Positions 1 to 64,000 of a stretch of 64,000 nt of DNA are shown piece after piece. The stretch's first letter is position 1, and every line of letters starts with the position of its first letter. The notes below the pieces were generated by a model, which had not been told where the DNA came from, did no database searches, and worked only from the letters and a program-made list of their open reading frames with translations. The stretch lies in assembly GCA_949296075.1 (NCBI GenBank), contig CASFNG010000004.1, positions 1 through 64,000 of the forward strand. The letters run 5' to 3'. The translations under genes and the position numbers were made by a program. This DNA is from an uncultured Parabacteroides sp. (GTDB lineage: Bacteria > Bacteroidota > Bacteroidia > Bacteroidales > Tannerellaceae).

Positions 1-9
1 ACATTCAGC

Positions 10-54
10 CGTTCGTGCGGGGCATTGCCCCAAGTACCTCGTGAGGAGCGAACG
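10..54 (+). other. hairpin-rich segment at the left window edge
   Basis: The first 54 bases can fold as an outer stem CGTTCG (10-15) with CGAACG (49-54) that encloses a hairpin GGGGCATTGCCCC (19-31) and a small CCT/AGG hairpin (37-46). The element CGTGAGGAGCGA occurs here (about 40-51) and again at 111-122. A rho-independent terminator follows at 141. This could be the 3' part of a structured RNA whose body lies left of the window, or a structured 3' UTR. I do not recognise a family. Confidence 0.3.
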
Positions 55-140
55 AGCGAGCGGCGGTTAATATTAATACTAAAGTTTAAAAGAAGGGTCC
101 GTCACTACTCCGTGAGGAGCGAGGCGGATACAGAAAACAG

Positions 141-186
141 GTCCCCGGCAGGTCGCGTAAGCGCCGCCGGGGACTTTTTTGTTTTT
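141..186 (+). terminator. rho-independent terminator
   Basis: GTCCCCGGC (141-149) pairs with GCCGGGGAC (166-174) and is followed by six T and then GTTTTT. It ends a plus-strand transcript entering from the left edge. No credible coding region lies between the edge and this hairpin. Confidence 0.75.
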
Positions 187-263
187 CTTCCCGGGATTTT
201 AGCCAAAAGATGGAGATGATTTATTGGTATATCCCCGGAAAAATGGGTCATTGCCCGATTTGA

Positions 264-318
264 ATCCTCGAAAAAATGTATGATTCCTCTTTTTTATCCT
301 CGAAAAAATGTACTTTTG
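264..318 (+). promoter_or_regulatory. 17-bp direct repeat and -7 box upstream of the ATPase
   Basis: The 17-mer ATCCTCGAAAAAATGTA occurs at 264-280 and 296-312, 32 bp apart or about three helical turns. The second copy runs into a Bacteroidetes-type -7 box TACTTTTG (311-318). The placement suits a regulator-binding site, possibly autoregulatory, but that role is inferred from position only. Confidence 0.4.
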
Positions 319-355
319 TGCGTATTACCTTGTTTCACAGCAGAGATAATTCATT

Positions 356-1657
356 ATGGAACGGAAGATTATTGATAAATTGAGGCAGTGGAAAGATGCT
401 CCTTCCCGAAAACCCTTGATATTGCTTGGGGCACGTCAGGTGGGTAAGACTTGGATCATGAGGCATTTCGGTGAGCTTGAGTTTGAGAGCGTGGCATATA
501 TTAATTGCGACGTGGAGCCTCTGGCCAAGGATTTGTTTGCCGCGGATTACTCGATCCCGAGGATATTACTGGCGCTTCAGGCCATAACCGGAGTGAAGAT
601 CGAGGCAGGCAAGACATTGGTTATATTGGATGAGCTGCAAGAGGTGAGCCGAGGGTTGCACAGCTTGAAGTACTTTCAGGAAAATGCTCCGGAGTATCAT
701 GTGATCGCGGCCGGATCGTTATTAGGTATTACCTTGGGGCAGGGTGAATCTTTCCCGGTGGGTAAGGTAAATTTGCTTCATATGTACCCGATGGATTTTG
801 AGGAATTTTTAATGGCGGCAGGAGAGGATGCCTTATGTGAGCTCTTCCATAAAGGAGATTGGGAGCTTCTTCATGTCTTTCGTGATAAATATGTGGATCT
901 TCTTCGCCAATATTATTACGTAGGTGGTATGCCTGAGGTGGTGGAGCATTATGTGGAAAACCACGATTTGCGGGAAGTGAGGATGAGGCAGAGCGATATA
1001 CTTGAAGCTTACCGGAACGACATCTCGAAGCATACCTCCCCAATGGAGAGCATGCGCATCGGGCAAGTGCTTCGATCCCTTCCCTCCCAGTTGGCGAAAG
1101 AGAATAAGAAATTTATCTATAATACCTTGAAAAAGGGGGCAAGGGCGGCTGAATATGAATTAGCCATCCAATGGTTGATCGATGCGGGGATCGTGCATAA
1201 GGTATGCCGTGTGAAAGAATTACGCCAGCCTCTTAAATTCTATGAGGACTTGGGTGCTTTCAAGTTATTCCTGCTTGATGCGGGTTTGCTGGGATGCATG
1301 GCAGGAGCTTCTGCCAGCCAAGTGTTGGTGGGCGAGAATGCCTTTCAAGAGTTTAAGGGCGCTTTTACGGAGCAGTTCGTGCTCCAGCAGTTGATAGCTA
1401 AGGGGATCGAGCCCTATTATTGGAGCAGCGACTCTACCCCGGCAGAAATAGACTTCGTGATCCAAGCAGGGGATCGGGTCATTCCGGTCGAGGTAAAAGC
1501 GGAAGAGAACGTAAGGGCCAAATCTATGTCGGAATACATCAAGCGTCATCCACAGTATCACCTGAAGGGGCTTCGTATCTCCATGCGAGGGTATCAGAAC
1601 CAGGACTGGATGGAGAATATCCCTTTATTTGGCCTTTCTAAATATTTTGAGGAATGA
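356..1657 (+). CDS. AAA family ATPase with DUF4143 C-terminal domain
   Basis: This 433-residue protein has a Walker A motif GARQVGKT at residues 25-32 and an acidic Walker B-like stretch (VILDELQEV) near residue 85. The C-terminal half matches the DUF4143 pattern, with an E-I-D (364-366) and E-V-K (379-381) pair that resembles the core of PD-(D/E)xK nuclease folds. The family is widespread in Bacteroidetes, often in many copies per genome, and its cellular role is unknown. The gene stands alone, stops 16 nt before the convergent LysO gene, and is preceded by a direct repeat at 264-312. A nuclease activity is only a possibility suggested by the motif. Confidence 0.88.
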   Translation: MERKIIDKLRQWKDAPSRKPLILLGARQVGKTWIMRHFGELEFESVAYINCDVEPLAKDLFAADYSIPRILLALQAITGVKIEAGKTLVILDELQEVSRGLHSLKYFQENAPEYHVIAAGSLLGITLGQGESFPVGKVNLLHMYPMDFEEFLMAAGEDALCELFHKGDWELLHVFRDKYVDLLRQYYYVGGMPEVVEHYVENHDLREVRMRQSDILEAYRNDISKHTSPMESMRIGQVLRSLPSQLAKENKKFIYNTLKKGARAAEYELAIQWLIDAGIVHKVCRVKELRQPLKFYEDLGAFKLFLLDAGLLGCMAGASASQVLVGENAFQEFKGAFTEQFVLQQLIAKGIEPYYWSSDSTPAEIDFVIQAGDRVIPVEVKAEENVRAKSMSEYIKRHPQYHLKGLRISMRGYQNQDWMENIPLFGLSKYFEE

Positions 1658-1673
1658 GCGGTTCCCCCCTCCC

Positions 1674-2297
1674 TCACCCGCAGAAGAAGGCGATGAGGAG
1701 GGGGACGCTGATCTCCAGCACGATCCCGTGGACGATGGCCACCGGTACCAAGCCCTTTCCCGAATACCGGCTGATTACCGGCAGGCAGACATCCATCGAG
1801 TTGATCCCCGCCACCGATACCGGGGCGTACTTCCCGAACAGCGATGCGTAGAGCGGAGCGCCCACCAAGGCAAGCATCTCGCGGATGATATTGGCCAAGA
1901 GCGCGATCGCTCCCAACCGGGTGGCGATCTCTACCCCTACGGTAGCCTCCTTCAGCTGCGTGATCAGCAGCGACGAGAGCGAGTAATAGGCGAACCCGCT
2001 CCCCACCGCCATGCAGTCGTAGGCATTCCACGAGGAGAGCAACAGGCTCGCCGCCGCCGAGAAGAGCAAGGTTCCCCCGATAGTGAACAGCGGCAGCAGC
2101 AGGCTGACGGGGCGTAGCCCCCGCAGCATCCTGCCTAAGTCGGCGTTCGCCCCAAGGTTGATCCCCACCTGAAGGATCAATCCGTAGAGCAGGAAGGTAG
2201 GCAGCGAGGCGCAAGCCGCCGAAAGCTCGCTACCCGCCAATTTCCCGCAAGCGATCCCCGCGAGGAAGCAGCAGACCACGATCAGGTTATTCCGCAT
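1674..2297 (-). CDS. LysO family transporter, C-terminal part
   Basis: This 207-residue polytopic membrane protein matches the larger part of LysO (formerly DUF340/YbjE), the lysine exporter characterised in E. coli. Hydrophobic helices span almost the whole length, and a conserved SGFAYYSLSS region and a C-terminal GINSMDVCLPVI segment fit the family. E. coli LysO is a single chain of roughly 300 residues. Here residues equivalent to its N-terminus are encoded by the preceding gene, whose end overlaps this start by 11 nt, which suggests translational coupling and assembly of two subunits. Lysine as substrate is inferred from the family. Confidence 0.85.
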   Translation of the reverse strand: MRNNLIVVCCFLAGIACGKLAGSELSAACASLPTFLLYGLILQVGINLGANADLGRMLRGLRPVSLLLPLFTIGGTLLFSAAASLLLSSWNAYDCMAVGSGFAYYSLSSLLITQLKEATVGVEIATRLGAIALLANIIREMLALVGAPLYASLFGKYAPVSVAGINSMDVCLPVISRYSGKGLVPVAIVHGIVLEISVPLLIAFFCG

Positions 2298-2571
2298 CTC
2301 CGCCTCCTTTCCGGTTAAACAGTTTGTGGGCGATCAGCGAGGCCGCCAAGCTCCCCGCCACGCCACATACGGCGAGCACCGCCGCCTGGGCGCCATATTG
2401 CCCGATATTGTCCACTACGGTAGGGTTCGCCCCGATGCTGATCCCGAAGATGAACAGCATGGCGAAGATGGTGTAGGAGATGGAGCGCTCCAGCCCCTTG
2501 AACAGGCTGACGCGCTGGCAGAAATGGCCGATCAATAGCCCCACGGCCAACAGGGACAAGATAATAAGCAT
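2287..2571 (-). CDS. LysO family transporter, N-terminal part
   Basis: This 94-residue protein has about three hydrophobic segments (residues 1-16, 33-48 and 62-82) and corresponds to the N-terminal third of LysO. Its end overlaps the C-terminal LysO gene by 11 nt in another frame. Neither part shows a damaged edge: this one ends in a charged tail (NRKGGGDAE) and the next starts with its own ATG, so I read it as a two-gene transporter rather than a frameshifted pseudogene. I could not identify a promoter or lysine riboswitch in the upstream 465 bp. Confidence 0.8.
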   Translation of the reverse strand: MLIILSLLAVGLLIGHFCQRVSLFKGLERSISYTIFAMLFIFGISIGANPTVVDNIGQYGAQAAVLAVCGVAGSLAASLIAHKLFNRKGGGDAE

Positions 2572-3036
2572 ATAGGTGAATGGTTAAATCCCGGGGAGGG
2601 GTTGCCGCCGGTTGCGTCGTATCCCGCGCGCTTGCCCGCTACCGGCGCTGGCCGGCGTGCGACAGTCCGCGGGGAGGATACCCGTCGGTGGGCGCTTCCC
2701 TTCTCATCCGTGATGTCGTTATGAATCAGGTAATGGTCTCTCTCGCGATAGGAGGATCCGGCTTATCGGTGAAGCCGGAGGAGGAATTTAGATGAAGCCG
2801 CTGAACCAATGCACATGCACGCAAGCGATGCTCTCCGATACCGGCGGGCATTTCCCTAAATCGTGATGTAGTTCTTGAAAGCTCATGACCATCTTTTTAG
2901 CGTTTCTCCGCGAAGATAAGGGAAAACTTCCAGATCGGCAAATCTGGACAAATCCGGACGGAAAAAGCGCGTTTTTCCCGAAAAGTCGTACATTTGGAAC
3001 ATTAAAAAGGAAAATGTATCGTAAAAAGAAAAGTTT
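2572..3036. promoter_or_regulatory. divergent intergenic region between lysO and the tricorn-like gene
   Basis: No credible gene is present in these 465 bp. The left part (2590-2700) is very G+C rich. A perfect small hairpin CCGGCTT...AAGCCGG lies near 2758-2778. A -7 box TACATTTG at 2989-2996 lies 40 bp before the tricorn-like start and probably serves it, although no good -33 element is visible. The remaining sequence shows nothing I recognise. Confidence 0.45.
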
Positions 3037-6000
3037 ATGAAGAAAAGATGGGTATCATCCTTACTGGCCGCGGTAGCTATTCCCGCGGGCTTGATGGCGG
3101 CGGACGAGGCGCGGTTGCTGCGCTTTCCCGCCACGAATGGAGAGGAGATCGTGTTCTCCTATGCCGGAGATCTGTATAAGGTGCCGATCGCGGGGGGCGA
3201 GGCCCGCAGGCTGACCTCCGACGTGGGCTATGAGATGTTCCCCCGCTTCTCCCCGGACGGGCGTACCATCGCCTTCACCGGGCAGTACGACGGGAACACG
3301 GAGGTCTATACCATCCCCGCCTCGGGTGGGGAGCCGCTGCGGATCACCTATACCGCCACGAACAAGCGCGACGACTTGGGCGATCGCATGGGGCCTAACA
3401 ATATCGTGATGGCGTGGACGCCTGACGGCGAGCGCGTGGTATACCGGAACCGGAAAGGAGACGGCTTCTCGGGCAGGCTTTATACGGTGGGCAAGGAGGG
3501 AGGTCTCTCCGAGGTGATTCCCCTGCCGGAGGGGGGCTTTTGCAGCTACGCGCCCGACGGGAAACGGATGGCTTACAACCGCGTCATGAGGGAGTTTCGT
3601 ACCTGGAAGTACTACAAGGGCGGAATGGCCGACGATATATGGATCTATGACCCGCGGCGGGAGTCGGTGACCAACGTCACCAACAACGAGGCGCAGGACA
3701 TCTTCCCCATGTGGATCGGCGACGAGATCTATTTCATCTCCGATAGGGATTATACGATGAACCTCTTCGTCTATGATACCCGTACCAAGCAGACGAGCAA
3801 GGTGACCGACTTCACCGAGTACGACGTGAAGTTCCCCTCCTGTTTCGGGCAGACGATCGTGTTCGAGAACGGCGGCTATATCTATAAGCTCGACGCGTCC
3901 ACCAAGAAGGCGGAGCGGGTGGCTATCTCCTTAGCCTCGGATAATCGCTATGCCCGGGGCGACATCAAGGCGGGCGCCGACTATATCACGGCGGCCTCGC
4001 TCGCGCCCGGTGGCAAGCGGATGGTGGTGACGGCCCGCGGGGAGGTGTTCGACCTGCCGGTGGAGAAGGGGGTGACGAGGAATATCTCCCGTACGCCGGG
4101 GGCGCACGAGCGCGACGCGCAATGGTCGCCCGACGGACAATGGATCGCCTATATCTCGGATCGCACGGGCGAGACGGAGCTTTACCTGCAACCCGCCGAG
4201 GGAGGTGAGCCGATCCAGCTGACGAAAGGGAACGATACCTATATCCGTTCCTTCCAATGGAGCCCGGACGCGAAGCGGATCGTCTATACGGACCGGAAGA
4301 ACCGGATCAACCTCGCGGACGTGGCGGCCCGGAAGGTGACGAACCTTTCCCAAAGTCCGCTGGGCGAGGCGCAGGGCGTCAACTTCTCGCCTGACGGCAA
4401 ATGGCTCACCTACGCGAGGGTATCGGAGAATAACTATTACATCGTTTATCTCTATAATATAGAGGAGCGGAAGGAATACCCGGTGACGGATCGCTGGTAC
4501 GAGTCGTACGCGCCGGTGTTCAGCACGGACGGGAAATACCTGATCTTTACCTCTGCCCGCGATTTCGACCCGACTTACGGGCAATTGGAGTGGAATCATG
4601 TCTATAACAACATGGGCGGTGTCTATCTCGCCCTGCTCGCTAAGGATGCCGCCTCTCCCTTCTTGGAGACCGACGCTGAGGTGGAGGTGAAGAAGGAACC
4701 GGCTAAGGCGGACGCCTCGAAGGGGGATGCCGCGAAAGCGAAGGCTTCGGAGGCGGTGACGGTACGGTTCGATCCGGAGGGCATCGCCGACCGGATCGTG
4801 AAGCTGCCCTTGCCGGGAGGCTATTACGGGGCGTTCTACTCGGATGGTAAGGGCGTTTACTACTATTCGGGCGGGAAGATGAACCGCTTCGACTTAGAGA
4901 CGAAGGAGGCCGTGGTCGTGGCCGACGCGCCGATGAGCGTGGATCCGGGCAGCGGAAAGGCGATCTTCGCCAAGGGCAACCAGCTCTTCGTGACGGATAT
5001 TCCCAAGGGGAAGGTGGATCTGTCCAAGCCGGTCGATCTGGCGAACATGAGGATCGCCGTGGATTACCCGAAGGAATGGGCGCAGATCTTCGACGAGGCT
5101 TGGCGGGCTTTCCGGGATGGCTTCTATTTAGAGAATATGCACGGAAAGGACTGGAAGGCGATCAAGGCGAAGTATGCCGCCCTCTTGCCTTATGTGAAGA
5201 CAAGGCTCGACCTGAATTACGTGATCGGCGAGATGATCGGTGAGTTAGGCGTGGGGCACGCTTACGTGAACCCCGGCGAGACGGAGCGCCCCGAGCGGAT
5301 CCCGATGGGCTTGTTGGGTGCCGAGGTGTCGAGGGATAAGAGCGGTTTCTTCCGGTTAGACAAGATCATCCCCGGCGCTTCCTGGAACAAGTCGCTGCGC
5401 TCGCCGCTGACGGAGCCGGGTATCGAGGCGAAGGCGGGCGAGTATATCGTGGCGATCGACGGCGTGCCGACCAATAGCGTGAACGACCTCTTCAAGTTGC
5501 TGGTCGGGAAGGCGAATGTCCCCACCGAGTTGTCGCTCAACGACAAGCCTCAGCTGGCGGGAGCCCGGGCGGTGGTGATCCGTCCGTTGGAGGAGGAGTA
5601 TTCCTTGTATCACTATAACTGGATCCAGGAGAACATAAAGAAGGTGGATAAGGCGACCAACGGGAAGGTGGGCTATATCTATATCCCGGATATGGGTCCC
5701 GAGGGATTGAACGAGTTCTCCCGTTATTTCTATCCGCAGCTGGATAAGGAGGGCTTGATTATCGACGACCGTGCGAACGGGGGTGGCAACGTGTCGCCCA
5801 TGATCCTGGAGCGGTTGGCACGCGAGCCTTACCGACTGACGATGCGGCGCGGATCGTCGCTGATCGGGACAGTCCCCGACGGTACGCTGGTCGGCCCGAA
5901 GGTCTGCCTGATCAACAAGTACTCCGCCTCGGATGGCGACCTCTTCCCGTGGGGATTCCGTGCGCTCGGCTTGGGTAAACTGATCGGTACCCGTACGTGG

Positions 6001-6273
6001 GGCGGCATCATCGGTATCAGCGGCCCGCTGCCTTATATGGACGGGACGGACATCCGTGTGCCTTTCTTCACCAGCTACGACCCGAAGACGGGCGACTGGA
6101 TCATCGAGAATCACGGCGTGGATCCGGATATTTGGGTGGATAACGACCCGATCCGGGAATGGAACGGCGAGGATCAGCAGCTGGATCGCGCGATCGAGGA
6201 GGTGATGAAGCAATTGAAAGACCGGAAACCCTTGGCTCCCGTACCGGCGCCGAGGGACTGGAGCCGGAAGTGA
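3037..6273 (+). CDS. tricorn-like S41 family protease
   Basis: This 1078-residue exported protein starts with a signal peptide (KKRWVSSLLAAVAIPAGLMA). Residues ~25-520 contain repeated WSPDGxxIAY / FSPDGKW motifs typical of PD40/WD40-like beta-propeller blades, as in the two propellers of tricorn. A Lys/Ala-rich linker (about 545-570) is followed by a second set of blades, a core helical region, a PDZ domain (about 765-850) and the S41 peptidase domain. His741 in GVGHAY and Ser965-Asp966 in YSASDGD match the catalytic positions of tricorn, and ENHGVDPD supplies the conserved Glu. It probably degrades peptides in the periplasm. The gene is monocistronic, with a -7 box 40 bp upstream. Confidence 0.92.
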   Translation: MKKRWVSSLLAAVAIPAGLMAADEARLLRFPATNGEEIVFSYAGDLYKVPIAGGEARRLTSDVGYEMFPRFSPDGRTIAFTGQYDGNTEVYTIPASGGEPLRITYTATNKRDDLGDRMGPNNIVMAWTPDGERVVYRNRKGDGFSGRLYTVGKEGGLSEVIPLPEGGFCSYAPDGKRMAYNRVMREFRTWKYYKGGMADDIWIYDPRRESVTNVTNNEAQDIFPMWIGDEIYFISDRDYTMNLFVYDTRTKQTSKVTDFTEYDVKFPSCFGQTIVFENGGYIYKLDASTKKAERVAISLASDNRYARGDIKAGADYITAASLAPGGKRMVVTARGEVFDLPVEKGVTRNISRTPGAHERDAQWSPDGQWIAYISDRTGETELYLQPAEGGEPIQLTKGNDTYIRSFQWSPDAKRIVYTDRKNRINLADVAARKVTNLSQSPLGEAQGVNFSPDGKWLTYARVSENNYYIVYLYNIEERKEYPVTDRWYESYAPVFSTDGKYLIFTSARDFDPTYGQLEWNHVYNNMGGVYLALLAKDAASPFLETDAEVEVKKEPAKADASKGDAAKAKASEAVTVRFDPEGIADRIVKLPLPGGYYGAFYSDGKGVYYYSGGKMNRFDLETKEAVVVADAPMSVDPGSGKAIFAKGNQLFVTDIPKGKVDLSKPVDLANMRIAVDYPKEWAQIFDEAWRAFRDGFYLENMHGKDWKAIKAKYAALLPYVKTRLDLNYVIGEMIGELGVGHAYVNPGETERPERIPMGLLGAEVSRDKSGFFRLDKIIPGASWNKSLRSPLTEPGIEAKAGEYIVAIDGVPTNSVNDLFKLLVGKANVPTELSLNDKPQLAGARAVVIRPLEEEYSLYHYNWIQENIKKVDKATNGKVGYIYIPDMGPEGLNEFSRYFYPQLDKEGLIIDDRANGGGNVSPMILERLAREPYRLTMRRGSSLIGTVPDGTLVGPKVCLINKYSASDGDLFPWGFRALGLGKLIGTRTWGGIIGISGPLPYMDGTDIRVPFFTSYDPKTGDWIIENHGVDPDIWVDNDPIREWNGEDQQLDRAIEEVMKQLKDRKPLAPVPAPRDWSRK

Positions 6274-6381
6274 TGCTTGCGGCTCGTAGGTGAATCCCGG
6301 GGCGCGGCGTGAGGGAAATGTTACCCGATCGCCGCGGTCTGGGATTTTTTTCGTAAGTTTGGACGCGAAATAGGAGGAGAT

Positions 6382-6924
6382 ATGTTTGCGGCGATTGACT
6401 TTGAGACGGCTAACCGGCAGCCTTGCAGCATTTGCAGCATCGGTGTCGCGATCGTCGATGGCGATCAGGTGGTGGATAGCTTCTACTCTTTGGTGAGGCC
6501 TATCCCTCACTTTTACTCGCGCTGGACGACCGCCGTGCATGGGTTGACGCTGGAGGATACCTTGGACGCTCCCGATTTCGAGAAGGCGTGGGGGCAGATC
6601 GCTCCCCGGCTGAGGGACATTCCGTTGGTGGCTCACAACAGCTCGTTCGATGAGGGCTGCCTGAGGGCGGCATACCAGGCCTACGACTTGGCGTATCCCC
6701 GGTATCCATTCTTCTGCACCTGCCGACTGTCGCGCAAGTTGTATCCTGATTTGCCGAATCATCGCTTAGAGACGGTGGCGGCCTATTGCGGCTACGACCT
6801 GTCGCATCACCATCATGCGCTGGCTGACGCGTACGCTTGTGCCCATATCGCCGCCGTGATGCTGCGTGAGGTGGGGGTAGACTCGATAGAGGAACTGGCC
6901 GAACGGTGCCGTCTCCGCCGGTGA
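6382..6924 (+). CDS. DEDDh 3'-5' exonuclease (DnaQ-like)
   Basis: This 180-residue protein has the three exonuclease motifs of the DnaQ superfamily: IDFETAN (ExoI) at residues 5-11, VAHNSSFD (ExoII) near residue 84, and HHHALADAYA (ExoIII, His form) near residue 140. It lacks a polymerase domain or BRCT domain, so it is a free-standing exonuclease probably involved in DNA repair or RNA trimming, or a proofreading-like subunit. A strong AGGAGGAG just before the ATG and a -7 box TAAGTTTG (6354-6361) support the start. The next gene is a sigma factor on the same strand but in a region of different base composition. Confidence 0.88.
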   Translation: MFAAIDFETANRQPCSICSIGVAIVDGDQVVDSFYSLVRPIPHFYSRWTTAVHGLTLEDTLDAPDFEKAWGQIAPRLRDIPLVAHNSSFDEGCLRAAYQAYDLAYPRYPFFCTCRLSRKLYPDLPNHRLETVAAYCGYDLSHHHHALADAYACAHIAAVMLREVGVDSIEELAERCRLRR

Positions 6925-6974
6925 GAGGATCAGGAACCGGCCTTGCCGGCAAATGAAAAACCTATAAGGTGAAT

Positions 6975-7550
6975 ATGCACGAGATAGCGATACATAGCGA
7001 TATCATCGCGGAACTTAAACGTGGCTCTTATGAAGCATTTGATACATTGTATAATATGTATGCGGATTCTTTGTATGGTTTTGCCTTGCTGCATACGAAA
7101 TCTGTTGTCTGTGCCGAAGATATTGTGCAGGAGACCTTCCTGAAGTTATGGAATATGCGTGCCTCCTTGTCCGTGGAGGGCTCTTTCAAGTCTATGCTAT
7201 TCATGATTGCCAAGAACCACATGATCGATGTTTTCCGCCAGCAGATCAATCGTCCGGCATTTGAGGATTACATTCATTTTTGCGAGGATGAGAAGCTGAT
7301 AGACAACACATCCGTAGAGAAAATATATTATGATGATTTTATTGAGAAATTGATGCTTGCCAAGCGAAAACTGACTCCTTCACAGCGAAAGATCTTTGAG
7401 ATGAGCAGGGAAAAGGGGATGAGCAATGCCGAGATAGCTGCCCTTGTGGAAATCTCCGAGCAAACAGTTAAGAATCATTTATCTGCCGCATTAAAGATAC
7501 TGCGTGAGGAGCTTGTGAAATACAATTACCTTTTCGCCCTTTTTATATAG
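6975..7550 (+). CDS. ECF-type RNA polymerase sigma factor (SusCD locus 1)
   Basis: This 191-residue sigma-70 family factor contains region 2 (LYNMYADSLYGFALLHT ... AEDIVQETFLKLW) and region 4 (LTPSQRKIFEMSREK ... IAALVEISEQTVKNH helix-turn-helix). It lacks regions 1 and 3, as expected for the ECF class of Bacteroidetes SusCD regulators. I prefer the ATG at 6975 to a GTG two codons earlier, because AAGG lies at a suitable distance. It is followed by a FecR-type anti-sigma factor and a SusC with an STN domain, so it should drive this operon when the outer-membrane receptor signals substrate. From here the base composition becomes clearly AT-richer. Confidence 0.93.
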   Translation: MHEIAIHSDIIAELKRGSYEAFDTLYNMYADSLYGFALLHTKSVVCAEDIVQETFLKLWNMRASLSVEGSFKSMLFMIAKNHMIDVFRQQINRPAFEDYIHFCEDEKLIDNTSVEKIYYDDFIEKLMLAKRKLTPSQRKIFEMSREKGMSNAEIAALVEISEQTVKNHLSAALKILREELVKYNYLFALFI

Positions 7551-7761
7551 GAAAATCAAGGGATGTGTACCCCTTTTATCCCAAATATATATTGGATTCC
7601 TTGAAAATAAGTCCGTTGGTGGAGTTAAAGGCTCCGTTTATCGTAGATGGAGTTGAGGGGAGTCTTATGGAAAAGAGAATATGGAATATGCTTTAGAACA
7701 TATCATGTTCTCTGGTACTTTTCCCATACGCATTCGTGTAATTATAAACGATTGACAAATT
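7551..7761 (+). promoter_or_regulatory. sigma-fecR intergenic leader with hairpin
   Basis: The 211-bp gap carries a perfect 7-bp stem AGAACAT/ATGTTCT (7695-7711) with a three-base loop and no T-tract, about 50 bp before the FecR start. No gene is evident. It may hold the promoter that separates sigma expression from the fecR-susC part, but no clear core promoter is visible. Confidence 0.3.
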
Positions 7762-8733
7762 ATGGCCGATTTATTTGATAAATTATATGCTCGATTCTTG
7801 AACGGGGAAACCGGTCGGAAAGATTTTGAGAGCTTTAAGGAATCTCTGGCTCATCTTTCAGATCAGGAGCTTTCCGAAAGAATGGAATCGTTTTGGAATG
7901 AGAATACGGTTTATCCTTCTATGGGAGCGTCCCGTAAGCAGGCGATTCATAGAAGATTACGTTTACGGATAAATACTCCTGCAACCACTATGAACTGGTT
8001 TCGCCGCGGGATAGCGGTGGCAGTGGTAGCTATTCTGTCCGTAGCGGTATGGAACTTATACCTTCTGCGTGAGGCCCGGCAGGGAAGTGGTACTTTTCTC
8101 GCCCAAGTCCCGGCCGGTAATAAGGTGGAGCTGACATTGCCGGATAAGAGTTTGGTCAAATTAAATTCGGAAAGTTCGCTGTCGTATGCATATACTAAGG
8201 GCAAACGGGTTGTCCATCTGGAAGGAGAAGGCTATTTCCAAGTGTCCAAGGACAAGAAACATCCCTTTGTCGTGCAGACTGCTGATCTGAATATTGAGGT
8301 GTTAGGGACGAGTTTCAATATTCATTCATACAAGGAAAATGATTTTGTGGAGACTTCTTTGATCGAAGGTTCCGTACGCCTCTATGATTCGAGGTCGCCT
8401 GCGGAATGCTATATCCTGAAGCCTTCGCAGAAAGCGATCTATTCAAAAGGCAATGGAGACATCAGTCTCTATGATACAGATAATATAAAAGAAATGGCGT
8501 GGACGCAAAACCACTTGGTTTTCGAGTCGGAGAAATTAGGGATAGTACTACAAAAGATCGAGAGGTGGTATGGAGTGCATATTGACTTGCTATGCCCGGA
8601 GATCGCGAATGACCCGATTTCCGGCTCTTTCAAGGACGAACAGCTTCCGTATGTCATGGAGGCCCTAAAATTCCAGTATGGATTTGATTTTGAGATCACG
8701 GGAAATCATGTTACGATAACTAAATCTAAATAG
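7762..8733 (+). CDS. FecR family anti-sigma factor (locus 1)
   Basis: This 323-residue protein has a cytoplasmic N-terminal part with an FWNEN segment, a single membrane span around residues 78-96 (IAVAVVAILSVAVWNLYLL), and a periplasmic FecR domain with AGNKVELTLPDKSLVKLNS and VEVLGTSFNIHSY-type motifs, followed by the C-terminal DUF4974-like domain. It should hold the upstream sigma factor inactive until the STN domain of the cognate SusC contacts its periplasmic part. The gene order sigma, FecR, SusC, SusD is the classic trans-envelope arrangement. Confidence 0.93.
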   Translation: MADLFDKLYARFLNGETGRKDFESFKESLAHLSDQELSERMESFWNENTVYPSMGASRKQAIHRRLRLRINTPATTMNWFRRGIAVAVVAILSVAVWNLYLLREARQGSGTFLAQVPAGNKVELTLPDKSLVKLNSESSLSYAYTKGKRVVHLEGEGYFQVSKDKKHPFVVQTADLNIEVLGTSFNIHSYKENDFVETSLIEGSVRLYDSRSPAECYILKPSQKAIYSKGNGDISLYDTDNIKEMAWTQNHLVFESEKLGIVLQKIERWYGVHIDLLCPEIANDPISGSFKDEQLPYVMEALKFQYGFDFEITGNHVTITKSK

Positions 8734-8831
8734 CCAATCAAAGTGAACATGCCTATGAGATGCGCTAAAGAACTTTAAGACTGAGTGTTTTTATCAATTG
8801 TTTAACTATAATCTAAGCCTATTATCAAATC

Positions 8832-11800
8832 ATGAAGAAAATGTTCCGGAGTGTGGCGCTCCTGTTTTTGTGTACAACTCTGTATGCGCAGAACATCTCG
8901 CAGTCCATATCAATGGATCTGCGGGATGTCACATTGAAAGAGTTTTTTAAGAATATAGAGGCCCAGTCCTCGTTCTCTGTCGTTTATCGGGATGTGATCT
9001 TGAGTGAGAATCCCGATGTGTCTGTGTCCGTGTCCGGCCGACCTCTAAAGGAGATCTTGTCCTCTGTATTGAAGACGCATGGGCTTTCCTATAAAGTGAG
9101 TAACAAGACGATCGTTATCATCAAGGCTGAGGAAGAGGCTCCAGTGAAGAGTCAGCAGTCCAAGAAGATATCCGGTGTGATCACGGATGAGATGGGTCTC
9201 CCGGTTGTCGGAGCGAATATCGTGATAAAAGGAACGACTAACGGGACTATCTCGGATATGGATGGCAAGTTCTCCTTGGACGCCGCGATGGGGGAATCCC
9301 TGGAGATCTCTTATATTGGTTTTTTGCCAATGGAGGTAAAGGTCGATAAGGAGACATTCGACATCTTGATGAAAGAGGATACACAGGGATTGGATGAGGT
9401 AGTCGTGGTCGGCTACGGAACGGTGAAGAAAAGAGACCTGACCGGTGCGGTTGGCTCTATTCAAGTGGATAAGGTTCAGGGTATTAGTGTGAAATCTGTG
9501 GATCAGATGTTGCAGGGACGTACATCCGGTTTGTATATGGTGCAGAATTCCGGAATGCCGGGTGCTAGTTCCACTGTTCGTATCCGTGGTGGTAATTCTA
9601 TTTCTGGAGGTAACGAACCGTTGTATATTATCGATGGCATGCCTGTTTACCCGAGTGCGGATGCAAGTCAGACGGCATTAAGTCCGCTGAATTCGATCCC
9701 GACATCGGATATTGAATCGATAGAGGTTTTGAAGGATGCTTCTTCAACAGCTATTTATGGTTCACGAGGAGCTAATGGTGTTATCATCGTCACGACTAAA
9801 AAGGGAAAACACGGGAATACATCCGTTGAGTTTGCTTCTTATTGGGGTATTCAGAATATCGCAAAGAAATATGACTTGTTGGATTCACGTTCATTTGAGA
9901 GCCTGGCGAATGAGGCATTGGTTAACTCTGGTGGTACAGCGATTTATGATGAAACCTCAACTCCGGTTACAACGGATTGGCAGGATATGACATCTAATAA
10001 GAATGCTCTAACACAAAACTATCAGTTGACGGTTTCTGGTGGTAATGATAAAACAACTTTCTTGACATCTTTTAATTACTTTAATCAGGAAGGGATTATC
10101 AAAGCAACCGAAATGGGAAAATACGCTTTTCGGGCTAATATCGATCATAAGATCTCATCAACGATAAATATAGGGTTGGCACTGACGATGACGAAAGTGG
10201 ATAATAACCGTGTCGGAAATTCTGTTTTACGGTCTCGTTTGACTACGCCTCCGAATTTACCAGTGATGCAAGATGATGGAAGTTATACGTTTAGTGACAA
10301 CAATGGTGTCATTACATTCGACAATCCAGTTGGAGTTATAAACGAAAAGGTGGACTGGCATACCAGCTTCCGCTCATTAGACAATGCTTTTATTGAGTGG
10401 AATATAATTAAAGGGCTGAAGTTCAAATCATCTTTTGGTGTTGATATCGATTATGCCACTAATAAAAGTTATAATCCTCGTTCTGTTTATTCCGGCAGCC
10501 AAAAGAATGGAGAAGCCAGAAAAATCTCGAATAACACTTATACGTGGATTAATGAAAATATTTTGACTTATACGAATACATGGGGTGTACACTCCTTTAC
10601 GGGTATGGTAGGATATACACAGCAACAATCGGTTTATGATGGTTTTAATGCAGGTTCGTATGGTTTTTTGAATGATAATTTGCAGATGAATAATTTAGGA
10701 TCGGGTACGACTTATACGGCTCCGGGATCTGAAGTTAAGAAATGGGCCTTGAACTCCTACTTGGCTCGTGTTAACTACACGGTGAATAATAAATATTTGT
10801 TGACTGCTTCTATCCGTGCAGACGGTTCATCTCGTTTCGGCTCGGATAACCGTTGGGGATATTTCCCCTCTGTGGCTTTGGCATGGAGGGTCTCTGAAGA
10901 ATCTTTTGTTAAAGAGTTGAATATTTTCAGTAATTTGAAGCCTCGTGTAAGTTTCGGTATCACAGGTAACCAGGATGGAATTGGTACTTACCCAGCATAT
11001 GTCCTGTTAGGATCGAATGGTTATGTGGCTGGAGGAGATAAGGTTACAGGCTATTATCCGTCGCAAGTAGCCAATACGGATCTTAAATGGGAAACCACTT
11101 CTCAATTCGATGCTGGTATCGATTTTGGCTTCTTTAATAATCGTTTGACTGTAACTATCGATGGTTATTACAAGAAAACTCGTGACTTGTTGTTGAAAGT
11201 GAAAGTGCCAGGGTCTTCAGGTTTCTCTTCTGGACTGAAAAATATTGGAGAAGTCGAAAATAAAGGTTTTGAATTGGCCGTCAATGCAACACCAATTGAA
11301 GGTAATTTTATTTGGAATACGAGTTTAAACCTTACTTATAACAAGAATAAAGTATTGAATTTGGGTGATGTTTCGTTTATTTATCCAAGCCAGCCCGGGC
11401 AGGATGAAACCGGAATACATTTAGGCCGTATTATACAGGTCGGGCAACCTTTAGGAACGTTTTACGGATATGTGTATGACGGACTTTTCAACACGACGGA
11501 TGATATAGCTTCTTCTGCACAGCCGACTGCTAGACCAGGTGATATCCGCTATAAAGATATTAGTGGTCCAGATGGTACTCCTGATGGAATGATCAACGAC
11601 CTTGACCGTACGATTATCGGTTGTGCACAGCCAAAACTCTTTGGAGGATTCAATAATACATTCTCATACAAAAATTTTGATTTAAATGTAAATACGCTCT
11701 TCACGATCGGGAATGATGTTTATAACGGTACGAGAGTTACTATGGAGAATATGCAGGGATCAACAAATATGCTTGCCTTAACGATAAATCATTGGACTCC

Positions 11801-12128
11801 GGATAAACAAAATGCGTCGTTACCACGTCCTCTTCGTTCAAAGGCTGTGATGCGTGTATCTAATCAATATGTGGAGAATGGTTCTTATTTGCGTTTTCAG
11901 AATATCACGTTGGGCTATAACGTCCCATCTGAATTCTTGAGTTTTGCGAAATATGTATCAAGTTTACGGCTGTATGCATCTTTACAGAATTTCTTTACGA
12001 TAACCAGTTATTCTGGTGATAATCCGGAAGTCAGCAAATATGGTCAGGATAACCTAGGGGCCGGATATGATGCATTCTCTTATCCGTTTGCAAAGTCTGT
12101 GTTGTTTGGTTTGAATATTAGATTTTAA
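8832..12128 (+). CDS. SusC/RagA family TonB-linked outer membrane protein with STN domain (locus 1)
   Basis: This 1098-residue outer-membrane transporter has a signal peptide (residues 1-20), an STN signalling domain (about 22-95), a carboxypeptidase-D regulatory-like domain (about 112-185, GANIVIKGTTNGTISDMDG), a TonB box and transition DEVVVVGYGT (about 188-197), a plug domain (about 200-320, with EVLKDASSTAIYGSRGANGV) and a 22-strand-type barrel to the terminal aromatic residue. It forms a lidded channel with the SusD partner 17 nt downstream. The STN domain ties it to the FecR/sigma pair. The gene is AT-rich (19 of 60 G+C at 10021-10080), unlike most of the window, which suggests horizontal acquisition. 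The substrate is unknown. Confidence 0.96.
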   Translation: MKKMFRSVALLFLCTTLYAQNISQSISMDLRDVTLKEFFKNIEAQSSFSVVYRDVILSENPDVSVSVSGRPLKEILSSVLKTHGLSYKVSNKTIVIIKAEEEAPVKSQQSKKISGVITDEMGLPVVGANIVIKGTTNGTISDMDGKFSLDAAMGESLEISYIGFLPMEVKVDKETFDILMKEDTQGLDEVVVVGYGTVKKRDLTGAVGSIQVDKVQGISVKSVDQMLQGRTSGLYMVQNSGMPGASSTVRIRGGNSISGGNEPLYIIDGMPVYPSADASQTALSPLNSIPTSDIESIEVLKDASSTAIYGSRGANGVIIVTTKKGKHGNTSVEFASYWGIQNIAKKYDLLDSRSFESLANEALVNSGGTAIYDETSTPVTTDWQDMTSNKNALTQNYQLTVSGGNDKTTFLTSFNYFNQEGIIKATEMGKYAFRANIDHKISSTINIGLALTMTKVDNNRVGNSVLRSRLTTPPNLPVMQDDGSYTFSDNNGVITFDNPVGVINEKVDWHTSFRSLDNAFIEWNIIKGLKFKSSFGVDIDYATNKSYNPRSVYSGSQKNGEARKISNNTYTWINENILTYTNTWGVHSFTGMVGYTQQQSVYDGFNAGSYGFLNDNLQMNNLGSGTTYTAPGSEVKKWALNSYLARVNYTVNNKYLLTASIRADGSSRFGSDNRWGYFPSVALAWRVSEESFVKELNIFSNLKPRVSFGITGNQDGIGTYPAYVLLGSNGYVAGGDKVTGYYPSQVANTDLKWETTSQFDAGIDFGFFNNRLTVTIDGYYKKTRDLLLKVKVPGSSGFSSGLKNIGEVENKGFELAVNATPIEGNFIWNTSLNLTYNKNKVLNLGDVSFIYPSQPGQDETGIHLGRIIQVGQPLGTFYGYVYDGLFNTTDDIASSAQPTARPGDIRYKDISGPDGTPDGMINDLDRTIIGCAQPKLFGGFNNTFSYKNFDLNVNTLFTIGNDVYNGTRVTMENMQGSTNMLALTINHWTPDKQNASLPRPLRSKAVMRVSNQYVENGSYLRFQNITLGYNVPSEFLSFAKYVSSLRLYASLQNFFTITSYSGDNPEVSKYGQDNLGAGYDAFSYPFAKSVLFGLNIRF

Positions 12129-12145
12129 AAGAGTTTGAGTAGTTT

Positions 12146-13627
12146 ATGAAAAAAATGACATTTATAATATTGAGCTTAGTTATGATGGGCTCATGTACGA
12201 ATATGGATCTGATACCAGAATCCAACCTGAGTCCTGAAAACTTCTTTAAATCCGAAGAAGATGCAACGGCAGCCGTATATGGAGCGTATTCGGTCTTTGC
12301 CGATAATGATATTTATAATCAGTTTTGGGAGGTGTTGCAAAGTCAGGGAACTGATGATTGTGAATGGAGTGGTGGTCGCACAACGACCAACTTGGATAAG
12401 AATGCTTTAGATAAATTTGAGTATGATGAAAACACGAATTTGGTTTATTCCATTTGGATTAGGCACTATGTAGCGGTTAACCGTTCTAATTTCGCAATAG
12501 AAAATATCTCGAATATGAGCAGTGATCAGATAACGGATGCGGCTAAAAAGAGATTGATTGGGGAGGCTAAATTTTTAAGGGCACTAGCCTATTTTTATTT
12601 GGTCCGTATATATGGAGGTGTTCCTTTAGTATTGAAACAGACTACTTCGTTGAATGACTTGGAAATCCCTCGGAATACGGTTGACGAGTGTTATGAACAG
12701 ATCATTTCGGACTTACAGGAGGCCAAAGCAGTCCTTCCTTCTATCGGTCAGCTTCCGAAAGGATATTTAGGGCGAGCAACGAAAGGTTCTGCGGCTGCAA
12801 TGTTGGCGAAAGTCTATTTGACTTGCGAAGATTTCCAGAATGTAGTGAAGGAGACATCGGAAGTGATGCAGATGGGATATAAGCTATGGGATAACTATGC
12901 AGATAATTTTAATGTAGAGAAAGAAAATGGGCAAGAATCTGTTTTTGAAATTCAGTACAAACGAAACACCCCAGGCGTTTCAGGCAGTAATTACAATGGA
13001 TATTATCGCCCTCCATTTGTCAATATTAATGGCTGGGTTGGTTATGGAGATAATCCGGTGACACGTAATCATTATGAATGCTATGAGGATGGAGACTTGC
13101 GCCGAGATGTAAATGTGCGTCTTTATACGAAAGAAGAGTATCCAAATATGTCTTCTAACTATGAATTCCCTTGTTATGTGAATAAATTTCAAGATCCTTC
13201 GCCATTGGCCGTAAGGTCTCAGGGCGGAGAAAATAATTATCCGATATTACGTTATTCAGATGTCTATTTAATGCGAGCAGAGGCCTTGAATGCGATTAAT
13301 CCTTCTAATACGGAGGCGTATGAATGTTTGAATATCATACGTCGTAGAGCTTTCGGGCTTGATAAGACTAAAGCTTCTTCTATAGATATTAAGCCCGGAT
13401 TGAGTAAAGAAGCTTTCTTGGATGTAATTCTTTTGGAACGTCGTAAGGAATTTGCCTTTGAGGGACAACGTCGTTTTGATTTAGTTCGCACACATAAGTT
13501 AAAGGAGGCCATGATGGCGCAGAATCCAGCTATTGGCGCTTTGGTGGAGGAGAAGCATTATCTGTTGCCTATTCCTGTGACAGAATTGGACGCAAATAAA
13601 TTATTGAAGCAGACTCCGGGATGGTAA
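12146..13627 (+). CDS. SusD/RagB family nutrient-binding lipoprotein (locus 1)
   Basis: This 493-residue surface lipoprotein has a type II signal sequence ending in LVMMGSC. SusD features include the N-terminal LSPENFFKSEEDATAAVYGAYSVF helix, a TPR-like region with AKFLRALAYFYLVRIYGGVPL, and the C-terminal LLERRKEFAFEGQRRFDLVR motif. It caps the SusC barrel and binds the ligand. It starts 17 nt after susC. Its 3' end lies 14 nt before the preferred start of the FAD oxidoreductase, so the three genes are one transcription unit. No glycoside hydrolase lies in this operon, so the ligand cannot be guessed from neighbours. Confidence 0.95.
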   Translation: MKKMTFIILSLVMMGSCTNMDLIPESNLSPENFFKSEEDATAAVYGAYSVFADNDIYNQFWEVLQSQGTDDCEWSGGRTTTNLDKNALDKFEYDENTNLVYSIWIRHYVAVNRSNFAIENISNMSSDQITDAAKKRLIGEAKFLRALAYFYLVRIYGGVPLVLKQTTSLNDLEIPRNTVDECYEQIISDLQEAKAVLPSIGQLPKGYLGRATKGSAAAMLAKVYLTCEDFQNVVKETSEVMQMGYKLWDNYADNFNVEKENGQESVFEIQYKRNTPGVSGSNYNGYYRPPFVNINGWVGYGDNPVTRNHYECYEDGDLRRDVNVRLYTKEEYPNMSSNYEFPCYVNKFQDPSPLAVRSQGGENNYPILRYSDVYLMRAEALNAINPSNTEAYECLNIIRRRAFGLDKTKASSIDIKPGLSKEAFLDVILLERRKEFAFEGQRRFDLVRTHKLKEAMMAQNPAIGALVEEKHYLLPIPVTELDANKLLKQTPGW

Positions 13628-13641
13628 ATGAATATAATTAT

Positions 13642-15021
13642 ATGAAACGAAGAAATTTTATCAAGAATATAAGTTCTTTAGGTTTAGCATCTGTAGGGAT
13701 GGGAAGATCTTTTGCTGTAGCCCCCCAAAAAAATAGTATTTTCCTGAGAAAACCGAGAATGCCTGTATATGATGGGTGGGACGTGATAGTTGTAGGAGGA
13801 GGACCTTCGGGCTGTGCTGCGGCTACGGCGGCGGCACGCGAAGGAGCTAAAACCTTGTTGATAGAAGGAACCGGAGCTTTAGGTGGAATGGGGACTTCCG
13901 GCTTGTTGAACGCATGGTGCCCTTTCACGGATGGTGAGAGAATCATCTATAAGGGAATTGCGGAACGGGTATTTTCTGAGTCAAAGAAGGGTGTCCCTCA
14001 TATTCATTATGATAATTGGGTGCCCATAAATGGCGAATATCTTAAGGTTGTGTATGATGATTTGGTTACCGCTGAAGGAGTTTCCGTCCTCTTCTTTACG
14101 ACGATGGCCGCTGTTGAGATGAAACGTAAAGGAGTCGTTGATGCGATAATCGTTGCCAATAAAGTCGGATTGTCCGCTTACAAGGCTAAAGTTTTCATTG
14201 ACTGTACAGGGGACGGAGATTTGGCTGCTTGGGCTGGGGCTGATTTTGTGATGGGAGACGAAAGCGGTTCCGTACAGGAAGGCACTCTGTGCTTTACTTT
14301 ATCGAACGTAGATCCTTATGAGTATTCTTTGATCGGGAATGTCCATACCAATCGGAAGGATGGACCGATCCATTCTATTTGTGATAATCCTAAATACCCT
14401 TTGGTGAAGGATAAACATATGAATGACAAAATGGTCGGACCGGGTTTCATCGGGTTTAACGCTGGGCATGTGAGTGTTGATAGCACGGATCCTGCTTCTT
14501 TGACTGATGCGATGATGAAGGGGCGTAAACTGGCCCGGCAATTACATGAGGGGCTGATCGAGTTTGAACCGAAATCATTCGGCGCATCCTTTCTGGCAAG
14601 TACGGCTAATTTAATGGGAATCCGGGAAAGTCGCCGGATAAAATGTGACTATACATTTACATTGGAGGATTGGCTTGCTCGTCGAGAGTTTGAGGATGGT
14701 ATCGGACGCAACTGTTATTATATTGATGTTCATAAACAGGATGCGACCGTGTATCCTCGCTATAAGAGTGGGGAATCTCATGGGATACCTTTCGGTTGTT
14801 TGGTCCCTAAGGACTTGATGAATGTATTGGTCGCGGGACGTTGTATCTCGACAGACTCTTATGCTCATGGCAGTTTGCGTGTGATGCCTCCGTCGCTTGT
14901 GACAGGTGAGGCGGTTGGCGTTGCCGCCGGTCAGATTTGTAAATCCCAATCCCCGGATATTCATAATGTCGATATTCGGTGGTTGAGGAAACGATTGAAG
15001 GATGTCGGTCAGTTGATTTGA
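13642..15021 (+). CDS. exported FAD-dependent oxidoreductase (FAD_oxidored family)
   Basis: This protein has 459 residues from the ATG at 13642; an ATG at 13621 would overlap susD. The N-terminus MKRRNFIKN followed by a hydrophobic stretch resembles a twin-arginine signal, which suits export with bound FAD. A dinucleotide-binding fold VIVVGGGPSGCAAATAAA appears near residue 46. Later come FIDCTGDGDLAAWAGA and LVAGRCIST / RVMPPSLVTGEAVG, typical of the PF12831 family. Members act on diverse organic substrates and are common cargo of SusCD loci. It is the last gene of the sigma-FecR-SusC-SusD operon, so it probably oxidises or reduces the imported compound in the periplasm. The substrate is unknown. 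Confidence 0.85.
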   Translation: MKRRNFIKNISSLGLASVGMGRSFAVAPQKNSIFLRKPRMPVYDGWDVIVVGGGPSGCAAATAAAREGAKTLLIEGTGALGGMGTSGLLNAWCPFTDGERIIYKGIAERVFSESKKGVPHIHYDNWVPINGEYLKVVYDDLVTAEGVSVLFFTTMAAVEMKRKGVVDAIIVANKVGLSAYKAKVFIDCTGDGDLAAWAGADFVMGDESGSVQEGTLCFTLSNVDPYEYSLIGNVHTNRKDGPIHSICDNPKYPLVKDKHMNDKMVGPGFIGFNAGHVSVDSTDPASLTDAMMKGRKLARQLHEGLIEFEPKSFGASFLASTANLMGIRESRRIKCDYTFTLEDWLARREFEDGIGRNCYYIDVHKQDATVYPRYKSGESHGIPFGCLVPKDLMNVLVAGRCISTDSYAHGSLRVMPPSLVTGEAVGVAAGQICKSQSPDIHNVDIRWLRKRLKDVGQLI

Positions 15022-15033
15022 TATGAATGGATA

Positions 15034-15121
15034 CCCGTCTGTTATCCCTGATTGTCAAGAGGGGGCAACAGACGGGCACGTGATGCGCATAGTTGAGGAG
15101 AGCCGGGAACCGGCACTTTTC
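15034..15121. terminator. convergent intergenic hairpins
   Basis: CCCGTCTGTT (15034-15043) pairs with AACAGACGGG (15067-15076). A second hairpin GCCGG-GAA-CCGGC at about 15102-15114 is followed by ACTTTTCT. They lie between the converging oxidoreductase and symporter genes and are plausible transcription ends. The T-tracts are weak. Confidence 0.45.
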
Positions 15122-15140
15122 TCCCCCTGCCCGGTCGGGT

Positions 15141-16316
15141 TTATTCGCCTCCCTTGCCGGCTATTTTGTTGATGATGACAGCTATCGCCCCGTCGCCGGT
15201 CACGTTGCAAGCCGTGCCGAAACTGTCCATCGCGATGTAGAGGGCGATCATCAAGGCTTGCAGTGTCTCGTTAAATCCTAACATACTTTCCAGTATCCCT
15301 AAGGCTGCCATGATCGCTCCGCCCGGTACTCCCGGAGCGGCCACCATCACCACGCCCAGCATCATGATGAATCCCCCATATAAAGAGAGCGAGGTCGGTT
15401 CGCCCATCATGACAAGGATCGCCAGCGAGCAGGCGACGATCTTCATGGTGCTCCCCGCCAAATGGATCGTGGCGCAGAGCGGTACGGTGAAGATCGCTAT
15501 GTTCTCGCGCACACCGTTCTTGAGGGTCTGGGCGAGGGTCACCGGGATGGTGGCAGCCGACGACTGTGTCCCTAACGCCGTGGCGTAGGCGGGCAGCATA
15601 TTCCGCAGCAGGCGCAAGGGATTCTTCCCCGCTATCCCACCGGCGATCGAGAACTGGATTAGCAGCAACAGCACGTGAAGCACGAAAATGACCACGATGA
15701 CCTTCAGGAACATCCCGATAACGCTCATCACCTGCCCACTTACGGTCATGTTCAGGAAGATACCGAAGATATGGAGCGGCAGCAAAGGCACGATCACCAC
15801 CTCGATCAGCTTGACGACGATCTCCTTGAAGTCGGCGAAAGCGTCGCGGAGCGTCGTCCCGGCGATGTGAGAGATCCCGATCCCCAAGGTGAAGGAGAGC
15901 AGGAGCGCCGTCATCACGTCCATGAGCGGCGGCATGGCGATCTCGAAATAGGGGGTGAGCATGAAATCCCCCGGGTTCTCGATCGCCGTAAGCTCGGCGT
16001 CAGCCGGGAGGATCCGGGGGAAGAGGAGCTCGCAACTTGCGTAGGTGAACATCCCCGAGAAGATGGTGGATCCGTAGGCGATGAGCGCCGTGATAAGCAA
16101 GAGCTTGCCCGCCCCCTTGCCCAAGTCGCCGATGGCGGGCGTCACCAGCCCGAGGATGATAAGCGGGATGGCGAACGAGAGGAAATTTCCGAACAGGGAG
16201 TTGAACGTGACGAACACACGGGCGATCCCGCCCGGCAGGAACTGCCCGAACAGGATACCGGCGGCTATGGCGATGACTACCTTAGCCAACAGGGATATTT
16301 TGATCTTCTTTCTCAT
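15141..16316 (-). CDS. dicarboxylate/amino acid:cation symporter (DAACS family)
   Basis: This 391-residue inner-membrane transporter has eight or so hydrophobic helices, an N-terminal KISLLAKVVIAIAAGILFG helix, the serine-rich re-entrant loop ALGTQSSAATIPVTL, the second hairpin VMVAAPGVPGGAI, and a final CNVTGDGAIAVIINK substrate/sodium-binding segment. These are hallmarks of the GltP/SstT/DctA fold. It should import a dicarboxylate or a small amino acid with sodium or protons. Its start lies inside the end of the upstream nhaC-type gene (35-nt overlap), so the two transporters are translationally coupled, and the antiporter may supply the sodium gradient it uses. Confidence 0.92.
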   Translation of the reverse strand: MRKKIKISLLAKVVIAIAAGILFGQFLPGGIARVFVTFNSLFGNFLSFAIPLIILGLVTPAIGDLGKGAGKLLLITALIAYGSTIFSGMFTYASCELLFPRILPADAELTAIENPGDFMLTPYFEIAMPPLMDVMTALLLSFTLGIGISHIAGTTLRDAFADFKEIVVKLIEVVIVPLLPLHIFGIFLNMTVSGQVMSVIGMFLKVIVVIFVLHVLLLLIQFSIAGGIAGKNPLRLLRNMLPAYATALGTQSSAATIPVTLAQTLKNGVRENIAIFTVPLCATIHLAGSTMKIVACSLAILVMMGEPTSLSLYGGFIMMLGVVMVAAPGVPGGAIMAALGILESMLGFNETLQALMIALYIAMDSFGTACNVTGDGAIAVIINKIAGKGGE

Positions 16317-17745
16317 GGTGTTGCTTTATTTTGAAACCGATGGCGGCGATCACGATACTCATCAGCGGGCTGAGCAGGTTGAAGAAGCAGTAGGGCAGGT
16401 AGGTCAGCGTGGCCACGCCCAAGACGGTCGCCTGTGTCATTCCGCAGGTGTTCCACGGCACCAATACCGAGGTGACGGTCACCGCGTCTTCCGTCGTGCG
16501 GCTCAGCAGGCGGCTCTCGTATCCCTTGTCCTTATAGATCTTCTTGAACATATTCCCCGTCAGGATGATGGAGATGTACTGATCCGCCGTGACGATGTTG
16601 AGGAACAGGCCGGAGCATACGGTGGACGCCACCATGCTCACCCGCCGCCTCATGAAGCGGATGAACACCGAGGTAAGGCTCTCCAGCATCCCGCTGGCGG
16701 TCATGGAGCCGCCGAAGCACATGGCGCATAGGATCAGCCAGATGGTATCCATCATGCCCGACATCCCCCGGGTGGCGACCAGGCTGTCGAGCGCCTCGTT
16801 GCCCGTGGCGATCCCGGTATGCCCGTAGAAGGTGATGAACAACCCCTTGAACAGGCTCCCGGCTCCCTCGTCGCCCGAGATCTCGCGGAGCAGGCCGGGC
16901 TGGAAGATCAAGGCGAACAGTCCCGCCAGCGCCGCCGATACGAACAGGGTGATGATCGGCGGGGTCTTGCGGGCGATCAGCACGCCGGTGGCTATCGGTA
17001 CCAGCAAGGGCCAGGACGAGATATGGAAACAGCTGTCGAGCGAGGCGGCGAACTCCGCTATCTGCGTCGTCGAGCTGGGCGTGTGGGCGAGCCCTGCGAT
17101 GAGGAAGATCACGATCGCGATCAGGAACGAGGGGATCGTGGTGTACATCATGTAGCGGATATGCTCGAAGAGCGGGGTGTTCGTCACCGACGAGGCGAGC
17201 ACCGTGGTGTCCGACAGCGGCGATACCTTGTCGCCGAAGTAAGCGCCCGAGATGATCGCTCCCGCCACCCAGCCGGGCGCGAATCCTTGCGCCTGCCCGA
17301 TCCCCATCAGGGCGATCCCGATCGTGGCGACGGTGGTCCACGAGCTGCCCGTCATCACCGATACGATCGCGCAGATCAGGCAGCACGAGGCGAGGAATAT
17401 GTCGGGATGGATGACCTGCATCCCGTAGTAGATCAACGTGGGCACCACCCCGCTTATCATCCAGCTCCCCGACAGGGCGCCGATCAGCAGCAGGATGATG
17501 AGCGCCGCGGATACCCCTAAGATATTCTCGCAGATCGCCTCCTCGATCGCCTTCCATCGCACGCCGCAGAAGAGCATGGCGAGCAGGGTCACCACGGCGG
17601 TGCCCGTGAGCAGCACCACTTGGCTGCCGCCGCCGAGGGCATCGCTGCCGAACGCGCGTATGGTTACGAACAGGAGCGCCACTAATACGAGTATGGGTAT
17701 CAATGACAGGAGGACGGATGGCTTCTTCGGTGGACGATTTTCCAT
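16282..17745 (-). CDS. nhaC: Na+/H+ antiporter NhaC family protein
   Basis: This 487-residue polytopic membrane protein has the NhaC features SGSWMISGVVPTLIYYG (about residue 92), MTGSSWTTVATIGIALMG (about 130), and GAYFGDKVSPLSDTTVLAS (about 170), the last with the conserved acidic residues of the ion pathway. NhaC antiporters extrude sodium in exchange for protons, though some family members exchange organic anions. Its 3' end overlaps the DAACS symporter start by 35 nt. It is the first gene of the pair, transcribed away from tRNA-Leu. Confidence 0.92.
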   Translation of the reverse strand: MENRPPKKPSVLLSLIPILVLVALLFVTIRAFGSDALGGGSQVVLLTGTAVVTLLAMLFCGVRWKAIEEAICENILGVSAALIILLLIGALSGSWMISGVVPTLIYYGMQVIHPDIFLASCCLICAIVSVMTGSSWTTVATIGIALMGIGQAQGFAPGWVAGAIISGAYFGDKVSPLSDTTVLASSVTNTPLFEHIRYMMYTTIPSFLIAIVIFLIAGLAHTPSSTTQIAEFAASLDSCFHISSWPLLVPIATGVLIARKTPPIITLFVSAALAGLFALIFQPGLLREISGDEGAGSLFKGLFITFYGHTGIATGNEALDSLVATRGMSGMMDTIWLILCAMCFGGSMTASGMLESLTSVFIRFMRRRVSMVASTVCSGLFLNIVTADQYISIILTGNMFKKIYKDKGYESRLLSRTTEDAVTVTSVLVPWNTCGMTQATVLGVATLTYLPYCFFNLLSPLMSIVIAAIGFKIKQHHEKEDQNIPVG

Positions 17746-17921
17746 GAGTCTATTTTTCTCTTTTTCAAGCTAACGGTGCGAAAATACGAAAAATACGTTG
17801 GATTTGGCAGGGTTTCTTGAAAACTTGCTCCCGGTTTCCCGGAAAGTGGGGGATATTTTCCGCGAAACGTGGGGAGGCATGGGTGATCCCCGGGGCGCGT
17901 GGGTGAAAAAAGCCCATGAAA

Positions 17922-17952
17922 TTTGCGGTTTCACTAAAAAAGATTACCTTTG
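17922..17952 (+). promoter_or_regulatory. promoter of tRNA-Leu(TAG)
   Basis: TTTG at 17922-17925, a 19-bp spacer and TACCTTTG at 17945-17952 give an exact Bacteroidetes housekeeping promoter. It lies 17 bp ahead of the mature tRNA 5' end. Confidence 0.85.
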
Positions 17953-17968
17953 CGCTCGATTCCGGATC

Positions 17969-18050
17969 GCGGCTGTGGTGTAATTGGTAGCCACGTCAGA
18001 CTTAGGATCTGATGCCTCACGGCGTGGGGGTTCGAGTCCCTTCAGCCGCA
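17969..18050 (+). tRNA. tRNA-Leu (anticodon TAG)
   Basis: An 82-nt class II tRNA. Acceptor strands GCGGCTG (17969-17975) and CAGCCGC (18043-18049) pair, with discriminator A at 18050. The D-arm is TGG/CCA, and the anticodon stem TCAGA/TCTGA encloses loop CTTAGGA, which reads TAG (leucine codon CTA). A long variable arm fits leucine, and the T-loop TTCGAGT is present. The CCA tail is not encoded, since CGT follows. Confidence 0.95.
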
Positions 18051-18057
18051 CGTGGTG

Positions 18058-18102
18058 GAAAGGGGAGGTGCCTGTGGGCGCTTCCCCTTTCTCGTTTTTG
18101 AT
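18058..18102 (+). terminator. terminator of tRNA-Leu(TAG)
   Basis: AAAGGGGAGG...CTTCCCCTTT forms a stem with a GC-rich top and is followed by CTCGTTTTTG. Confidence 0.7.
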
Positions 18103-18116
18103 GGGGTAGGGGTGGC

Positions 18117-19148
18117 TCACCGGGAGGCGTCCGGCTTCTCCGCCAAGGAGAGCAGGTAGGCGATCGCCGCCTCGATAATGGAGTCTTTCCCGTCTCGCGT
18201 ATCTTCCTCGGTCATGGCGACGGGGATGTCCGGGTCGATCCCGAACTCGGTGTGGCGCTTGTCCGTGTCGAGCAGGGGCGAGGCCGAGAAGCGTACCGCC
18301 CATCCGTTGGGCAGCTCTGAGTTGAAGGGCAGCCCGCTGCCTCCGCCGGTGCGGTCGCCCATGATCGTGACGTGAGGTATCACACGCATCTTCCGCACGA
18401 AATCGTTCGCGGCGCTGTAGCAATGGCGGTTGGTGAGCACCACCACCGGGCGCAGCCAGCGGATATACTCCGAGGGGTCGAGGTAGAGCGGGTAAGGCTC
18501 GGAGAAGTCGTCGTGCCCCTTGCCCGTCTTGTGCTGTATGTAGCCCACGAGCGTACGTTCCTCTATGAAGCGCGAGGCGATCCGGTCGGCGTTGGAGAGC
18601 ATCCCCCCGCCATTGTCGCGCACGTCGATGATAAGCCCCTTGCAATCCTTGAACTGGTAGAGGATATGGTTGAGCGCGCCTTCGCCCGCCCCGTCGGAGA
18701 AACTGCCGTAGTAGATATACCCGATCTGCCCGTCGCTGAGGGTGATGTACGAGAGCCCCCCGGCGATGGCGTAATCCCGCCCGAGGTAATTCTCCTGTAT
18801 CTTCGCGTCGAAATTGTCGGGATAGTCTAAGTACCAGTCCCAATAGCGCGAGGTGTTGAAGGTGGAGATCAGGTTCGTGTGGCCGTCTTTCAGCTCGTTC
18901 AGCATATTCCCCAAGGTGTTGAACAGGGCGTATTGGCTCATCGTGTCGACGATCCGCGTACGGTATCGCTCGTGCACCTCGTCCCAATCGATCTCCTTGT
19001 AGCTGAAGAAGCAGTAATTCTCGTCCATGATCTTCCACAGCGCCTCGAAATTCTCCCGGGGCGAGGCGACGTACTCGTCCGCCTTCTCGCATCCGGCGAG
19101 GAAAAGCCCCCCTACGATACATCCAAGCAAGCAAATGATCCTTCTCAT
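18117..19148 (-). CDS. S41 family peptidase, lipoprotein
   Basis: This 343-residue protein has a lipoprotein signal ending LFLAGC, an N-terminal helical cap with NYCFFSYKEIDWDEV and LKDGHTNL, and a C-terminal protease domain: GLIIDVRDNGGG (about 190-201), the NRHCYSAANDF segment with the nucleophile Ser, and GDRTGGGSG. No clear PDZ domain is present, as in many short Bacteroidetes S41 lipoproteins. It would act at the cell envelope on unfolded or C-terminal peptide substrates. It follows the DUF3316 gene by 13 nt and probably shares the transcript starting at topoisomerase IV subunit A. Confidence 0.9.
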   Translation of the reverse strand: MRRIICLLGCIVGGLFLAGCEKADEYVASPRENFEALWKIMDENYCFFSYKEIDWDEVHERYRTRIVDTMSQYALFNTLGNMLNELKDGHTNLISTFNTSRYWDWYLDYPDNFDAKIQENYLGRDYAIAGGLSYITLSDGQIGYIYYGSFSDGAGEGALNHILYQFKDCKGLIIDVRDNGGGMLSNADRIASRFIEERTLVGYIQHKTGKGHDDFSEPYPLYLDPSEYIRWLRPVVVLTNRHCYSAANDFVRKMRVIPHVTIMGDRTGGGSGLPFNSELPNGWAVRFSASPLLDTDKRHTEFGIDPDIPVAMTEEDTRDGKDSIIEAAIAYLLSLAEKPDASR

Positions 19149-19161
19149 CCGATACTCCTCC

Positions 19162-20037
19162 TTAATAATACGCGCTCTTGAAACGATGCGTCTCCCTCAA
19201 CTTTTTCCCGCCGAAGGCGACAAACTCCTTGACCACCCCCACCATGAACGAGTGGGAGACGATATGCGTGCGCAGCCCGTTGACGCGGGTACGGTAGAAA
19301 CCATGCAGGTAGCCCGCCCGGATCGTGAAGCGGCTGACGGGCAAGTCGATCGTGAGGTAGTTACGCACGGCGAGCTTATTGTGGAAAGCGTTGAGGCGGA
19401 CAGTCCCCGAGGAGTTGCCCAAGTCGAAGATCTCGTAATAAGACTGTCCGTACCGGGGCGAGAACATCACGCCGACGAAGGGCAGGCTTATCTGATAGCG
19501 CAGGGTTATCGGGTAATCCTTGACGCGCCATCGGTAAATGGCCATCGCCGAGAGGTTCAGGTCTACGTCCGCTTTCGCCGCTACCGGGTTGTTGCCGTTG
19601 CGGGTGTTGTAGATGAATCCCCCCATGCCGTGTGCGGCACCTCCCGCCAGCAGCTTCAGTTCAGGCAGGAGTTGGGGCAGGTGATAATGATAGCCCAGCG
19701 TGTAGTCGATGAATCCGGCGATGTCGGTAGCGCTCGCCGCCGCGTTCTCGGTCTTCGCCGCGTCCACGCTGACGATCTGTTGGCGCGAGATCCGCCCGTC
19801 GGCCAGCCGGGTCATCTTCATCCGCTCGTTGAGGACGCGGATTCCCGGGCCGGTGTAGGTCCGTCCACCCGCGCCGGGTGTCAGGTAGGTGTCCAGCAAG
19901 TTGTATTTCCCGATGCCGATCATCGTGGCGCTGTTCACGGAAAGGGGCGGTTCTTCCCCTTCGTGTCCCGCTTGGGCGTGAGCCGACGGCGCGGCCAGCG
20001 CCGTGAGCAGGGCGATCAGAAGGGCGGCGTATCTCAT
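19162..20037 (-). CDS. DUF3316 domain-containing protein
   Basis: This 291-residue protein has a cleavable signal (LIALLTALAAPSAHAQ). The body alternates short aromatic beta-strands such as YNLLDTYLTPG, MGGFIYNTRNG and LRYQISLPFVGVMFSP, consistent with an outer-membrane beta-barrel. It matches the pattern of DUF3316, a Bacteroidetes family of unknown function. It lies 3 nt after the topoisomerase IV gene and 13 nt before the S41 lipoprotein, so the three are likely co-transcribed. The functional link with a topoisomerase is not obvious. Confidence 0.8.
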   Translation of the reverse strand: MRYAALLIALLTALAAPSAHAQAGHEGEEPPLSVNSATMIGIGKYNLLDTYLTPGAGGRTYTGPGIRVLNERMKMTRLADGRISRQQIVSVDAAKTENAAASATDIAGFIDYTLGYHYHLPQLLPELKLLAGGAAHGMGGFIYNTRNGNNPVAAKADVDLNLSAMAIYRWRVKDYPITLRYQISLPFVGVMFSPRYGQSYYEIFDLGNSSGTVRLNAFHNKLAVRNYLTIDLPVSRFTIRAGYLHGFYRTRVNGLRTHIVSHSFMVGVVKEFVAFGGKKLRETHRFKSAYY

Positions 20038-20040
20038 AAG

Positions 20041-22779
20041 CTATTTGTCAAACAGTTTCATCTGCCCCGTGATCTCGTCGATCAGATCCGAGGTGCTTTG
20101 CTCTTCTTCGGGGGAGCTTGGCTCTTCCTCCTCGCCCTCGTCCCCGTCAGGCGCGGTAGCGTCGGTGGAGGCGGCGAACCGTTCCGGCTCCAGCTCGTTG
20201 ATAGTCTCGATCTCGTAGGTCGACACCCGTTTCCCTTTCGCCTTGAATCCTTTCACGCCGATGAAGCTCTCCGCGTCGATCACGAGCGGCTCCCGGAAAG
20301 CGTCGTGCCCCCCGAACACCACCTCGATGCGAGGATAGGCCTCGTCGGTGAGCAGCATCAGCCTACTCTTGGGGTTGTCGCCTAAGAAGTTCTGCTTCCG
20401 GCTGTTCACATCCATCTGGAAACGCTTGATATAGTAGTACTTCTGGTCGGCATCGTAGAGGACGGCTGTCCAGACCTTTCCCGGCTGATATTTCTCGATC
20501 ACCATGAGATCTGCCTCATAGTGGTTACTGAGGTCGAAATTCGTGGCGTAGAAGTCGCCGTTCGGCAAGACAACCAAGATCTGATCCTCGCTTTGGAACT
20601 CGCCGAGCTCCTCACCCCTGCGGTCATAGTTGAGGCGAAGCACGTCCCAGTCGAACCAGACTTCCCGTCCGCCGAGGGTAGACGATCCCTTTTGCTTCAA
20701 GCTGATCTTGTGGACCTCCGCTTTCGTCAGGATATTGCCCATAGAGCCTCGTCCCTTGATGGCGATGTCGCTGAAGTTCTTCTCGAAGACAAGCAGTTTT
20801 TGCCGGGGCTTCGGCTTGAGGATCACCTTGACGGTCTCCGCCTCGCCGTTGGGGTTCGCGCTGAAGTAGAGCACCCGCGAGCCCTCCGTTCCCTTGGTCA
20901 GGTCGTATTCCTTGTCGCGGGAGGCGCTGGTGACGGCGAACCGCTTGATATAGTTGTAGCCGGCCTTGCCGTCGCGATAGACCACGTTGTAGATCGTACG
21001 GCTGTCGTTGCGCTTGAATACGTTGACATAAAGAATATCCTTGCCGACGAACATCTTGTCCGCCACCTTGACGATCTTGTACGTCCCGTTCCGGTAGAAG
21101 ATGATCACGTCGTCGATGTCGGAGCAGTTGCAGACGAACTCGTCTTTCTTCAGCGCCATGCCGATGAATCCTTCCTGGCGGTTGATGTAAAGCTTCTCGT
21201 TGGCCTCCACCACCTTCGTCGCCTCGATGGTATCGAAGTTGCGGATCTCGGTGCGGCGGGGGAAGCTCTTCCCGTATTTCTCCTTGAGCATCCGGAACCA
21301 GTCGATGGTGTAATCCACGATATGTTCCAGCTTGTCGTTGATCCGCTCGATCTGCCCGCGGGTCTGGGCGATGAACTCGTCGCTTTTCTCGGAGTTGAAT
21401 TTCAGGATGCGGCCCATCTTGATCTCCATCAGGCGTAGGATGTCGTCGCGGGTCACCTCACGGAGGAACTTCGGCTTGAAGGGTTCCAGCCGACGGTCGA
21501 TATGCGCCACCGCCTCGTCCATGTCCGCCGCGTTCTCGAATTCCTTATCCTTATAGATACGTTCCTCGATGAATATCTTTTCGAGGGAGGCGAAGAAGAG
21601 CGCCTCCTCCAGCTCCTGTTTCTGGATCCTCAGCTCTTGCCGGAGCAGATCGAGGGTACGGTCGGTGGAGTGGCGGAGTACGTCGCTGACGGTGAGGAAG
21701 TGCGGCTTGTCGTCCTTGATGACGCAGCAGTTGGGCGATACGCTGATCTCGCAGTCGGTGAAGGCGTAGAGCGCGTCGATGGTCTTGTCCGACGAGACGC
21801 CCGGCGCCAAGTGCACGAGGATCTCCACCTCTTTCGCCGTATTGTCGTCCACCTTCTTGATCTTGATCTTCCCCTTGTCGTTCGCCTTGAGGATCGACTC
21901 GATCACGGAGGAGGTGGTTTTCCCGTAAGGGATCTCGGAGATGACGAGCGTCTTGTTGTCGATCTTCCCGATCTTGGCGCGGATCTTGACCGACCCGCCC
22001 CGCTCGCCGTCGTTGTATTTGGATACGTCGATGGAACCGCCCGTCTGGAAATCCGGGTAGAGGGCGAACTCCTCGCCGCGGAGGTAGGCGATGGAGGCGT
22101 CGAGCAGCTCGTTGAAGTTGTGCGGCAGGATCTTGGATGATAGCCCGACCGCGATACCTTCCACCCCTTGAGCCAGCAGGAGGGGGAACTTGACGGGCAG
22201 CGTCACCGGCTCGCGGTTGCGCCCGTCGTAAGAGAGTTGCCAAAGGGTTGTCTTGGGGTTGAACACCGTCTCCAAGGCGAACTTGGAGAGACGCGCCTCG
22301 ATGTAACGGGGAGCCGCCGCGCCGTCGCCGGTGAGTATGTTACCCCAGTTCCCCTGGCAGTCGATCAGCAGGTCTTTCTGCCCCAATTGCACCAGCGCGT
22401 CGCCGATCGACGCGTCGCCGTGCGGGTGAAACTGCATGGTATGCCCCACGATGTTCGCCACCTTGTTGTAGCGCCCGTCGTCCAAGCGTTTCATGGAATG
22501 GAGGATACGCCTCTGCACCGGCTTCAGCCCGTCGTTGATATGGGGCACCGCCCGTTCCAAAATCACGTAGGAGGCATAGTCGAGGAACCAGTGCTGGTAC
22601 ATCCCCGACAGGTGGTAGGTGACGCGCGCGTCGCCCTTCTCCGGCACTTTATAGTCGGAGTGGGTATGGGTATTCGCGTCGTCGTCCGCCTCCTCCCGTG
22701 TGGGGGATTCGTTGCCCGTGCCTTGAGGCTCCTCGTTCTCGTCCTTGATATACTCGTCTTCTTTGTCTTCCGGTCTCAT
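20041..22779 (-). CDS. parC: DNA topoisomerase IV subunit A (GyrA/ParC family)
   Basis: I place the start at the ATG at 22779, giving 912 residues. A TTG at 22857 would add 26 residues of unlikely composition, and GAGGAAAAG precedes the ATG. An acidic N-terminal extension (about 40 residues) leads into the winged-helix and tower domains: YASYVILERAVPHINDGLKPVQRRIL, and GDGAAAPRYIEARL with catalytic Arg158-Tyr159. The C-terminus has degenerate blade repeats and an acidic Glu/Ser tail. It breaks and reseals DNA for decatenation. The partner subunit B is not in this window. Fast recognition: family certain, ParC versus GyrA assigned by the divergent C-terminal domain. Confidence 0.92.
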   Translation of the reverse strand: MRPEDKEDEYIKDENEEPQGTGNESPTREEADDDANTHTHSDYKVPEKGDARVTYHLSGMYQHWFLDYASYVILERAVPHINDGLKPVQRRILHSMKRLDDGRYNKVANIVGHTMQFHPHGDASIGDALVQLGQKDLLIDCQGNWGNILTGDGAAAPRYIEARLSKFALETVFNPKTTLWQLSYDGRNREPVTLPVKFPLLLAQGVEGIAVGLSSKILPHNFNELLDASIAYLRGEEFALYPDFQTGGSIDVSKYNDGERGGSVKIRAKIGKIDNKTLVISEIPYGKTTSSVIESILKANDKGKIKIKKVDDNTAKEVEILVHLAPGVSSDKTIDALYAFTDCEISVSPNCCVIKDDKPHFLTVSDVLRHSTDRTLDLLRQELRIQKQELEEALFFASLEKIFIEERIYKDKEFENAADMDEAVAHIDRRLEPFKPKFLREVTRDDILRLMEIKMGRILKFNSEKSDEFIAQTRGQIERINDKLEHIVDYTIDWFRMLKEKYGKSFPRRTEIRNFDTIEATKVVEANEKLYINRQEGFIGMALKKDEFVCNCSDIDDVIIFYRNGTYKIVKVADKMFVGKDILYVNVFKRNDSRTIYNVVYRDGKAGYNYIKRFAVTSASRDKEYDLTKGTEGSRVLYFSANPNGEAETVKVILKPKPRQKLLVFEKNFSDIAIKGRGSMGNILTKAEVHKISLKQKGSSTLGGREVWFDWDVLRLNYDRRGEELGEFQSEDQILVVLPNGDFYATNFDLSNHYEADLMVIEKYQPGKVWTAVLYDADQKYYYIKRFQMDVNSRKQNFLGDNPKSRLMLLTDEAYPRIEVVFGGHDAFREPLVIDAESFIGVKGFKAKGKRVSTYEIETINELEPERFAASTDATAPDGDEGEEEEPSSPEEEQSTSDLIDEITGQMKLFDK

Positions 22780-22943
22780 ATAATGCAGTTCTTTTCCTCG
22801 CGTCGCGCCTCCACGGTCGCTCGCTAACGGGCTGTAAATATAGTGAAAATTCGGCAAAATTTCGGTTTGGGGCTGATTCGGATAGGGGTATTTCTCGTTT
22901 TTCAGTCATAAGGGTACAAACGAACTTAAAAAAGATCAGAACG

Positions 22944-23708
22944 ATGAAAACAATGAAAAAGACGATGATTATCGCGCTTTGCGCGTTGAGTTCACTGACT
23001 GTCGCCGCGCAATCGCGGTGGAGCCTCACGCCCGAGGCGGGCCTCGCGGCGGTGAATTGCCATCAAGGTGCCGGGACGGGCTGGCGAGCCGGAGCGAAAG
23101 TGGGAGTGGGCGTGGACTATAAGCTCAACCCCGACTGGCTTGGGATACATACCGGCCTGTATTACGCGAACCGCGGCTACTCGCTCGGTCCGTTCCTGAT
23201 GGGCGAAAATACCGAGGATTATGAATGGATGAGTTTGGCGAAAGGGAGCCTTACCCGGCACTACCTGCAATTGCCGGTGATGGCGGACTTCTCGTGGAAC
23301 GTGGGCGGGGATACCCGGCTGCACGCGGGCATCGGTATGTACGCTGCGATCGCCGTGGCGAACAAGAGTGACTGGGGGGATGTGATCAGGGTCTCGAATC
23401 GCCCGGATATGCCCACAGGGACGGGAGGCTTGGGATATTACGAGGATGGATATTATGGAAGCCATTTCTTCCCCGATGGGACGAAGGCGCCTTTCCGCGA
23501 CCTGAACGCTTTCGACTGGGGAGCCACGGCTTCCGTGGGCGTGGAGACGGGCAACTGGGTGATGACGCTCGGCTACGATCTCTCCTTAGGCAAGGAGGGC
23601 CCCGGCTTCCAGATCGACGGACTTTATTCCGGGTTGTACGAGTCCCGCTCGATCGGGGCGAACTATCACACGGTCAGCCTCTCGGTAGGCTATAAGTTCC
23701 ACCTCTGA
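22944..23708 (+). CDS. outer membrane beta-barrel protein (PorT-like)
   Basis: This 254-residue protein has a signal peptide ending TVAAQ. It contains repeated amphipathic beta-strands (GWRAGAKVGVGVDYKLN, LGIHTGLYYANRGYSL, YLQLPVMADFSWN, HTVSLSVGYKFHL) typical of the PorT/OMP_b-brl_2 family and ends in an outer-membrane-like C-terminal strand. Function unknown; PorT-like proteins include a gliding/secretion component but most paralogs are uncharacterised. It is transcribed divergently from parC and ends at a shared bidirectional terminator. Confidence 0.82.
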   Translation: MKTMKKTMIIALCALSSLTVAAQSRWSLTPEAGLAAVNCHQGAGTGWRAGAKVGVGVDYKLNPDWLGIHTGLYYANRGYSLGPFLMGENTEDYEWMSLAKGSLTRHYLQLPVMADFSWNVGGDTRLHAGIGMYAAIAVANKSDWGDVIRVSNRPDMPTGTGGLGYYEDGYYGSHFFPDGTKAPFRDLNAFDWGATASVGVETGNWVMTLGYDLSLGKEGPGFQIDGLYSGLYESRSIGANYHTVSLSVGYKFHL

Positions 23709-23737
23709 TCCCCTTGACATAGGGCAAGACGAAAAAA

Positions 23738-23785
23738 AGAGGCGGGATCCTTCGTAAGAAAGATCCCGCCTCTTCTCGTTTTCTT
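23738..23785. terminator. bidirectional terminator
   Basis: GAGGCGGGATC pairs with GATCCCGCCTC around a 12-base loop. The plus-strand side is followed by TTCTCGTTTT and the minus-strand side by seven T, so it can serve both the barrel gene and the converging oxidoreductase. Confidence 0.85.
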
Positions 23786-23843
23786 CCCCGGGAAAAAGGA
23801 AAACCTTCGGCCTGTTCCCGGGAAAAGATGACCGCCCTCTCGC

Positions 23844-25280
23844 TTAGATGTTATAGTATTGCTCCCAGCCCTTGCGCGGTGGCAGTCCGGAGAGCATCTG
23901 GTTCGCCACGGGGTCGTTCGTGATCTGCTTCGTGTCGCGGTCGAACACGAGCTTGCGGTTCAACCGCTGGCTCAATACGCCGAGGCAGAATATCTGGCTC
24001 AACGGGCCCGCTATCGAGAAGGGTGAGCGGGTCTTCTCCTTGCCCATGCAGCTGAGCAGGAAGTTGGCGTAGTGGTTCGACGGACTCTTCGGCACCTCAG
24101 GCAGGCGGGATGCCATCTCTTTCGCCTTCTCGTCCGGGATGATGGAGAGCGTGCTGCCGTGCGATCCACCCTTGAAGGTCAGCTTTTTCGAGTAGATCTC
24201 CTTGCCCGGGTTCAGTTTCGCCGGTTGGATCTTCCCGCCCGCTACGGTCGGGATGTTCGGGTCGAGCTCGGATACGCCGTAACCCTCGGGCACGGCGGGG
24301 ATATTGTCCAATCCATCATACCAGGTGACATCCACGGGCGGCATCTCGCCCCGGGCGGGGAACTTGAAGAGGATCGTGGACGACATCGGGAAGAAGAAGG
24401 GGTTGTGATCCTTCAGGTAGAGCGGGTTCACCTCCGTGGGCAGGCCAAGGTCGAGGAACTCGTGCGCCGTGTCGAGGATATGTGCCCCCCAGTCGCCCAA
24501 GGCACCCATACCGAAGTCGTACCAGCAGCGCCATTGCCCCAGATGGTAGTCGTGGTTATACTCGTGATACTGCGTCACGCCGAGCCAAGTGTCCCAGTCG
24601 AGCGTCTCGGGGACGGGCTCTCCCATCGGCATGTGGGTGATATGCGGGTTCCATCCGTGCCAACGGCGCGAGTTGTTCATGTGGGCGGTGATGGCGGTCA
24701 CGTCCTTGATGATGCCCGCCTCCTTCCACGCCTTGAACTGGAAGTAGTTCGCCTCCGAATGTCCTTGGTTTCCCATCTGGGTTACGACCTTGAATTTGCG
24801 CTCCGCGCGCATCATGATCTCCACTTCCTCGAAGGTTCTTGCCATAGGCTTCTCCACATATACGTGTTTCCCGTGGGCCATCGCCTCGATGGTGATGGGG
24901 AAATGAGAATGGTCGGGCACGCCTACGGTAACGGCGTCGATCTTATCCGCCATCCGGTCGAACATCGTGCGGAAATCCTGGAACCGGGGTACCTTGGGGA
25001 ACATATTCATCACCTCCTGCGTATGGGGCGCGCCCATATCGACATCGCATAGGGCCACTACCTCGCATAGCCCCGTCTTGTACAACTCTTTCGCGATTTC
25101 GCCTCCCCGCTGGCCGATGCCGATAAAGGCGATCCGCACGCGGTCGTTGGCGCTTATCCGGGGAATGCCGGGAATAGCTCCCGCCCTCGCGGGAATCCAG
25201 AACGACGGGATGGTCGATACGGCCGAAAACGCGAGCGCCTGCTTCAGGAATGAGCGGCGCGAGATCTCGTTTGATTTCAT
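23844..25280 (-). CDS. Gfo/Idh/MocA family oxidoreductase with Tat-type signal
   Basis: This protein has 478 residues from the ATG at 25280, which has GGAAGG upstream; the longer frame to 25331 adds a non-signal peptide start. The N-terminus SRRSFLKQALAFSAVSTIP is a twin-arginine signal. It is followed by a Rossmann fold with VRIAFIGIGQRGGEIA and VALCDVD, and the family signature YVEKPMA near residue 150. The C-terminal half has the alpha/beta dehydrogenase domain with WYDFGMGALGDWGAHILD. Members use NAD(P) to oxidise sugars or act as glycosidases. Export suggests action in the periplasm with tightly bound cofactor. No sugar operon adjoins it, so its substrate is unknown. Confidence 0.9.
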   Translation of the reverse strand: MKSNEISRRSFLKQALAFSAVSTIPSFWIPARAGAIPGIPRISANDRVRIAFIGIGQRGGEIAKELYKTGLCEVVALCDVDMGAPHTQEVMNMFPKVPRFQDFRTMFDRMADKIDAVTVGVPDHSHFPITIEAMAHGKHVYVEKPMARTFEEVEIMMRAERKFKVVTQMGNQGHSEANYFQFKAWKEAGIIKDVTAITAHMNNSRRWHGWNPHITHMPMGEPVPETLDWDTWLGVTQYHEYNHDYHLGQWRCWYDFGMGALGDWGAHILDTAHEFLDLGLPTEVNPLYLKDHNPFFFPMSSTILFKFPARGEMPPVDVTWYDGLDNIPAVPEGYGVSELDPNIPTVAGGKIQPAKLNPGKEIYSKKLTFKGGSHGSTLSIIPDEKAKEMASRLPEVPKSPSNHYANFLLSCMGKEKTRSPFSIAGPLSQIFCLGVLSQRLNRKLVFDRDTKQITNDPVANQMLSGLPPRKGWEQYYNI

Positions 25281-25441
25281 GGTAATCCTTCCTTTTAATG
25301 TTAACTTTACAAACCTGTTTTCGTAAATCACTCAAACTTTGAGTCGTAAAGATACAAACTTTATCAAGAATCGCGGAAATCTGCGGAAAAATCATTTACT
25401 TTGCGAGTTAAACGCGAGGTTCAATAGCAAATTAGTATAAT

Positions 25442-26986
25442 ATGGCACAAGAAGATGTATTTAAGAAATTAGTGTCGCACTGTAAGGAGTACGGCTTCGT
25501 GTTCCCCTCGTCCGAGATCTACGACGGGCTGGGAGCGGTTTACGACTACGGCCAATACGGTGTGGAGTTGAAGAATAACATCAAGAAATATTGGTGGGAC
25601 AGCATGACGCTGCTTCACGAGAACGTGGTGGGCATCGACTCCGCCATCTTTATGCATCCCACGATCTGGAAGGCTTCTGGCCATGTGGACGCATTCAACG
25701 ACCCGTTGATCGACAACCGCGACTCCAAGAAGCGTTACCGCGCCGACGTGCTGATCGAGGATCATCTCGGCAAGATCGAGGAGAAGATCAACAAGGAGGT
25801 GGCCAAGGCCGCCAAGAAATTCGGCGACGCCTTCGACGAGGCGAAATTCCGCGCGACGAATCCCCGCGTCCTGGAGCACCAGGCGAAATGGGACGAGATA
25901 CATTCCCGGTACAGCAAGGCGATGAACGACTCCGACTTCGAGGCGCTTCGCCAGCTGATCCTCGACTGCGAGATCGTTTGCCCCATATCCGGCACGCGTA
26001 ACTGGACGGATGTGCGCCAGTTCAACCTGATGTTCTCCACCGAGATGGGCTCTACCGCCGACGGCGCCATGAAGGTTTACCTCCGTCCCGAGACGGCTCA
26101 GGGCATTTTCGTGAATTTCCTGAACGTGCAGAAGACGGGTCGTATGAAGATCCCCTTCGGGATCGCCCAGATCGGTAAGGCGTTCCGCAACGAGATCGTG
26201 GCGCGTCAGTTCATCTTCCGGATGCGCGAGTTCGAGCAGATGGAGATGCAGTTCTTCGTTCGCCCCGGCGAGGAGATGGAGTGGTTCAAGAAATGGAAGG
26301 AGACCCGCCTGAAGTGGCACCTCGCCCTTGGCCTTGGCGACGAGAAATATCGCTACCACGACCACGAGAAGCTGGCGCATTACGCTAACGCCGCCACCGA
26401 CATCGAGTTCGAGATGCCGTTCGGTTTCAAGGAAGTGGAGGGAATCCACAGCCGGACGAACTTCGACCTTAGCCAGCACGAGAAGTACTCCGGCAAGAAG
26501 ATCCAGTATTTCGATCCGGAACTGAACCAGAGCTATACGCCGTACGTGATCGAGACCTCCATCGGGGTGGATCGTGTGTTCTTGAGCATCATGGCGGGAT
26601 CGTACGAGGAGGAGACCTTGCCCAACGGCGAGAGCCGCGTGGTTTTGAAACTTCCGGCTGCCCTCGCCCCGATCAAGCTGGCTGTTTTGCCGCTGGTGAA
26701 GAAGGACGGTCTGCCCGAGAAGGCGGAGGAGATCATGAATATGTTGCGTTTCGACTTCCGTTGCCAGTACGACGAGAAGGATTCTATCGGCAAGCGTTAC
26801 CGCCGCCAGGACGCGATCGGTACGCCTTATTGCATTACCGTGGATCATGACACCTTGAAGGATAACCGCGTGACGATCCGTTTCCGCGATACGATGGAGC
26901 AGGAGCGTGTGGAGATCAGCCGCCTGCACGACATCATCTCCGAGAAGGTGAGCATGAAGAACTTGTTGAAAAAAATAATTGAATGA
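25442..26986 (+). CDS. glyS: glycyl-tRNA synthetase (alpha2 type)
   Basis: This 514-residue class II enzyme charges tRNA-Gly. It begins with the alpha2-type entry region FPSSEIYDGLGAVYDYG. It has class II motif 2 (GKAFRNEI...RMREFEQME, about 240-275), motif 3 near VIETSIGVDRVFLSIM (about 360), and a C-terminal anticodon-binding domain (about 390-514). The length fits the dimeric alpha2 form used by Bacteroidetes. Its stop lies 4 nt before the preferred start of the FKBP gene, so the two are coupled. Confidence 0.96.
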   Translation: MAQEDVFKKLVSHCKEYGFVFPSSEIYDGLGAVYDYGQYGVELKNNIKKYWWDSMTLLHENVVGIDSAIFMHPTIWKASGHVDAFNDPLIDNRDSKKRYRADVLIEDHLGKIEEKINKEVAKAAKKFGDAFDEAKFRATNPRVLEHQAKWDEIHSRYSKAMNDSDFEALRQLILDCEIVCPISGTRNWTDVRQFNLMFSTEMGSTADGAMKVYLRPETAQGIFVNFLNVQKTGRMKIPFGIAQIGKAFRNEIVARQFIFRMREFEQMEMQFFVRPGEEMEWFKKWKETRLKWHLALGLGDEKYRYHDHEKLAHYANAATDIEFEMPFGFKEVEGIHSRTNFDLSQHEKYSGKKIQYFDPELNQSYTPYVIETSIGVDRVFLSIMAGSYEEETLPNGESRVVLKLPAALAPIKLAVLPLVKKDGLPEKAEEIMNMLRFDFRCQYDEKDSIGKRYRRQDAIGTPYCITVDHDTLKDNRVTIRFRDTMEQERVEISRLHDIISEKVSMKNLLKKIIE

Positions 26987-26990
26987 CCCG

Positions 26991-27521
26991 ATGAGAAAAG
27001 TTTGGCAGATCGCGTGGATGATGTTATGCGTGGTATTTGTCGTGTCCTGCAACAAGGAAGACAACACGCTGGAGGTGGATGAGGAGTGGAAGGCCTTGAA
27101 CGAGGAGGCGTGGAACGCCCAATTGCTGGAACCCGGCTGGGAACGGCTGAACTCGCAGAGCAACGCCGGTTTTATCCTCTACCGGGTGATCGAGGAGGGC
27201 GATAGCGATGAGCCGATTTATTACACGAGCCAGGTGGAATGCCACTACACGGGCCGTTTCGTGGATGGGACAGTGTTCAATGATTTTTCCTTTGAGCATG
27301 GCGCACCTACGATCATTGAGATCTCTAAGATGACAGATGGTTTCGCCACCGCCTTGCAGTATATGCATCCCGGTGACCGTTGGGAAATCTGGGTGCCTTA
27401 TCAATTGGCTTATGGGGAGTCCGGGGATCGGAGGTCGAATTCGGACGGGACGACCACGACCATCTTGCCTTATTCAAATTTGATCTTCGACATACAGGTG
27501 ACGCGTGTAGTCGTTCCTTGA
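26991..27521 (+). CDS. FKBP-type peptidyl-prolyl cis-trans isomerase, lipoprotein
   Basis: This protein has 176 residues from the ATG at 26991; a TTG at 26979 inside glyS is less likely. The signal MMLCVVFVVSC marks a lipoprotein. The FKBP fold spans about residues 75-172, with VECHYTGRFVDGTVFN, FATALQYMHPGDRWEIWVPYQLAYG and a final YSNLIFDIQVTRVV, including the aromatic active-site residues. It should assist folding of envelope proteins. It shares a transcript with glyS and is closed by the terminator at 27550. Confidence 0.92.
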   Translation: MRKVWQIAWMMLCVVFVVSCNKEDNTLEVDEEWKALNEEAWNAQLLEPGWERLNSQSNAGFILYRVIEEGDSDEPIYYTSQVECHYTGRFVDGTVFNDFSFEHGAPTIIEISKMTDGFATALQYMHPGDRWEIWVPYQLAYGESGDRRSNSDGTTTTILPYSNLIFDIQVTRVVVP

Positions 27522-27549
27522 CAAATAGGAGCTGCCCGAGAAACAGAAG

Positions 27550-27586
27550 CGGCCATCTCTTCGTGGGAAGAGGTGGCCGTTTTTCT
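27550..27586 (+). terminator. terminator of glyS-fkbp
   Basis: CGGCCATCTCTTC (27550-27562) pairs with GAAGAGGTGGCCG (27567-27579) and is followed by TTTTTC. Confidence 0.9.
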
Positions 27587-27619
27587 TCTCGTGCCATCGC
27601 CTCGCTCCGGCACGACCCT

Positions 27620-27739
27620 CTATAAACAATTAAAGCCTGTCTCCCGACAAGCCCTAACCAATCTTTGTTAACCTTAAAATCTAATACTGTTATGAAAAAA
27701 CCACGATGCAAATATATGGCTCGTCTATCCGTTTGTCAA
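27620..27739 (-). ncRNA. candidate small RNA, tandem copy A (repeat 27620-27721)
   Basis: The ~102-bp segment 27620-27721 is repeated at 27974-28074 with about 92% identity by eye. On the minus strand it contains a core promoter: TTG at 27739-27737, a 20-bp spacer and TATATTTG at 27716-27709. About 50 nt downstream of it lies a hairpin GCTTGTC-GGGA-GACAGGC (27652-27635) followed by TTTAATTGTTT. The predicted transcript is about 80 nt (near 27702 to 27622). A 20-codon plus-strand ORF starts at the conserved ATGAAAAAACC, but the two copies lose similarity after codon 7-8, so conservation fits RNA better than peptide. No family recognised. Confidence 0.5.
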
Positions 27740-27788
27740 TATTTTCCCGGCTAATATGTGTTAAACAACATCTATTTTATCTTAAAGA

Positions 27789-27820
27789 GGGAGCTTCCTC
27801 GCGGGGAGGTTCCCTTTTTT
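27789..27820 (+). terminator. terminator-like hairpin between the two repeat copies
   Basis: GGGAGCTTCC pairs (with G-T pairs) with GGAGGTTCCC and is followed by TTTTTT at 27815-27820. It would end plus-strand transcription through copy A. No plus-strand gene feeds into it except a possible short transcript. Confidence 0.55.
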
Positions 27821-27973
27821 GGTACTTCCCGTGCGGTACGTGGAGGGGTTCTCCCGTGCCTCGCGGGAACGGTCGCGATGGACGGCGAAAACCTTCCCGT
27901 TGGTTCGGGGATCTCTTCTTGATGGATCGGGAAAAACTTGCCGGGGATGGGGGCGGAAGGGGAGAGGATACCC

Positions 27974-28091
27974 CTATAAACGATTAAAGCCTGTCTCCCG
28001 ACAAGCCCTAACCAACCTTTGTTAACCTTAAATCTAATACTATTATGAAAAAACCACGGTGCAAATGTACGGCTTTTCCTTTTTTTGTCAA
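27974..28091 (-). ncRNA. candidate small RNA, tandem copy B (repeat 27974-28074)
   Basis: This is the second copy of the ~102-bp repeat. The minus-strand promoter elements are conserved: TTG at 28091-28089, 19-bp spacer, TACATTTG at 28069-28062. The hairpin GCTTGTC-GGGA-GACAGGC (28006-27989) is followed by TTTAATCGTTT. The predicted transcript runs from about 28055 to 27976. It lies downstream of the frd terminator on the same strand, so it would be an independent unit. The substitutions between copies keep the -7 consensus and the stem. Confidence 0.5.
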
Positions 28092-28130
28092 GCCCTGATC
28101 CGCTAAAATATGTTTTATAGCAGCTAATAA

Positions 28131-28166
28131 AACAAAAAAGCGCCTCCCCGATGAGGGGGAGACGCT
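28131..28166 (-). terminator. terminator of the frdCAB operon
   Basis: On the minus strand AGCGTCTCCCCCTC-ATC-GGGGAGGCGCT is followed by TTTTTGTTTT. It lies 26 bp after the frdB stop. Confidence 0.88.
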
Positions 28167-28191
28167 TTCTCTATCTTGTCCGTCCGTCGGA

Positions 28192-28944
28192 TCAGTCCTT
28201 CAGCTTGGCGCTGATGAACTCGCGGTTCAGGCGGGCGATATTGCTTACGGAAATGTTCTTTGGGCACTCCATCTCGCAGGCGCGGGTGTTCGTGCAGTTA
28301 CCGAATCCCAGCTCGTCCATCTTGGCCACCATAGCCTTGGCGCGGCGAGCGGCCTCCACCCTTCCTTGCGGCAGCAGGGCCAACTGGCTCACCTTGGCCG
28401 AGACGAACAGCATCGCCGAGCCGTTCTTGCAAGCCGCGGCGCAAGCTCCGCAACCGATGCAGGCGGCGGCGTCCATAGCCAAGTCCGCGTTTTTCTTGGA
28501 GATAGGTATCGCGTTCGCGTCGGGCACGCCACCGGTGTTCACCGATACGAAACCTCCCGCCTGCATGATCTTGTCGTACGCGCTCCGGTCTACCATCAAG
28601 TCGCGGATCACCGGGAATCCCGCCGAGCGCCACGGCTCGATCGTGATCGTCTCGCCATCGTGGAAACGGCGCATATAGAGCTGGCAGGTAGTGGCTCCCG
28701 TGGCGGGTCCGTGCGGATGCCCGTTCACGTAGAGGGAGCACATGCCGCAGATACCCTCGCGGCAGTCGTGGTCGAACACGATCGGTTCCTTACCCTCGTT
28801 GATCAGGCGCTCGTTCAGGATATCCAACATTTCCAAGAAAGAGACGCTCTGGTTGATTTCCATCGGATAGGTCTCGAATTGCCCTTTCGCTTTCGGACCT
28901 TTCTGGCGCCAAACCTTTAGAGTGACTTTTATATCTTTATCCAT
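28192..28944 (-). CDS. frdB: succinate dehydrogenase/fumarate reductase iron-sulfur subunit
   Basis: This 250-residue subunit carries the electron relay between flavoprotein and membrane anchor. The plant-type 2Fe-2S site appears as [11 protein letters not shown] (about 61-71) with a fourth Cys in GATTCQLYM. The 4Fe-4S/3Fe-4S binding segments are [11 protein letters not shown] (about 153-163) and [13 protein letters not shown] (about 205-217). It is the last gene of a cytochrome b, flavoprotein, iron-sulfur operon, the order seen in Bacteroidetes fumarate reductases that make succinate as an end product. It reduces fumarate with menaquinol at the cytoplasmic face of the inner membrane. Confidence 0.96.
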
Positions 28945-28971
28945 GATTCTAATTTTTGAGATTGATGATTA

Positions 28972-30915
28972 TTACTTCTTGTAGTTACGTGTTTGCGGAA
29001 CGACGAACTCGTAATTCAGATCCTCCTTCAGCATGACGGGATCCTTGTCCTCGCCTTGGTACTCCCAGCAAGCCACGTACATGAACTTGTCGTCGTGACG
29101 CAGCGCCTCGCCCTCTTCCGTCTGGTGCTCCGTGCGGAAGTGTCCGCCACACGACTCGGCGCGGTTCAGCGCGTCATGCGCCATCAAGGTACCGATCTCG
29201 ATGAAGTCGGCCAGGCGCAACGCCTTCTCTAACTCCACGTTCTGGTCGTCACCTGAGCCCGGGATGAATACGTTGCTCCAGAACTCCTTCTTCAGCTCTT
29301 TCAGCAACTGGATAGCCTCTTTCAATCCTTGCTCGTCGCGTGCCATACCGATGTGTTCCCACATGATATGCCCGAGGCGTTTGTGGATAGAGTCTACCGT
29401 CTCCTTGCCCTTGATGTTCATCAATTTCTGGATCCGTGCCTTGATCGCCTTCTCCGCCTCCTCGAACTCCGGCAGGTCGGTGCTGAAGCGCGGCACCTGG
29501 ATCTGGTCGGCCAAGTAATTCTGGATCGTGTAAGGCAATACGAAGTAACCGTCTGCCAAGCCCTGCATCAGCGCGGAAGCGCCCAAGCGGTTCGCCCCGT
29601 GGTCGGAGAAGTTAGCCTCGCCGATCGCGAACAAGCCGGGGATGGAGGTCTGCAACTCGTAGTCAACCCACAAGCCACCCATCGAGTAGTGCAGCGCCGG
29701 GTAGATCATCATCGGTGTCTCGTACGGATTATCGTTAGTGATCTCCTCGTACATGTCGAAGAGGTTACCATATTTCTGCTTAACAACCTCTTTCCCTAAG
29801 CGGCCGATGGCCTCCGAGAAATCGAGGAATACCGCCAAACCGGTATTGTTCACGCCATAACCGGCGTCGCAACGCTCCTTGGCGGCGCGGGAAGCCACGT
29901 CGCGGGGAACCAAGTTACCGAATGCCGGGTAACGACGCTCCAGGTAATAGTCGCGATCCTCCTCGGGAATATCCTTGCCCTTCTTCGTGCCGGCCTGCAA
30001 AGCCTTCGCATCCTCCAGTTTCTTCGGAACCCAGATACGTCCGTCGTTACGCAGCGACTCCGACATCAGCGTCAGCTTCGACTGGAAATCGCCCTTCACC
30101 GGGATACAGGTCGGGTGGATCTGCACCATACACGGGTTAGCGAAGTAAGCGCCCTTCTTGTAGCATTGCCAAGCGGCGGAGCCGTTGGATGCCATCGCGT
30201 TGGTGGAGAGGAAGAAAGTATTCACGTAACCTCCGGTAGCCACGACAACGGCGTGAGCGGCGTAGCGCTCGATCTGGCCGGTGATCAGGTTACGGGCGAT
30301 GATACCGCGGGCACGTCCGTCGATCTTCACCACGTCGAGCATCTCGTGACGGGTGTACATCTTCACCTTGCCCAAGCCGATCTGGCGGCTCAACGCGGAA
30401 TAAGCGCCTAATAACAACTGCTGCCCCGTCTGGCCGCGGGCGTAGAACGTACGTGATACCTGCGCGCCACCGAAGGAACGGTTGTCGAGCAAGCCGCCGT
30501 ACTCACGGGCGAAAGGCACGCCTTGCGCCACGCATTGGTCGATGATGTTGTTGGAGACCTCCGCCAAGCGGTACACGTTAGCCTCGCGGGCACGGTAGTC
30601 GCCACCCTTGATCGTGTCGTAGAAGAGGCGATACACGGAGTCGCCGTCGTTCTGGTAGTTCTTGGCGGCGTTGATACCTCCCTGGGCGGCGATGGAGTGC
30701 GCCCGGCGGGGGGAATCCTGGATGCAGAAGTTCAATACGTTGAATCCCATCTCTGCCAGCGATGCGGCCGCGGAAGCTCCCGCCAATCCGGTACCTACTA
30801 CGATAATGTCCAGCCGGCGCTTGTTAGCCGGGTTCACCAATTTCTGGTGATTCTTATAATTGGTCCACTTCTCGGCCAACGGGCCTTGAGGTATTTTAGA
30901 ATTTATTTCAGCCAT
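28972..30915 (-). CDS. frdA: fumarate reductase/succinate dehydrogenase flavoprotein subunit
   Basis: This 647-residue catalytic subunit has an FAD-binding N-terminus [19 protein letters not shown] (about 36-54). The covalent flavin-attachment segment [14 protein letters not shown] follows near residue 70. The substrate-site and capping-domain region includes [14 protein letters not shown] and [20 protein letters not shown] (about 445-465). The C-terminal helical domain ends [11 protein letters not shown]. The long form resembles the B-type enzymes with a single cytochrome b anchor. It lies 45 nt after frdC and 27 nt before frdB. Confidence 0.96.
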
Positions 30916-30960
30916 AATGATATGTTTTCAAAAGTTCTTAATAATGAATCCCGTGATCGC

Positions 30961-31635
30961 TTAGGCTCCCACGCCGTTCAGGAAGAAGATGATCGTGATG
31001 ATCGCGAACAGGCCGCAGATCACCGTGGCCACGATCTTGGAGATGCACTCCCAGCGGTTCAGCCAGATGGTGTTGTTCCATCCGATCGTCTGGATGGCGC
31101 TCCAGAAGCCGTGCGTCAGGTGGAACCACAACGCCACGTACCAGATCAGGTAGAGCACCGTGTTCACGATGTTGCCGTGGAAGTAGTAGTTGATGAAGGC
31201 CGCCCCGTCTTGCGGATGGATGTCGCCGTGGATGCCCACTAACTCGGCGAACATCATCTTGTACCAGAACTGGCTGAAGTGCAGCAGCATGAACAGGATG
31301 ACGATCAAGCCCAGCACGAACATGTTCTGCGATGCCCACTCCACGCCTTTCGGACGCGTGTTGATCGCGTAGCGGTCGTTACCGCGCGCCTTGCGGTTCT
31401 GCAAGGTCAGGATGAACGCGTAGACGAAGTGGATCACCACGCCGGCGGCCAGCACGAGGGTGCCCACCACGGCGTACCAGTTAGCCCCCAGTAACGCGCA
31501 GACCGTGTTGTAGGCCGACCCGGAGAAGACCGCCGCCACGTTCATCGACAGGTGGAACAACAGGAACAGGATAAGGAAGAGACCTGATATACTCATTATC
31601 AGTTTCTTCCCGATAGAAGAATTAAGTAACCACAT
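30961..31635 (-). CDS. frdC: succinate dehydrogenase/fumarate reductase cytochrome b subunit
   Basis: This 224-residue membrane anchor has five hydrophobic helices: KLIMSISGLFLILFLLFHL, WYAVVGTLVLAAGVVIHFVYA, MFVLGLIVILFMLLHFSQF, a fourth around LIWYVALWFHLTHGFW, and the C-terminal IVATVICGLFAIITIIFFL. Histidines in four of them (for example HLSMN, IHFVYAF, LHFSQF, HLTHG) are placed to bind two haems b, as in diheme B-type quinol:fumarate reductases. It is the first gene of the operon, with a consensus promoter upstream. Confidence 0.95.
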   Translation of the reverse strand: MWLLNSSIGKKLIMSISGLFLILFLLFHLSMNVAAVFSGSAYNTVCALLGANWYAVVGTLVLAAGVVIHFVYAFILTLQNRKARGNDRYAINTRPKGVEWASQNMFVLGLIVILFMLLHFSQFWYKMMFAELVGIHGDIHPQDGAAFINYYFHGNIVNTVLYLIWYVALWFHLTHGFWSAIQTIGWNNTIWLNRWECISKIVATVICGLFAIITIIFFLNGVGA

Positions 31636-31699
31636 AAGATAATAATTTAAGTTATTTAATTGTGTTTGGAAAATCCCGTTTTAACCTTTATTTAGGCAG

Positions 31700-31731
31700 C
31701 AAAGATAGGCCAAATCCCACGATTCAGCAAA
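31700..31731 (-). promoter_or_regulatory. promoter of frdCAB
   Basis: On the minus strand TTTG (31731-31728), a 20-bp spacer and TATCTTTG (31707-31700) form a consensus promoter about 65 bp upstream of the frdC start. Confidence 0.82.
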
Positions 31732-31762
31732 CGATTAAAGAAATATTTCGGTATTCCTCGCG

Positions 31763-32953
31763 TCAAGATCCCGTGCCGATCCAGGTCCCTCTGTGCCAGA
31801 GCTCTTCCAAGGGCCCGTGCTTGTGGCGCGCCGCCCACCAGCGGCAGAAAGCCAGTTGGATGGCGAAGAAGCCGAAGCCGATCAGCAGGCTGACGGCATA
31901 TCCCGTGTGGGGAGCCAGGTTCAGCCCGATGGGGAAGAAGATCAACGCCCCGCAGAGCGACTGGGTCACGTAGTTCGTCAGGCTCATCTTGCCATAGGCG
32001 CGCAAGGGGGCGCAGAGCCTCTGGAATGTCGCCCGTTGGTAGAGTAGCACGAAGGAGGAGACCAGCACGAAGGTGAAGGCGAACTTCTGCCACATGTCGA
32101 GCGCCACGCCCGCGGTATGGGCGATCAGGGGAGAGGGAGCGTTGTCGAGAAGCTCCACCTTCAGCGCGTAGAGCGGCCCGAAGGCCACGGCCGAGGCGAT
32201 GAGCGCCGTCGTCCAGAAGCGGCTGTTCGCCCCGGAGGGGAGGAAGAGCTCGCGGCGGCCGATCAGCAGCCCGATGAGGAAGAGGCCGCAGGTCTGCACG
32301 TACCGCCCGGCGCCTACCGCCCAGTAGAGGCTCGCCTTCTGCCCTAACGTCACGTTCTGCCAGAGGAAGTTCCATAGGTCGCCCCGCCTGGTGTGCTCCG
32401 CCATCTCGGCGTACATCGCGCCCACGCCTAAGTCGGGCAGCCGGTGCGAGGGGTCGAGCAGGCTCGCCGCGTAGTGGTACCACTCCACCGGCTGCGCGAG
32501 GCAGAGGATCGCCGTGGCGAGCACCGCCCTGTCGCCCCATTTCCGGACGATGAAGAGCACCACGCCCACCAGGGCGTAGAGCAGGAGCACGTCGCCCGCC
32601 GGGTAGAAGGCCGCGTTCAGCGTGGCGAAGAGGCAGAGCAGCAGCATCCGCCAGAGGAAGCGGTAGCCGAAATCCTTCCCCTTGGCCAGCTGGTTGGTAT
32701 ATTGTATGTAGAAGGTGAAGCCGAACAGCAGGGCGAAGATGGAGTAGGATTTCCCGGCGAAGAGGGAGAACACCACCGTGAACGTCCCTTGGTCGAGCGT
32801 GTTGAGCCAGCCGGGTTGGGTGGCGGGATCGGCATAGACGGGGTAGATGAAATGTTCCACGCTGTGGACGAGCAGGATCGCCAGCACGGCGAACCCGCGT
32901 AACGCGTCGACCACCTCGACGCGGGGGGATTTCCGGATCGTTGCCTTTTCCAT
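31763..32953 (-). CDS. DUF418 domain-containing membrane protein
   Basis: This 396-residue polytopic protein starts with EVVDALRGFAVLAILLVHSVEHF, the motif shared by DUF418/acyltransferase-3-like membrane proteins. It has about ten hydrophobic segments and a C-terminal DUF418 region (MSLTNYVTQSLCGALIFFPIGL, and FCRWWAARHKHGPLEELWRR-like end). Members are often annotated YeiB-like; their role is unknown, possibly acyl transfer or transport. It is monocistronic and divergent from the acetyltransferase gene, and its stop lies 32 bp from the frd promoter. Confidence 0.88.
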   Translation of the reverse strand: MEKATIRKSPRVEVVDALRGFAVLAILLVHSVEHFIYPVYADPATQPGWLNTLDQGTFTVVFSLFAGKSYSIFALLFGFTFYIQYTNQLAKGKDFGYRFLWRMLLLCLFATLNAAFYPAGDVLLLYALVGVVLFIVRKWGDRAVLATAILCLAQPVEWYHYAASLLDPSHRLPDLGVGAMYAEMAEHTRRGDLWNFLWQNVTLGQKASLYWAVGAGRYVQTCGLFLIGLLIGRRELFLPSGANSRFWTTALIASAVAFGPLYALKVELLDNAPSPLIAHTAGVALDMWQKFAFTFVLVSSFVLLYQRATFQRLCAPLRAYGKMSLTNYVTQSLCGALIFFPIGLNLAPHTGYAVSLLIGFGFFAIQLAFCRWWAARHKHGPLEELWHRGTWIGTGS

Positions 32954-33054
32954 ACTGTTTACTTTTTATAGGTCGCCTTCCCTTGATATTCGGTAGGCTT
33001 GATATTTTTTAGCCGAATGGCGCGAAGATAGGTATTATCGTTTATTTTCGCGAT

Positions 33055-33564
33055 ATGGAAACACGAGAACGACAATTCAGGATCCGGCGGGCGAGCCTCG
33101 CCGACCTGCCCCGGATGATGGCGATGTACGAGCGGGCGAAGGCCTTCATGCGCTCGTATGGCAACCGGGATCAATGGACGGGGGGATACCCTTCGGAGGA
33201 GCTGATCGCCGCCGAGATCGAGGCGGGCCACAGCTTCGTCTGCGAGGATGAGGCGGGCGAGCCGGTGGGTACCTTCTGTTATATCGAGGGGGTGGATCCC
33301 ACCTATCTCAAGATCTATGAGGGCGACTGGATAGACGACGCGCCCTACGCCGTGATCCATCGGCTGGCCTCGTCGGGCACGTGCAAGGGGGTGGGGGCGG
33401 CCTGCTTCGAGTGGGCGATCGCCCGCTACGGCAACATCCGGGTGGACACGCACCGCGACAACCTCCCGATGCACGCCCTGCTGGCGAAGCTGGGCTTCCG
33501 GCGCTGCGGTATCATCTACCTACTCAATGGAGACGAGCGGATCGCCTACCAGCTCCATCGTTGA
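33055..33564 (+). CDS. GNAT family N-acetyltransferase
   Basis: This 169-residue protein has the GNAT fold: an N-terminal IRRASLADLPRMMAMYERAK helix, a central beta-strand EPVGTFCYIEGVDPTY, the acetyl-CoA loop region IHRLASSGTCKGVGAACFEWAIA (about 100-122), and the C-terminal VDTHRDNLPMHALLAKLGFRRCG typical of the superfamily. The substrate is not predictable. A TATTTTCG sequence at 33043-33050 lies just 4 bp before the ATG, so if it is a true -7 box the mRNA would be nearly leaderless. Confidence 0.88.
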   Translation: METRERQFRIRRASLADLPRMMAMYERAKAFMRSYGNRDQWTGGYPSEELIAAEIEAGHSFVCEDEAGEPVGTFCYIEGVDPTYLKIYEGDWIDDAPYAVIHRLASSGTCKGVGAACFEWAIARYGNIRVDTHRDNLPMHALLAKLGFRRCGIIYLLNGDERIAYQLHR

Positions 33565-33699
33565 GCGAAGGGGCGGATGGGGAGGTATCCTCCGGGACCT
33601 CGGGATGGTTTCGTGGAATCCCCTTCGGCTTTTCCCGGAAACATGGGCAGGCTTTTCCCCTCCTTTTTGATGAAAATGCGCGAAAAAAATGCCGAAACG

Positions 33700-33730
33700 C
33701 TTGCGGATCTCGAAAAAAGCCGTACCTTTG
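33700..33730 (+). promoter_or_regulatory. promoter of tRNA-Leu(CAA)
   Basis: CTTG at 33700-33703, a 19-bp spacer and TACCTTTG at 33723-33730 lie 42 bp before the tRNA. The -7 box is identical to that of the other tRNA-Leu in the window. Confidence 0.8.
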
Positions 33731-33772
33731 CGTCGCATTTGAGAGATAACCCGAGCGGTTACGATTGAAGAT

Positions 33773-33859
33773 GCCCAGATGGCGGAATTGGTAGACGCGC
33801 TGGTCTCAAACACCAGTGGATTCACTTCCATGCCGGTTCGATCCCGGCTCTGGGTACCA
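33773..33859 (+). tRNA. tRNA-Leu (anticodon CAA)
   Basis: A class II tRNA with acceptor strands GCCCAGA (33773-33779) and TCTGGGT (33849-33855), discriminator A and an encoded CCA (33857-33859). The anticodon stem CTGGT/ACCAG encloses loop CTCAAAC, so the anticodon is CAA (leucine codon TTG). A long variable arm and T-loop TTCGATC are present. Confidence 0.96.
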
Positions 33860-33865
33860 CTTAGG

Positions 33866-33905
33866 AAGCCAAGTACCGATTGTCCGGTACTTGGCTTTTT
33901 CTTTT
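33866..33905 (+). terminator. terminator of tRNA-Leu(CAA)
   Basis: AAGCCAAGTACCG pairs with CGGTACTTGGCTT around a short loop and is followed by TTTCTTTT. Confidence 0.9.
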
Positions 33906-34307
33906 CCGGATATTTCCCCCGGGGATTTCCCCGCGCCCGCGAAAGATCCATACATCCGTGGGTGGATGGCAATGCCAGGATGAGGAAACCAACCGGCCTT
34001 TCCTGGACTTCATGGCCGGGCAGTTGAGGAAATCGCTCGCGCTGGAGATCGAAAGATTTAAAGTTTCGCGAAAGAGAGGCTTCCGTTTGCTGTTCTGAGG
34101 GGAAGTCCTTTCATGATTAATCTTTGTTAATTCGCTGGATGCTTGGGGTTGGTATTTGTAACTTTTGTACCTTGAAAAACAATCTATGCCTGATTTTATT
34201 CAAATGTTAACGAGAAGTTAATTTTTTTTTGCGTAAGCAATACCCGGAGGAAGGGGGGAGTTCTATAAACGTATTGATTTATGTTTCACGTTTATAAATG
34301 GGTTATC
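33906..34307 (+). other. intergenic stretch with a possible gene remnant
   Basis: No complete gene is seen in these 402 bp. An open stretch at about 33969-34098 encodes roughly 40 residues with protein-like composition (ETNRPFLDFMAGQLRKSLAL and following, ending in a basic tail), but it has no start of its own and runs in from terminator sequence. It could be the remains of a gene truncated at its 5' end. The 3' half (34100-34300) is AT-rich and probably holds the promoter of the downstream barrel protein. Confidence 0.3.
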
Positions 34308-34748
34308 ATGAAAAAATTAGCGTTGTTGGTATGTATGCTCGTCCCCTTCTTGGCGAAGGCCGAGGGCGGCGAGAAGAGTGTGGGGCTGAATCTGGGCTAC
34401 GGCACGGAGGAATATTTCACCATCGGCGGCAAGTTCAACTGGAACATGACCGACGCCATCCGCCTCTCACCCTCCATCTATGGCTATTTCGGGGATTACA
34501 ACGATAATATGTTCAGCGTCGGGCTCGACGTGAACTACCTCTTCCCCGTCCGGGAGCGGTTGACGCTTTACCCCTTGGCGGGCTTCGCCTACGTGCATGG
34601 CTGGGGGAATCATCTCGGGGCGAGCCTGGGAGGCGGCGTGGATTACGACCTCACCTCGCGCCTCGTGCTCAACGGGGAGGCGAAGTACCAGCTCACCAAG
34701 GGATTCGACCAGTTTGTCCTCGCCGTGGGCGTGGCGTATAAGTTCTGA
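34308..34748 (+). CDS. small outer membrane beta-barrel protein
   Basis: This protein has 146 residues from the ATG at 34308; the longer frame adds nine residues before the signal peptide. The signal MKKLALLVCMLVPFLAKA is followed by eight or so short amphipathic strands (SVGLNLGYGTEEYFTIGGKFNWN, MFSVGLDVNYLFP, LTLYPLAGFAYVHGWG, FVLAVGVAYKF), ending with the aromatic C-terminus of outer-membrane barrels. This matches OmpA-membrane-domain-like or OMP_b-brl proteins of unknown function. A long perfect inverted repeat without T-tract (34768-34813) follows. Confidence 0.8.
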   Translation: MKKLALLVCMLVPFLAKAEGGEKSVGLNLGYGTEEYFTIGGKFNWNMTDAIRLSPSIYGYFGDYNDNMFSVGLDVNYLFPVRERLTLYPLAGFAYVHGWGNHLGASLGGGVDYDLTSRLVLNGEAKYQLTKGFDQFVLAVGVAYKF

Positions 34749-34767
34749 TCCGCGGGGGATAAAGGCC

Positions 34768-34813
34768 GTTTCGCCCGGGCAGGTGGGGGAAGCCTCGCCG
34801 GTCCGGGCGAAAC
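34768..34813. terminator. inverted repeat downstream of the barrel gene
   Basis: GTTTCGCCCGG (34768-34778) pairs with CCGGGCGAAAC (34803-34813) around a 24-base loop. No T-tract follows, so it may be an mRNA-stabilising stem rather than a terminator. Confidence 0.45.
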
Positions 34814-34858
34814 CATCCTCAAGAAGATCCGGAAACACGACGAATTGTCGGGGGATTC

Positions 34859-34890
34859 TTGGTCAAGATTCGATAAATTCGTTACATTTG
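34859..34890 (+). promoter_or_regulatory. promoter of the mannose-1-phosphate guanylyltransferase gene
   Basis: TTG (34859-34861), a 21-bp spacer and TACATTTG (34883-34890) lie 35 bp before the ATG. Confidence 0.7.
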
Positions 34891-34924
34891 TCCACGTAAT
34901 AACTCATAAATAGCAATCCATATC

Positions 34925-36007
34925 ATGAAAGATAACTATTGCGTCATCATGGGAGGAGGGATCGGAAGTCGCTTCTGGCCGTTCAGCCGGGAAAGCTATC
35001 CCAAGCAATTTCTCGACTTCTTCGGGAGCGGGCGCTCGTTGTTGCAAATGACATTCGACCGGTTCGCCAAGATCATCCCGACAGAGAATATCTACGTGGT
35101 CACCAACGAGGCTTACGCCTCCCTGATTAAGGAGCAGCTTCCCGAGTTGTCGGAGAAGCAGATCCTGCTGGAGCCGGCCCGACGCAACACGGCGCCTTGC
35201 GTCGCTTACGCCGCCTATCACATCCGGGCTTGCAACCCCGACGCCAATATCGTGGTGGCGCCGTCAGACCACTTGATCCTGAAGGAGGAGCTTTTCCTGC
35301 GCGACGTGCGGAAAGCGCTCGACTTCGTGCGCGAGAACCGGGCGCTGGTCACCTTAGGCATCACCCCGAGCCGCCCCGAGACGGGCTATGGATATATCCA
35401 GAGCAGCGACACCGTGGTGGACGATTTCGCGAAGGTCAAGACTTTCACCGAGAAGCCTGACCTGGAGCTGGCGAAGGTATTCATGGAAAGCGGTGAGTTT
35501 TTCTGGAACTCCGGTATCTTTGTCTGGAACGTCAACACGATCCTGGAGGCCTTCTCCAAGTACCTGCCGGACATCAGCAGCCGCTTCGACCTGGGGAAAG
35601 ACAAGTTCAACACCCCCGAGGAGCGGGCTTTCATCCGGGAGAACTTCCCCTATTGCCTCAATATCTCCATCGATTACGGGATCATGGAGAAGGCGAACAA
35701 CGTCTATATGCTCTGCGTGGATTTCGGCTGGGCGGATCTGGGCACTTGGGGCTCCCTGTTCGAGCTGGCGCCGAAAGACGCCAACGACAACGCCGTGCTC
35801 AAGAACAACGAGGCGATGCTGTATGAAAGCTCGGGCAACGTGGTGGCGCTCAGCGACCCGAAGCGCCTTGTCGTGATCCAGGGGCTGAACGACTGCATCG
35901 TGGCCGAGGCGGGCAACGTGCTGCTCATCTGCAAGAAAGAGGATGAGGCGCGGATCAAGCAATTCGTGGCCGACGCGCGCATCAAGTACGGGAACGAGTT
36001 TAATTAA
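34925..36007 (+). CDS. manC: mannose-1-phosphate guanylyltransferase
   Basis: This 360-residue nucleotidyltransferase makes GDP-mannose from GTP and mannose 1-phosphate, feeding O-glycan, capsule and GDP-fucose synthesis. The N-terminal signature IMGGGIGSRFWPFSRESYPK (about 8-27) binds the nucleotide. KTFTEKPDLELAKVF, EFFWNSGIFVWN and VDFGWADLGTWGS follow in family order. It lacks the C-terminal cupin isomerase domain of bifunctional ManC/AlgA, so it is the single-function form usual in Bacteroidetes. It is monocistronic, with its own promoter. Confidence 0.94.
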   Translation: MKDNYCVIMGGGIGSRFWPFSRESYPKQFLDFFGSGRSLLQMTFDRFAKIIPTENIYVVTNEAYASLIKEQLPELSEKQILLEPARRNTAPCVAYAAYHIRACNPDANIVVAPSDHLILKEELFLRDVRKALDFVRENRALVTLGITPSRPETGYGYIQSSDTVVDDFAKVKTFTEKPDLELAKVFMESGEFFWNSGIFVWNVNTILEAFSKYLPDISSRFDLGKDKFNTPEERAFIRENFPYCLNISIDYGIMEKANNVYMLCVDFGWADLGTWGSLFELAPKDANDNAVLKNNEAMLYESSGNVVALSDPKRLVVIQGLNDCIVAEAGNVLLICKKEDEARIKQFVADARIKYGNEFN

Positions 36008-36070
36008 GGCGGGATCGCCGATAGATAGGAAGCTGGGAATCGGGCTCCGGACGCCGCCTCGCGCGGAAGG

Positions 36071-37300
36071 TCAGCGCTCGATTCTCAGCTTTTTCGCTAA
36101 ATAACGTACCGGATACCATGCCGCGAGGAAGCCGATGGCGAGTACCGTGAGGAAAACCAAGAGGATGTCCGGGAAAATCACCCGCACGGGGTAGGCGTCG
36201 ATGATGAAGCTGCCCGAGGTAGTCCCTAACTGGATGAGGCCGAACTCCTGTTGCAACAGGCAGAGCGCCACGCCGGTCACCACGCCGATCAGCGCCCCGA
36301 AGCCGGAGATCATCCATCCCTCGAACAGGAATATGCGGCGGATCAGCCTATTGTCGGCCCCCATGTGGCGGAGGGTCGCCACGTCCGCCTGTTTCTCGAT
36401 CATCAGCATGGAGAGGGAACCCACCACGTTGAACAGGGCGATGGCGAGGATGAAGGTGAGGATGAGGAAGGTCATCCATTTCTCCACCTGCATCATCTTG
36501 AAGGAGGTGGCCTGTTGCTCGAAACGGTCCTGCACGAGGAAGGAACCGCCCAAGATCCGCCGGATCTCCGCCTTGACCGCCTCAAGATCGTTCCCCTTTT
36601 TCACCTTCAGCTCGATGGCGCTCACCTCTTTCTCGTAATGGAAGAGGGAACGGGCCGTCGAGAGCGGGACGATCATGTAGGCGTCGTCATAGATCTGCTG
36701 ATCGGTACGGAACACGGAGCCGATGAAGGCGTATTCCAATTGGAAGGAAGAGGCAGGATTGGCCATGTTGACTTTCTTGTCGCGCTTGGGGGCGTAAATC
36801 TCAAGGGGCGACATGAATCCGGCGTTGATCCCCAAGGAGTAGGCGAGACCGATGCCTAAGTTGGCGTAGCTGGCCACCTCGTCTTTCAGCCTGAATTCCC
36901 CATCTATCAGGATACTGTCTATCCGGGTAAGCGACTCGTACCGCTCGTCCACCCCTTTTATCGTGGCTACGCTTTGTCGTTCCTTGTAGCGGACGAGGGC
37001 GTTGTCTTGCAACACTTCGCTGAACTCGCTGATAGCCGGCAGCTCACGTACCCGGCGGATCTCCTCCGCTGTCGGGTCGAACACCTTCCCTTGCCGGGGC
37101 GTTATCTTCAGCTCCGGGTCGAAATTGCCGAACAGGGTAGCGACGAGGTCGCTGAAGCCGTTGTACACCGACAAGGCGCATACCAACGCGGTCGTGGCGA
37201 CCACGACCCCGCATACCGATACCATCGAGATGATGTTGATCGCGTTGTGCGACTTCTTCGAGAAAAGGTACCGGCGGGCTATGTAGAACGGCAGGTTCAA
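36071..37300 (-). CDS. LolC/LolE-like ABC transporter permease (FtsX family)
   Basis: This 409-residue inner-membrane protein has an N-terminal helix after the LPFYIARRYLFSKKSHNAINIIS start, a large periplasmic MacB-type domain (about 50-260) and three C-terminal helices (LILTFILAIALFNVVGSL, MISGFGALIGVVTGVAL, IFPDILLVFLTVLAIGFLAAW) characteristic of the FtsX permease fold. This layout fits lipoprotein-releasing LolC/E proteins. The ATPase is not adjacent. It follows rbfA by 12 nt at the end of the aroQ-pyk-rbfA cluster. Confidence 0.9.
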   Translation of the reverse strand: MNLPFYIARRYLFSKKSHNAINIISMVSVCGVVVATTALVCALSVYNGFSDLVATLFGNFDPELKITPRQGKVFDPTAEEIRRVRELPAISEFSEVLQDNALVRYKERQSVATIKGVDERYESLTRIDSILIDGEFRLKDEVASYANLGIGLAYSLGINAGFMSPLEIYAPKRDKKVNMANPASSFQLEYAFIGSVFRTDQQIYDDAYMIVPLSTARSLFHYEKEVSAIELKVKKGNDLEAVKAEIRRILGGSFLVQDRFEQQATSFKMMQVEKWMTFLILTFILAIALFNVVGSLSMLMIEKQADVATLRHMGADNRLIRRIFLFEGWMISGFGALIGVVTGVALCLLQQEFGLIQLGTTSGSFIIDAYPVRVIFPDILLVFLTVLAIGFLAAWYPVRYLAKKLRIER

Positions 37301-37312
37301 GGCGGTCGTCGC

Positions 37313-37648
37313 TTACTTGCGTAACAGGTTATCTATGTTCTCGATGTAGTCAAGCGAGTCGTCGATGAAGAAGACCAGCTCGGGGATCTTGCGCACCTGC
37401 AAGCGTATCCGTTGCCCCAGATCGTAACGGATCGCCTTCGTGTTGGCACGGATCGCCTCCAGCAGCTCCTGCGATTTCCCGGAGGGGAAGATGCTCAGGT
37501 AAGCCTTCGCCACGCTCAGATCCGGGCTCACGCGAACCACGCTGACGGACACCAGCACGCCATGCGTCTTTTGCGTCTGTTTCTGGAAGATGTCTCCCAG
37601 CTCTTTTTGCAACAGGCGCTCGATCTTGTGTAATCTCGTACTTTCCAT
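37313..37648 (-). CDS. rbfA: 30S ribosome-binding factor RbfA
   Basis: This protein has 111 residues from the ATG at 37648; the open frame to 37810 reaches into the upstream methyltransferase gene and is not needed. The sequence STRLHKIERLLQKELGDIFQ at the N-terminus, VSVVRVSPDLSVAKAYLSIF in the KH-like core and the C-terminal LRKIPELVFFIDDSLDY-like segment (actual: VRKIPELVFFIDDS) are typical. RbfA assists maturation of the 16S rRNA 5' end in the small subunit. It lies 11 nt after the methyltransferase gene. Confidence 0.93.
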   Translation of the reverse strand: MESTRLHKIERLLQKELGDIFQKQTQKTHGVLVSVSVVRVSPDLSVAKAYLSIFPSGKSQELLEAIRANTKAIRYDLGQRIRLQVRKIPELVFFIDDSLDYIENIDNLLRK

Positions 37649-37659
37649 ATCGTATTCCT

Positions 37660-38295
37660 TTACTTTTTCCAGATCAAGGTAAGGCCGTCGCGGAGGGGAA
37701 GGATCACCTTCTCCACCCGGTCGTCCCGCTTGATCTTGTCGTTGAACGACATTATTCCTTTTGTCTGTTTGTCGGAGGCATGCACCTCCTCCACCACCTT
37801 TCCGTCCCAAAGCGTGTTGTCGGCGAGGATAATCCCGCCTTGTCTCACCTTCGGGAACACCAAGTCGTAATAATCCGAGTACAGCCGTTTGTCGGCATCG
37901 ATGAAGACCATGTCGAAAGTCTCCTCTAACCGGGGGATGATCTCCATTGCGTCGCCGAGATGGAGTCTCACCTTATCCCGATGCGGAGACCGTGAGAGAT
38001 ACTTTTGGATGAAGTCCTCCATCTCATCGTTGATCTCGATCGTGTGGATCAAGGCTCCCTCTTCCATCCCCTCGGCCATGCAGAGGGTGGCGTATGCCGT
38101 ATAGGTGCCGATCTCCAATACACGGCGGGGGCGGAGCATCTGGCAGAACATCTTCAGTATACGACCTTGCAGGTGCCCCGACAGCATACGCGGACGGAGG
38201 AGGTTCACGTTGGCGTCGCGGTTCAGCGCCGCCAGCAAGTCTCCTTCCTCATCGATATGCGATAGGATGTAGCCCTCGATCCCTTCCGCGAACAT
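37660..38295 (-). CDS. class I SAM-dependent O-methyltransferase
   Basis: This 211-residue protein belongs to the Methyltransf_3 / catechol O-methyltransferase-like family. The SAM-binding motif VLEIGTYTAYATLCMA lies near residue 60, with HTIEIND (motif II), FDMVFIDADKRLY near residue 130 (metal-binding Asp) and IILADNTLWDGKV near residue 155. The physiological acceptor is unknown; relatives methylate catechols or act on tRNA (TrmR-like). It follows pyk by 4 nt, so co-transcription is very likely. Confidence 0.9.
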   Translation of the reverse strand: MFAEGIEGYILSHIDEEGDLLAALNRDANVNLLRPRMLSGHLQGRILKMFCQMLRPRRVLEIGTYTAYATLCMAEGMEEGALIHTIEINDEMEDFIQKYLSRSPHRDKVRLHLGDAMEIIPRLEETFDMVFIDADKRLYSDYYDLVFPKVRQGGIILADNTLWDGKVVEEVHASDKQTKGIMSFNDKIKRDDRVEKVILPLRDGLTLIWKK

Positions 38296-38299
38296 ACGA

Positions 38300-39757
38300 T
38301 TATTCCGTGAAAGTTGGTAACTGGTATTTCTCCCCTGCGTCGAGAACCTTGCCTACGTTGTTGATCTCCAGGAAGCTGGTGCCTCCACCTTCGCCGAAAC
38401 TTCCGCTGAGGTAGGCCACCATGTCGTTGCGCGTGATACGTCCGCTGAGGATCAGCTGGTGAAGTGCGTGGTAGAAATAACCGCGTCGGCTGTCGTTGTA
38501 GGGTTGATGAACCGCCCATACCCCGTAGGAGAGCGAGAGCATCCGCATCACCCTCGGGTTGTAGCAGATGGCGAATACGGTAGAGGTGCCGCGGAAGGCG
38601 GCGAGGTACCGCGCCGTGCGGCCGGTGTAGCTATCGGTGATGATCGCCTTGACGTGCAGCTTCGACGACGACTTTACCGCCTGCTTCGCCAAGAAGGAGG
38701 TGACATCGAGGTCGTTGCCCTCGATCGGGACACGTATGTCGTTGGCGGCGAGCTTGGTCTTCTCGGCCTCGTGCGCCACTTTCGTCATGGTCTGCACGGC
38801 CTCCACCGGATATTTGCCGTAAGCCGTCTCTCCGCTCAGCATCAAGGCATCCGTACGGTAGTAGATCGCATTGGCGATGTCGGTCACCTCGGCCCGGGTG
38901 GGGCGGGGATTGCTGATCATGGAGTGGAGCATCTGGGTGGCCACGATGACCGGTTTCTTCACCTCCACGCACTTGCGGATCAAGACGCGCTGGATGCCCG
39001 GTATCTTCTCGGCGGGAACCTCGATACCCAAGTCGCCGCGGGCGATCATGATGCCGTAGGCCGCCTCCAAGATCTCGTCGATATTATCCACGCCCTCTTG
39101 GTTCTCGATCTTGGCGATGATCTTGATGGGGCTGTTATATTCGTCCAATATACGCTGTATATCCAGTACATCCTGCTTGCTGCGCACGAACGAATGGGCG
39201 ATGAAATCCAGGTCGTGCCCGATCGCCCAGACGATATTGCTGCGGTCTTTCTCCGTCAGCGACGGCAGGTTGATGCGCACGCCCGGCACATTCACGCTCT
39301 TGCGGCTGCCGAGGGTGGCGTCGTTCTGTATCTCGCAGACCAAGTAATCGGTCGTTTTCTCGGTGACCTTCAGCTCCAAGTCGCCGTCGTCGATCAGGAT
39401 GTCGCTGCCCACCACCAGGTCGTTCACGAAATTCTTGTAAGAGACGCAGATCAACTCGCGGGTAGTCTCCTGGTCCGGGTTCCCCATGATCCGGACGGTA
39501 TCTCCCGTCTTGAAGGGGATCGGCTCCTTGTTTACCGTTGTCGTGGTGCGTACCTCCGGTCCTTTCGTGTCCATCAGGATCCCGATCCGGTCGGATACGG
39601 CACGGACATTATTCACCACGCGTGTCAGCCCCTCCTCTGTCATGTGGGCCGTGTTCAGGCGTACCACGTTCATTCCCGCCTTGTAGAGCGCGTCGATAAA
39701 CTCCACGTCGCAGCGCTGGTCGGAAATCGTGGCGACAATCTTCGTATGCTTCAACAT
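38300..39757 (-). CDS. pyk: pyruvate kinase
   Basis: This 485-residue enzyme transfers phosphate from PEP to ADP. The N-terminal HTKIVATISDQRCDVEFI and NVVRLNTAHM start the barrel. Residues around 210-250 show IIAKIENQEGVDNIDEIL and GIMIARGDLGIEVPAEKI, with the catalytic Lys and metal-binding Glu/Asp. ATQMLHSMI follows, and the C-terminal domain ends the chain. Length fits the tetrameric bacterial form. It is second in the aroQ-pyk cluster. Confidence 0.96.
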   Translation of the reverse strand: MLKHTKIVATISDQRCDVEFIDALYKAGMNVVRLNTAHMTEEGLTRVVNNVRAVSDRIGILMDTKGPEVRTTTTVNKEPIPFKTGDTVRIMGNPDQETTRELICVSYKNFVNDLVVGSDILIDDGDLELKVTEKTTDYLVCEIQNDATLGSRKSVNVPGVRINLPSLTEKDRSNIVWAIGHDLDFIAHSFVRSKQDVLDIQRILDEYNSPIKIIAKIENQEGVDNIDEILEAAYGIMIARGDLGIEVPAEKIPGIQRVLIRKCVEVKKPVIVATQMLHSMISNPRPTRAEVTDIANAIYYRTDALMLSGETAYGKYPVEAVQTMTKVAHEAEKTKLAANDIRVPIEGNDLDVTSFLAKQAVKSSSKLHVKAIITDSYTGRTARYLAAFRGTSTVFAICYNPRVMRMLSLSYGVWAVHQPYNDSRRGYFYHALHQLILSGRITRNDMVAYLSGSFGEGGGTSFLEINNVGKVLDAGEKYQLPTFTE

Positions 39758-39818
39758 AATACCTTTATATTTATTGACCTAATTATTAATGTATATAGAT
39801 AACCTCCCAACAAGTGGC

Positions 39819-40235
39819 TCAGCGGAACGACTCGACCGCCAGGCGATAGGAATCGAGCCCGAACCCGAGGATCACTCCCCGGCAGGCCGCCGAGATCATG
39901 GATACATGGCGGAATGGCTCGCGGGCATGGACATTCGAGATATGCACCTCCACCACGGGAGTGGTGACCGCCTGGATCGCGTCGCGCAAGGCGATGGAGG
40001 TGTGCGTGTAGGCGCCTGCGTTGAGCACGATCCCGTCGAAGTCGAACCCTACCTCATGGATCTTGTTAATCAGCTCCCCCTCTATGTTACTCTGGAAATA
40101 GGCGATCTCGCACTCGGGATAGTCAGAGCGCAGCGTCTCCAAGTACCCCCCGAACGAGGCGTTGCCATATACGGCCGGTTCCCGTTTACCCAATAGGTTT
40201 AAGTTAGGGCCATTGATGATCTGGATCTTCTTCAT
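39819..40235 (-). CDS. aroQ: type II 3-dehydroquinate dehydratase
   Basis: This 138-residue enzyme catalyses the third step of the shikimate pathway. Motifs in order are INGPNLNLLGKREPAVYG (active-site loop with Arg and Tyr, about 6-23), FQSNIEGELI (about 47), LNAGAYTHTSIALRDAI (about 75-91) and VEVHISNVHAREPFR with the catalytic His (about 98-112). It is the first gene of the minus-strand cluster, 61 nt before pyk. A reverse -7-like TATCTTCG (40280-40273) lies upstream. Confidence 0.95.
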   Translation of the reverse strand: MKKIQIINGPNLNLLGKREPAVYGNASFGGYLETLRSDYPECEIAYFQSNIEGELINKIHEVGFDFDGIVLNAGAYTHTSIALRDAIQAVTTPVVEVHISNVHAREPFRHVSMISAACRGVILGFGLDSYRLAVESFR

Positions 40236-40316
40236 ACTTTTCTCGCAAGTTTAGTATCTTTGGCACAGTTGCCGAAGATAGGATGCGCCTCGGCCCCGCG
40301 AAAACGGGCGGGCCCT

Positions 40317-40347
40317 TTTGCGTGGCACTTGGCTTTCACTATCTTTG
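40317..40347 (+). promoter_or_regulatory. promoter of xerD
   Basis: TTTG (40317-40320), a 19-bp spacer and TATCTTTG (40340-40347) form an exact consensus promoter pointing at xerD. A second forward TATCTTTG occurs at 40255-40262. Confidence 0.8.
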
Positions 40348-40410
40348 CCTTAATCGCCGTACGAGCCGGGATTATCCGGCAAAGGTAAGGTTTTATTTGA
40401 CACGTTCCTA

Positions 40411-41331
40411 ATGAGATACCCTACAATGCGACCCGAAAAAGATATAATGAGCCGATATGACACCTATTTGCGGTTAGAGAAATCGCTCTCGCCCAACTCG
40501 ATCGACGCCTATATGACGGATCTCGACAAATTGGCGCGCTTCGCCGAGACGGAAGGCAAGAAGCTGACAGACATCACCTACGACGACCTCCAGCAGTTTG
40601 TCGCCCAGCTGCGCGACATCGGCATCCATCCCCGCTCGCAGGCCCGCATCCTCTCCGGCATCAAGTCGTTCTACCATTTCCTGCTGCTCGACGGCTATAT
40701 CTCCACCGACCCGACCGAGCTGATCGAGTCGCCCAAGATCGGGCTGAGGCTGCCGGAGGTGCTTACCTTGGGCGAGGTGGACCGTATCCTCGATTCCATC
40801 GACCTGACCACCCCCGAGGGGCAGCGCAACCGGGCCATGCTAGAGGTGCTGTATAGCTGCGGCCTGCGGGTATCCGAGTTGGTAGGGCTGCGCTACTCGG
40901 ATGTCTATCCGAAGGAGGGCTTCGTGAGGGTAGAGGGAAAGGGGGGCAAGCAGCGGCTGGTCCCCATCTCCGACACCGCCCTCCGCGAGATCCGCAACTA
41001 CCTGATCGACCGTAATCAAGTAGTGGCGAAGAAGGGCTTCGAGGACATCCTTTTCCTCAGCCGGCGGGGGACGGCGCTCTCCCGGATCATGGTGTTCCAT
41101 ATCATCAAGGAGCAGGCGGAAAAAGCTGGCGTACAAAAAAACGTAAGTCCGCATACTTTTCGTCATTCCTTCGCCACCCATTTATTGGAAGGCGGGGCGA
41201 ACCTCCGGGCGATCCAGGAGATGCTCGGGCACGAGAAGATCACCACCACCGAGATCTACACCCATATCGACCGGGCCTTCCTGCGGCGCGAGATCCTGGA
41301 GCACCATCCCCGCAACAAGCCGAGGGGGTGA
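40411..41331 (+). CDS. xerD: site-specific tyrosine recombinase XerD
   Basis: This is a housekeeping-type recombinase of 306 residues; ATGs at 40426 and 40447 are alternative starts. The N-terminal SAM-like domain reads SRYDTYLRLEKSLSPNSID. The catalytic domain has LYSCGLRVSEL (catalytic Arg), HTFRHSFATHLLEGG (His-x-x-Arg), GHEKITTTEIYTH (His and the nucleophile Tyr). It resolves chromosome dimers at dif together with a partner. Its length, isolated position and place next to aroQ argue against a mobile-element integrase. Confidence 0.92.
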   Translation: MRYPTMRPEKDIMSRYDTYLRLEKSLSPNSIDAYMTDLDKLARFAETEGKKLTDITYDDLQQFVAQLRDIGIHPRSQARILSGIKSFYHFLLLDGYISTDPTELIESPKIGLRLPEVLTLGEVDRILDSIDLTTPEGQRNRAMLEVLYSCGLRVSELVGLRYSDVYPKEGFVRVEGKGGKQRLVPISDTALREIRNYLIDRNQVVAKKGFEDILFLSRRGTALSRIMVFHIIKEQAEKAGVQKNVSPHTFRHSFATHLLEGGANLRAIQEMLGHEKITTTEIYTHIDRAFLRREILEHHPRNKPRG

Positions 41332-41337
41332 GAGGGG

Positions 41338-42807
41338 CTATCGCCTCGTCTGTTTCCGGACGATCCTCCCTATCCTGCGGACGCAAAGGCAGGCGCCGGT
41401 GGCGCAAACGGCCGCCCCGCCGAGGCAAAGTGTCCAAACGCAGAGTGTCCATAGCGCCGGACGGTCGATCAAGAATTTGACATTGAGGTAGTGAAATGCG
41501 TTGAACAGCCATCGCCGGACCATCTTGTTCCGGTTCAGGTAGTGGATGTCGCCCGTATGGGGATCTACATAATAACGCGAGCGGATCGCGTCGTCTACCG
41601 TCACCCGATAGACCGGGAGCGGATAGCTGTGCTTGTAAGAGAGGTAATAATCGTCGTATTCCTTTAACAGGTCTATCCGAATGGGAATCCCCTCTCCATG
41701 TATTTTCTTGACGGCCTCCAAAATGAGTGAGGAGGGAAGGGAGAGCGGGCGGATCTCCCCGGCTGCCGACGCGTCGATCCAGCGTTCTACGTTCCCCTCG
41801 ATAATCCGGTAAGCCGGAAGGGAGGCGAAACGTGTCCACTCCACCTCCTTCAATAAAGGGTATTCCTTTTTCAGGAGGCGATAGTCGAGAGCGTAGGACG
41901 AGGAGGGGAGTAGCCGCTTCCCCCATAGCTTCGTCTCGGGGAAGAAGTATTTTCCGTCGGAGTTGACTAACCATTGCGGCACGCGCCGCATGGCGAACAC
42001 GCCGCTCATGCCCCAAGTGATGAGGAAGAGCCCGAATACCAGTCCTAAGGCGTAATGCCATCGCCAGGCGAATTTCCGGTAAGGGTTGGCTATCCTGCCC
42101 TGTTTACGGTAGGTGCCGACGCAGAGGTATAGCCCGAGCGCGAGCCCGCTCAACGCGGCGAGCAGGCAGAGCGTGCCGCCGATCGTGATGCTCGTCTCCC
42201 AGCGGTCGAGGTGTTTCCTGATAAAGGGGAGATAGAATTTGTGGGGGATGGCCCCGAGCCAAGCCCAGATCCGTTCGTTCCGGTTAGTGAGTTGCTGTGC
42301 CTCGCCTGTCTTTCCGGAGATGAAGAGTTCGTGCCTCTCGGGATCGTCGAAATAGAACTTATAGATCGGCATGGCACGGTCGTATCGGGAATAGAGGATC
42401 CACTGTTCCCGCTCGTTGAGGGTATCTACCCGGCGTATCGGGGCGTCGATCCAACGAAGGGCCTCCGCCTCCGCGAACTTGTAGGTGACCGGTAGGATCG
42501 GGGGGGGAGTCCCGGAAGGATAGACGAAAGCCGTGTCGTCAGTCGCCACGGAGACCTGCGTTTGCCCTTGGAATTGTCGCAGGGATAGATGCCGTATCTC
42601 GCCACCGGCACGCTCCTCGATCTCCCGGGGGGCAGGCAGCGAATCAGGCAAGCTCTCCTTCATCTCGTTCAGTCGTGCCTCGGATAACCGGGGATAGGGA
42701 TGATAGATCAGGACGAGCCCTGTCAGGAACCACATCAGGAAGAACAGGGCGATGATACCGCCTACGAGACGGTGCCCCGTAAATAAGAGGCGAATCGTTT
42801 TTTTCAT
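41338..42807 (-). CDS. PepSY-associated membrane protein (XusC-like)
   Basis: This 489-residue inner-membrane protein has four hydrophobic helices: HRLVGGIIALFFLMWFLTGL (about 11-30), SITIGGTLCLLAALSGLALGLYL (about 205-228), HYALGLVFGLFLITWGMSGVFA (about 252-273) and LWTLCVWTLCLGGAAVCATG near the end. Long periplasmic PepSY-type domains lie between them. Paired histidines at helix edges (HRLVG, HYALG) suggest haem or metal binding, as in siderophore reductases such as FoxB. With the DUF4374 lipoprotein and TonB receptor upstream it matches the Bacteroides XusABC layout, where XusC has this architecture. A strong hairpin separates it from the DUF4374 gene. Confidence 0.85.
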   Translation of the reverse strand: MKKTIRLLFTGHRLVGGIIALFFLMWFLTGLVLIYHPYPRLSEARLNEMKESLPDSLPAPREIEERAGGEIRHLSLRQFQGQTQVSVATDDTAFVYPSGTPPPILPVTYKFAEAEALRWIDAPIRRVDTLNEREQWILYSRYDRAMPIYKFYFDDPERHELFISGKTGEAQQLTNRNERIWAWLGAIPHKFYLPFIRKHLDRWETSITIGGTLCLLAALSGLALGLYLCVGTYRKQGRIANPYRKFAWRWHYALGLVFGLFLITWGMSGVFAMRRVPQWLVNSDGKYFFPETKLWGKRLLPSSSYALDYRLLKKEYPLLKEVEWTRFASLPAYRIIEGNVERWIDASAAGEIRPLSLPSSLILEAVKKIHGEGIPIRIDLLKEYDDYYLSYKHSYPLPVYRVTVDDAIRSRYYVDPHTGDIHYLNRNKMVRRWLFNAFHYLNVKFLIDRPALWTLCVWTLCLGGAAVCATGACLCVRRIGRIVRKQTRR

Positions 42808-42833
42808 GATTTTTTCGCTTAAAATGATGGGAT

Positions 42834-42869
42834 GATAAACGAAAGGGTCGCCGCGGTCCGCGGCGACCC
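42834..42869 (-). terminator. hairpin between the DUF4374 and PepSY genes
   Basis: On the minus strand GGGTCGCCGC pairs with GCGGCGACCC around GGACC and is followed by TTTCGTTTATC. It may end part of the transcripts and lower expression of the PepSY gene relative to the receptor and lipoprotein. Confidence 0.6.
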
Positions 42870-42905
42870 CCTCGTGATCTCGCGATCGGCGTAGGATCTG
42901 AGCCC

Positions 42906-44201
42906 CTATTCCTTGTCGTCGTTATCCAATAAGACGATCCGGTTGAAGACGTATCCTTCCGTGATCTCCATCCCTTTGGAGGCTTGCCCGGCAGGGATGT
43001 CGTAGATATAGACGCAAGGAGCCGAGCTTTGCGGGTTGACACCGATGTAGGCCATGTCGCCATCCACCAAGGAGCGTTGGGAGAAGGTGCCGCTGCTGAA
43101 CGGCAGGTTCTTCCCGTCGCATTGGATCTCCGTCTTCTCGTCGGTATTCAAGTCGAGGATCGCGTAGTAACAGTTGTAGGCGCTTCCCCACTCGCCCGCT
43201 CCGGTATAGGTGGGATCCTGGATATAGATCAACGCCTTCCCGGGAGTCAGGTAGCTGGCGGTCACCAACTTGCCCTGATCGTAGTTGTAGCCCGTATAGC
43301 TATTGTCGAACGCCATCTCCCCTTTCTTGATCCGGAGCAGGCGGCCATATTGCTGCGTGGAGCTGGGCGCTCCCGGGATCTTGATGTTGCAGGCGAGGTA
43401 CAGGTTCTCGTTCTCGTCGAAGAACATCTTGTCTTGCAGCAACTCGCCGTAAGCCGTGCCCGCCATCTGCTCGGCACGCTCCTCCACGATGTCGCCCACC
43501 TCCACGCTCATGTCGTCGGCGTTGATGAAGGCGGCGTAGAAATGGCTCTTCTCTTTCTTGTGCTGGTAGAAATAGATGACGCGGTTGTCCGACTTCCGGT
43601 AGCGCGCCAATCCCGATGTGCTGAACGAATCCCCCTCGGGGCAGACCAGCGGCAGCTCGCCTTCCGCCAAGATGCTCATGTCGCTTGCGTTCAGCTTTGT
43701 CCAGATCACCTTGTCGCCGGTGCCATTAGCCGCCATGATAAGCAGCGTATTGTCGTCGATCCATGCGTGGGTATAGCGACGATCCTTAAAGGTATTCTTC
43801 ACGAACGGCTGTTCGGCGATCACCTTCAGCTGGTTCCCCACGATCTGGTATTTCGAGAAACGGTCGGCGGATACGGGTACCTGGTAATAATACTTCCCCT
43901 TGATGATGGACTCCTGGTGCATCGTGGCGGTCACGTCCGCGCCATCGTTCCGGAAATCGACGGTCGGCTGTACGGTGAGTGAGTCGAGGCTTTTTACCAA
44001 CAGCGTGCTTTTCGAGCCCATGCCACCGGCACCTCCTACGCTTACCCAGATGTCGAAATGGGTAGTCCGTGCCTCGGTCTCCGGCTTATCCGGCTGGTCG
44101 GGAGTGGGGTTTGGCGTTGGGTCATCCTTGTCACAGGCGTTGAATGAAAGCGCGCAGAGCGAGGCTGCGAGCATACAGGCGAATAATTTGAATTGTTTCA
44201 T
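42906..44201 (-). CDS. DUF4374 domain lipoprotein (XusB-like)
   Basis: This 431-residue lipoprotein has the signal SLCALSFNAC followed by DKDDPTPNPTPDQPDKPE, an acidic and Pro-rich tether that resembles Bacteroides surface lipoprotein export signals. The body consists of beta-rich repeats (THAWIDDNTLLIMAANGTGD, YFYQHKKEKSHFYAAFINAD, TASYLTPGKALIYIQDPTYTG), consistent with a beta-propeller. The DUF4374 family includes XusB, which binds enterobactin at the cell surface of Bacteroides thetaiotaomicron. The gene lies 11 nt after the TonB receptor, so they are one operon. Here the operon is preceded by a cobalamin riboswitch, so the ligand may be a corrinoid rather than a siderophore. Confidence 0.87.
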   Translation of the reverse strand: MKQFKLFACMLAASLCALSFNACDKDDPTPNPTPDQPDKPETEARTTHFDIWVSVGGAGGMGSKSTLLVKSLDSLTVQPTVDFRNDGADVTATMHQESIIKGKYYYQVPVSADRFSKYQIVGNQLKVIAEQPFVKNTFKDRRYTHAWIDDNTLLIMAANGTGDKVIWTKLNASDMSILAEGELPLVCPEGDSFSTSGLARYRKSDNRVIYFYQHKKEKSHFYAAFINADDMSVEVGDIVEERAEQMAGTAYGELLQDKMFFDENENLYLACNIKIPGAPSSTQQYGRLLRIKKGEMAFDNSYTGYNYDQGKLVTASYLTPGKALIYIQDPTYTGAGEWGSAYNCYYAILDLNTDEKTEIQCDGKNLPFSSGTFSQRSLVDGDMAYIGVNPQSSAPCVYIYDIPAGQASKGMEITEGYVFNRIVLLDNDDKE

Positions 44202-44212
44202 GATACATTTAT

Positions 44213-46567
44213 TTAATTAATGAAGAATCTGAACTTACAGAAGAACGACCGTCCGGGCTTCTGGAGCATATAATTATCGTAGACCAACCGGTCGAACAGG
44301 TTGTTACATTCCAATGAAAGCGTATATCTCTCCCCTTTCCACGAGTAGGCGAGGCGGGCGTTTTGCAGATGCTGCGTCGGGATGCGCGATTTGCTCGCCA
44401 GTGATCCGTAGCCTTCCCAGGTCAGGAAGAACCAATGCACGTATTGATAGTCGTAGCCGATGCGCAGCTTGCTCTCTTTCATGAACAGGTCGGGGATAAT
44501 GATGTCCAACTCCGCGTTGCCGAACAGCCACGGACGGTTCGGGACCCGGTTATTGTAGGAGATAGAGGGCTTGCCGTCGTCCTTGAGGCGATCCTTGTCT
44601 CGCGCGTCCTGGTAGCTGCAATTCGCGATCGCCTGGAGATAGTCGCCCCATTGGTAGCGTACTTCCCCCTCCACGCCCTTGATGTCCACGCTCGACACGT
44701 TCTCGTATTGCATCATTCCCTCTATCTCCGAGATCACGGCATGGATATAATCGTTCACGTCGCGGTAGAAGCCGTTCACCTCGTAGTACAGCAGATGCCG
44801 CGGAGCGAGCCGTACCGATCCATATACCCCGGCGTTGACGTTATGGCTGTTCTCCGGGTTCAGGCGGACGTTGGGGTAGATGGTCGTGCCGTTACCCAGC
44901 AGCTCGCGGGCGAGGGGAAGGCGTACGCTATGCTCGTAGGAGGCCTTCAGCGAGAGCGCTTCCCGGAAAGTGTAGCGGCTACCCAATCCATATCCGACAT
45001 GGTTCTTCGTGGATGACGAGGGTATTCCGTCGGATCCGGTGATCCACGACAGATCCTGCTGCTGGATGTTCAGGTGATTGATATAGTCCTTCAGGAAGAA
45101 GGTGTTCCGCATCCGCCCTTCCAAGAAAGACTGACTATACGAAAGCCCGAGGATATGCTTGGCGAGCACGTCGTTCGAGGGCTCGAACTCCGGGTCGATC
45201 TCGTCGTAACGGTCGTTCCCCGTGCGGCTCAGCAGGTAATTCAAGTTAAGCGAGTGCCGCTCGTTGAAGGCGTAATCCAGATTCCCCCGGACGATCGTCA
45301 GCGGGCGGTCGTAGTGTCGGAGCGAGCGTGCCCGCCCCGTGATCTCGTTGCGCGAGCTCTCGATGAAATTCCCGTTCCAGTCGTATTTCCTGAACGCTGT
45401 ATCCACGGTCAGCGCATGGTCCCAGGTCTGCGAGAGCGAGGCGTTGAGTCGCAGTCCGTCCACCATGAAACGATCCTTCCGGTAGCGTGCCGACAGGTTC
45501 CATGCGTGCGATTGCCGCTCCGCCATGCCATACACCTTGCTCTGTATCGAGCCCGTTTGCAACTCCTTATCCACTTGGGTATAGGAGGCCGACACGAAGA
45601 ACGCGTCCGCCCACGGCTTGCCTGTCACGCCCATCTCTAATTGTCCCCAGAGGGAAAGGTAGTCGTCGTGGAAACGCTTCCGGTCGCGGGGCACGTACTT
45701 CCGGCTCTCCTCGTCCCAAAGCTCCACGCCCTTCATCATATAGTCGTTCTTGGAATAGTTTACCCCAAGGGAGGGACGGAACACCAATCCCGTCCGTTTC
45801 TCCACCAACTGGGCGTTGAGATCCGCCTTATGCGTGTGGAACGACCCCGCCCCGTACGAGGCATCCAAGTAATTCCGCCGCTCCTCCTTCGTGATGATGT
45901 TGATGGCCCCGCCCAAGGCATCCGCCCCTAAGTGCGCGGGTACGACACCCTTGTAGATCTCGATCCGGTCGATCAGGTTGACCGGCAGGTTCGCCAGCGT
46001 GACACCGCTCCCCTTCGTGTCGAGCGGCACGCCATCCATGAAGTAGCGAACCGAGTTCCCCGAGAGGCCGTTGATCGAGAGCTCGAAATCCGATCCCACG
46101 CCTCCCTCCTCGCGGATTCGTATGCCGGTGGTGCGGTTGACCAACGTGTTCAGGTTGTTGACCGAGGCGGTGACCCCTTTCACGTCGAGCGCGTTCACGG
46201 CGAAGGCGCCCTCCTTCAGCCGCTGGCTCTTGCTTTTCCCATAGATCTCTACCGATTCCAAGCGTACGTCCTGCCCCTTTAGCGAGAAGTCGCGCCGGGT
46301 ATCCCTTGTCAGCCGGATCTCCTCCCGGACAGGCTCGTAGCCTAAGCAAGATACCGCGATCCGGTGGCTACCCGGCTCTAAGCGCAGGAGGTAGGTGCCA
46401 TCCTCCTCCGAATAGGTGCCGAGCGAGGTGTCCTCCACCGCCACGGCGACGGCCGGTATCGGATGCCCGTCGCCATCCAAGATCTTACCGGACAGCGTAA
46501 CCTTCTCCTGCGCCCATAGCAAGAGCGGGAAAAGGAAACAAATAGCTAACGCACTACTTCGTTTCAT
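44213..46567 (-). CDS. TonB-dependent receptor under cobalamin riboswitch control (XusA-like)
   Basis: This protein has 784 residues from the ATG at 46567. The open frame extends to 46762, but those extra 65 residues are translated riboswitch sequence. The signal peptide MKRSSALAICFLFPLLLWAQ is followed by a carboxypeptidase-regulatory-like domain (about 22-100, GDGHPIPAVAVAVEDTSLGT). A plug domain follows (about 120-235, LSGNSVRYFMDGVPLD and GADALGGAINIITKE), then a 22-strand barrel to about residue 784. It lacks the SusC extension length and has no SusD partner, so it resembles siderophore, haem or B12 receptors. Co-transcribed with DUF4374 and PepSY genes. Confidence 0.92.
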   Translation of the reverse strand: MKRSSALAICFLFPLLLWAQEKVTLSGKILDGDGHPIPAVAVAVEDTSLGTYSEEDGTYLLRLEPGSHRIAVSCLGYEPVREEIRLTRDTRRDFSLKGQDVRLESVEIYGKSKSQRLKEGAFAVNALDVKGVTASVNNLNTLVNRTTGIRIREEGGVGSDFELSINGLSGNSVRYFMDGVPLDTKGSGVTLANLPVNLIDRIEIYKGVVPAHLGADALGGAINIITKEERRNYLDASYGAGSFHTHKADLNAQLVEKRTGLVFRPSLGVNYSKNDYMMKGVELWDEESRKYVPRDRKRFHDDYLSLWGQLEMGVTGKPWADAFFVSASYTQVDKELQTGSIQSKVYGMAERQSHAWNLSARYRKDRFMVDGLRLNASLSQTWDHALTVDTAFRKYDWNGNFIESSRNEITGRARSLRHYDRPLTIVRGNLDYAFNERHSLNLNYLLSRTGNDRYDEIDPEFEPSNDVLAKHILGLSYSQSFLEGRMRNTFFLKDYINHLNIQQQDLSWITGSDGIPSSSTKNHVGYGLGSRYTFREALSLKASYEHSVRLPLARELLGNGTTIYPNVRLNPENSHNVNAGVYGSVRLAPRHLLYYEVNGFYRDVNDYIHAVISEIEGMMQYENVSSVDIKGVEGEVRYQWGDYLQAIANCSYQDARDKDRLKDDGKPSISYNNRVPNRPWLFGNAELDIIIPDLFMKESKLRIGYDYQYVHWFFLTWEGYGSLASKSRIPTQHLQNARLAYSWKGERYTLSLECNNLFDRLVYDNYMLQKPGRSFFCKFRFFIN

Positions 46568-46635
46568 TCTGATATGTATGTATGTTTTCACCAGTCGCGG
46601 CTTTATACCCCGAAAGCCATGCGACTTTTCGCTAA

Positions 46636-46816
46636 GATTGGCAGGTCTTCTGACTTGCTCTTTCCTCCGGCGCGCCTTCCCGTCCGTTCCTGACAGTGGC
46701 AAGAGTGATGCCCGGAGTTGGTTGATAGAGCTTACAGCAGCGGGTCTGTCCTGGATTCTCACCAGGTTCCCTTTTCATTATCTCCCCGAGGAAAACAGGG
46801 GATGATAACACCAATC
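46636..46816 (-). ncRNA. cobalamin riboswitch
   Basis: On the minus strand the leader holds the hallmarks of the B12 riboswitch in order: P1 strand GATTGG (46816-46811), core GGGAACCTGGTGAGAATCC, the GACAGACCCGCTGCTGTAAG region, GCCACTG, GGGAAGGC, and the conserved B12 box AGTCAGAAGACCTGCC, closing with CCAATC (46641-46636) that pairs with the first strand. It ends about 70 nt before the TonB receptor start. Binding of cobalamin should repress the downstream genes. Confidence 0.95.
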
Positions 46817-46821
46817 CGTCG

Positions 46822-46852
46822 CGAAGGTAAGCATCCATTTAATAAAACAAAA
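46822..46852 (-). promoter_or_regulatory. promoter of the riboswitch-controlled operon
   Basis: On the minus strand TTTTG (46852-46848), an 18-bp spacer and TACCTTCG (46829-46822) place the transcription start next to the 5' strand of riboswitch stem P1. Confidence 0.65.
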
Positions 46853-46994
46853 GGATCCGCTACATTTTTTCGCGAAACTTGGGGATGCCTTTGACGAAAG
46901 TTAACGGCGTTTTGGATAAAAGTCGGGCGGGCTTTTCCGTGCCGTCGCTTGCGTTTCCGGCGAAACCCGCTACATTCGCGATAAAAGCGCGCGT

Positions 46995-49190
46995 ATGAGA
47001 AAATGGCTTGTGCTGTGGATGATCGCCTTGATCTCGCTCGCCTCGGCCGGGACGGAGCGGAAGAAGGTCGGCTTGGTGTTGGGAGGCGGGGGCGCTAAGG
47101 GCGTCGCCCATATCGGGGCGCTGAAGGTGATCGAGGAGGCGGGGATACCGATCGACTATATCGCCGGCACCAGCATGGGGGCGATCGTGGGCGGGTTGTA
47201 TGCCGTGGGGTACAGCGCCGCCGAGATCGACAGCATGGTGAGGGCGCAGGACTGGAATATGCTCCTGAGCGACCGGGTGGAGCGCAGCAGCCTGACCTTT
47301 CCCGAGAAGGAGAACGCCGAGCTTTACGTGTTCTCCCTGCCGTTCGGGCGGACCAAGCGGGAGATCGATATACAAGGGATGATCAAGGGGCAGAACTTGC
47401 AGAACCTCTTCTCCGACCTCACGATCGGGTATCATGACGCGACCGACTTCGACCATTTGCGGATCCCCTTCGCTTGCGTGGCGATGAACGTGGTGGATGG
47501 ACGCGAGTACGTGTTTCGGTCCGGGAGCCTCCCGCTGGCGATGCGGGCGAGCATGGCGATCCCCGCGGTGTTCGCCCCGGTGAGGATAGACAGCATGGTG
47601 CTGGTGGATGGAGGGATCAAGAACAATTATCCCGCCGACGTGGCGAAGGATATGGGCGCCGATGTCTTGATCGGCGTGGATCTGGGGACCAGCGACTTGA
47701 AACAGATCGAGAAACTGAATACCCCTTGGGACGTGGTGGGGCAGATCATCGCCCTGAACGGCTATGAGAAATATGGTCCCAACCGGGAGCGGACCGACCT
47801 CTTGATACGTCCGGAGACGAACCCTTACAACTCTGCCAGCTTCAGCGAGGCGGCGCTCGATACCTTGATCCAAAGGGGAGAGCGGGCGGCCCGGGAGCGC
47901 TGGGACGATCTCTTGGCGTTGAGGCGGCGGATCGGGCTGCCGGACAGCGTCGCCCATACGGATCGGGGAGGGATGGCGGTGGCGCATCCCGATACCTTTT
48001 ATATCCGGCATATCCGCTTCCAGGGCGTGGACGAGCGTGATGAGCGGTGGCTCCTGCGGATCAGCGGGCTGAGGGAGGACAGCTACCTCTCGGTGGATAG
48101 GCTGCGCGAGGCGATGTCGATCGTGATAGGGACGAACCTCTACGCGAACGTGAGCTATAAGTTGGTGGGGGAGCGGCAGGAGGACTTGGTGCTCCAGGTA
48201 AAACCGAAATCGAGCACGGCGCTTAACCTCGGGCTCAACTTCAATAGCGAGGACATCGTTGCCCTCCTGCTCAACGCCACTTTCGACAACCGGGCCAAGT
48301 ATCACTCGAAATTCTCGCTTACCGGCCGGATAGGGAAGCGGATGTATGGACGGATCGACTATGCCGTGGAGCGTAACCCCCTGCGTAACATCAACCTCTC
48401 GTATCAGTTTACCTATAATGATCTCGATGTTTACGAGCGGGGCGACAAGCGGATGAACACTACCTATCGCCATCATTTCGCCGAGCTGGGCTATTCGGAT
48501 ATGAACTGGCTGAACTTCAAGCTGAAGTTAGGGCTGAGGTATGAGTATTTCGACTATAATCCCTTCCTCCATACCTCGGGCGACCAGCGGTATCAGGTAC
48601 GTTCCGAAGGGTTTGTCAGCTATTTCGCGCAAGCGCATTTGGAGACCTTGGACAGGCGCTATTTCCCCCGGAAGGGAGTCTCCTTGCAGGCGGATTATTC
48701 CATCTATACCGATAACTTCGTGACTTACCGTGGGCATACCTTTTTCTCCGCCCTACGCTTGAGTTTCCTCTCGGTGCTCCCGCTCACCTCTCATCTGAGC
48801 CTGCTTCCTTCGGTGGACGGGCGGGTGCTGATCGGGCGGGATCCGGCTTATCCTTTCCTCAATGCCGTGGGTGGCGAGACGCCCGGCCGCTACCTGCCTC
48901 AACAGTTTCCTTTCGCGGGGATAAGCCACGTGGAACTCTTCGATAACGCCGTGGTGATCGCCCGCCTCAACCTTCGCCAGCGGATCGGGCAGCGCCATTT
49001 CATCTCGCTGATCGCCAATTACGCGATCCATGAGAATGATTTCTTCCATCTTTTCCGGGGCGAGAGCGTGTGGGGCGGCAGCGTCGGCTACGCCTATAAC
49101 AGCATGGTGGGGCCGATGAGCGCGAGCTTCGGATTGTCGAACCGGAACAAGAGTCCGCAATTTTACCTGAACTTGGGGTATAGTTTCTGA
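46995..49190 (+). CDS. patatin-like phospholipase with Omp85-type barrel (PlpD-like)
   Basis: This 731-residue exported protein has a signal peptide (KWLVLWMIALISLASA). The patatin domain (about 25-290) has the oxyanion motif GLVLGGGGAKGVAHIG, the nucleophile Ser60 in GTSMGA, and catalytic Asp205 in DGG. A POTRA-like segment (about 325-410) and a C-terminal 16-strand barrel (about 420-731) follow, ending PQFYLNLGYSF. This is the type Vd (PlpD/FplA) layout, which exposes a phospholipase A1/A2 at the cell surface. A -7 box TACATTCG lies at 46971-46978. Confidence 0.92.
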   Translation: MRKWLVLWMIALISLASAGTERKKVGLVLGGGGAKGVAHIGALKVIEEAGIPIDYIAGTSMGAIVGGLYAVGYSAAEIDSMVRAQDWNMLLSDRVERSSLTFPEKENAELYVFSLPFGRTKREIDIQGMIKGQNLQNLFSDLTIGYHDATDFDHLRIPFACVAMNVVDGREYVFRSGSLPLAMRASMAIPAVFAPVRIDSMVLVDGGIKNNYPADVAKDMGADVLIGVDLGTSDLKQIEKLNTPWDVVGQIIALNGYEKYGPNRERTDLLIRPETNPYNSASFSEAALDTLIQRGERAARERWDDLLALRRRIGLPDSVAHTDRGGMAVAHPDTFYIRHIRFQGVDERDERWLLRISGLREDSYLSVDRLREAMSIVIGTNLYANVSYKLVGERQEDLVLQVKPKSSTALNLGLNFNSEDIVALLLNATFDNRAKYHSKFSLTGRIGKRMYGRIDYAVERNPLRNINLSYQFTYNDLDVYERGDKRMNTTYRHHFAELGYSDMNWLNFKLKLGLRYEYFDYNPFLHTSGDQRYQVRSEGFVSYFAQAHLETLDRRYFPRKGVSLQADYSIYTDNFVTYRGHTFFSALRLSFLSVLPLTSHLSLLPSVDGRVLIGRDPAYPFLNAVGGETPGRYLPQQFPFAGISHVELFDNAVVIARLNLRQRIGQRHFISLIANYAIHENDFFHLFRGESVWGGSVGYAYNSMVGPMSASFGLSNRNKSPQFYLNLGYSF

Positions 49191-49242
49191 GATTTATTAC
49201 ATTTGCCGTCGTTTTATGAACCGAGAAAAGAGAGCGAGCGAG

Positions 49243-49914
49243 ATGAATGAGCAGATTCTATCCTTCCTGAGAGAGCTGGGTGCCCATAATAACCGGGAGT
49301 GGTTTTTGGAGAACAAGCCGCGGTACGACGCGTTGCGCGAGGGCTTTATCGACGAGGTGCAGGCATTGATTAACCGGATCGCCCTGTTCGATCCCGAGGT
49401 GGCCGGGCTGGAGGCGCGGGATTGCCTTTTCCGTATTTACCGCGACATCCGCTTCTCGCCCGACAAGACACCCTACAAGACCCATTTCGCCGCCTATATC
49501 GCCCGCGGAGGACGCAAGAGCGAGCGGGGAGGCTATTACCTCCATCTGGAGCCCGGCCACTCGCTGTTGTCAGGTGGGGTATGGTGTCCGCCGCCCGCGT
49601 TGCTGAAAAAGCTCCGGCAGGATATATACGACCAGATCGAGGAGTTCGCGGCGATCATAGAGGCTCCCGCCTTCAAGCGTGTCTTTCCCGCGTTGGATGG
49701 AGAGACGCTCAAGCGGATGCCGGCGGGATTCCCGGCGGATTCTCCTTATGGGTACATCTTGCGGCATAAGGATTTCTGCGTGTCCTCGCTGAAACCGGAC
49801 GCGTTCTTCCGCGAGGACGACTGGATGGAGCGTGCGGTAGCCGATTTCCGTTTGCTGCTCCCCTTTAACCGTTTCTTGAATTACACGGTGGACGAGTATC
49901 TCGGGCTTGTCTGA
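49243..49914 (+). CDS. DUF2461 domain-containing protein
   Basis: This protein has 223 residues from the ATG at 49243. An ATG at 49216 is possible but lies only 10 bp past a -7 box TACATTTG (49198-49205), which would make the mRNA almost leaderless. DUF2461 motifs are ILSFLRELGAHNNREWFLENK, DCLFRIYRDIRFSPDKTPYKTHFAAYI and YYLHLEPGHSLLSGGVWCPP. Function unknown; cytoplasmic. It starts shortly after the patatin gene but has its own promoter. Confidence 0.9.
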   Translation: MNEQILSFLRELGAHNNREWFLENKPRYDALREGFIDEVQALINRIALFDPEVAGLEARDCLFRIYRDIRFSPDKTPYKTHFAAYIARGGRKSERGGYYLHLEPGHSLLSGGVWCPPPALLKKLRQDIYDQIEEFAAIIEAPAFKRVFPALDGETLKRMPAGFPADSPYGYILRHKDFCVSSLKPDAFFREDDWMERAVADFRLLLPFNRFLNYTVDEYLGLV

Positions 49915-50126
49915 CTTTTTTCTGCTTGAGGCGTTCGGATGCACCAAGTAAATGACTATTTGCTAACCAAGCGTTTTGTTTTTCGATCGCTTTTGCCGAT
50001 GCTATCCGTTAAATATGTTAAATATTGTGATTTTGCTGACGATTTGTTAGTTTAAGTTTGGAGGTTATACAGAAACTTACGTATTTCGCGATGTCAAAAG
50101 ACTGTGACCTTTAAATTTAAAATAGT

Positions 50127-50534
50127 ATGAAAATGTCAGTTTGTGGCAAAAGTATTTTCGCGTTTGTCTTTCTGTTCATGTGTAGTCTCGCGATCAACGC
50201 GTCGTCGCCGAAGAGTTATCTTTACGACACGAAGACGGAGAATGGAAAAGTCATCTCGAAGGTGGTTTTCTCGCAGGAAGACGGTTTATTGAGCAAACAG
50301 GTTCGTTATGAGTTCCGGTACAATGAGGAAGGCAAGGTCTCTGAGAAGACGGCTTACCGTTGGGACGGCAGGAACGACGAATGGGTACCTTTCTATCAAG
50401 TCACCTACCGCTACGATGCCCAAGGAGATATCCAGACTCGTTACGGAATGTGGGATAAGAAGAAAAAGGTGTTCGGGCTGAACGTGCAGAACATGGTGAT
50501 CCCGGGCGCCAATTACGAGGAAATTTTCTCATAA
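50127..50534 (+). CDS. DUF3836 domain-containing secreted protein
   Basis: This 135-residue protein has a signal peptide (SIFAFVFLFMCSLAINA) and a body of beta-hairpin repeats with tyrosines (YLYDTKTENGKVISKVVFSQ, YEFRYNEEGKVSEKTAYRWD, VTYRYDAQGDIQTRYGMWD). This matches DUF3836, a family largely confined to Bacteroidales, of unknown role. It has a -7 box TAAGTTTG (50053-50060) in an AT-rich 212-bp leader and its own terminator. Confidence 0.85.
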   Translation: MKMSVCGKSIFAFVFLFMCSLAINASSPKSYLYDTKTENGKVISKVVFSQEDGLLSKQVRYEFRYNEEGKVSEKTAYRWDGRNDEWVPFYQVTYRYDAQGDIQTRYGMWDKKKKVFGLNVQNMVIPGANYEEIFS

Positions 50535-50576
50535 TACATACTTTCTTATAGACTTTTCATAGAAATGATTGAGGGG

Positions 50577-50613
50577 CACGAGGCGATGTGTTATCGCCTC
50601 GTGTCTCGTTTTT
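50577..50613 (+). terminator. terminator of the DUF3836 gene
   Basis: CACGAGGCGAT (50577-50587) pairs with ATCGCCTCGTG (50593-50603), followed by TCTCGTTTTTA. Confidence 0.85.
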
Positions 50614-50622
50614 ATGAACGTC

Positions 50623-52662
50623 CTATCTCACGGGAAACTCGGTGATCCGCAAGGTCGTGCAGCCATAAGGGATCAATTCGATCGTCTCCTCGCCATCGAG
50701 ATCCACGCCGTGCTGGGTGTAATAAGGGACGGGTCCGACCGATCCCCGGACTAATATCCACCCTTTCAGCCGGATGGCCTTTGTCTTGATGCGTATGGGG
50801 GCGTTCTCCACATTCCAGGGATAGGAGGCTATCGAGCCCGACCGCTCAACCTGAAAGGATTCCTTGATCCGCTCGGGAGAGAATGAGCGGGCGGATAGGG
50901 CATAATTCCAGGGGCTGCTTGAGGTGACTTGGTAATACCATTTCCCATACTGCCCGGATTGTTCGGCATCGAAGGCTTTCTTTTCCCATTTCTCGTCCAT
51001 CCTCAAGGCATAGACCAGCGGTCCCCGCTCGACCACGGCGCTGCTGTCGTACCAACGGCTTATCGAAACCTCCATAGGCAGCTCGACACTCAGGATGTCC
51101 CCGCTTTTCCATGCTCGGTTTATATGGGCTATGGCTCCTGGATAAGCATCTACATCTAAGGGTTCGCCGTTCAGCTTGACGACGGGCTGTTCGCACCATC
51201 CGGGAATACGGACGTGGAAGGGGAAGAAAGCCTCACCGACTTGCTTGTCGGCGAACGAGACGTGGAAACGGATCGTTTCCTCGAATGGATAATTTGTCTC
51301 CTCCTTTATATTTACCTCTATACCATCAGCTACCTTGGCGGTCACCCGAGACGGGGCGAAAACCAAGGCGGCTATACCATTGTCTGCCGTGGCATACCAC
51401 AGGTTCTGGACGAGTTTGGGCCAGCCTTGGTGCAGGTTGGAGGTACAGCAGGGATAGCCGGTCAGTTCCCCGAAGAGCAGGTCGGTGTCGTCGTGGGGCG
51501 TGGAGAACTCCCTCCACGCTCGGCTGACCGATACCTGGTTGGTCTGTTGGTAATATTGACGGGCGGAGTAATCGTCGGTCACCTGCGTGGGCAGGGCGTT
51601 GTAGGCCACCCGCTCCAAGTAATCCGCCCATCGCGCGTCTCCCGTGACCTCTAATATCGATTCCAGCGAATACATCATCTCCACGGCGGTGCAGAGCTCG
51701 GAACCGGCCGTGGGAGTCCCGAACCGGAGCAGCTCGTCGCCACCCCATAAGCCCGTAGGCAAGCCGATCGTGTTGTGGATGTCGCGGACAGCTTTCCTGA
51801 CAGACTGGAGCTGCCGGGGATCCTTGTTCCGCTGGTAATAGATGACCGGTTCCTTGAAGCCCTGCGCCAAGTTCACGCAATGCAGGCTATGTTGGCGCGA
51901 CAGGTGATCCTGGTTCAGGAACACGTCGGTCCAGTCGAAGGTCTGCTTGTGGATCAGATCCCCCAGATCCAGCAGGAACTTGTCGCCGGTGATGTTGTAC
52001 AGCCAATAGACGACCAGCAGGTTATCGCCTCCTCGTTGCTCGCCCCAGAAGGTCCATTTCCCCAGCGGGCTCTTCGGAAGCTCCTTCAGTTGATATTTGA
52101 AATACCGGGTCAGGAAGTCGATCACCCGTTGATCCCGTGTGGCGGTGTAATATTGCTGCATGACCTTGAGCATGACCATCTTGGGCCACCAGTCGCGAGC
52201 GTTGTCCCTTTGCAGTCCCGGCTCAGGTTCCCGGTCGGTGTCAGGCCCGAAGTAGCCGTCCGGTTTTTGGGAGGCCAGCGTCCATTCTACCCAGGGCTTG
52301 ACCTTCTCTATGAGAGCCTGGTCGTCCAGGATATAGGCGAGCGGCAGCAGCCCGTCGATCCAGTAAGGCCCCCGTTCCCATACGTCGCCATCGCCGCCAA
52401 GCCATCCGTTGCGCGGCCCCATCACTTTCCCGTAGATCTCGTCCAAATGACCGGTCATCCCATCCTTCATGCGGAGCAATTGCTCCTGCATCCATCCCTC
52501 AGCCCGGATACTTCCGAGCGGTAGTGCGATATACTCCTTTTGCAGCAAGGGCTGACGGTTGTTCCGGTAATTCCCGTTTACGGATTCTCCATTGGCGGAT
52601 ACGCTGGCCATGAGCGTGGAAGAGACAGCGGCCGCCCACAAAAATGTTCTGATTCTTTTCAT
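50623..52662 (-). CDS. GH127 beta-L-arabinofuranosidase-like glycoside hydrolase
   Basis: This 679-residue exported protein has a signal peptide (LWAAAVSSTLMASVSA). The (alpha/alpha)6 barrel begins near QPLLQKEYIALPLGSIRAEG. Glu322-x-Cys324 (SELCTAVEM) and Cys405-Cys406 (YPCCTSNLHQGWPK) match the zinc-binding Glu/Cys set of GH127 HypBA1, in which one of the paired Cys is the nucleophile. A C-terminal beta-sandwich follows. It probably releases beta-L-arabinofuranose from plant glycans. It is the only enzyme of SusCD locus 2 and lies 99 bp after susD, behind a terminator-like hairpin. Confidence 0.9.
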   Translation of the reverse strand: MKRIRTFLWAAAVSSTLMASVSANGESVNGNYRNNRQPLLQKEYIALPLGSIRAEGWMQEQLLRMKDGMTGHLDEIYGKVMGPRNGWLGGDGDVWERGPYWIDGLLPLAYILDDQALIEKVKPWVEWTLASQKPDGYFGPDTDREPEPGLQRDNARDWWPKMVMLKVMQQYYTATRDQRVIDFLTRYFKYQLKELPKSPLGKWTFWGEQRGGDNLLVVYWLYNITGDKFLLDLGDLIHKQTFDWTDVFLNQDHLSRQHSLHCVNLAQGFKEPVIYYQRNKDPRQLQSVRKAVRDIHNTIGLPTGLWGGDELLRFGTPTAGSELCTAVEMMYSLESILEVTGDARWADYLERVAYNALPTQVTDDYSARQYYQQTNQVSVSRAWREFSTPHDDTDLLFGELTGYPCCTSNLHQGWPKLVQNLWYATADNGIAALVFAPSRVTAKVADGIEVNIKEETNYPFEETIRFHVSFADKQVGEAFFPFHVRIPGWCEQPVVKLNGEPLDVDAYPGAIAHINRAWKSGDILSVELPMEVSISRWYDSSAVVERGPLVYALRMDEKWEKKAFDAEQSGQYGKWYYQVTSSSPWNYALSARSFSPERIKESFQVERSGSIASYPWNVENAPIRIKTKAIRLKGWILVRGSVGPVPYYTQHGVDLDGEETIELIPYGCTTLRITEFPVR

Positions 52663-52723
52663 TTCGCAAAAATACTATTTTTTAGGATCGATCCCTGCTT
52701 TTCGCTTGGAGGGATCGGGGTTA

Positions 52724-52757
52724 AAAGAGGGTGTTCCCAAGTGGGAGCACCCTCTTT
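52724..52757 (-). terminator. terminator-like hairpin between susD and the GH127 gene
   Basis: AAAGAGGGTGCTCCC pairs with GGGAACACCCTCTTT on the minus strand and is followed by T and AACCCC. It lies 5 bp after the susD stop. It may make GH127 expression partly independent of the SusCD transcript. Confidence 0.65.
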
Positions 52758-52761
52758 GTCG

Positions 52762-54390
52762 TTATTGATAATTGGGGTTCTGCCGCAAGTTAGGATTGGT
52801 GTCCACCACTTTCTGCGGCAGAGGGAATACCGTCTTGTAATCCCCGTTGGGCGTATGGGAGAGCCACTCGGCTTTCGTGAAATGGCCGAAACGGATCATG
52901 TCTCTCCGCCGGTATGACTCGCCTGCGAATTCCCATCCCAGCTCGTCGTAGAAACGCCCGTATTTCTCCGGATAAACCTTGTTTTGCGGAGTCAGCACGT
53001 AGTCTTCCACCGTGCCGTACCGGTAGCAGGAATTTTCCTGCAACTGGGCTCCCGTGACCGTCGCCTTCTCCGGGTGCGCCTTGAACGCCCTTTGCCGGAT
53101 CATGCTGACGATGGCGGCAGCCTCGTCCGCCTTGCCCGTGCGCAGCAGGCATTCCGCTTTCATCATATAGACCTGGGTAAGCCTGAACAGTACCAAATCG
53201 TTGTTCAGCTCGCTGCGGGCGCCCATCTCGACCTCATATTTTAGCCAGCGCAATCCTTCCGCCTCGCCGGTGAAGATGCCGTTGGGCATCGCGTTGACGA
53301 AGTTGAGCGGTTGCCCCATCTGGTCGTACGAGCCTGTGAGCGGCGTTCCGTCGGAGGCATACTGCGGCCCGCTCAGCCAAGTGGCGTCCAGGCGCTCGTC
53401 GTCGGGATCGTAGGTGTCGATGAATTGGGGCACTCCCTTATAGGCACCGGCTCCCCAAGGCGCTCCGATCAAGTCGTACGTCTTTTGGTTCGCCCCATGC
53501 AAGGCGGCCAAGTGATAGTTGAACCCGGTTGCGAAGATCTCGTCGTAGGGGATCACGAATATGTTCTCCAACGAGTTCTCGTTGTGCGCCTTGAACGGGT
53601 CGCTATAATTGACGTCGAGGCTGTATTGTCCCGAGTTGATGATGTCGTCGCACTCCGCGATGCAGGCTTCCCACTGAGGCGTGCCCGTATATACCTCCGC
53701 GTTCAGGTAGACGTTGGCGAGCAGCGCCTTGGCTCCCCATAGCGTGAGGCGGCCGTAGTTCGAGTCGTTTTTCTCGGTCGGGAGATCCTTGAAAGATTCT
53801 TGGAGTTCTTTTACGATAAAGTTGTAGAGCTCTTCGCGAGAACTACTCGAAGGTAATTCGGAAGTAGGCTCGGTTACCAAGGGAGCGTCGCCCCAGTTGT
53901 CCATGACGTGCCAGTAATACCATGCCCGCAGCGCCCGCGACTCGGCGATCATGGTCGCCTTGTTCTCGTTGGCCGCGAAGGGGAATCCCTCTTGGCTGAT
54001 GATGCCGATGGCCCGATTCGCCAGGATGATGCCGGAGTAGCAGACCTCCCACAGGCGGTTCACCTGCAACTGCTCGGAGTTCCACGAGTGCTGGTGCATC
54101 CTGCGGAACACGCCTCCGTCGTCCCAGCCGGAGCCGTTGGCGGGGAATACCGCCGCGTCGGTGCAGATCTCCTGGCAGAGCATCGGCGCCTGTCCGGACC
54201 CGCAATATCCCCAATCCTGGAGATTGGTGTAGGCGGCGCCGACAACCTTGGTGGCGTCGCCCGCCTCGTATTGGTAACTATCTTCCGTGATGTCGGAGAA
54301 GATCTCCTCGGTAAGGTCTGTGCAAGCCATAAAATTCAAGGAGCAGCAGCCTAATACTAAAATGTTGATATGTTTCTTTATCGTATTCAT
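52762..54390 (-). CDS. SusD/RagB family nutrient-binding lipoprotein (locus 2)
   Basis: This protein has 542 residues from the ATG at 54390, with an ATG at 54402 as alternative. The signal ends NFMAC. SusD features include SYQYEAGDATKVVGAAYTNLQ, the TPR helix MIAESRALRAWYYWHVMDNWGDAPLV, LLRTGKADEAAAIVSMIRQRAF and the C-terminal YDELGWEFAGESYRRRDMIRF. It pairs with the SusC encoded just upstream (16 nt or less between them). The neighbouring GH127 gene suggests an arabinofuranose-containing ligand. Confidence 0.95.
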   Translation of the reverse strand: MNTIKKHINILVLGCCSLNFMACTDLTEEIFSDITEDSYQYEAGDATKVVGAAYTNLQDWGYCGSGQAPMLCQEICTDAAVFPANGSGWDDGGVFRRMHQHSWNSEQLQVNRLWEVCYSGIILANRAIGIISQEGFPFAANENKATMIAESRALRAWYYWHVMDNWGDAPLVTEPTSELPSSSSREELYNFIVKELQESFKDLPTEKNDSNYGRLTLWGAKALLANVYLNAEVYTGTPQWEACIAECDDIINSGQYSLDVNYSDPFKAHNENSLENIFVIPYDEIFATGFNYHLAALHGANQKTYDLIGAPWGAGAYKGVPQFIDTYDPDDERLDATWLSGPQYASDGTPLTGSYDQMGQPLNFVNAMPNGIFTGEAEGLRWLKYEVEMGARSELNNDLVLFRLTQVYMMKAECLLRTGKADEAAAIVSMIRQRAFKAHPEKATVTGAQLQENSCYRYGTVEDYVLTPQNKVYPEKYGRFYDELGWEFAGESYRRRDMIRFGHFTKAEWLSHTPNGDYKTVFPLPQKVVDTNPNLRQNPNYQ

Positions 54391-54406
54391 GAGTGTATCC
54401 ATTTAT

Positions 54407-57400
54407 TTAGAAAGTAAACATTGCGCCTAACGTGAAGGAACGGGTGGAGGGATAGCGGCCTAACTCGTCGCATCCGGGGTTAAGCCCTTGCGTGTTGACC
54501 TCCGGGTCCAGCCCGCTGTATCCGGTGAACGTGAACAGGTTATTGCCTGTCGCGTAGATACGTACCCGTTTCAGGTACTCGTTCTTGAGCTGCAAGGTGT
54601 AGCCGATGGTGATGTTGTCTATTTTCCAGAAGTCACCTTTCTCGATGAAATAGCTGACATACTGGAGTTCCTGCTGATCGTTGAGCACGGTTTTCCCGTA
54701 TTTCGGCTCATAGGCCGTGGCGAGCAGGTTGCCCCGGGTCAGGTTTACGGGGCATTCGTAGAACATACGGGGGTAATTGAGGATGTCGTAGCCGAAAGCT
54801 CCCCGCATGGTTATGCCAAGATCGAAGTTCTTGAAGGTGAAACTGTTGTCCCAGCTCAGCAGATGCTTCGGCAAGCCATTGCCGATGATCTTCTTGTCTT
54901 CCGCCTGTTGCTCCGCTATGGGCTTCGGGTTCCCGTCCTTGTCCTCGATGATCCAGCGTCCCTCGCTGTCGATGTCGATGGTCTTGAACCCATAGAAGTT
55001 GCCTACCTCGCCGCCCTCGAATATGCGGTGGGTGTATTGCTGGATAGGCTCGCCGGTCCATCCATCCTCGATATAGCCCGATTTGAGCTGGAACTCATCG
55101 TTCGACAAGGACACTAACCGGTTCTTGTTGGTGGAATAGTTGAGGCTGGTGGTCCAGGAGAAATCCTTGGTCTGTACCGGGATCGCGCTGAGGTGTACCT
55201 CCAGTCCCTTGTTCTCCATCGTTCCCGCGTTAGCGAGGATCTCCTGGTAAAGATAGGGCGGCGTCGCCACCTGGTAGTTCCAGAGCATATCCTTCGTCGT
55301 GCGCTTGTAAAGGTCGATGCTTCCGCTGACGCGGTTATCCAGGACACCGAAGTCGATACCTAAGTTCCACTCCTCCTTCTTCTCCCAGCGGAGGTTCGGG
55401 TTCGCGTTGCTCGACGGCTTCAAGGTCGGCAGCCAGTTGGAAGAACCGGTGTAAAGGTTCTTGTCGCTGGTCAGTCGGCTCAGCGACATATAGGGATCCT
55501 CCGGGATGGATCCTGTCACTCCGAAGCCTACACGTGCCTTTAAGTTGCTGATAAAGCTCAGGGAGCTCATGAAAGCCTCGTTATGGATATTCCAGCCGAC
55601 GGATACGGCGGGGAAGTTACCCCATTTGTAGTTCGCCCCAAATTGCGTGGCTCCCTCGTGGCGGATGCTGACAGACGCCAAGTAGCGGTCGTTGAAGCTA
55701 TAATTGACACGGGCGAACACGCCGATCAGCTTTGATTTGGTCTTTTCCGAGGATTCCCCTACCTCTCCTCTTTTCAAGGCGGCTCCGGCTCCCATGTTAT
55801 TGTAGGTGTATTGGTCGGACGGGAAATCCCAGTTCTGCATCCAGTAATTCTCGTAGGTGTTGTCTTGATAGGAGTAGCCCGCTAATCCGGTGACATTGTG
55901 AGCGCCGAACGTATTCTTGTATTGTGCCGTGATCTCCAGCAGGTTGTCGATGGAAGAGGTCGTTCCCCGGGAGGCGAAACCGTTCTTGCCGTCGCGTACG
56001 GTTGATATATGTTTCTTGGTTTCCGCGTAGCCGCGTGTCTCGTTGTAAGAGGTGCGTGATACCAAGGCTTTCACGAAGAACTCGTCGATCGGTGTCAGCG
56101 TGACGGTACCGAACGTACGTAATTGGGTGCTCTTGTTCTCGCCGTTGCTCTCGTAGAGGGCGGCTACCGGGTTCATGTAGCCGTTCATGGTCGTATGCTC
56201 CACCCAGTTCCCCTCATCGTCTTTCGGGCGATCGGTCGGGATGTTGATCAGGGCGTTCCGGTAAATATCCCCATTGAAGCTCGATCCATCCCCAAGCGCC
56301 GTGTATTTCTGCTCCTTGCCCATGATATTCAGGTTGAACTTCAACAGATTATCCCACATGGAGTGGTTGATCTCCAGGCGAGTGGTCAATACCCGGTTGT
56401 CCGACCGCTTGATGATGCCCTGCCCCGATTTGTAGTTTATGTTGGCTATGTAATTGGAGTTACGGTTACCTCCGCGCAAGCTGGCGTTGGTCACGTAAGA
56501 GACCGGAGTCCTCAGTATTTGGTCCAGCCAGTCGGTATCATATCCATAGTCGATGGCGCCGGGCTTCCCTTGCCTCACTAATTCGCGGTATTGGTCGGCA
56601 TCCATCATGTCCAATCTCTTCTTGATTTGCTGGGTTGTCACGTAGGCTTGTACATCTACCGTCACGGGCATTTCTCCCTTCACCTTCTTGGTGGTGATGA
56701 AGATAACGCCGTTGTTTCCCCGTGTCCCGTAGATGGCGGCGGCCGAGCCGTCCTTGATCACGTCAATGCTCTCGATGTCCTCCGGAGCCACGGTGCTCAT
56801 GTCGCCGGGAACTCCGTCGATAATGACCAACGGGACACGGTCTCCCTTCAAGGAACCGATACCGCGCAACACGATTTGCGATGAGGAGGTCGGGTCACCG
56901 TCAGGCATGACGATGCCAAGTCCGGCCACCTTACCTTGGAGCAATTGCGCCGCGTCTTGCACCGATCCTTGGATGAACGACTCACTCTTGATGCTGGAGA
57001 TGGAAGAGGTCAACTCCCCTTTTTTCTGAGTGCCGTAGCCGACTACCACGACCTCCTCTAACTGTTGCGTATCTTCCACCAAGCGAATATCTACTCTCGA
57101 TTCCCCATTCACGGGCACATCCTGTGTCAGGTATCCCACGTAGGAGATCTGTAAGATAGCTGAGGCGGGAGCCTCTAAGGTATAATTACCGTCTATGTCG
57201 GTGATCGTGCCGTTGGTGGTCCCCTTTATCACGACATTGGCCCCGATAATGGGCTCCCCGGATTTATCCGTGATCCTTCCGGAAACCTTATTGCCGTCTT
57301 GTTGTTTTTTCTCCGCTCTCGCCTCTTTCCTCATCAGCATGATGTTGCTTCCTTCCACGGCGTACCCAATATCCGTATTCCTGAACACCTCCGACAATAC

Positions 57401-57691
57401 ATCCATCACCGTCTTGTCCTGGGCATGGACGGATACCTTGCGGCTTAAGTCGATCTCTTGGGTGTTATAGATGAACAGGTAGTCGGTTTGTTTCTCTATC
57501 TGTTCTAAGATTGAGTGCGTGGATGCGTTGTCCGCGTTGATGTTGACCCGCATCGTTTGTGATTGCACGGACGCGAGCATCCCGAAGCTGAACACGAATA
57601 GGGCGATGAATGTTAATCTCATTATTCGAGCGGTTTTGCATTGTGAGTTAAATAGGGACATAAAATGCCCGTTACAAATTTTTTTATACAT
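54407..57691 (-). CDS. SusC/RagA family TonB-linked outer membrane protein with STN domain (locus 2)
   Basis: This 1094-residue transporter has a long signal peptide (the RLTFIALFVFSFGMLASVQS core follows a basic start; ATGs at 57661 and 57622 are alternatives). The STN domain (about 50-120) contains NADNASTHSILEQIEKQTDY. A carboxypeptidase-regulatory-like domain (about 135-205, GANVVIKGTTNGTITDIDGN) follows, then EEVVVVGYGTQKK (about 215) and the plug and barrel to the C-terminal MFTF. It pairs with the SusD of the next gene and signals through the upstream FecR and sigma factor. Base composition is like the rest of the window, unlike locus 1. Confidence 0.96.
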   Translation of the reverse strand: MYKKICNGHFMSLFNSQCKTARIMRLTFIALFVFSFGMLASVQSQTMRVNINADNASTHSILEQIEKQTDYLFIYNTQEIDLSRKVSVHAQDKTVMDVLSEVFRNTDIGYAVEGSNIMLMRKEARAEKKQQDGNKVSGRITDKSGEPIIGANVVIKGTTNGTITDIDGNYTLEAPASAILQISYVGYLTQDVPVNGESRVDIRLVEDTQQLEEVVVVGYGTQKKGELTSSISSIKSESFIQGSVQDAAQLLQGKVAGLGIVMPDGDPTSSSQIVLRGIGSLKGDRVPLVIIDGVPGDMSTVAPEDIESIDVIKDGSAAAIYGTRGNNGVIFITTKKVKGEMPVTVDVQAYVTTQQIKKRLDMMDADQYRELVRQGKPGAIDYGYDTDWLDQILRTPVSYVTNASLRGGNRNSNYIANINYKSGQGIIKRSDNRVLTTRLEINHSMWDNLLKFNLNIMGKEQKYTALGDGSSFNGDIYRNALINIPTDRPKDDEGNWVEHTTMNGYMNPVAALYESNGENKSTQLRTFGTVTLTPIDEFFVKALVSRTSYNETRGYAETKKHISTVRDGKNGFASRGTTSSIDNLLEITAQYKNTFGAHNVTGLAGYSYQDNTYENYWMQNWDFPSDQYTYNNMGAGAALKRGEVGESSEKTKSKLIGVFARVNYSFNDRYLASVSIRHEGATQFGANYKWGNFPAVSVGWNIHNEAFMSSLSFISNLKARVGFGVTGSIPEDPYMSLSRLTSDKNLYTGSSNWLPTLKPSSNANPNLRWEKKEEWNLGIDFGVLDNRVSGSIDLYKRTTKDMLWNYQVATPPYLYQEILANAGTMENKGLEVHLSAIPVQTKDFSWTTSLNYSTNKNRLVSLSNDEFQLKSGYIEDGWTGEPIQQYTHRIFEGGEVGNFYGFKTIDIDSEGRWIIEDKDGNPKPIAEQQAEDKKIIGNGLPKHLLSWDNSFTFKNFDLGITMRGAFGYDILNYPRMFYECPVNLTRGNLLATAYEPKYGKTVLNDQQELQYVSYFIEKGDFWKIDNITIGYTLQLKNEYLKRVRIYATGNNLFTFTGYSGLDPEVNTQGLNPGCDELGRYPSTRSFTLGAMFTF

Positions 57692-57788
57692 TTGTAAATG
57701 TCTTGTTAGTTAGTACTAAGTGAATTTATTGTTTCGCAAGTCCGGTACTGACTTACGGAAGGGAGATGTTGCAGCATCTCCCTTTTTT
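57687..57788 (+). ncRNA. candidate antisense small RNA at the susC 5' end
   Basis: A plus-strand -7 box TACATTTG (57687-57694) overlaps the susC start region. A plus-strand rho-independent terminator lies 67-94 bp further: GGGAGATG (57761-57768) pairs with CATCTCCC (57775-57782), followed by TTTTTT. A transcript from about 57701 to 57788 (about 88 nt) would be antisense to the susC leader. Its size, place and orientation resemble the DonS-type antisense RNAs described for Bacteroides PULs. No clear -33 element is seen. Confidence 0.45.
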
Positions 57789-57867
57789 GTTCCGAGTGGT
57801 TGATCTATTGTCCGTTATGTGTCCGTTTTCATGTCTTATGTGTTTAATAGGTTAACGATTAATCTGT

Positions 57868-58797
57868 TTATTTTATCACGATCCGGTTCGTCTCCTCGTC
57901 TTTCGTGTACGTGAACTCATGCTTTAGTTGCAGTACCTTCAGTACGTGATCGATGCCATCCTTGATACGGAATTTGCCAGAATAACGGTATTGGAGCAGG
58001 GAGGTCCGTTGTACGTCGATCGTGATGTCGTAATAGAGCTGCAACTTCTCGATCAGGCTCTGGATCGATTCGTCCTCGAAGCAGAACAGTCCTTCCTTCC
58101 ACTTGAAGTAGTTATAGTTAGAGATGCCAGACTTGCTCACCTCTTTCCCGTCATCGGTCACGACCTCGTTGGGCTTCAGCCGTAAGTTGGCGGATAGATC
58201 CGGAGATGAGATCTCGATACTTCCTTTTAACAAGGCTGCCTCGAACAGCGGACTGCCCTGATATGCCTTTACGTTAAACTCCGTGCCTAATACATGGATC
58301 GCGTATCTCTCGGTCTGTACGGTAAAGGGGAGGCCTTTATCATGCCTAACGGAGAAATAACCTTCGCCGTCGAGTTCCACGTTCCTCCCATTCTCGCTGA
58401 ACTTGTCCGGGAAACGCAACGTGGATCGTGAGTTGAGCCAGACGTGTGTCCCGTCGGAAAGGGTCAGTTCCGCCCGTTGTCCCGTGGGGACATGGATGGT
58501 TTGCATATGTGCCTCCTCTGGCTTTTGTATCATGAGGCGCTTGCTGACGAAAAGGCCGATCAGGAAGATCGCCGCTATCTTGAGCGCCTCGATCCCGACA
58601 CGCCTGAAGGATATGCGGCGCTCTTTGAGGATCTTCTCCCCCGGAGCGTCCGTGTTCCAGAGCGATATGTCATACAATTTGCGTAAAGCCAGATATTCCC
58701 GCATATTCTCCGGGCTCTCCTCTATCCACGCCGCGACACTCAGCCGCTCCTCCTCGCTGACATTTCCTTCTATATATCGTTGTAGCAACTCTTTCAT
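57868..58797 (-). CDS. FecR family anti-sigma factor (locus 2)
   Basis: This 309-residue protein has an N-terminal cytoplasmic part with LQRYIEGNVSEEERLSVAAWIEES, one membrane span around residues 70-85 (ALKIAAIFLIGLFVS), and the periplasmic FecR domain with RAELTLSDGTHVWLNSRSTL and VLGTEFNVKAY. The C-terminal DUF4974-like domain ends HEFTYTKDEETNRIVIK. It regulates the sigma factor encoded 72 bp upstream on the same strand and senses the SusC STN domain. Confidence 0.93.
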   Translation of the reverse strand: MKELLQRYIEGNVSEEERLSVAAWIEESPENMREYLALRKLYDISLWNTDAPGEKILKERRISFRRVGIEALKIAAIFLIGLFVSKRLMIQKPEEAHMQTIHVPTGQRAELTLSDGTHVWLNSRSTLRFPDKFSENGRNVELDGEGYFSVRHDKGLPFTVQTERYAIHVLGTEFNVKAYQGSPLFEAALLKGSIEISSPDLSANLRLKPNEVVTDDGKEVSKSGISNYNYFKWKEGLFCFEDESIQSLIEKLQLYYDITIDVQRTSLLQYRYSGKFRIKDGIDHVLKVLQLKHEFTYTKDEETNRIVIK

Positions 58798-58869
58798 GGC
58801 ATCTGTTGTTATGCTTTCCTTTATATAAACGATGCAGTGCCGCGAATCCCTAAAGAAAAGACGAAAAAA

Positions 58870-59415
58870 TCAGGAAAAAAGGAAATAGAAGAGGGGAAGA
58901 TAGTCTTTCAGATTTGTTCGTAACGCCTTTAAAGCCTTGGTTATATGATACTCCACCCCTTTTACGGTCAGGTTGGTCTCTGAGGCGATTTCTTTCACGG
59001 TCTTGTTCTCGAAACGGCTCATCTCGAAGATTTGCCGGGTTTGCTCCGGCAGCGAATCCAAGGTGCGCCTGACGATAAGCCGTATCTCGCTGGAGAAGAT
59101 CTCCTTCGGTTCGCAAGCCTCAAGCGTGGAAATACGGATGTTCAATTCCCGGTTGTTGAGTTCCGCGATGTCGGCGATGGCAGACTCATGGGATGCTTTC
59201 GTTCGTAAGTGATCGAGAGCCTTGTTCTTCAATATGGTGAGAAGTAAGGCCTCGCTTGCTTCCCGTCCCTCGGTGGAGGCTATCTTCCAATATTTCACGA
59301 GCGATTCGGCGACAATGTCCTCGGCCACCATATCATCGTGCACGTACGATTTGGCGAATAGGAACGATCGTCGGTAATTCCGTTCATAGATACTATTGAA
59401 ATCCTCCCTTTTCAT
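58870..59415 (-). CDS. ECF-type RNA polymerase sigma factor (locus 2)
   Basis: This 181-residue sigma-70 family factor has region 2 (FNSIYERNYRRSFLFAKSYV ... AEDIVAESLVKYWKI) and region 4 (LPEQTRQIFEMSRFENKTVK ... IASETNLTVKGVEYH). It is the first gene of the sigma-FecR-SusC-SusD-GH127 locus and should activate susCD when substrate is bound. Its hydrophobic C-terminus (LPLFYFLFS) is a feature shared with other Bacteroidales ECF factors, including YNYLFALFI at the end of the locus 1 factor. Confidence 0.93.
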   Translation of the reverse strand: MKREDFNSIYERNYRRSFLFAKSYVHDDMVAEDIVAESLVKYWKIASTEGREASEALLLTILKNKALDHLRTKASHESAIADIAELNNRELNIRISTLEACEPKEIFSSEIRLIVRRTLDSLPEQTRQIFEMSRFENKTVKEIASETNLTVKGVEYHITKALKALRTNLKDYLPLFYFLFS

Positions 59416-59514
59416 TTTTTATACGGATCGGGCGATAAATATAGGGATTTTCCCGCAAAAACAGGGGCGGATTGTGAAATTAAATGAAATTAGAGGGCGA
59501 AATCTGAAAAATAA

Positions 59515-59559
59515 CCTAAAAAGAATCCCCGCTATGCCCATGTAGGTATAGCGGGGATT
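59515..59559 (-). terminator. terminator of the TrpB2 gene
   Basis: AATCCCCGCTATACC pairs with GGCATAGCGGGGATT on the minus strand and is followed by CTTTTTAGG. Confidence 0.85.
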
Positions 59560-59582
59560 ATGATTCATGGAGGCGCGGCTCC

Positions 59583-60944
59583 TTAGATGATGTGCTCCAA
59601 GTCTTTCAGGTTGTTCGCCACCTCCTCGTCGGTCACCTCGTAATTACCCAAGTCACCGGCGAGATACTGGTCGTAAGCCGCCATGTCGATTAGGCCGTGA
59701 CCGGATAGGTTGAACAGGATCGTGCGCGGCTTGCCCTCGATCTTCGCCTGCTCCGCCTCCTGGATCGCGGCGGCGATGGCGTGCGACGACTCGGGAGCCG
59801 GTATGATTCCCTCCGCCTGGGCGAAGAGGGTAGCCGCCTTGAAGGTGTCGAGCTGCTTGATGTCGACGGCGCTCATCAACCCGTCTTTCATCAGCTGGCT
59901 GACGATCGCTCCCGCCCCGTGGTAACGCAGTCCGCCGGCGTGGATGTTGGCGGGCGTGAAGTTATGCCCTAAGGTGAACATCGGGATCAGCGGCGTGTAG
60001 CCCACCTCGTCGCCAAAGTCGTACTGGAACTGCCCGCGGGTCAGCTTGGGGCAGGAAGAAGGCTCGGCCGCCACCACGCGGATCTCCCGTCCCTCCGTCA
60101 GCTTGTGGCGCAGGAAGGGGAAGGTGATGCCCGAGAAGTTGGATCCTCCTCCGAAGCAGCCGATCACCACGTCGGGATACTCGCCCGCCATCTCCATCTG
60201 CTTCTCTGCCTCCAGGCCGATCACCGTCTGGTGCAGCATCACGTGGTTCATCACGCTACCCAAGGTATATTTGCAATGCGGGGTCTGCATGGCCAGCTCC
60301 ACCGCCTCGGAGATAGCCGTGCCTAAGCTACCTTGATAATTGGGGTGCTCGGTCAGGATCTTGCGCCCGGCGCGGGTACTCATGCTGGGCGAGGCGATCA
60401 CCTGCGCCCCGAAGGTCTGCATGATCGAGCGGCGGTACGGTTTCTGGTGGTAGCTCACCTTCACCATATAAACCGCCAGCTCCAGCCCGAATGCCTTCGC
60501 CGCGTAGGAGAGGGCGGCTCCCCATTGCCCGGCGCCCGTCTCGGTGGTGATGTTGGTCGTTCCCTCCTGCTTGCAGTAATAAGCCTGGGCGAGGGCGGAG
60601 TTCAGCTTGTGCGATCCGATGGGGCTCACGCTCTCGTTCTTGAAATAGATATGCGCGGGCGTGTCGAGCGCCTTCTCAAGTCCGGTGGCGCGCACCAGCG
60701 GGGTAGGGCGCCATACCCTATAAAGATCGCGTACCTCGTCGGGGATCTCTATCCACGCGTCGGTGGTGTTCATCTCCTGATGAGACACCCCTTTCGAGAA
60801 CAAGGGGTACATATCTTCTTCCTTCAAGGGCTGTTTGGTCTGCGGGTTCAGCATGGGCCGCGGTTTGTTCTTCATGTCCGCTACGATGTTGTACCACGCC
60901 GTAGGGATGTCTTTCTCTTGCAGTAAAAATTTCTTCGTATCCAT
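59583..60944 (-). CDS. trpB: tryptophan synthase beta-like PLP enzyme (TrpB2)
   Basis: This 453-residue enzyme belongs to the TrpB2 subclass, longer than canonical TrpB of about 400 residues. WRPTPLVRATGLEKALD precedes the PLP lysine Lys113 in GSHKLNSALAQAYY. ETGAGQWGAALSYAAK supplies the catalytic Glu region and CFGGGSNFSG the phosphate loop. No trpA or other trp gene lies near, so it is likely an indole-salvaging synthase that joins free indole and serine. A role with other amino acids cannot be excluded. Monocistronic with its own terminator. Confidence 0.92.
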   Translation of the reverse strand: MDTKKFLLQEKDIPTAWYNIVADMKNKPRPMLNPQTKQPLKEEDMYPLFSKGVSHQEMNTTDAWIEIPDEVRDLYRVWRPTPLVRATGLEKALDTPAHIYFKNESVSPIGSHKLNSALAQAYYCKQEGTTNITTETGAGQWGAALSYAAKAFGLELAVYMVKVSYHQKPYRRSIMQTFGAQVIASPSMSTRAGRKILTEHPNYQGSLGTAISEAVELAMQTPHCKYTLGSVMNHVMLHQTVIGLEAEKQMEMAGEYPDVVIGCFGGGSNFSGITFPFLRHKLTEGREIRVVAAEPSSCPKLTRGQFQYDFGDEVGYTPLIPMFTLGHNFTPANIHAGGLRYHGAGAIVSQLMKDGLMSAVDIKQLDTFKAATLFAQAEGIIPAPESSHAIAAAIQEAEQAKIEGKPRTILFNLSGHGLIDMAAYDQYLAGDLGNYEVTDEEVANNLKDLEHII

Positions 60945-61111
60945 TTCCTTTATGTGAGGTTTACATTATATAATCGTTTTGACCTTCAAGGGTTACAACT
61001 TGGTAGCAAAGGTGCAAATAATATTTCGTTTCCTCAAATCGCACGGGAAAAATATGTACCTTCGCGGCCTGTTAGGGGAAGATTATTACGATTATTTTTT
61101 AGATAGATAGC

Positions 61112-62341
61112 ATGAATGTGAGACGGAGCTTGCTGCTTGGGCTGTTCCTTTGCGGCGGAGTGATTGGTTTATGGGGACAAAAAAAGAATTTCACGTACAA
61201 GTTTTACGGACAAGTCCGAGGTGATTTATTTTATAATTCCCGCGCGAACGCGGAGACCGTGGACGGCTTGTTTTATCTGTATCCGAAGGATGTGTCGCTC
61301 GACGCCGACGGGAGGGATCTGAACGCCAGTCCGAACGGTAGTTTCTACCTGCTTTACTCCCGCCTCGGGGTGGATGTGCAGGGACCTGACGTGGGCAAGG
61401 CGAAAACCTCGCTGAAGCTGGAGACCGACTTCCGGGGATCCGGCAGCTCATGGGCGATCCTCCGTATCCGCCATGCCTACGTGAATCTGGATTGGGGCCA
61501 TTCCGCCGTCTTGGTGGGGCAGACTTGGCATCCCCTCTTCGGCGAGGTGTTCCCGCAGATGCTCAACCTTTGCACCGGGGCGCCCTTCCAGCCTTTCAAC
61601 CGGAGCCCGCAGATCCGCTATCGCTATACCAACAAGGGGTGGCAGGTCACGGCGGCGGCGCTCTGGCAGCTGCAATACCTCTCCGCCGGACCTAACGGGA
61701 AGAGCGAGGAGTATATCAAGAACAGTTGTGTGCCGGAAGTCTATCTCGGCTTGGATTACAAGCGTCCGGAGTGGCAGATGGGAGCTGGCGTGGAGATCCT
61801 CTCGCTCGTGCCCCGGAAACAGAACACGGTGGGCGACAAGGTCTATAAGGTAAGCGAGCGGGTAACCTCCGTCTCGGGCGAGGCGCACGTGAAGTTCCGC
61901 AACGATGATTGGGTGGTGATGGCGAAAACGCTCTTGGCGTCGAACCTGACGCAGACCAGTATGCTGGGCGGATTCGGTGTTACCGCGGTCGATCCCCGCA
62001 CGGGTGAGCAGGAATACTCGCCCTACCTCTTCTCCACCTCCTGGCTGAATATCGTCTATGGGAAGAAATGGAAACCCGGCCTCTTCGTGGGCTACCTGAA
62101 GAATCTTGGCGCGGCTAAGGAGATCGTGGGCGGCACGTATGGCGTGGGGCTCGACGTGGATCAGCTGTTCACGGTCAACGCCCAGCTATCGTATAACCTG
62201 CCTCATTGGAAATTAGGGGTCGAGTACTCACCCGCCACCGCTTGGTATGGCGACGTGGACAAGAAGGATGGCGGAAGGGTACACGCTACCCACTCGGTGA
62301 CGAACCACCGCATCTTGGGCGTCTTGATCTATATGTTCTGA
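61112..62341 (+). CDS. outer membrane porin-like protein (DcaP-like)
   Basis: This 409-residue protein has a signal peptide (SLLLGLFLCGGVIGLWG). An aromatic, strand-rich body follows: FTYKFYGQVRGDLFYNSRAN, FYLLYSRLGVDVQGPDVG, KTSLKLETDFRG, AILRIRHAYVNLDWGHSAVLVGQTWHPLF, ending RILGVLIYMF. The Y/G-rich opening and the RIRHAYVNL-GQTW segment resemble the DcaP/porin_OmpL-type family. Substrate unknown. A -7 box TACCTTCG (61057-61064) lies upstream, and the gene is divergent from trpB2. Confidence 0.78.
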   Translation: MNVRRSLLLGLFLCGGVIGLWGQKKNFTYKFYGQVRGDLFYNSRANAETVDGLFYLYPKDVSLDADGRDLNASPNGSFYLLYSRLGVDVQGPDVGKAKTSLKLETDFRGSGSSWAILRIRHAYVNLDWGHSAVLVGQTWHPLFGEVFPQMLNLCTGAPFQPFNRSPQIRYRYTNKGWQVTAAALWQLQYLSAGPNGKSEEYIKNSCVPEVYLGLDYKRPEWQMGAGVEILSLVPRKQNTVGDKVYKVSERVTSVSGEAHVKFRNDDWVVMAKTLLASNLTQTSMLGGFGVTAVDPRTGEQEYSPYLFSTSWLNIVYGKKWKPGLFVGYLKNLGAAKEIVGGTYGVGLDVDQLFTVNAQLSYNLPHWKLGVEYSPATAWYGDVDKKDGGRVHATHSVTNHRILGVLIYMF

Positions 62342-62363
62342 TTCGTCTGGGTAAGAAACGGCG

Positions 62364-62397
62364 AAAGGGGGCGGATCCGTCAAGATCCGCCCCCTTT
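62364..62397. terminator. bidirectional hairpin between the porin and asd genes
   Basis: AAAGGGGGCGGATC (62364-62377) pairs with GATCCGCCCCCTTT (62384-62397). It separates two converging genes. Confidence 0.8.
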
Positions 62398-62421
62398 CGT
62401 TATAAGGATCCAGAAGAGGGA

Positions 62422-63438
62422 TCAGCCGATATTCCCCACCTTCAGCAGGTATTCCGCTATCTGCACGGCATTGAGTGCGGCACCCTTCTTGATCTGGTCG
62501 CTCACGGTCCAGAAGGTCAGTCCGTTGGGATTGCTGATGTCCTTGCGGATACGGCCTACATAGACAGGATCGTGATCCGCCACGAATAGGGGCATCGGAT
62601 AGACCTTGTTCGCGGGATCGTCTTGCAGTACCACCCCTTCCGCCTTGGCGAAGGCCTCGCGTGCCTCTTCCACGCTGACGGGACGCTCTGTCTCTATCCA
62701 AGTCGCCTCGCTATGCGCCCGCATCACCGGCACACGCACGCAGGTAGCGCTCACTTCAATGTCAGAGTGCATGATCTTGCGGGTCTCGTTATACATCTTC
62801 ATCTCCTCTTTCGTGTAGCCGTTCTCCATGAATACATCCACGTGGGGAATGACATTATAAGCCAGTTGGTAGGCGAATTTCTCCACCGTGGGCTCCTCGC
62901 CCTTCAGCAACTGCTCGTATTGCTTCTTCAACTCGGCCATCGCGGTGGCTCCCGCCCCGCTCGCTGCCTGATAGGTGGATACGTGTACCCGTTTGATGTG
63001 CGCGATTTTCTCGATCGCCTTCAGGGCTACCACCATCTGTATGGTGGTGCAGTTCGGGTTCGCGATCACGCCGCGCGGACGGTCTAAGGCGTCCTCTGGG
63101 TTTACCTCGGGCACTACCAAGGGCACGTCGTTGTCCATGCGGAACGCGCTTGAGTTGTCGATCATCACCGTGCCGTATTGGGTGATTGTCTTCTCGAAGG
63201 TCTTCGAGGTACCCGCCCCGGCGGAAACGAAAGCGAGATCGATCCCCTTGAAGTCGTCGTTCTGCTTCAGCTCCTTCACGGTATATTCCTTACCCCGGAA
63301 GGTATAGATACGTCCGGCACTGCGGGATGAGCCGAAAAGAACCAGCTCGTCCATCGGGAAGTTTCTCTGGTCGAGGACGCGCAGGAACTCTTGCCCTACC
63401 GCGCCGCTTACACCTACAATCGCTACTTTCATTTTCAA
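62422..63438 (-). CDS. asd: aspartate-semialdehyde dehydrogenase
   Basis: This 338-residue enzyme reduces aspartyl phosphate with NADPH in the path to lysine, threonine and methionine. The N-terminal [19 protein letters not shown] binds NADPH. Catalytic Cys130 lies in [15 protein letters not shown], and the substrate-binding region includes [15 protein letters not shown] and [11 protein letters not shown] (His). Length and motifs fit the common bacterial form. A reverse -7 box TATCTTTG (63553-63546) lies 108 bp upstream. Confidence 0.95.
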
Positions 63439-63574
63439 TGGTTTAATAGAATGACGTAAAATAGTTTATCTTTGCTTACCTGTAAAGGGAACTTTGAGCG
63501 TCAGCTTTTCAGTCCCTTTATGGATGATTCCGCTTAATTAGCGTGCAAAGATAGAAATTTATAACTAAAACCAG
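63439..63574. promoter_or_regulatory. overlapping opposed promoters between asd and the last gene
   Basis: A forward TATCTTTG (63467-63474) and a reverse TATCTTTG (63553-63546) point at each other, so both primary transcripts would share about 60 bp as antisense 5' ends. The shared segment holds an inverted repeat AAAGGGA/TCCCTTT (63484-63519). -33 elements are weak on both sides. Confidence 0.45.
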
Positions 63575-64000
63575 ATGACTATGAAACAATTATTCTTCTT
63601 TTTCGTGCTTTTGCTTCCTTTTTGTGTTCAAGCTCAGATCAGCGAGCCGTTCGATGGCCCGGAGATCACCTCGGCGAATCCCTGGAAAGTGGGCGAGGGG
63701 TTTCATCTCTCGGGAGGAAGGCTGTCGTTCGACGGGAGCGGGCAGAAGGGATGGAAGTCGTGCGCCCTTCCGATCCGGTATACTCCCGATATGCAATGGA
63801 CGTTCGACGTGGATCTCGCTTTTCGCTCATCCAATCTCAACAACGCCCGGATTTACGTCTATGCCACGGCGAAGCCCAGCGACGTGGCCTTCTTCGTGCA
63901 GGTGGGGCACAACGACCATAGCGTCTCTTTTTACGAATATCGGGGGACAAACACCCCCGAGCGGGTGATCCGAGGTCGGGAAGGATTATTGGGCGATGGC
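63575..64000 (+). CDS. exported protein, N-terminal part (cut by window end)
   Basis: An open frame starts at ATG 63575, or at ATG 63581, and runs without a stop to the window end, giving about 142 residues. The signal KQLFFFFVLLLPFCVQAQ is clear. The visible part (ISEPFDGPEITSANPWKVGE, GWKSCALPIRYTPDMQWTFD) resembles the N-terminal region of large Bacteroidales exported proteins that carry lamin-tail domains, but that identification rests on memory of the N-terminus only. It lies divergent from asd. Confidence 0.7.
   Translation, partial: MTMKQLFFFFVLLLPFCVQAQISEPFDGPEITSANPWKVGEGFHLSGGRLSFDGSGQKGWKSCALPIRYTPDMQWTFDVDLAFRSSNLNNARIYVYATAKPSDVAFFVQVGHNDHSVSFYEYRGTNTPERVIRGREGLLGDG

Follow-up and report, generated by a model that had tools for sequence, protein, structure and literature searches.

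We report a minus-strand operon within a 64,000-nucleotide stretch of DNA (the window), taken from a genome 83.75% complete, in which a cobalamin riboswitch leads genes for a TonB-dependent receptor, a surface lipoprotein and a PepSY inner-membrane protein (Table 1). XusABC, the trio to which it is most readily compared, is a xenosiderophore system of Bacteroides (PMC13142918; structures 9gbc and 9hqe/9hqk).

Table 1. Features of the operon and its leader, by window position.
Feature	Position	Strand	Details
XusC-type PepSY-TM inner-membrane protein	41338-42807	minus	489 aa; PF03929, PF03413
XusB-type surface lipoprotein, propeller fold	42906-44201	minus	431 aa; CDKDDP at lipobox cysteine
XusA-type TonB-dependent receptor, N-terminal carboxypeptidase-like domain	44213-46567	minus	784 aa; PF00593, PF07715, PF13715
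Hairpin 3' of aptamer, probable expression platform	46593-46626	minus	from sequence
Cobalamin riboswitch aptamer	46623-46830	minus	RF00174, full length, model positions 1-189
Promoter-like element, TTTG ... TACCTTCG	46822-46851	minus	directly 5' of aptamer

Leader and encoded proteins

A sequence-only reading had placed a complete cobalamin riboswitch ahead of the trio, and the leader matched RF00174 at 104.6 bits and E = 4e-25 (gathering score, 31.5). The promoter that it had put before the riboswitch fits as well: TTTG (46848-46851) and TACCTTCG (46822-46829) are compatible with the TTTG/TAnnTTnG consensus, which we take to be the Bacteroides-type promoter. Thirty-one leaders were compared (the window's and those of 30 of 31 relatives' loci, L036 being omitted because a contig end cuts its leader). 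A TAnnTTnG (-7-type) element lies a few bases from the aptamer's 5' edge in 30, the sole exception (L032) having Ns at that site, and the complete TTTG/TAnnTTnG pair was present in 9 of the 31, versus 0.2 in mononucleotide shuffles. Hairpins of similar kind (CUUUCGGG..AAAG) were seen by eye in many leaders; as no U run follows the window's hairpin, translational control is more likely than termination. Five cobalamin riboswitches were found in the source genome, two of them preceding TonB receptors (one BtuB-type, at locus L007, and the XusA-type receptor of the window).

Against the PDB, the receptor matched 9gbc_A at E = 3.2e-116 and Escherichia coli BtuB at about 1e-15; entry 9gbc also contains the DUF4374 partner. 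The receptor tree placed it in a separate clade, sister to the iron-type XusA (support 99/98), members of which were 30-36% identical to it where compared; two BtuB-type receptors, themselves named by genomic context, form a branch that excludes it. The NCBIfam TonB-B12 model gave 103.3 bits, below its cut-off of 599.7, and the top NCBIfam match (siderophore receptor MxcH, 494.4) likewise fell below its own cut-off of 925.

The lipoprotein had been called a DUF4374 protein. No PF14298 match was obtained even at E = 10, and the sole PF14298 match in the source genome lies elsewhere (C1:37334-38638); both its sequence (9hqe, E = 5.6e-9; profile search, 5.1e-12) and its predicted fold nonetheless make it a XusB homologue. 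When its predicted structure was compared with XusB, as had been proposed, it proved to be a XusB-type propeller, to which the nearest structure among the matches listed was the hookless BfXusB; BtXusB was absent among the matches listed by VIA-align, which is no evidence against likeness to BtXusB. PF16819 (DUF5074, BtuG-type) did not match the window lipoprotein and did match the L007 protein. Among the FeEnt contacts of BtXusB (hook, R167/S168, S254/R255 and Y411/Q413), the profile alignment reaches the S254/R255 loop alone, where the counterpart is variable (profile A1, 30 rows, with L014, a split gene, and L033 excluded). Receptor and propeller group with XusA/XusB, not with BtuB/BtuG.

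Histidines 12, 189, 251 and 439 of the PepSY protein are invariant in the alignment (n = 13), and the protein is a probable haem-dependent reductase; a search of PDB sequences gave no match at E = 1.

Occurrence in relatives and association with cbiD

The riboswitch precedes the receptor gene in 31/31 relatives' loci (in L036 its 5' end is lost at a contig edge); one of these loci, L035, belongs to Bacteroides cellulosilyticus DSM 14838. The XusABC-like trio behind a cobalamin riboswitch that the sequence-only reading described is real and conserved, and is separate from the BtuB/BtuG-type locus L007 that the source genome also has. The operon continues with CbiK, bearing a signal-peptide-like N-terminus, in 8 of these 31 loci and includes a CobN-family gene in 9, five of which also have ExbB and DUF2149; the CobN-family protein of L025 scored 1052.8 bits as HmuS haem dechelatase versus 320.3 as CobN. 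Some relatives' operons extend into CbiA, BtuFCD or CbiH, and genes for corrin synthesis adjoin the operon in several relatives. PepSY and CobN are both missing from 12/31 loci (sequence covered; some loci incomplete). CbiK and a CobN-family gene are absent from the window's own operon, no CobN-cluster member (HmuS test) was found among the open reading frames of positions 36001-53000, and the source genome's cbiK is the first gene of another riboswitch operon. Riboswitch leaders on DUF4374 Xus operons, a count that the earlier reading had proposed, came to none in the 28 loci examined; one such separate, riboswitch-free locus is present in the source genome.

The family sample comprised 78 genomes, 21 cbiD-positive and 57 cbiD-negative. 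A strong lipoprotein match (E = 1e-100, a cut-off chosen after a gap between 3.3e-107 and 4.4e-20 had been seen in the best match per genome) occurred in 19, all of which have cbiD, and CbiD was found in 2 of the remaining 59 (Fisher p = 3e-16, which overstates the case as the genomes are related). Put the other way, 19/21 cbiD-positive genomes and 0/57 cbiD-negative genomes had a strong match, though 53 of those 57 carry B12 riboswitches. The association held when the 49 genomes of 90% completeness or more were counted by themselves (p = 3e-12, again overstated through kinship), and genome counts for operon and CbiD were equal in five of the six operon-bearing genera. Operon and CbiD lie on different contigs or more than 100 kb apart in 17/19 genomes, and CbiD was present in 29 of the 30 genomes behind the relatives' loci. 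In the order-wide sample the operon was missing from 6/8 cbiD-positive genomes; in the family sample, G143 (86% complete) and G147 (99%) are cbiD-positive with neither a hemC match nor the operon. Of the 21 cbiD-positive family genomes, 12 have DUF4374 Xus loci, the source genome among them, and such loci are associated with CbiD weakly at most (12/31 versus 9/47, p = 0.07).

The search for early tetrapyrrole genes covered hemC alone. It was not found in 17/20 operon genomes, including the single-contig G137, G148, G176 and G193, and was matched in G056, G157 and G150 (the last in pieces with stops). Going by gene content, operon genomes without hemC should have no uroporphyrinogen III synthesis, and an outside ring should be needed. 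Since hemC was also absent from 14/17 cbiD-negative genomes tested, its absence is a requirement and not a correlate. Bacteria with corrin-ring genes and without early tetrapyrrole genes should need the ring from outside; such bacteria are defined as tetrapyrrole precursor salvagers by Shelton et al. (PMC6461909), who cite Porphyromonas gingivalis as lacking the steps to precorrin-2 and, in the portions of that paper available, name no outer-membrane importer for them.

Proposed cargo and rival explanations

The operon probably imports a building block of B12 rather than B12 itself, and we are largely confident of the broad claim that it feeds corrin synthesis. That the cargo is a tetrapyrrole rather than cobalt could go either way. 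The reading that we prefer, in which a B12-repressed system brings a siroheme- or sirohydrochlorin-type tetrapyrrole across the outer membrane as a precursor of B12, has in our judgement an even chance of being correct. In its full form, put forward tentatively, a siderophore-piracy apparatus has been repurposed by Bacteroidales that lost the ability to make uroporphyrinogen III: stolen rings of the siroheme or sirohydrochlorin kind have their metal exchanged for cobalt in the periplasm, and B12 is completed inside the cell.

By this mechanism, scarcity of B12 would let the riboswitch release expression of the operon. The precursor, an anionic metal-tetrapyrrole that is most likely siroheme or a compound of the sirohydrochlorin type, would be captured by the XusB-like lid and handed to the XusA-like TonB receptor. 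The metal would be handled in the periplasm by the PepSY reductase (in other species by an HmuS-type dechelatase), after which exported CbiK would insert cobalt and a BtuFCD-type transporter would carry the product into the cytoplasm, where the Cbi enzymes act. If true, the operon would account for the ring supply of corrin-making bacteria that have no early tetrapyrrole genes, and a siderophore-piracy scaffold would have been reused for vitamin-precursor piracy.

Counted for this reading were the association with CbiD, the lack of a hemC match in 17/20 operon genomes, the anionic metal complexes handled by the family of receptor and propeller, the genes found in relatives' operons (CbiK, the HmuS-like CobN-family gene, CbiA, BtuFCD and CbiH) and the presence of two riboswitch-led TonB receptors in the source genome. 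Counted against it were the cbiD-positive genomes without the operon (G143, G147 and the six of the order-wide sample), the absence of hemC from cbiD-negative genomes as well, the three hemC matches in operon genomes, the absence of CbiK and the CobN-family gene from the window's operon, the 12 loci with neither PepSY nor CobN in the sequence covered, and the incompleteness of the source genome.

Its main rival is import of a cobalt chelate (a metallophore or a stolen cobalt-loaded siderophore), the PepSY protein acting as a Co(III) reductase that yields free Co(II) for B12 production. The CbiD tie fits this equally, and the receptor and propeller are of siderophore type. CbiM was not found in 19/20 operon genomes, and among six operon-free cbiD-positive genomes of the order sample (20 stretches at cbi/riboswitch loci read, 10 proteins compared with Pfam), CbiM and CbiQ (G090) or CbiQ (G043) adjoin cbi genes; absence of CbiM is not specific, however, as it was likewise missing from 17/17 cbiD-negative genomes tested. 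Neither the HmuS-like CobN or BtuFCD adjoining the operon in some relatives nor the ring source of genomes without hemC would be explained, and cobalt import, which the CbiD result had favoured, we lowered to unlikely because of the hemC result and the HmuS match.

A second uptake route for corrinoids (cobamide or cobinamide), the first suggestion of the sequence-only reading, is improbable given the family counts, in which the cbiD-negative genomes, those needing outside corrinoids most, are without a strong lipoprotein match; import of a finished corrinoid was set aside on the same counts and the B12 riboswitches in 53 of those genomes. The other suggestion, a Xus system for iron siderophores that has simply acquired B12 control, stands in part as an account of descent (family relationship and gene order match XusABC, and iron-type XusA is the receptor's sister group), but as function it is the least probable of all, given the separate riboswitch-free DUF4374 Xus locus in the genome, the corrin-synthesis neighbours in several relatives, and the coexistence of DUF4374 Xus loci in cbiD-positive genomes with at most weak tracking of CbiD.

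Earlier annotation and known systems

Searches of open-licence literature turned up no description of a Xus or DUF4374 operon led by a riboswitch. According to the available text of PMC7689651, cobalt transport has been predicted for B12-riboswitch TonB receptors and confirmed for none; were the cargo cobalt, the window's receptor would be a candidate cobalt-specific outer-membrane receptor. In extracts of PMC8123684 the cobalt-uptake genes include 'cnoABDC' and 'cbtF', those of PMC2667541 give six Bacteroidetes with 'other predicted Co transporters', and the operon may possibly have been annotated earlier as cobalt uptake among these genes. Excerpts of related literature were also consulted (PMC10404256, PMC6143338, PMC12751083, PMC8941943, PMC6460266, PMC10434189, PMC12583661 and PMC6593275). 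With either cargo, a Xus-like operon is not to be annotated as iron uptake before its leader has been checked.

XusABC shares with the window operon its gene order, TonB receptor family, propeller fold, acidic lipoprotein N-terminus and PepSY partner, whereas the window operon has a cobalamin riboswitch, a receptor of a separate clade, no DUF4374 profile match and a lipoprotein closest to hookless BfXusB, and was found with corrin-ring genes in our samples. BtuB-BtuG cobamide loci likewise combine riboswitch control with a lid-type propeller lipoprotein and a TonB receptor, but these are of other families, the window-type operon is absent from cbiD-negative family genomes, and a locus of the BtuB-BtuG type coexists with it in the source genome. 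The CbiK-like haem-binding protein FetB/IhtB resembles the exported CbiK-type protein, and the source genome's CbiK, which matches 9b86, differs in sitting in another operon. FetB is presumably the same protein as IhtB of P. gingivalis, and IhtB is linked to a TonB receptor; cobalamin synthesis in that species is reportedly the subject of work by Roper in 2000. The Hmu haem operon (HmuS) and the B. fragilis BtuS1 operon have their parallel in the CobN-family gene of 9/31 relatives' loci (HmuS-like in L025), while the window has XusA/XusB instead of HmuR/HmuY and no CobN-family gene. A cobalamin riboswitch before Hmu-like operons is noted in the accessible part of PMC10100974.

Leader, genes and conservation of the operon

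The complete B12 riboswitch of the sequence-only reading was borne out by an Infernal RF00174 match (104.6 bits). Of the 31 leaders compared (window and 30 relatives), 30 carry a -7-type promoter element adjoining the aptamer. The stretch from aptamer to start codon contains a hairpin, with no run of U. The proposed TonB/DUF4374/PepSY trio stood in gene content and order, but the lipoprotein had no match to the DUF4374 profile (PF14298). The divergent neighbour is probably unrelated.

Features of the operon and its divergent neighbour
Feature	Position	Strand	Remark
Cobalamin riboswitch (RF00174)	46623-46830	-	complete
TonB receptor gene	46567-44213	-	first gene after riboswitch
Lipoprotein gene	44201-42906	-	second gene
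PepSY protein gene	42807-41338	-	third gene
Patatin-Omp85 fusion protein	46995-49190	+	PF01734, PF19143

Relatives of the lipoprotein were found at 31 loci (loci bear L-numbers, genomes G-numbers) by search of genome contigs, in records of Parabacteroides, Tannerella, Dysgonomonas, Bacteroides, Prevotellaceae, Muribaculaceae, Alistipes, and unplaced Bacteroidales. At all 31, a XusA-type gene lies immediately upstream (gap, ~0.6 kb in L023), preceded on the same strand by RF00174 (one riboswitch cut by a contig end). In the stretches examined, some of them incomplete, the lipoprotein gene is followed by a PepSY gene at 12 loci, a CobN-family gene at 9, both at 2 (L031 and L035), and neither at 12. 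The family sample, which overlaps this set, held 22 strong lipoprotein loci in 19 genomes, 21 with the riboswitch upstream; the remaining locus (genome G150) is cut by a contig edge. Genomes G199 and G160 were scored via coordinate matches to G003 and G010, taken as the same genomes. As a control, full-length DUF4374 matches (E <1e-100) were found in 31 genomes, of which 28 were taken in (G133, G152, and G197 left out); the ~5 kb searched upstream contained the receptor gene in 28/28 and RF00174 in 0/28.

Divergent cobalamin riboswitches stand back-to-back at three operon starts (L017:3811-4496, L034:4028-4462, and L037:4204-4652). Receptors of L021, L023, L025, L028, L029, L031, L037, and L039 align only from residue ~88-103 of the window receptor, so that the N-terminal carboxypeptidase-like domain is apparently absent from them. 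At G187:C3:522404-524280, a second riboswitch-type XusB copy directly follows its riboswitch, with no space for a receptor gene.

Association with corrin-ring synthesis

In the family sample (n = 78), CbiD accompanied every strong lipoprotein match (best E at most 1e-100; 19/19 genomes) and occurred in 2/59 genomes without one (G143 and G147). Four family genomes had weak matches only (E 4e-20 to 4e-11), coinciding with DUF4374 matches; CbiD was found in 0/4. The order-wide draw (n = 98) gave CbiD in 2/2 genomes with a strong match and, above cut-off, in 6/96 without. Among 30 genomes behind the 31 loci (L022's left out), 29 had CbiD, the exception being G026, a 2.0 Mb MAG. Cobalamin riboswitches matched in 91/98 order-wide genomes and are therefore far more widespread in these samples than the operon, which goes with corrin-ring genes.

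The Xus family is known to include members that bind different siderophores (PMC13142918), and Hmu-like operons have been noted with a cobalamin riboswitch upstream (PMC10100974). No open-licence paper was found joining riboswitch, Xus proteins, and corrin makers.

Operon neighbours and candidate cargo

Neighbours were named using Pfam on representatives and BLAST against these (BtuC and BtuD on sight). CbiK lies further along the operon at 8/31 loci (L019, L023, L025, L027, L031, L032, L033, and L035), and ExbB and DUF2149 accompany five of the nine CobN-family genes. PepSY is followed by CbiA, BtuF, BtuC, BtuD, and CbiH in L012 and L034 and by CbiHC, CbiET, CbiGF, and CbiJ in L015; in L039, CbiA and BtuF follow the lipoprotein. 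L139 (G131) reads XusA, XusB, CbiK, PepSY, CobN, ExbB. L010, L020, and L028 are among loci without such neighbours. Past CbiK, L019:10854-15207 (T. forsythia record) and L136:9650-16109 (G148) carry one to two more TonB receptors and a second PepSY protein, same direction.

That the operon imports a tetrapyrrole ring for corrin synthesis is about an even prospect. hemC was not found in 17/20 operon genomes searched, and a corrin maker lacking uroporphyrinogen III should need a ring from outside; since such a compound is too large for porins, it would be expected to need a TonB receptor under B12 control. Besides the one here, the window genome has four riboswitches, which head an outer-membrane barrel gene, a cbiK-cbi operon, and loci of BtuB type and BtuFCD type; this leaves the window operon and the BtuB-type locus as its only riboswitch-led ring-importer candidates. 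Against tetrapyrrole cargo, hemC matches do occur in three operon genomes, and the operon is missing from two corrin makers in which hemC was not matched. Tetrapyrrole precursor salvagers are an established category, and three species that do not belong to the Bacteroidota were confirmed to depend on ALA (PMC6461909).

A cobalt chelate is a distinctly less likely cargo. CbiM was not found in 19/20 operon genomes searched; hemC and CbiM are also rare in 17 cbiD-negative genomes (3 and 0, respectively), so that lacking either gene does not set operon genomes apart. The L025 CobN, the one compared among the nine loci, scored 1052.8 bits with HmuS haem dechelatase versus 346 with ChlH and 320 with CobN, and CbiK proteins, the window genome's included, have by eye a signal-peptide-like N-terminal segment; a dechelatase and an exported cobalt chelatase in sister operons would fit metallo-tetrapyrrole cargo better. 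Finished cobamides, the corrinoid uptake route of the sequence-only reading, are improbable, since auxotrophs would be expected to carry an operon that instead goes with CbiD.

Other riboswitch-led loci

Among cbiD-positive genomes of the order sample without the operon, G090 has CbiM and CbiQ, and G043 has NAD_binding_7, tetrapyrrole methylase, CbiX, and CbiQ profile proteins beside its cbi genes; stretches around cbi/riboswitch loci of G108, G112, and G117 gave nothing decisive. In G043 (L120:4072-12093), the genes behind one riboswitch encode a TonB receptor and PepSY protein, with no XusB, and a second riboswitch precedes BtuFCD-type genes. G086 (order sample), likewise cbiD-positive and with no strong Xus-type lipoprotein match, carries a riboswitch, TonB receptor, CbiL, TonB receptor, CbiK-like lipoprotein, and second CbiK (L115:998-8392, minus strand), possibly a parallel system.

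A small riboswitch-led gene (215-240 aa) adjoining, by eye, a priA-like gene occurs at L006:3398-4081, L107:1263-1985, and L109:3708-4355 (minus strand), in the family genomes G000, G147, and G143, all three cbiD-positive; the L006 product matches an outer-membrane beta-barrel profile.
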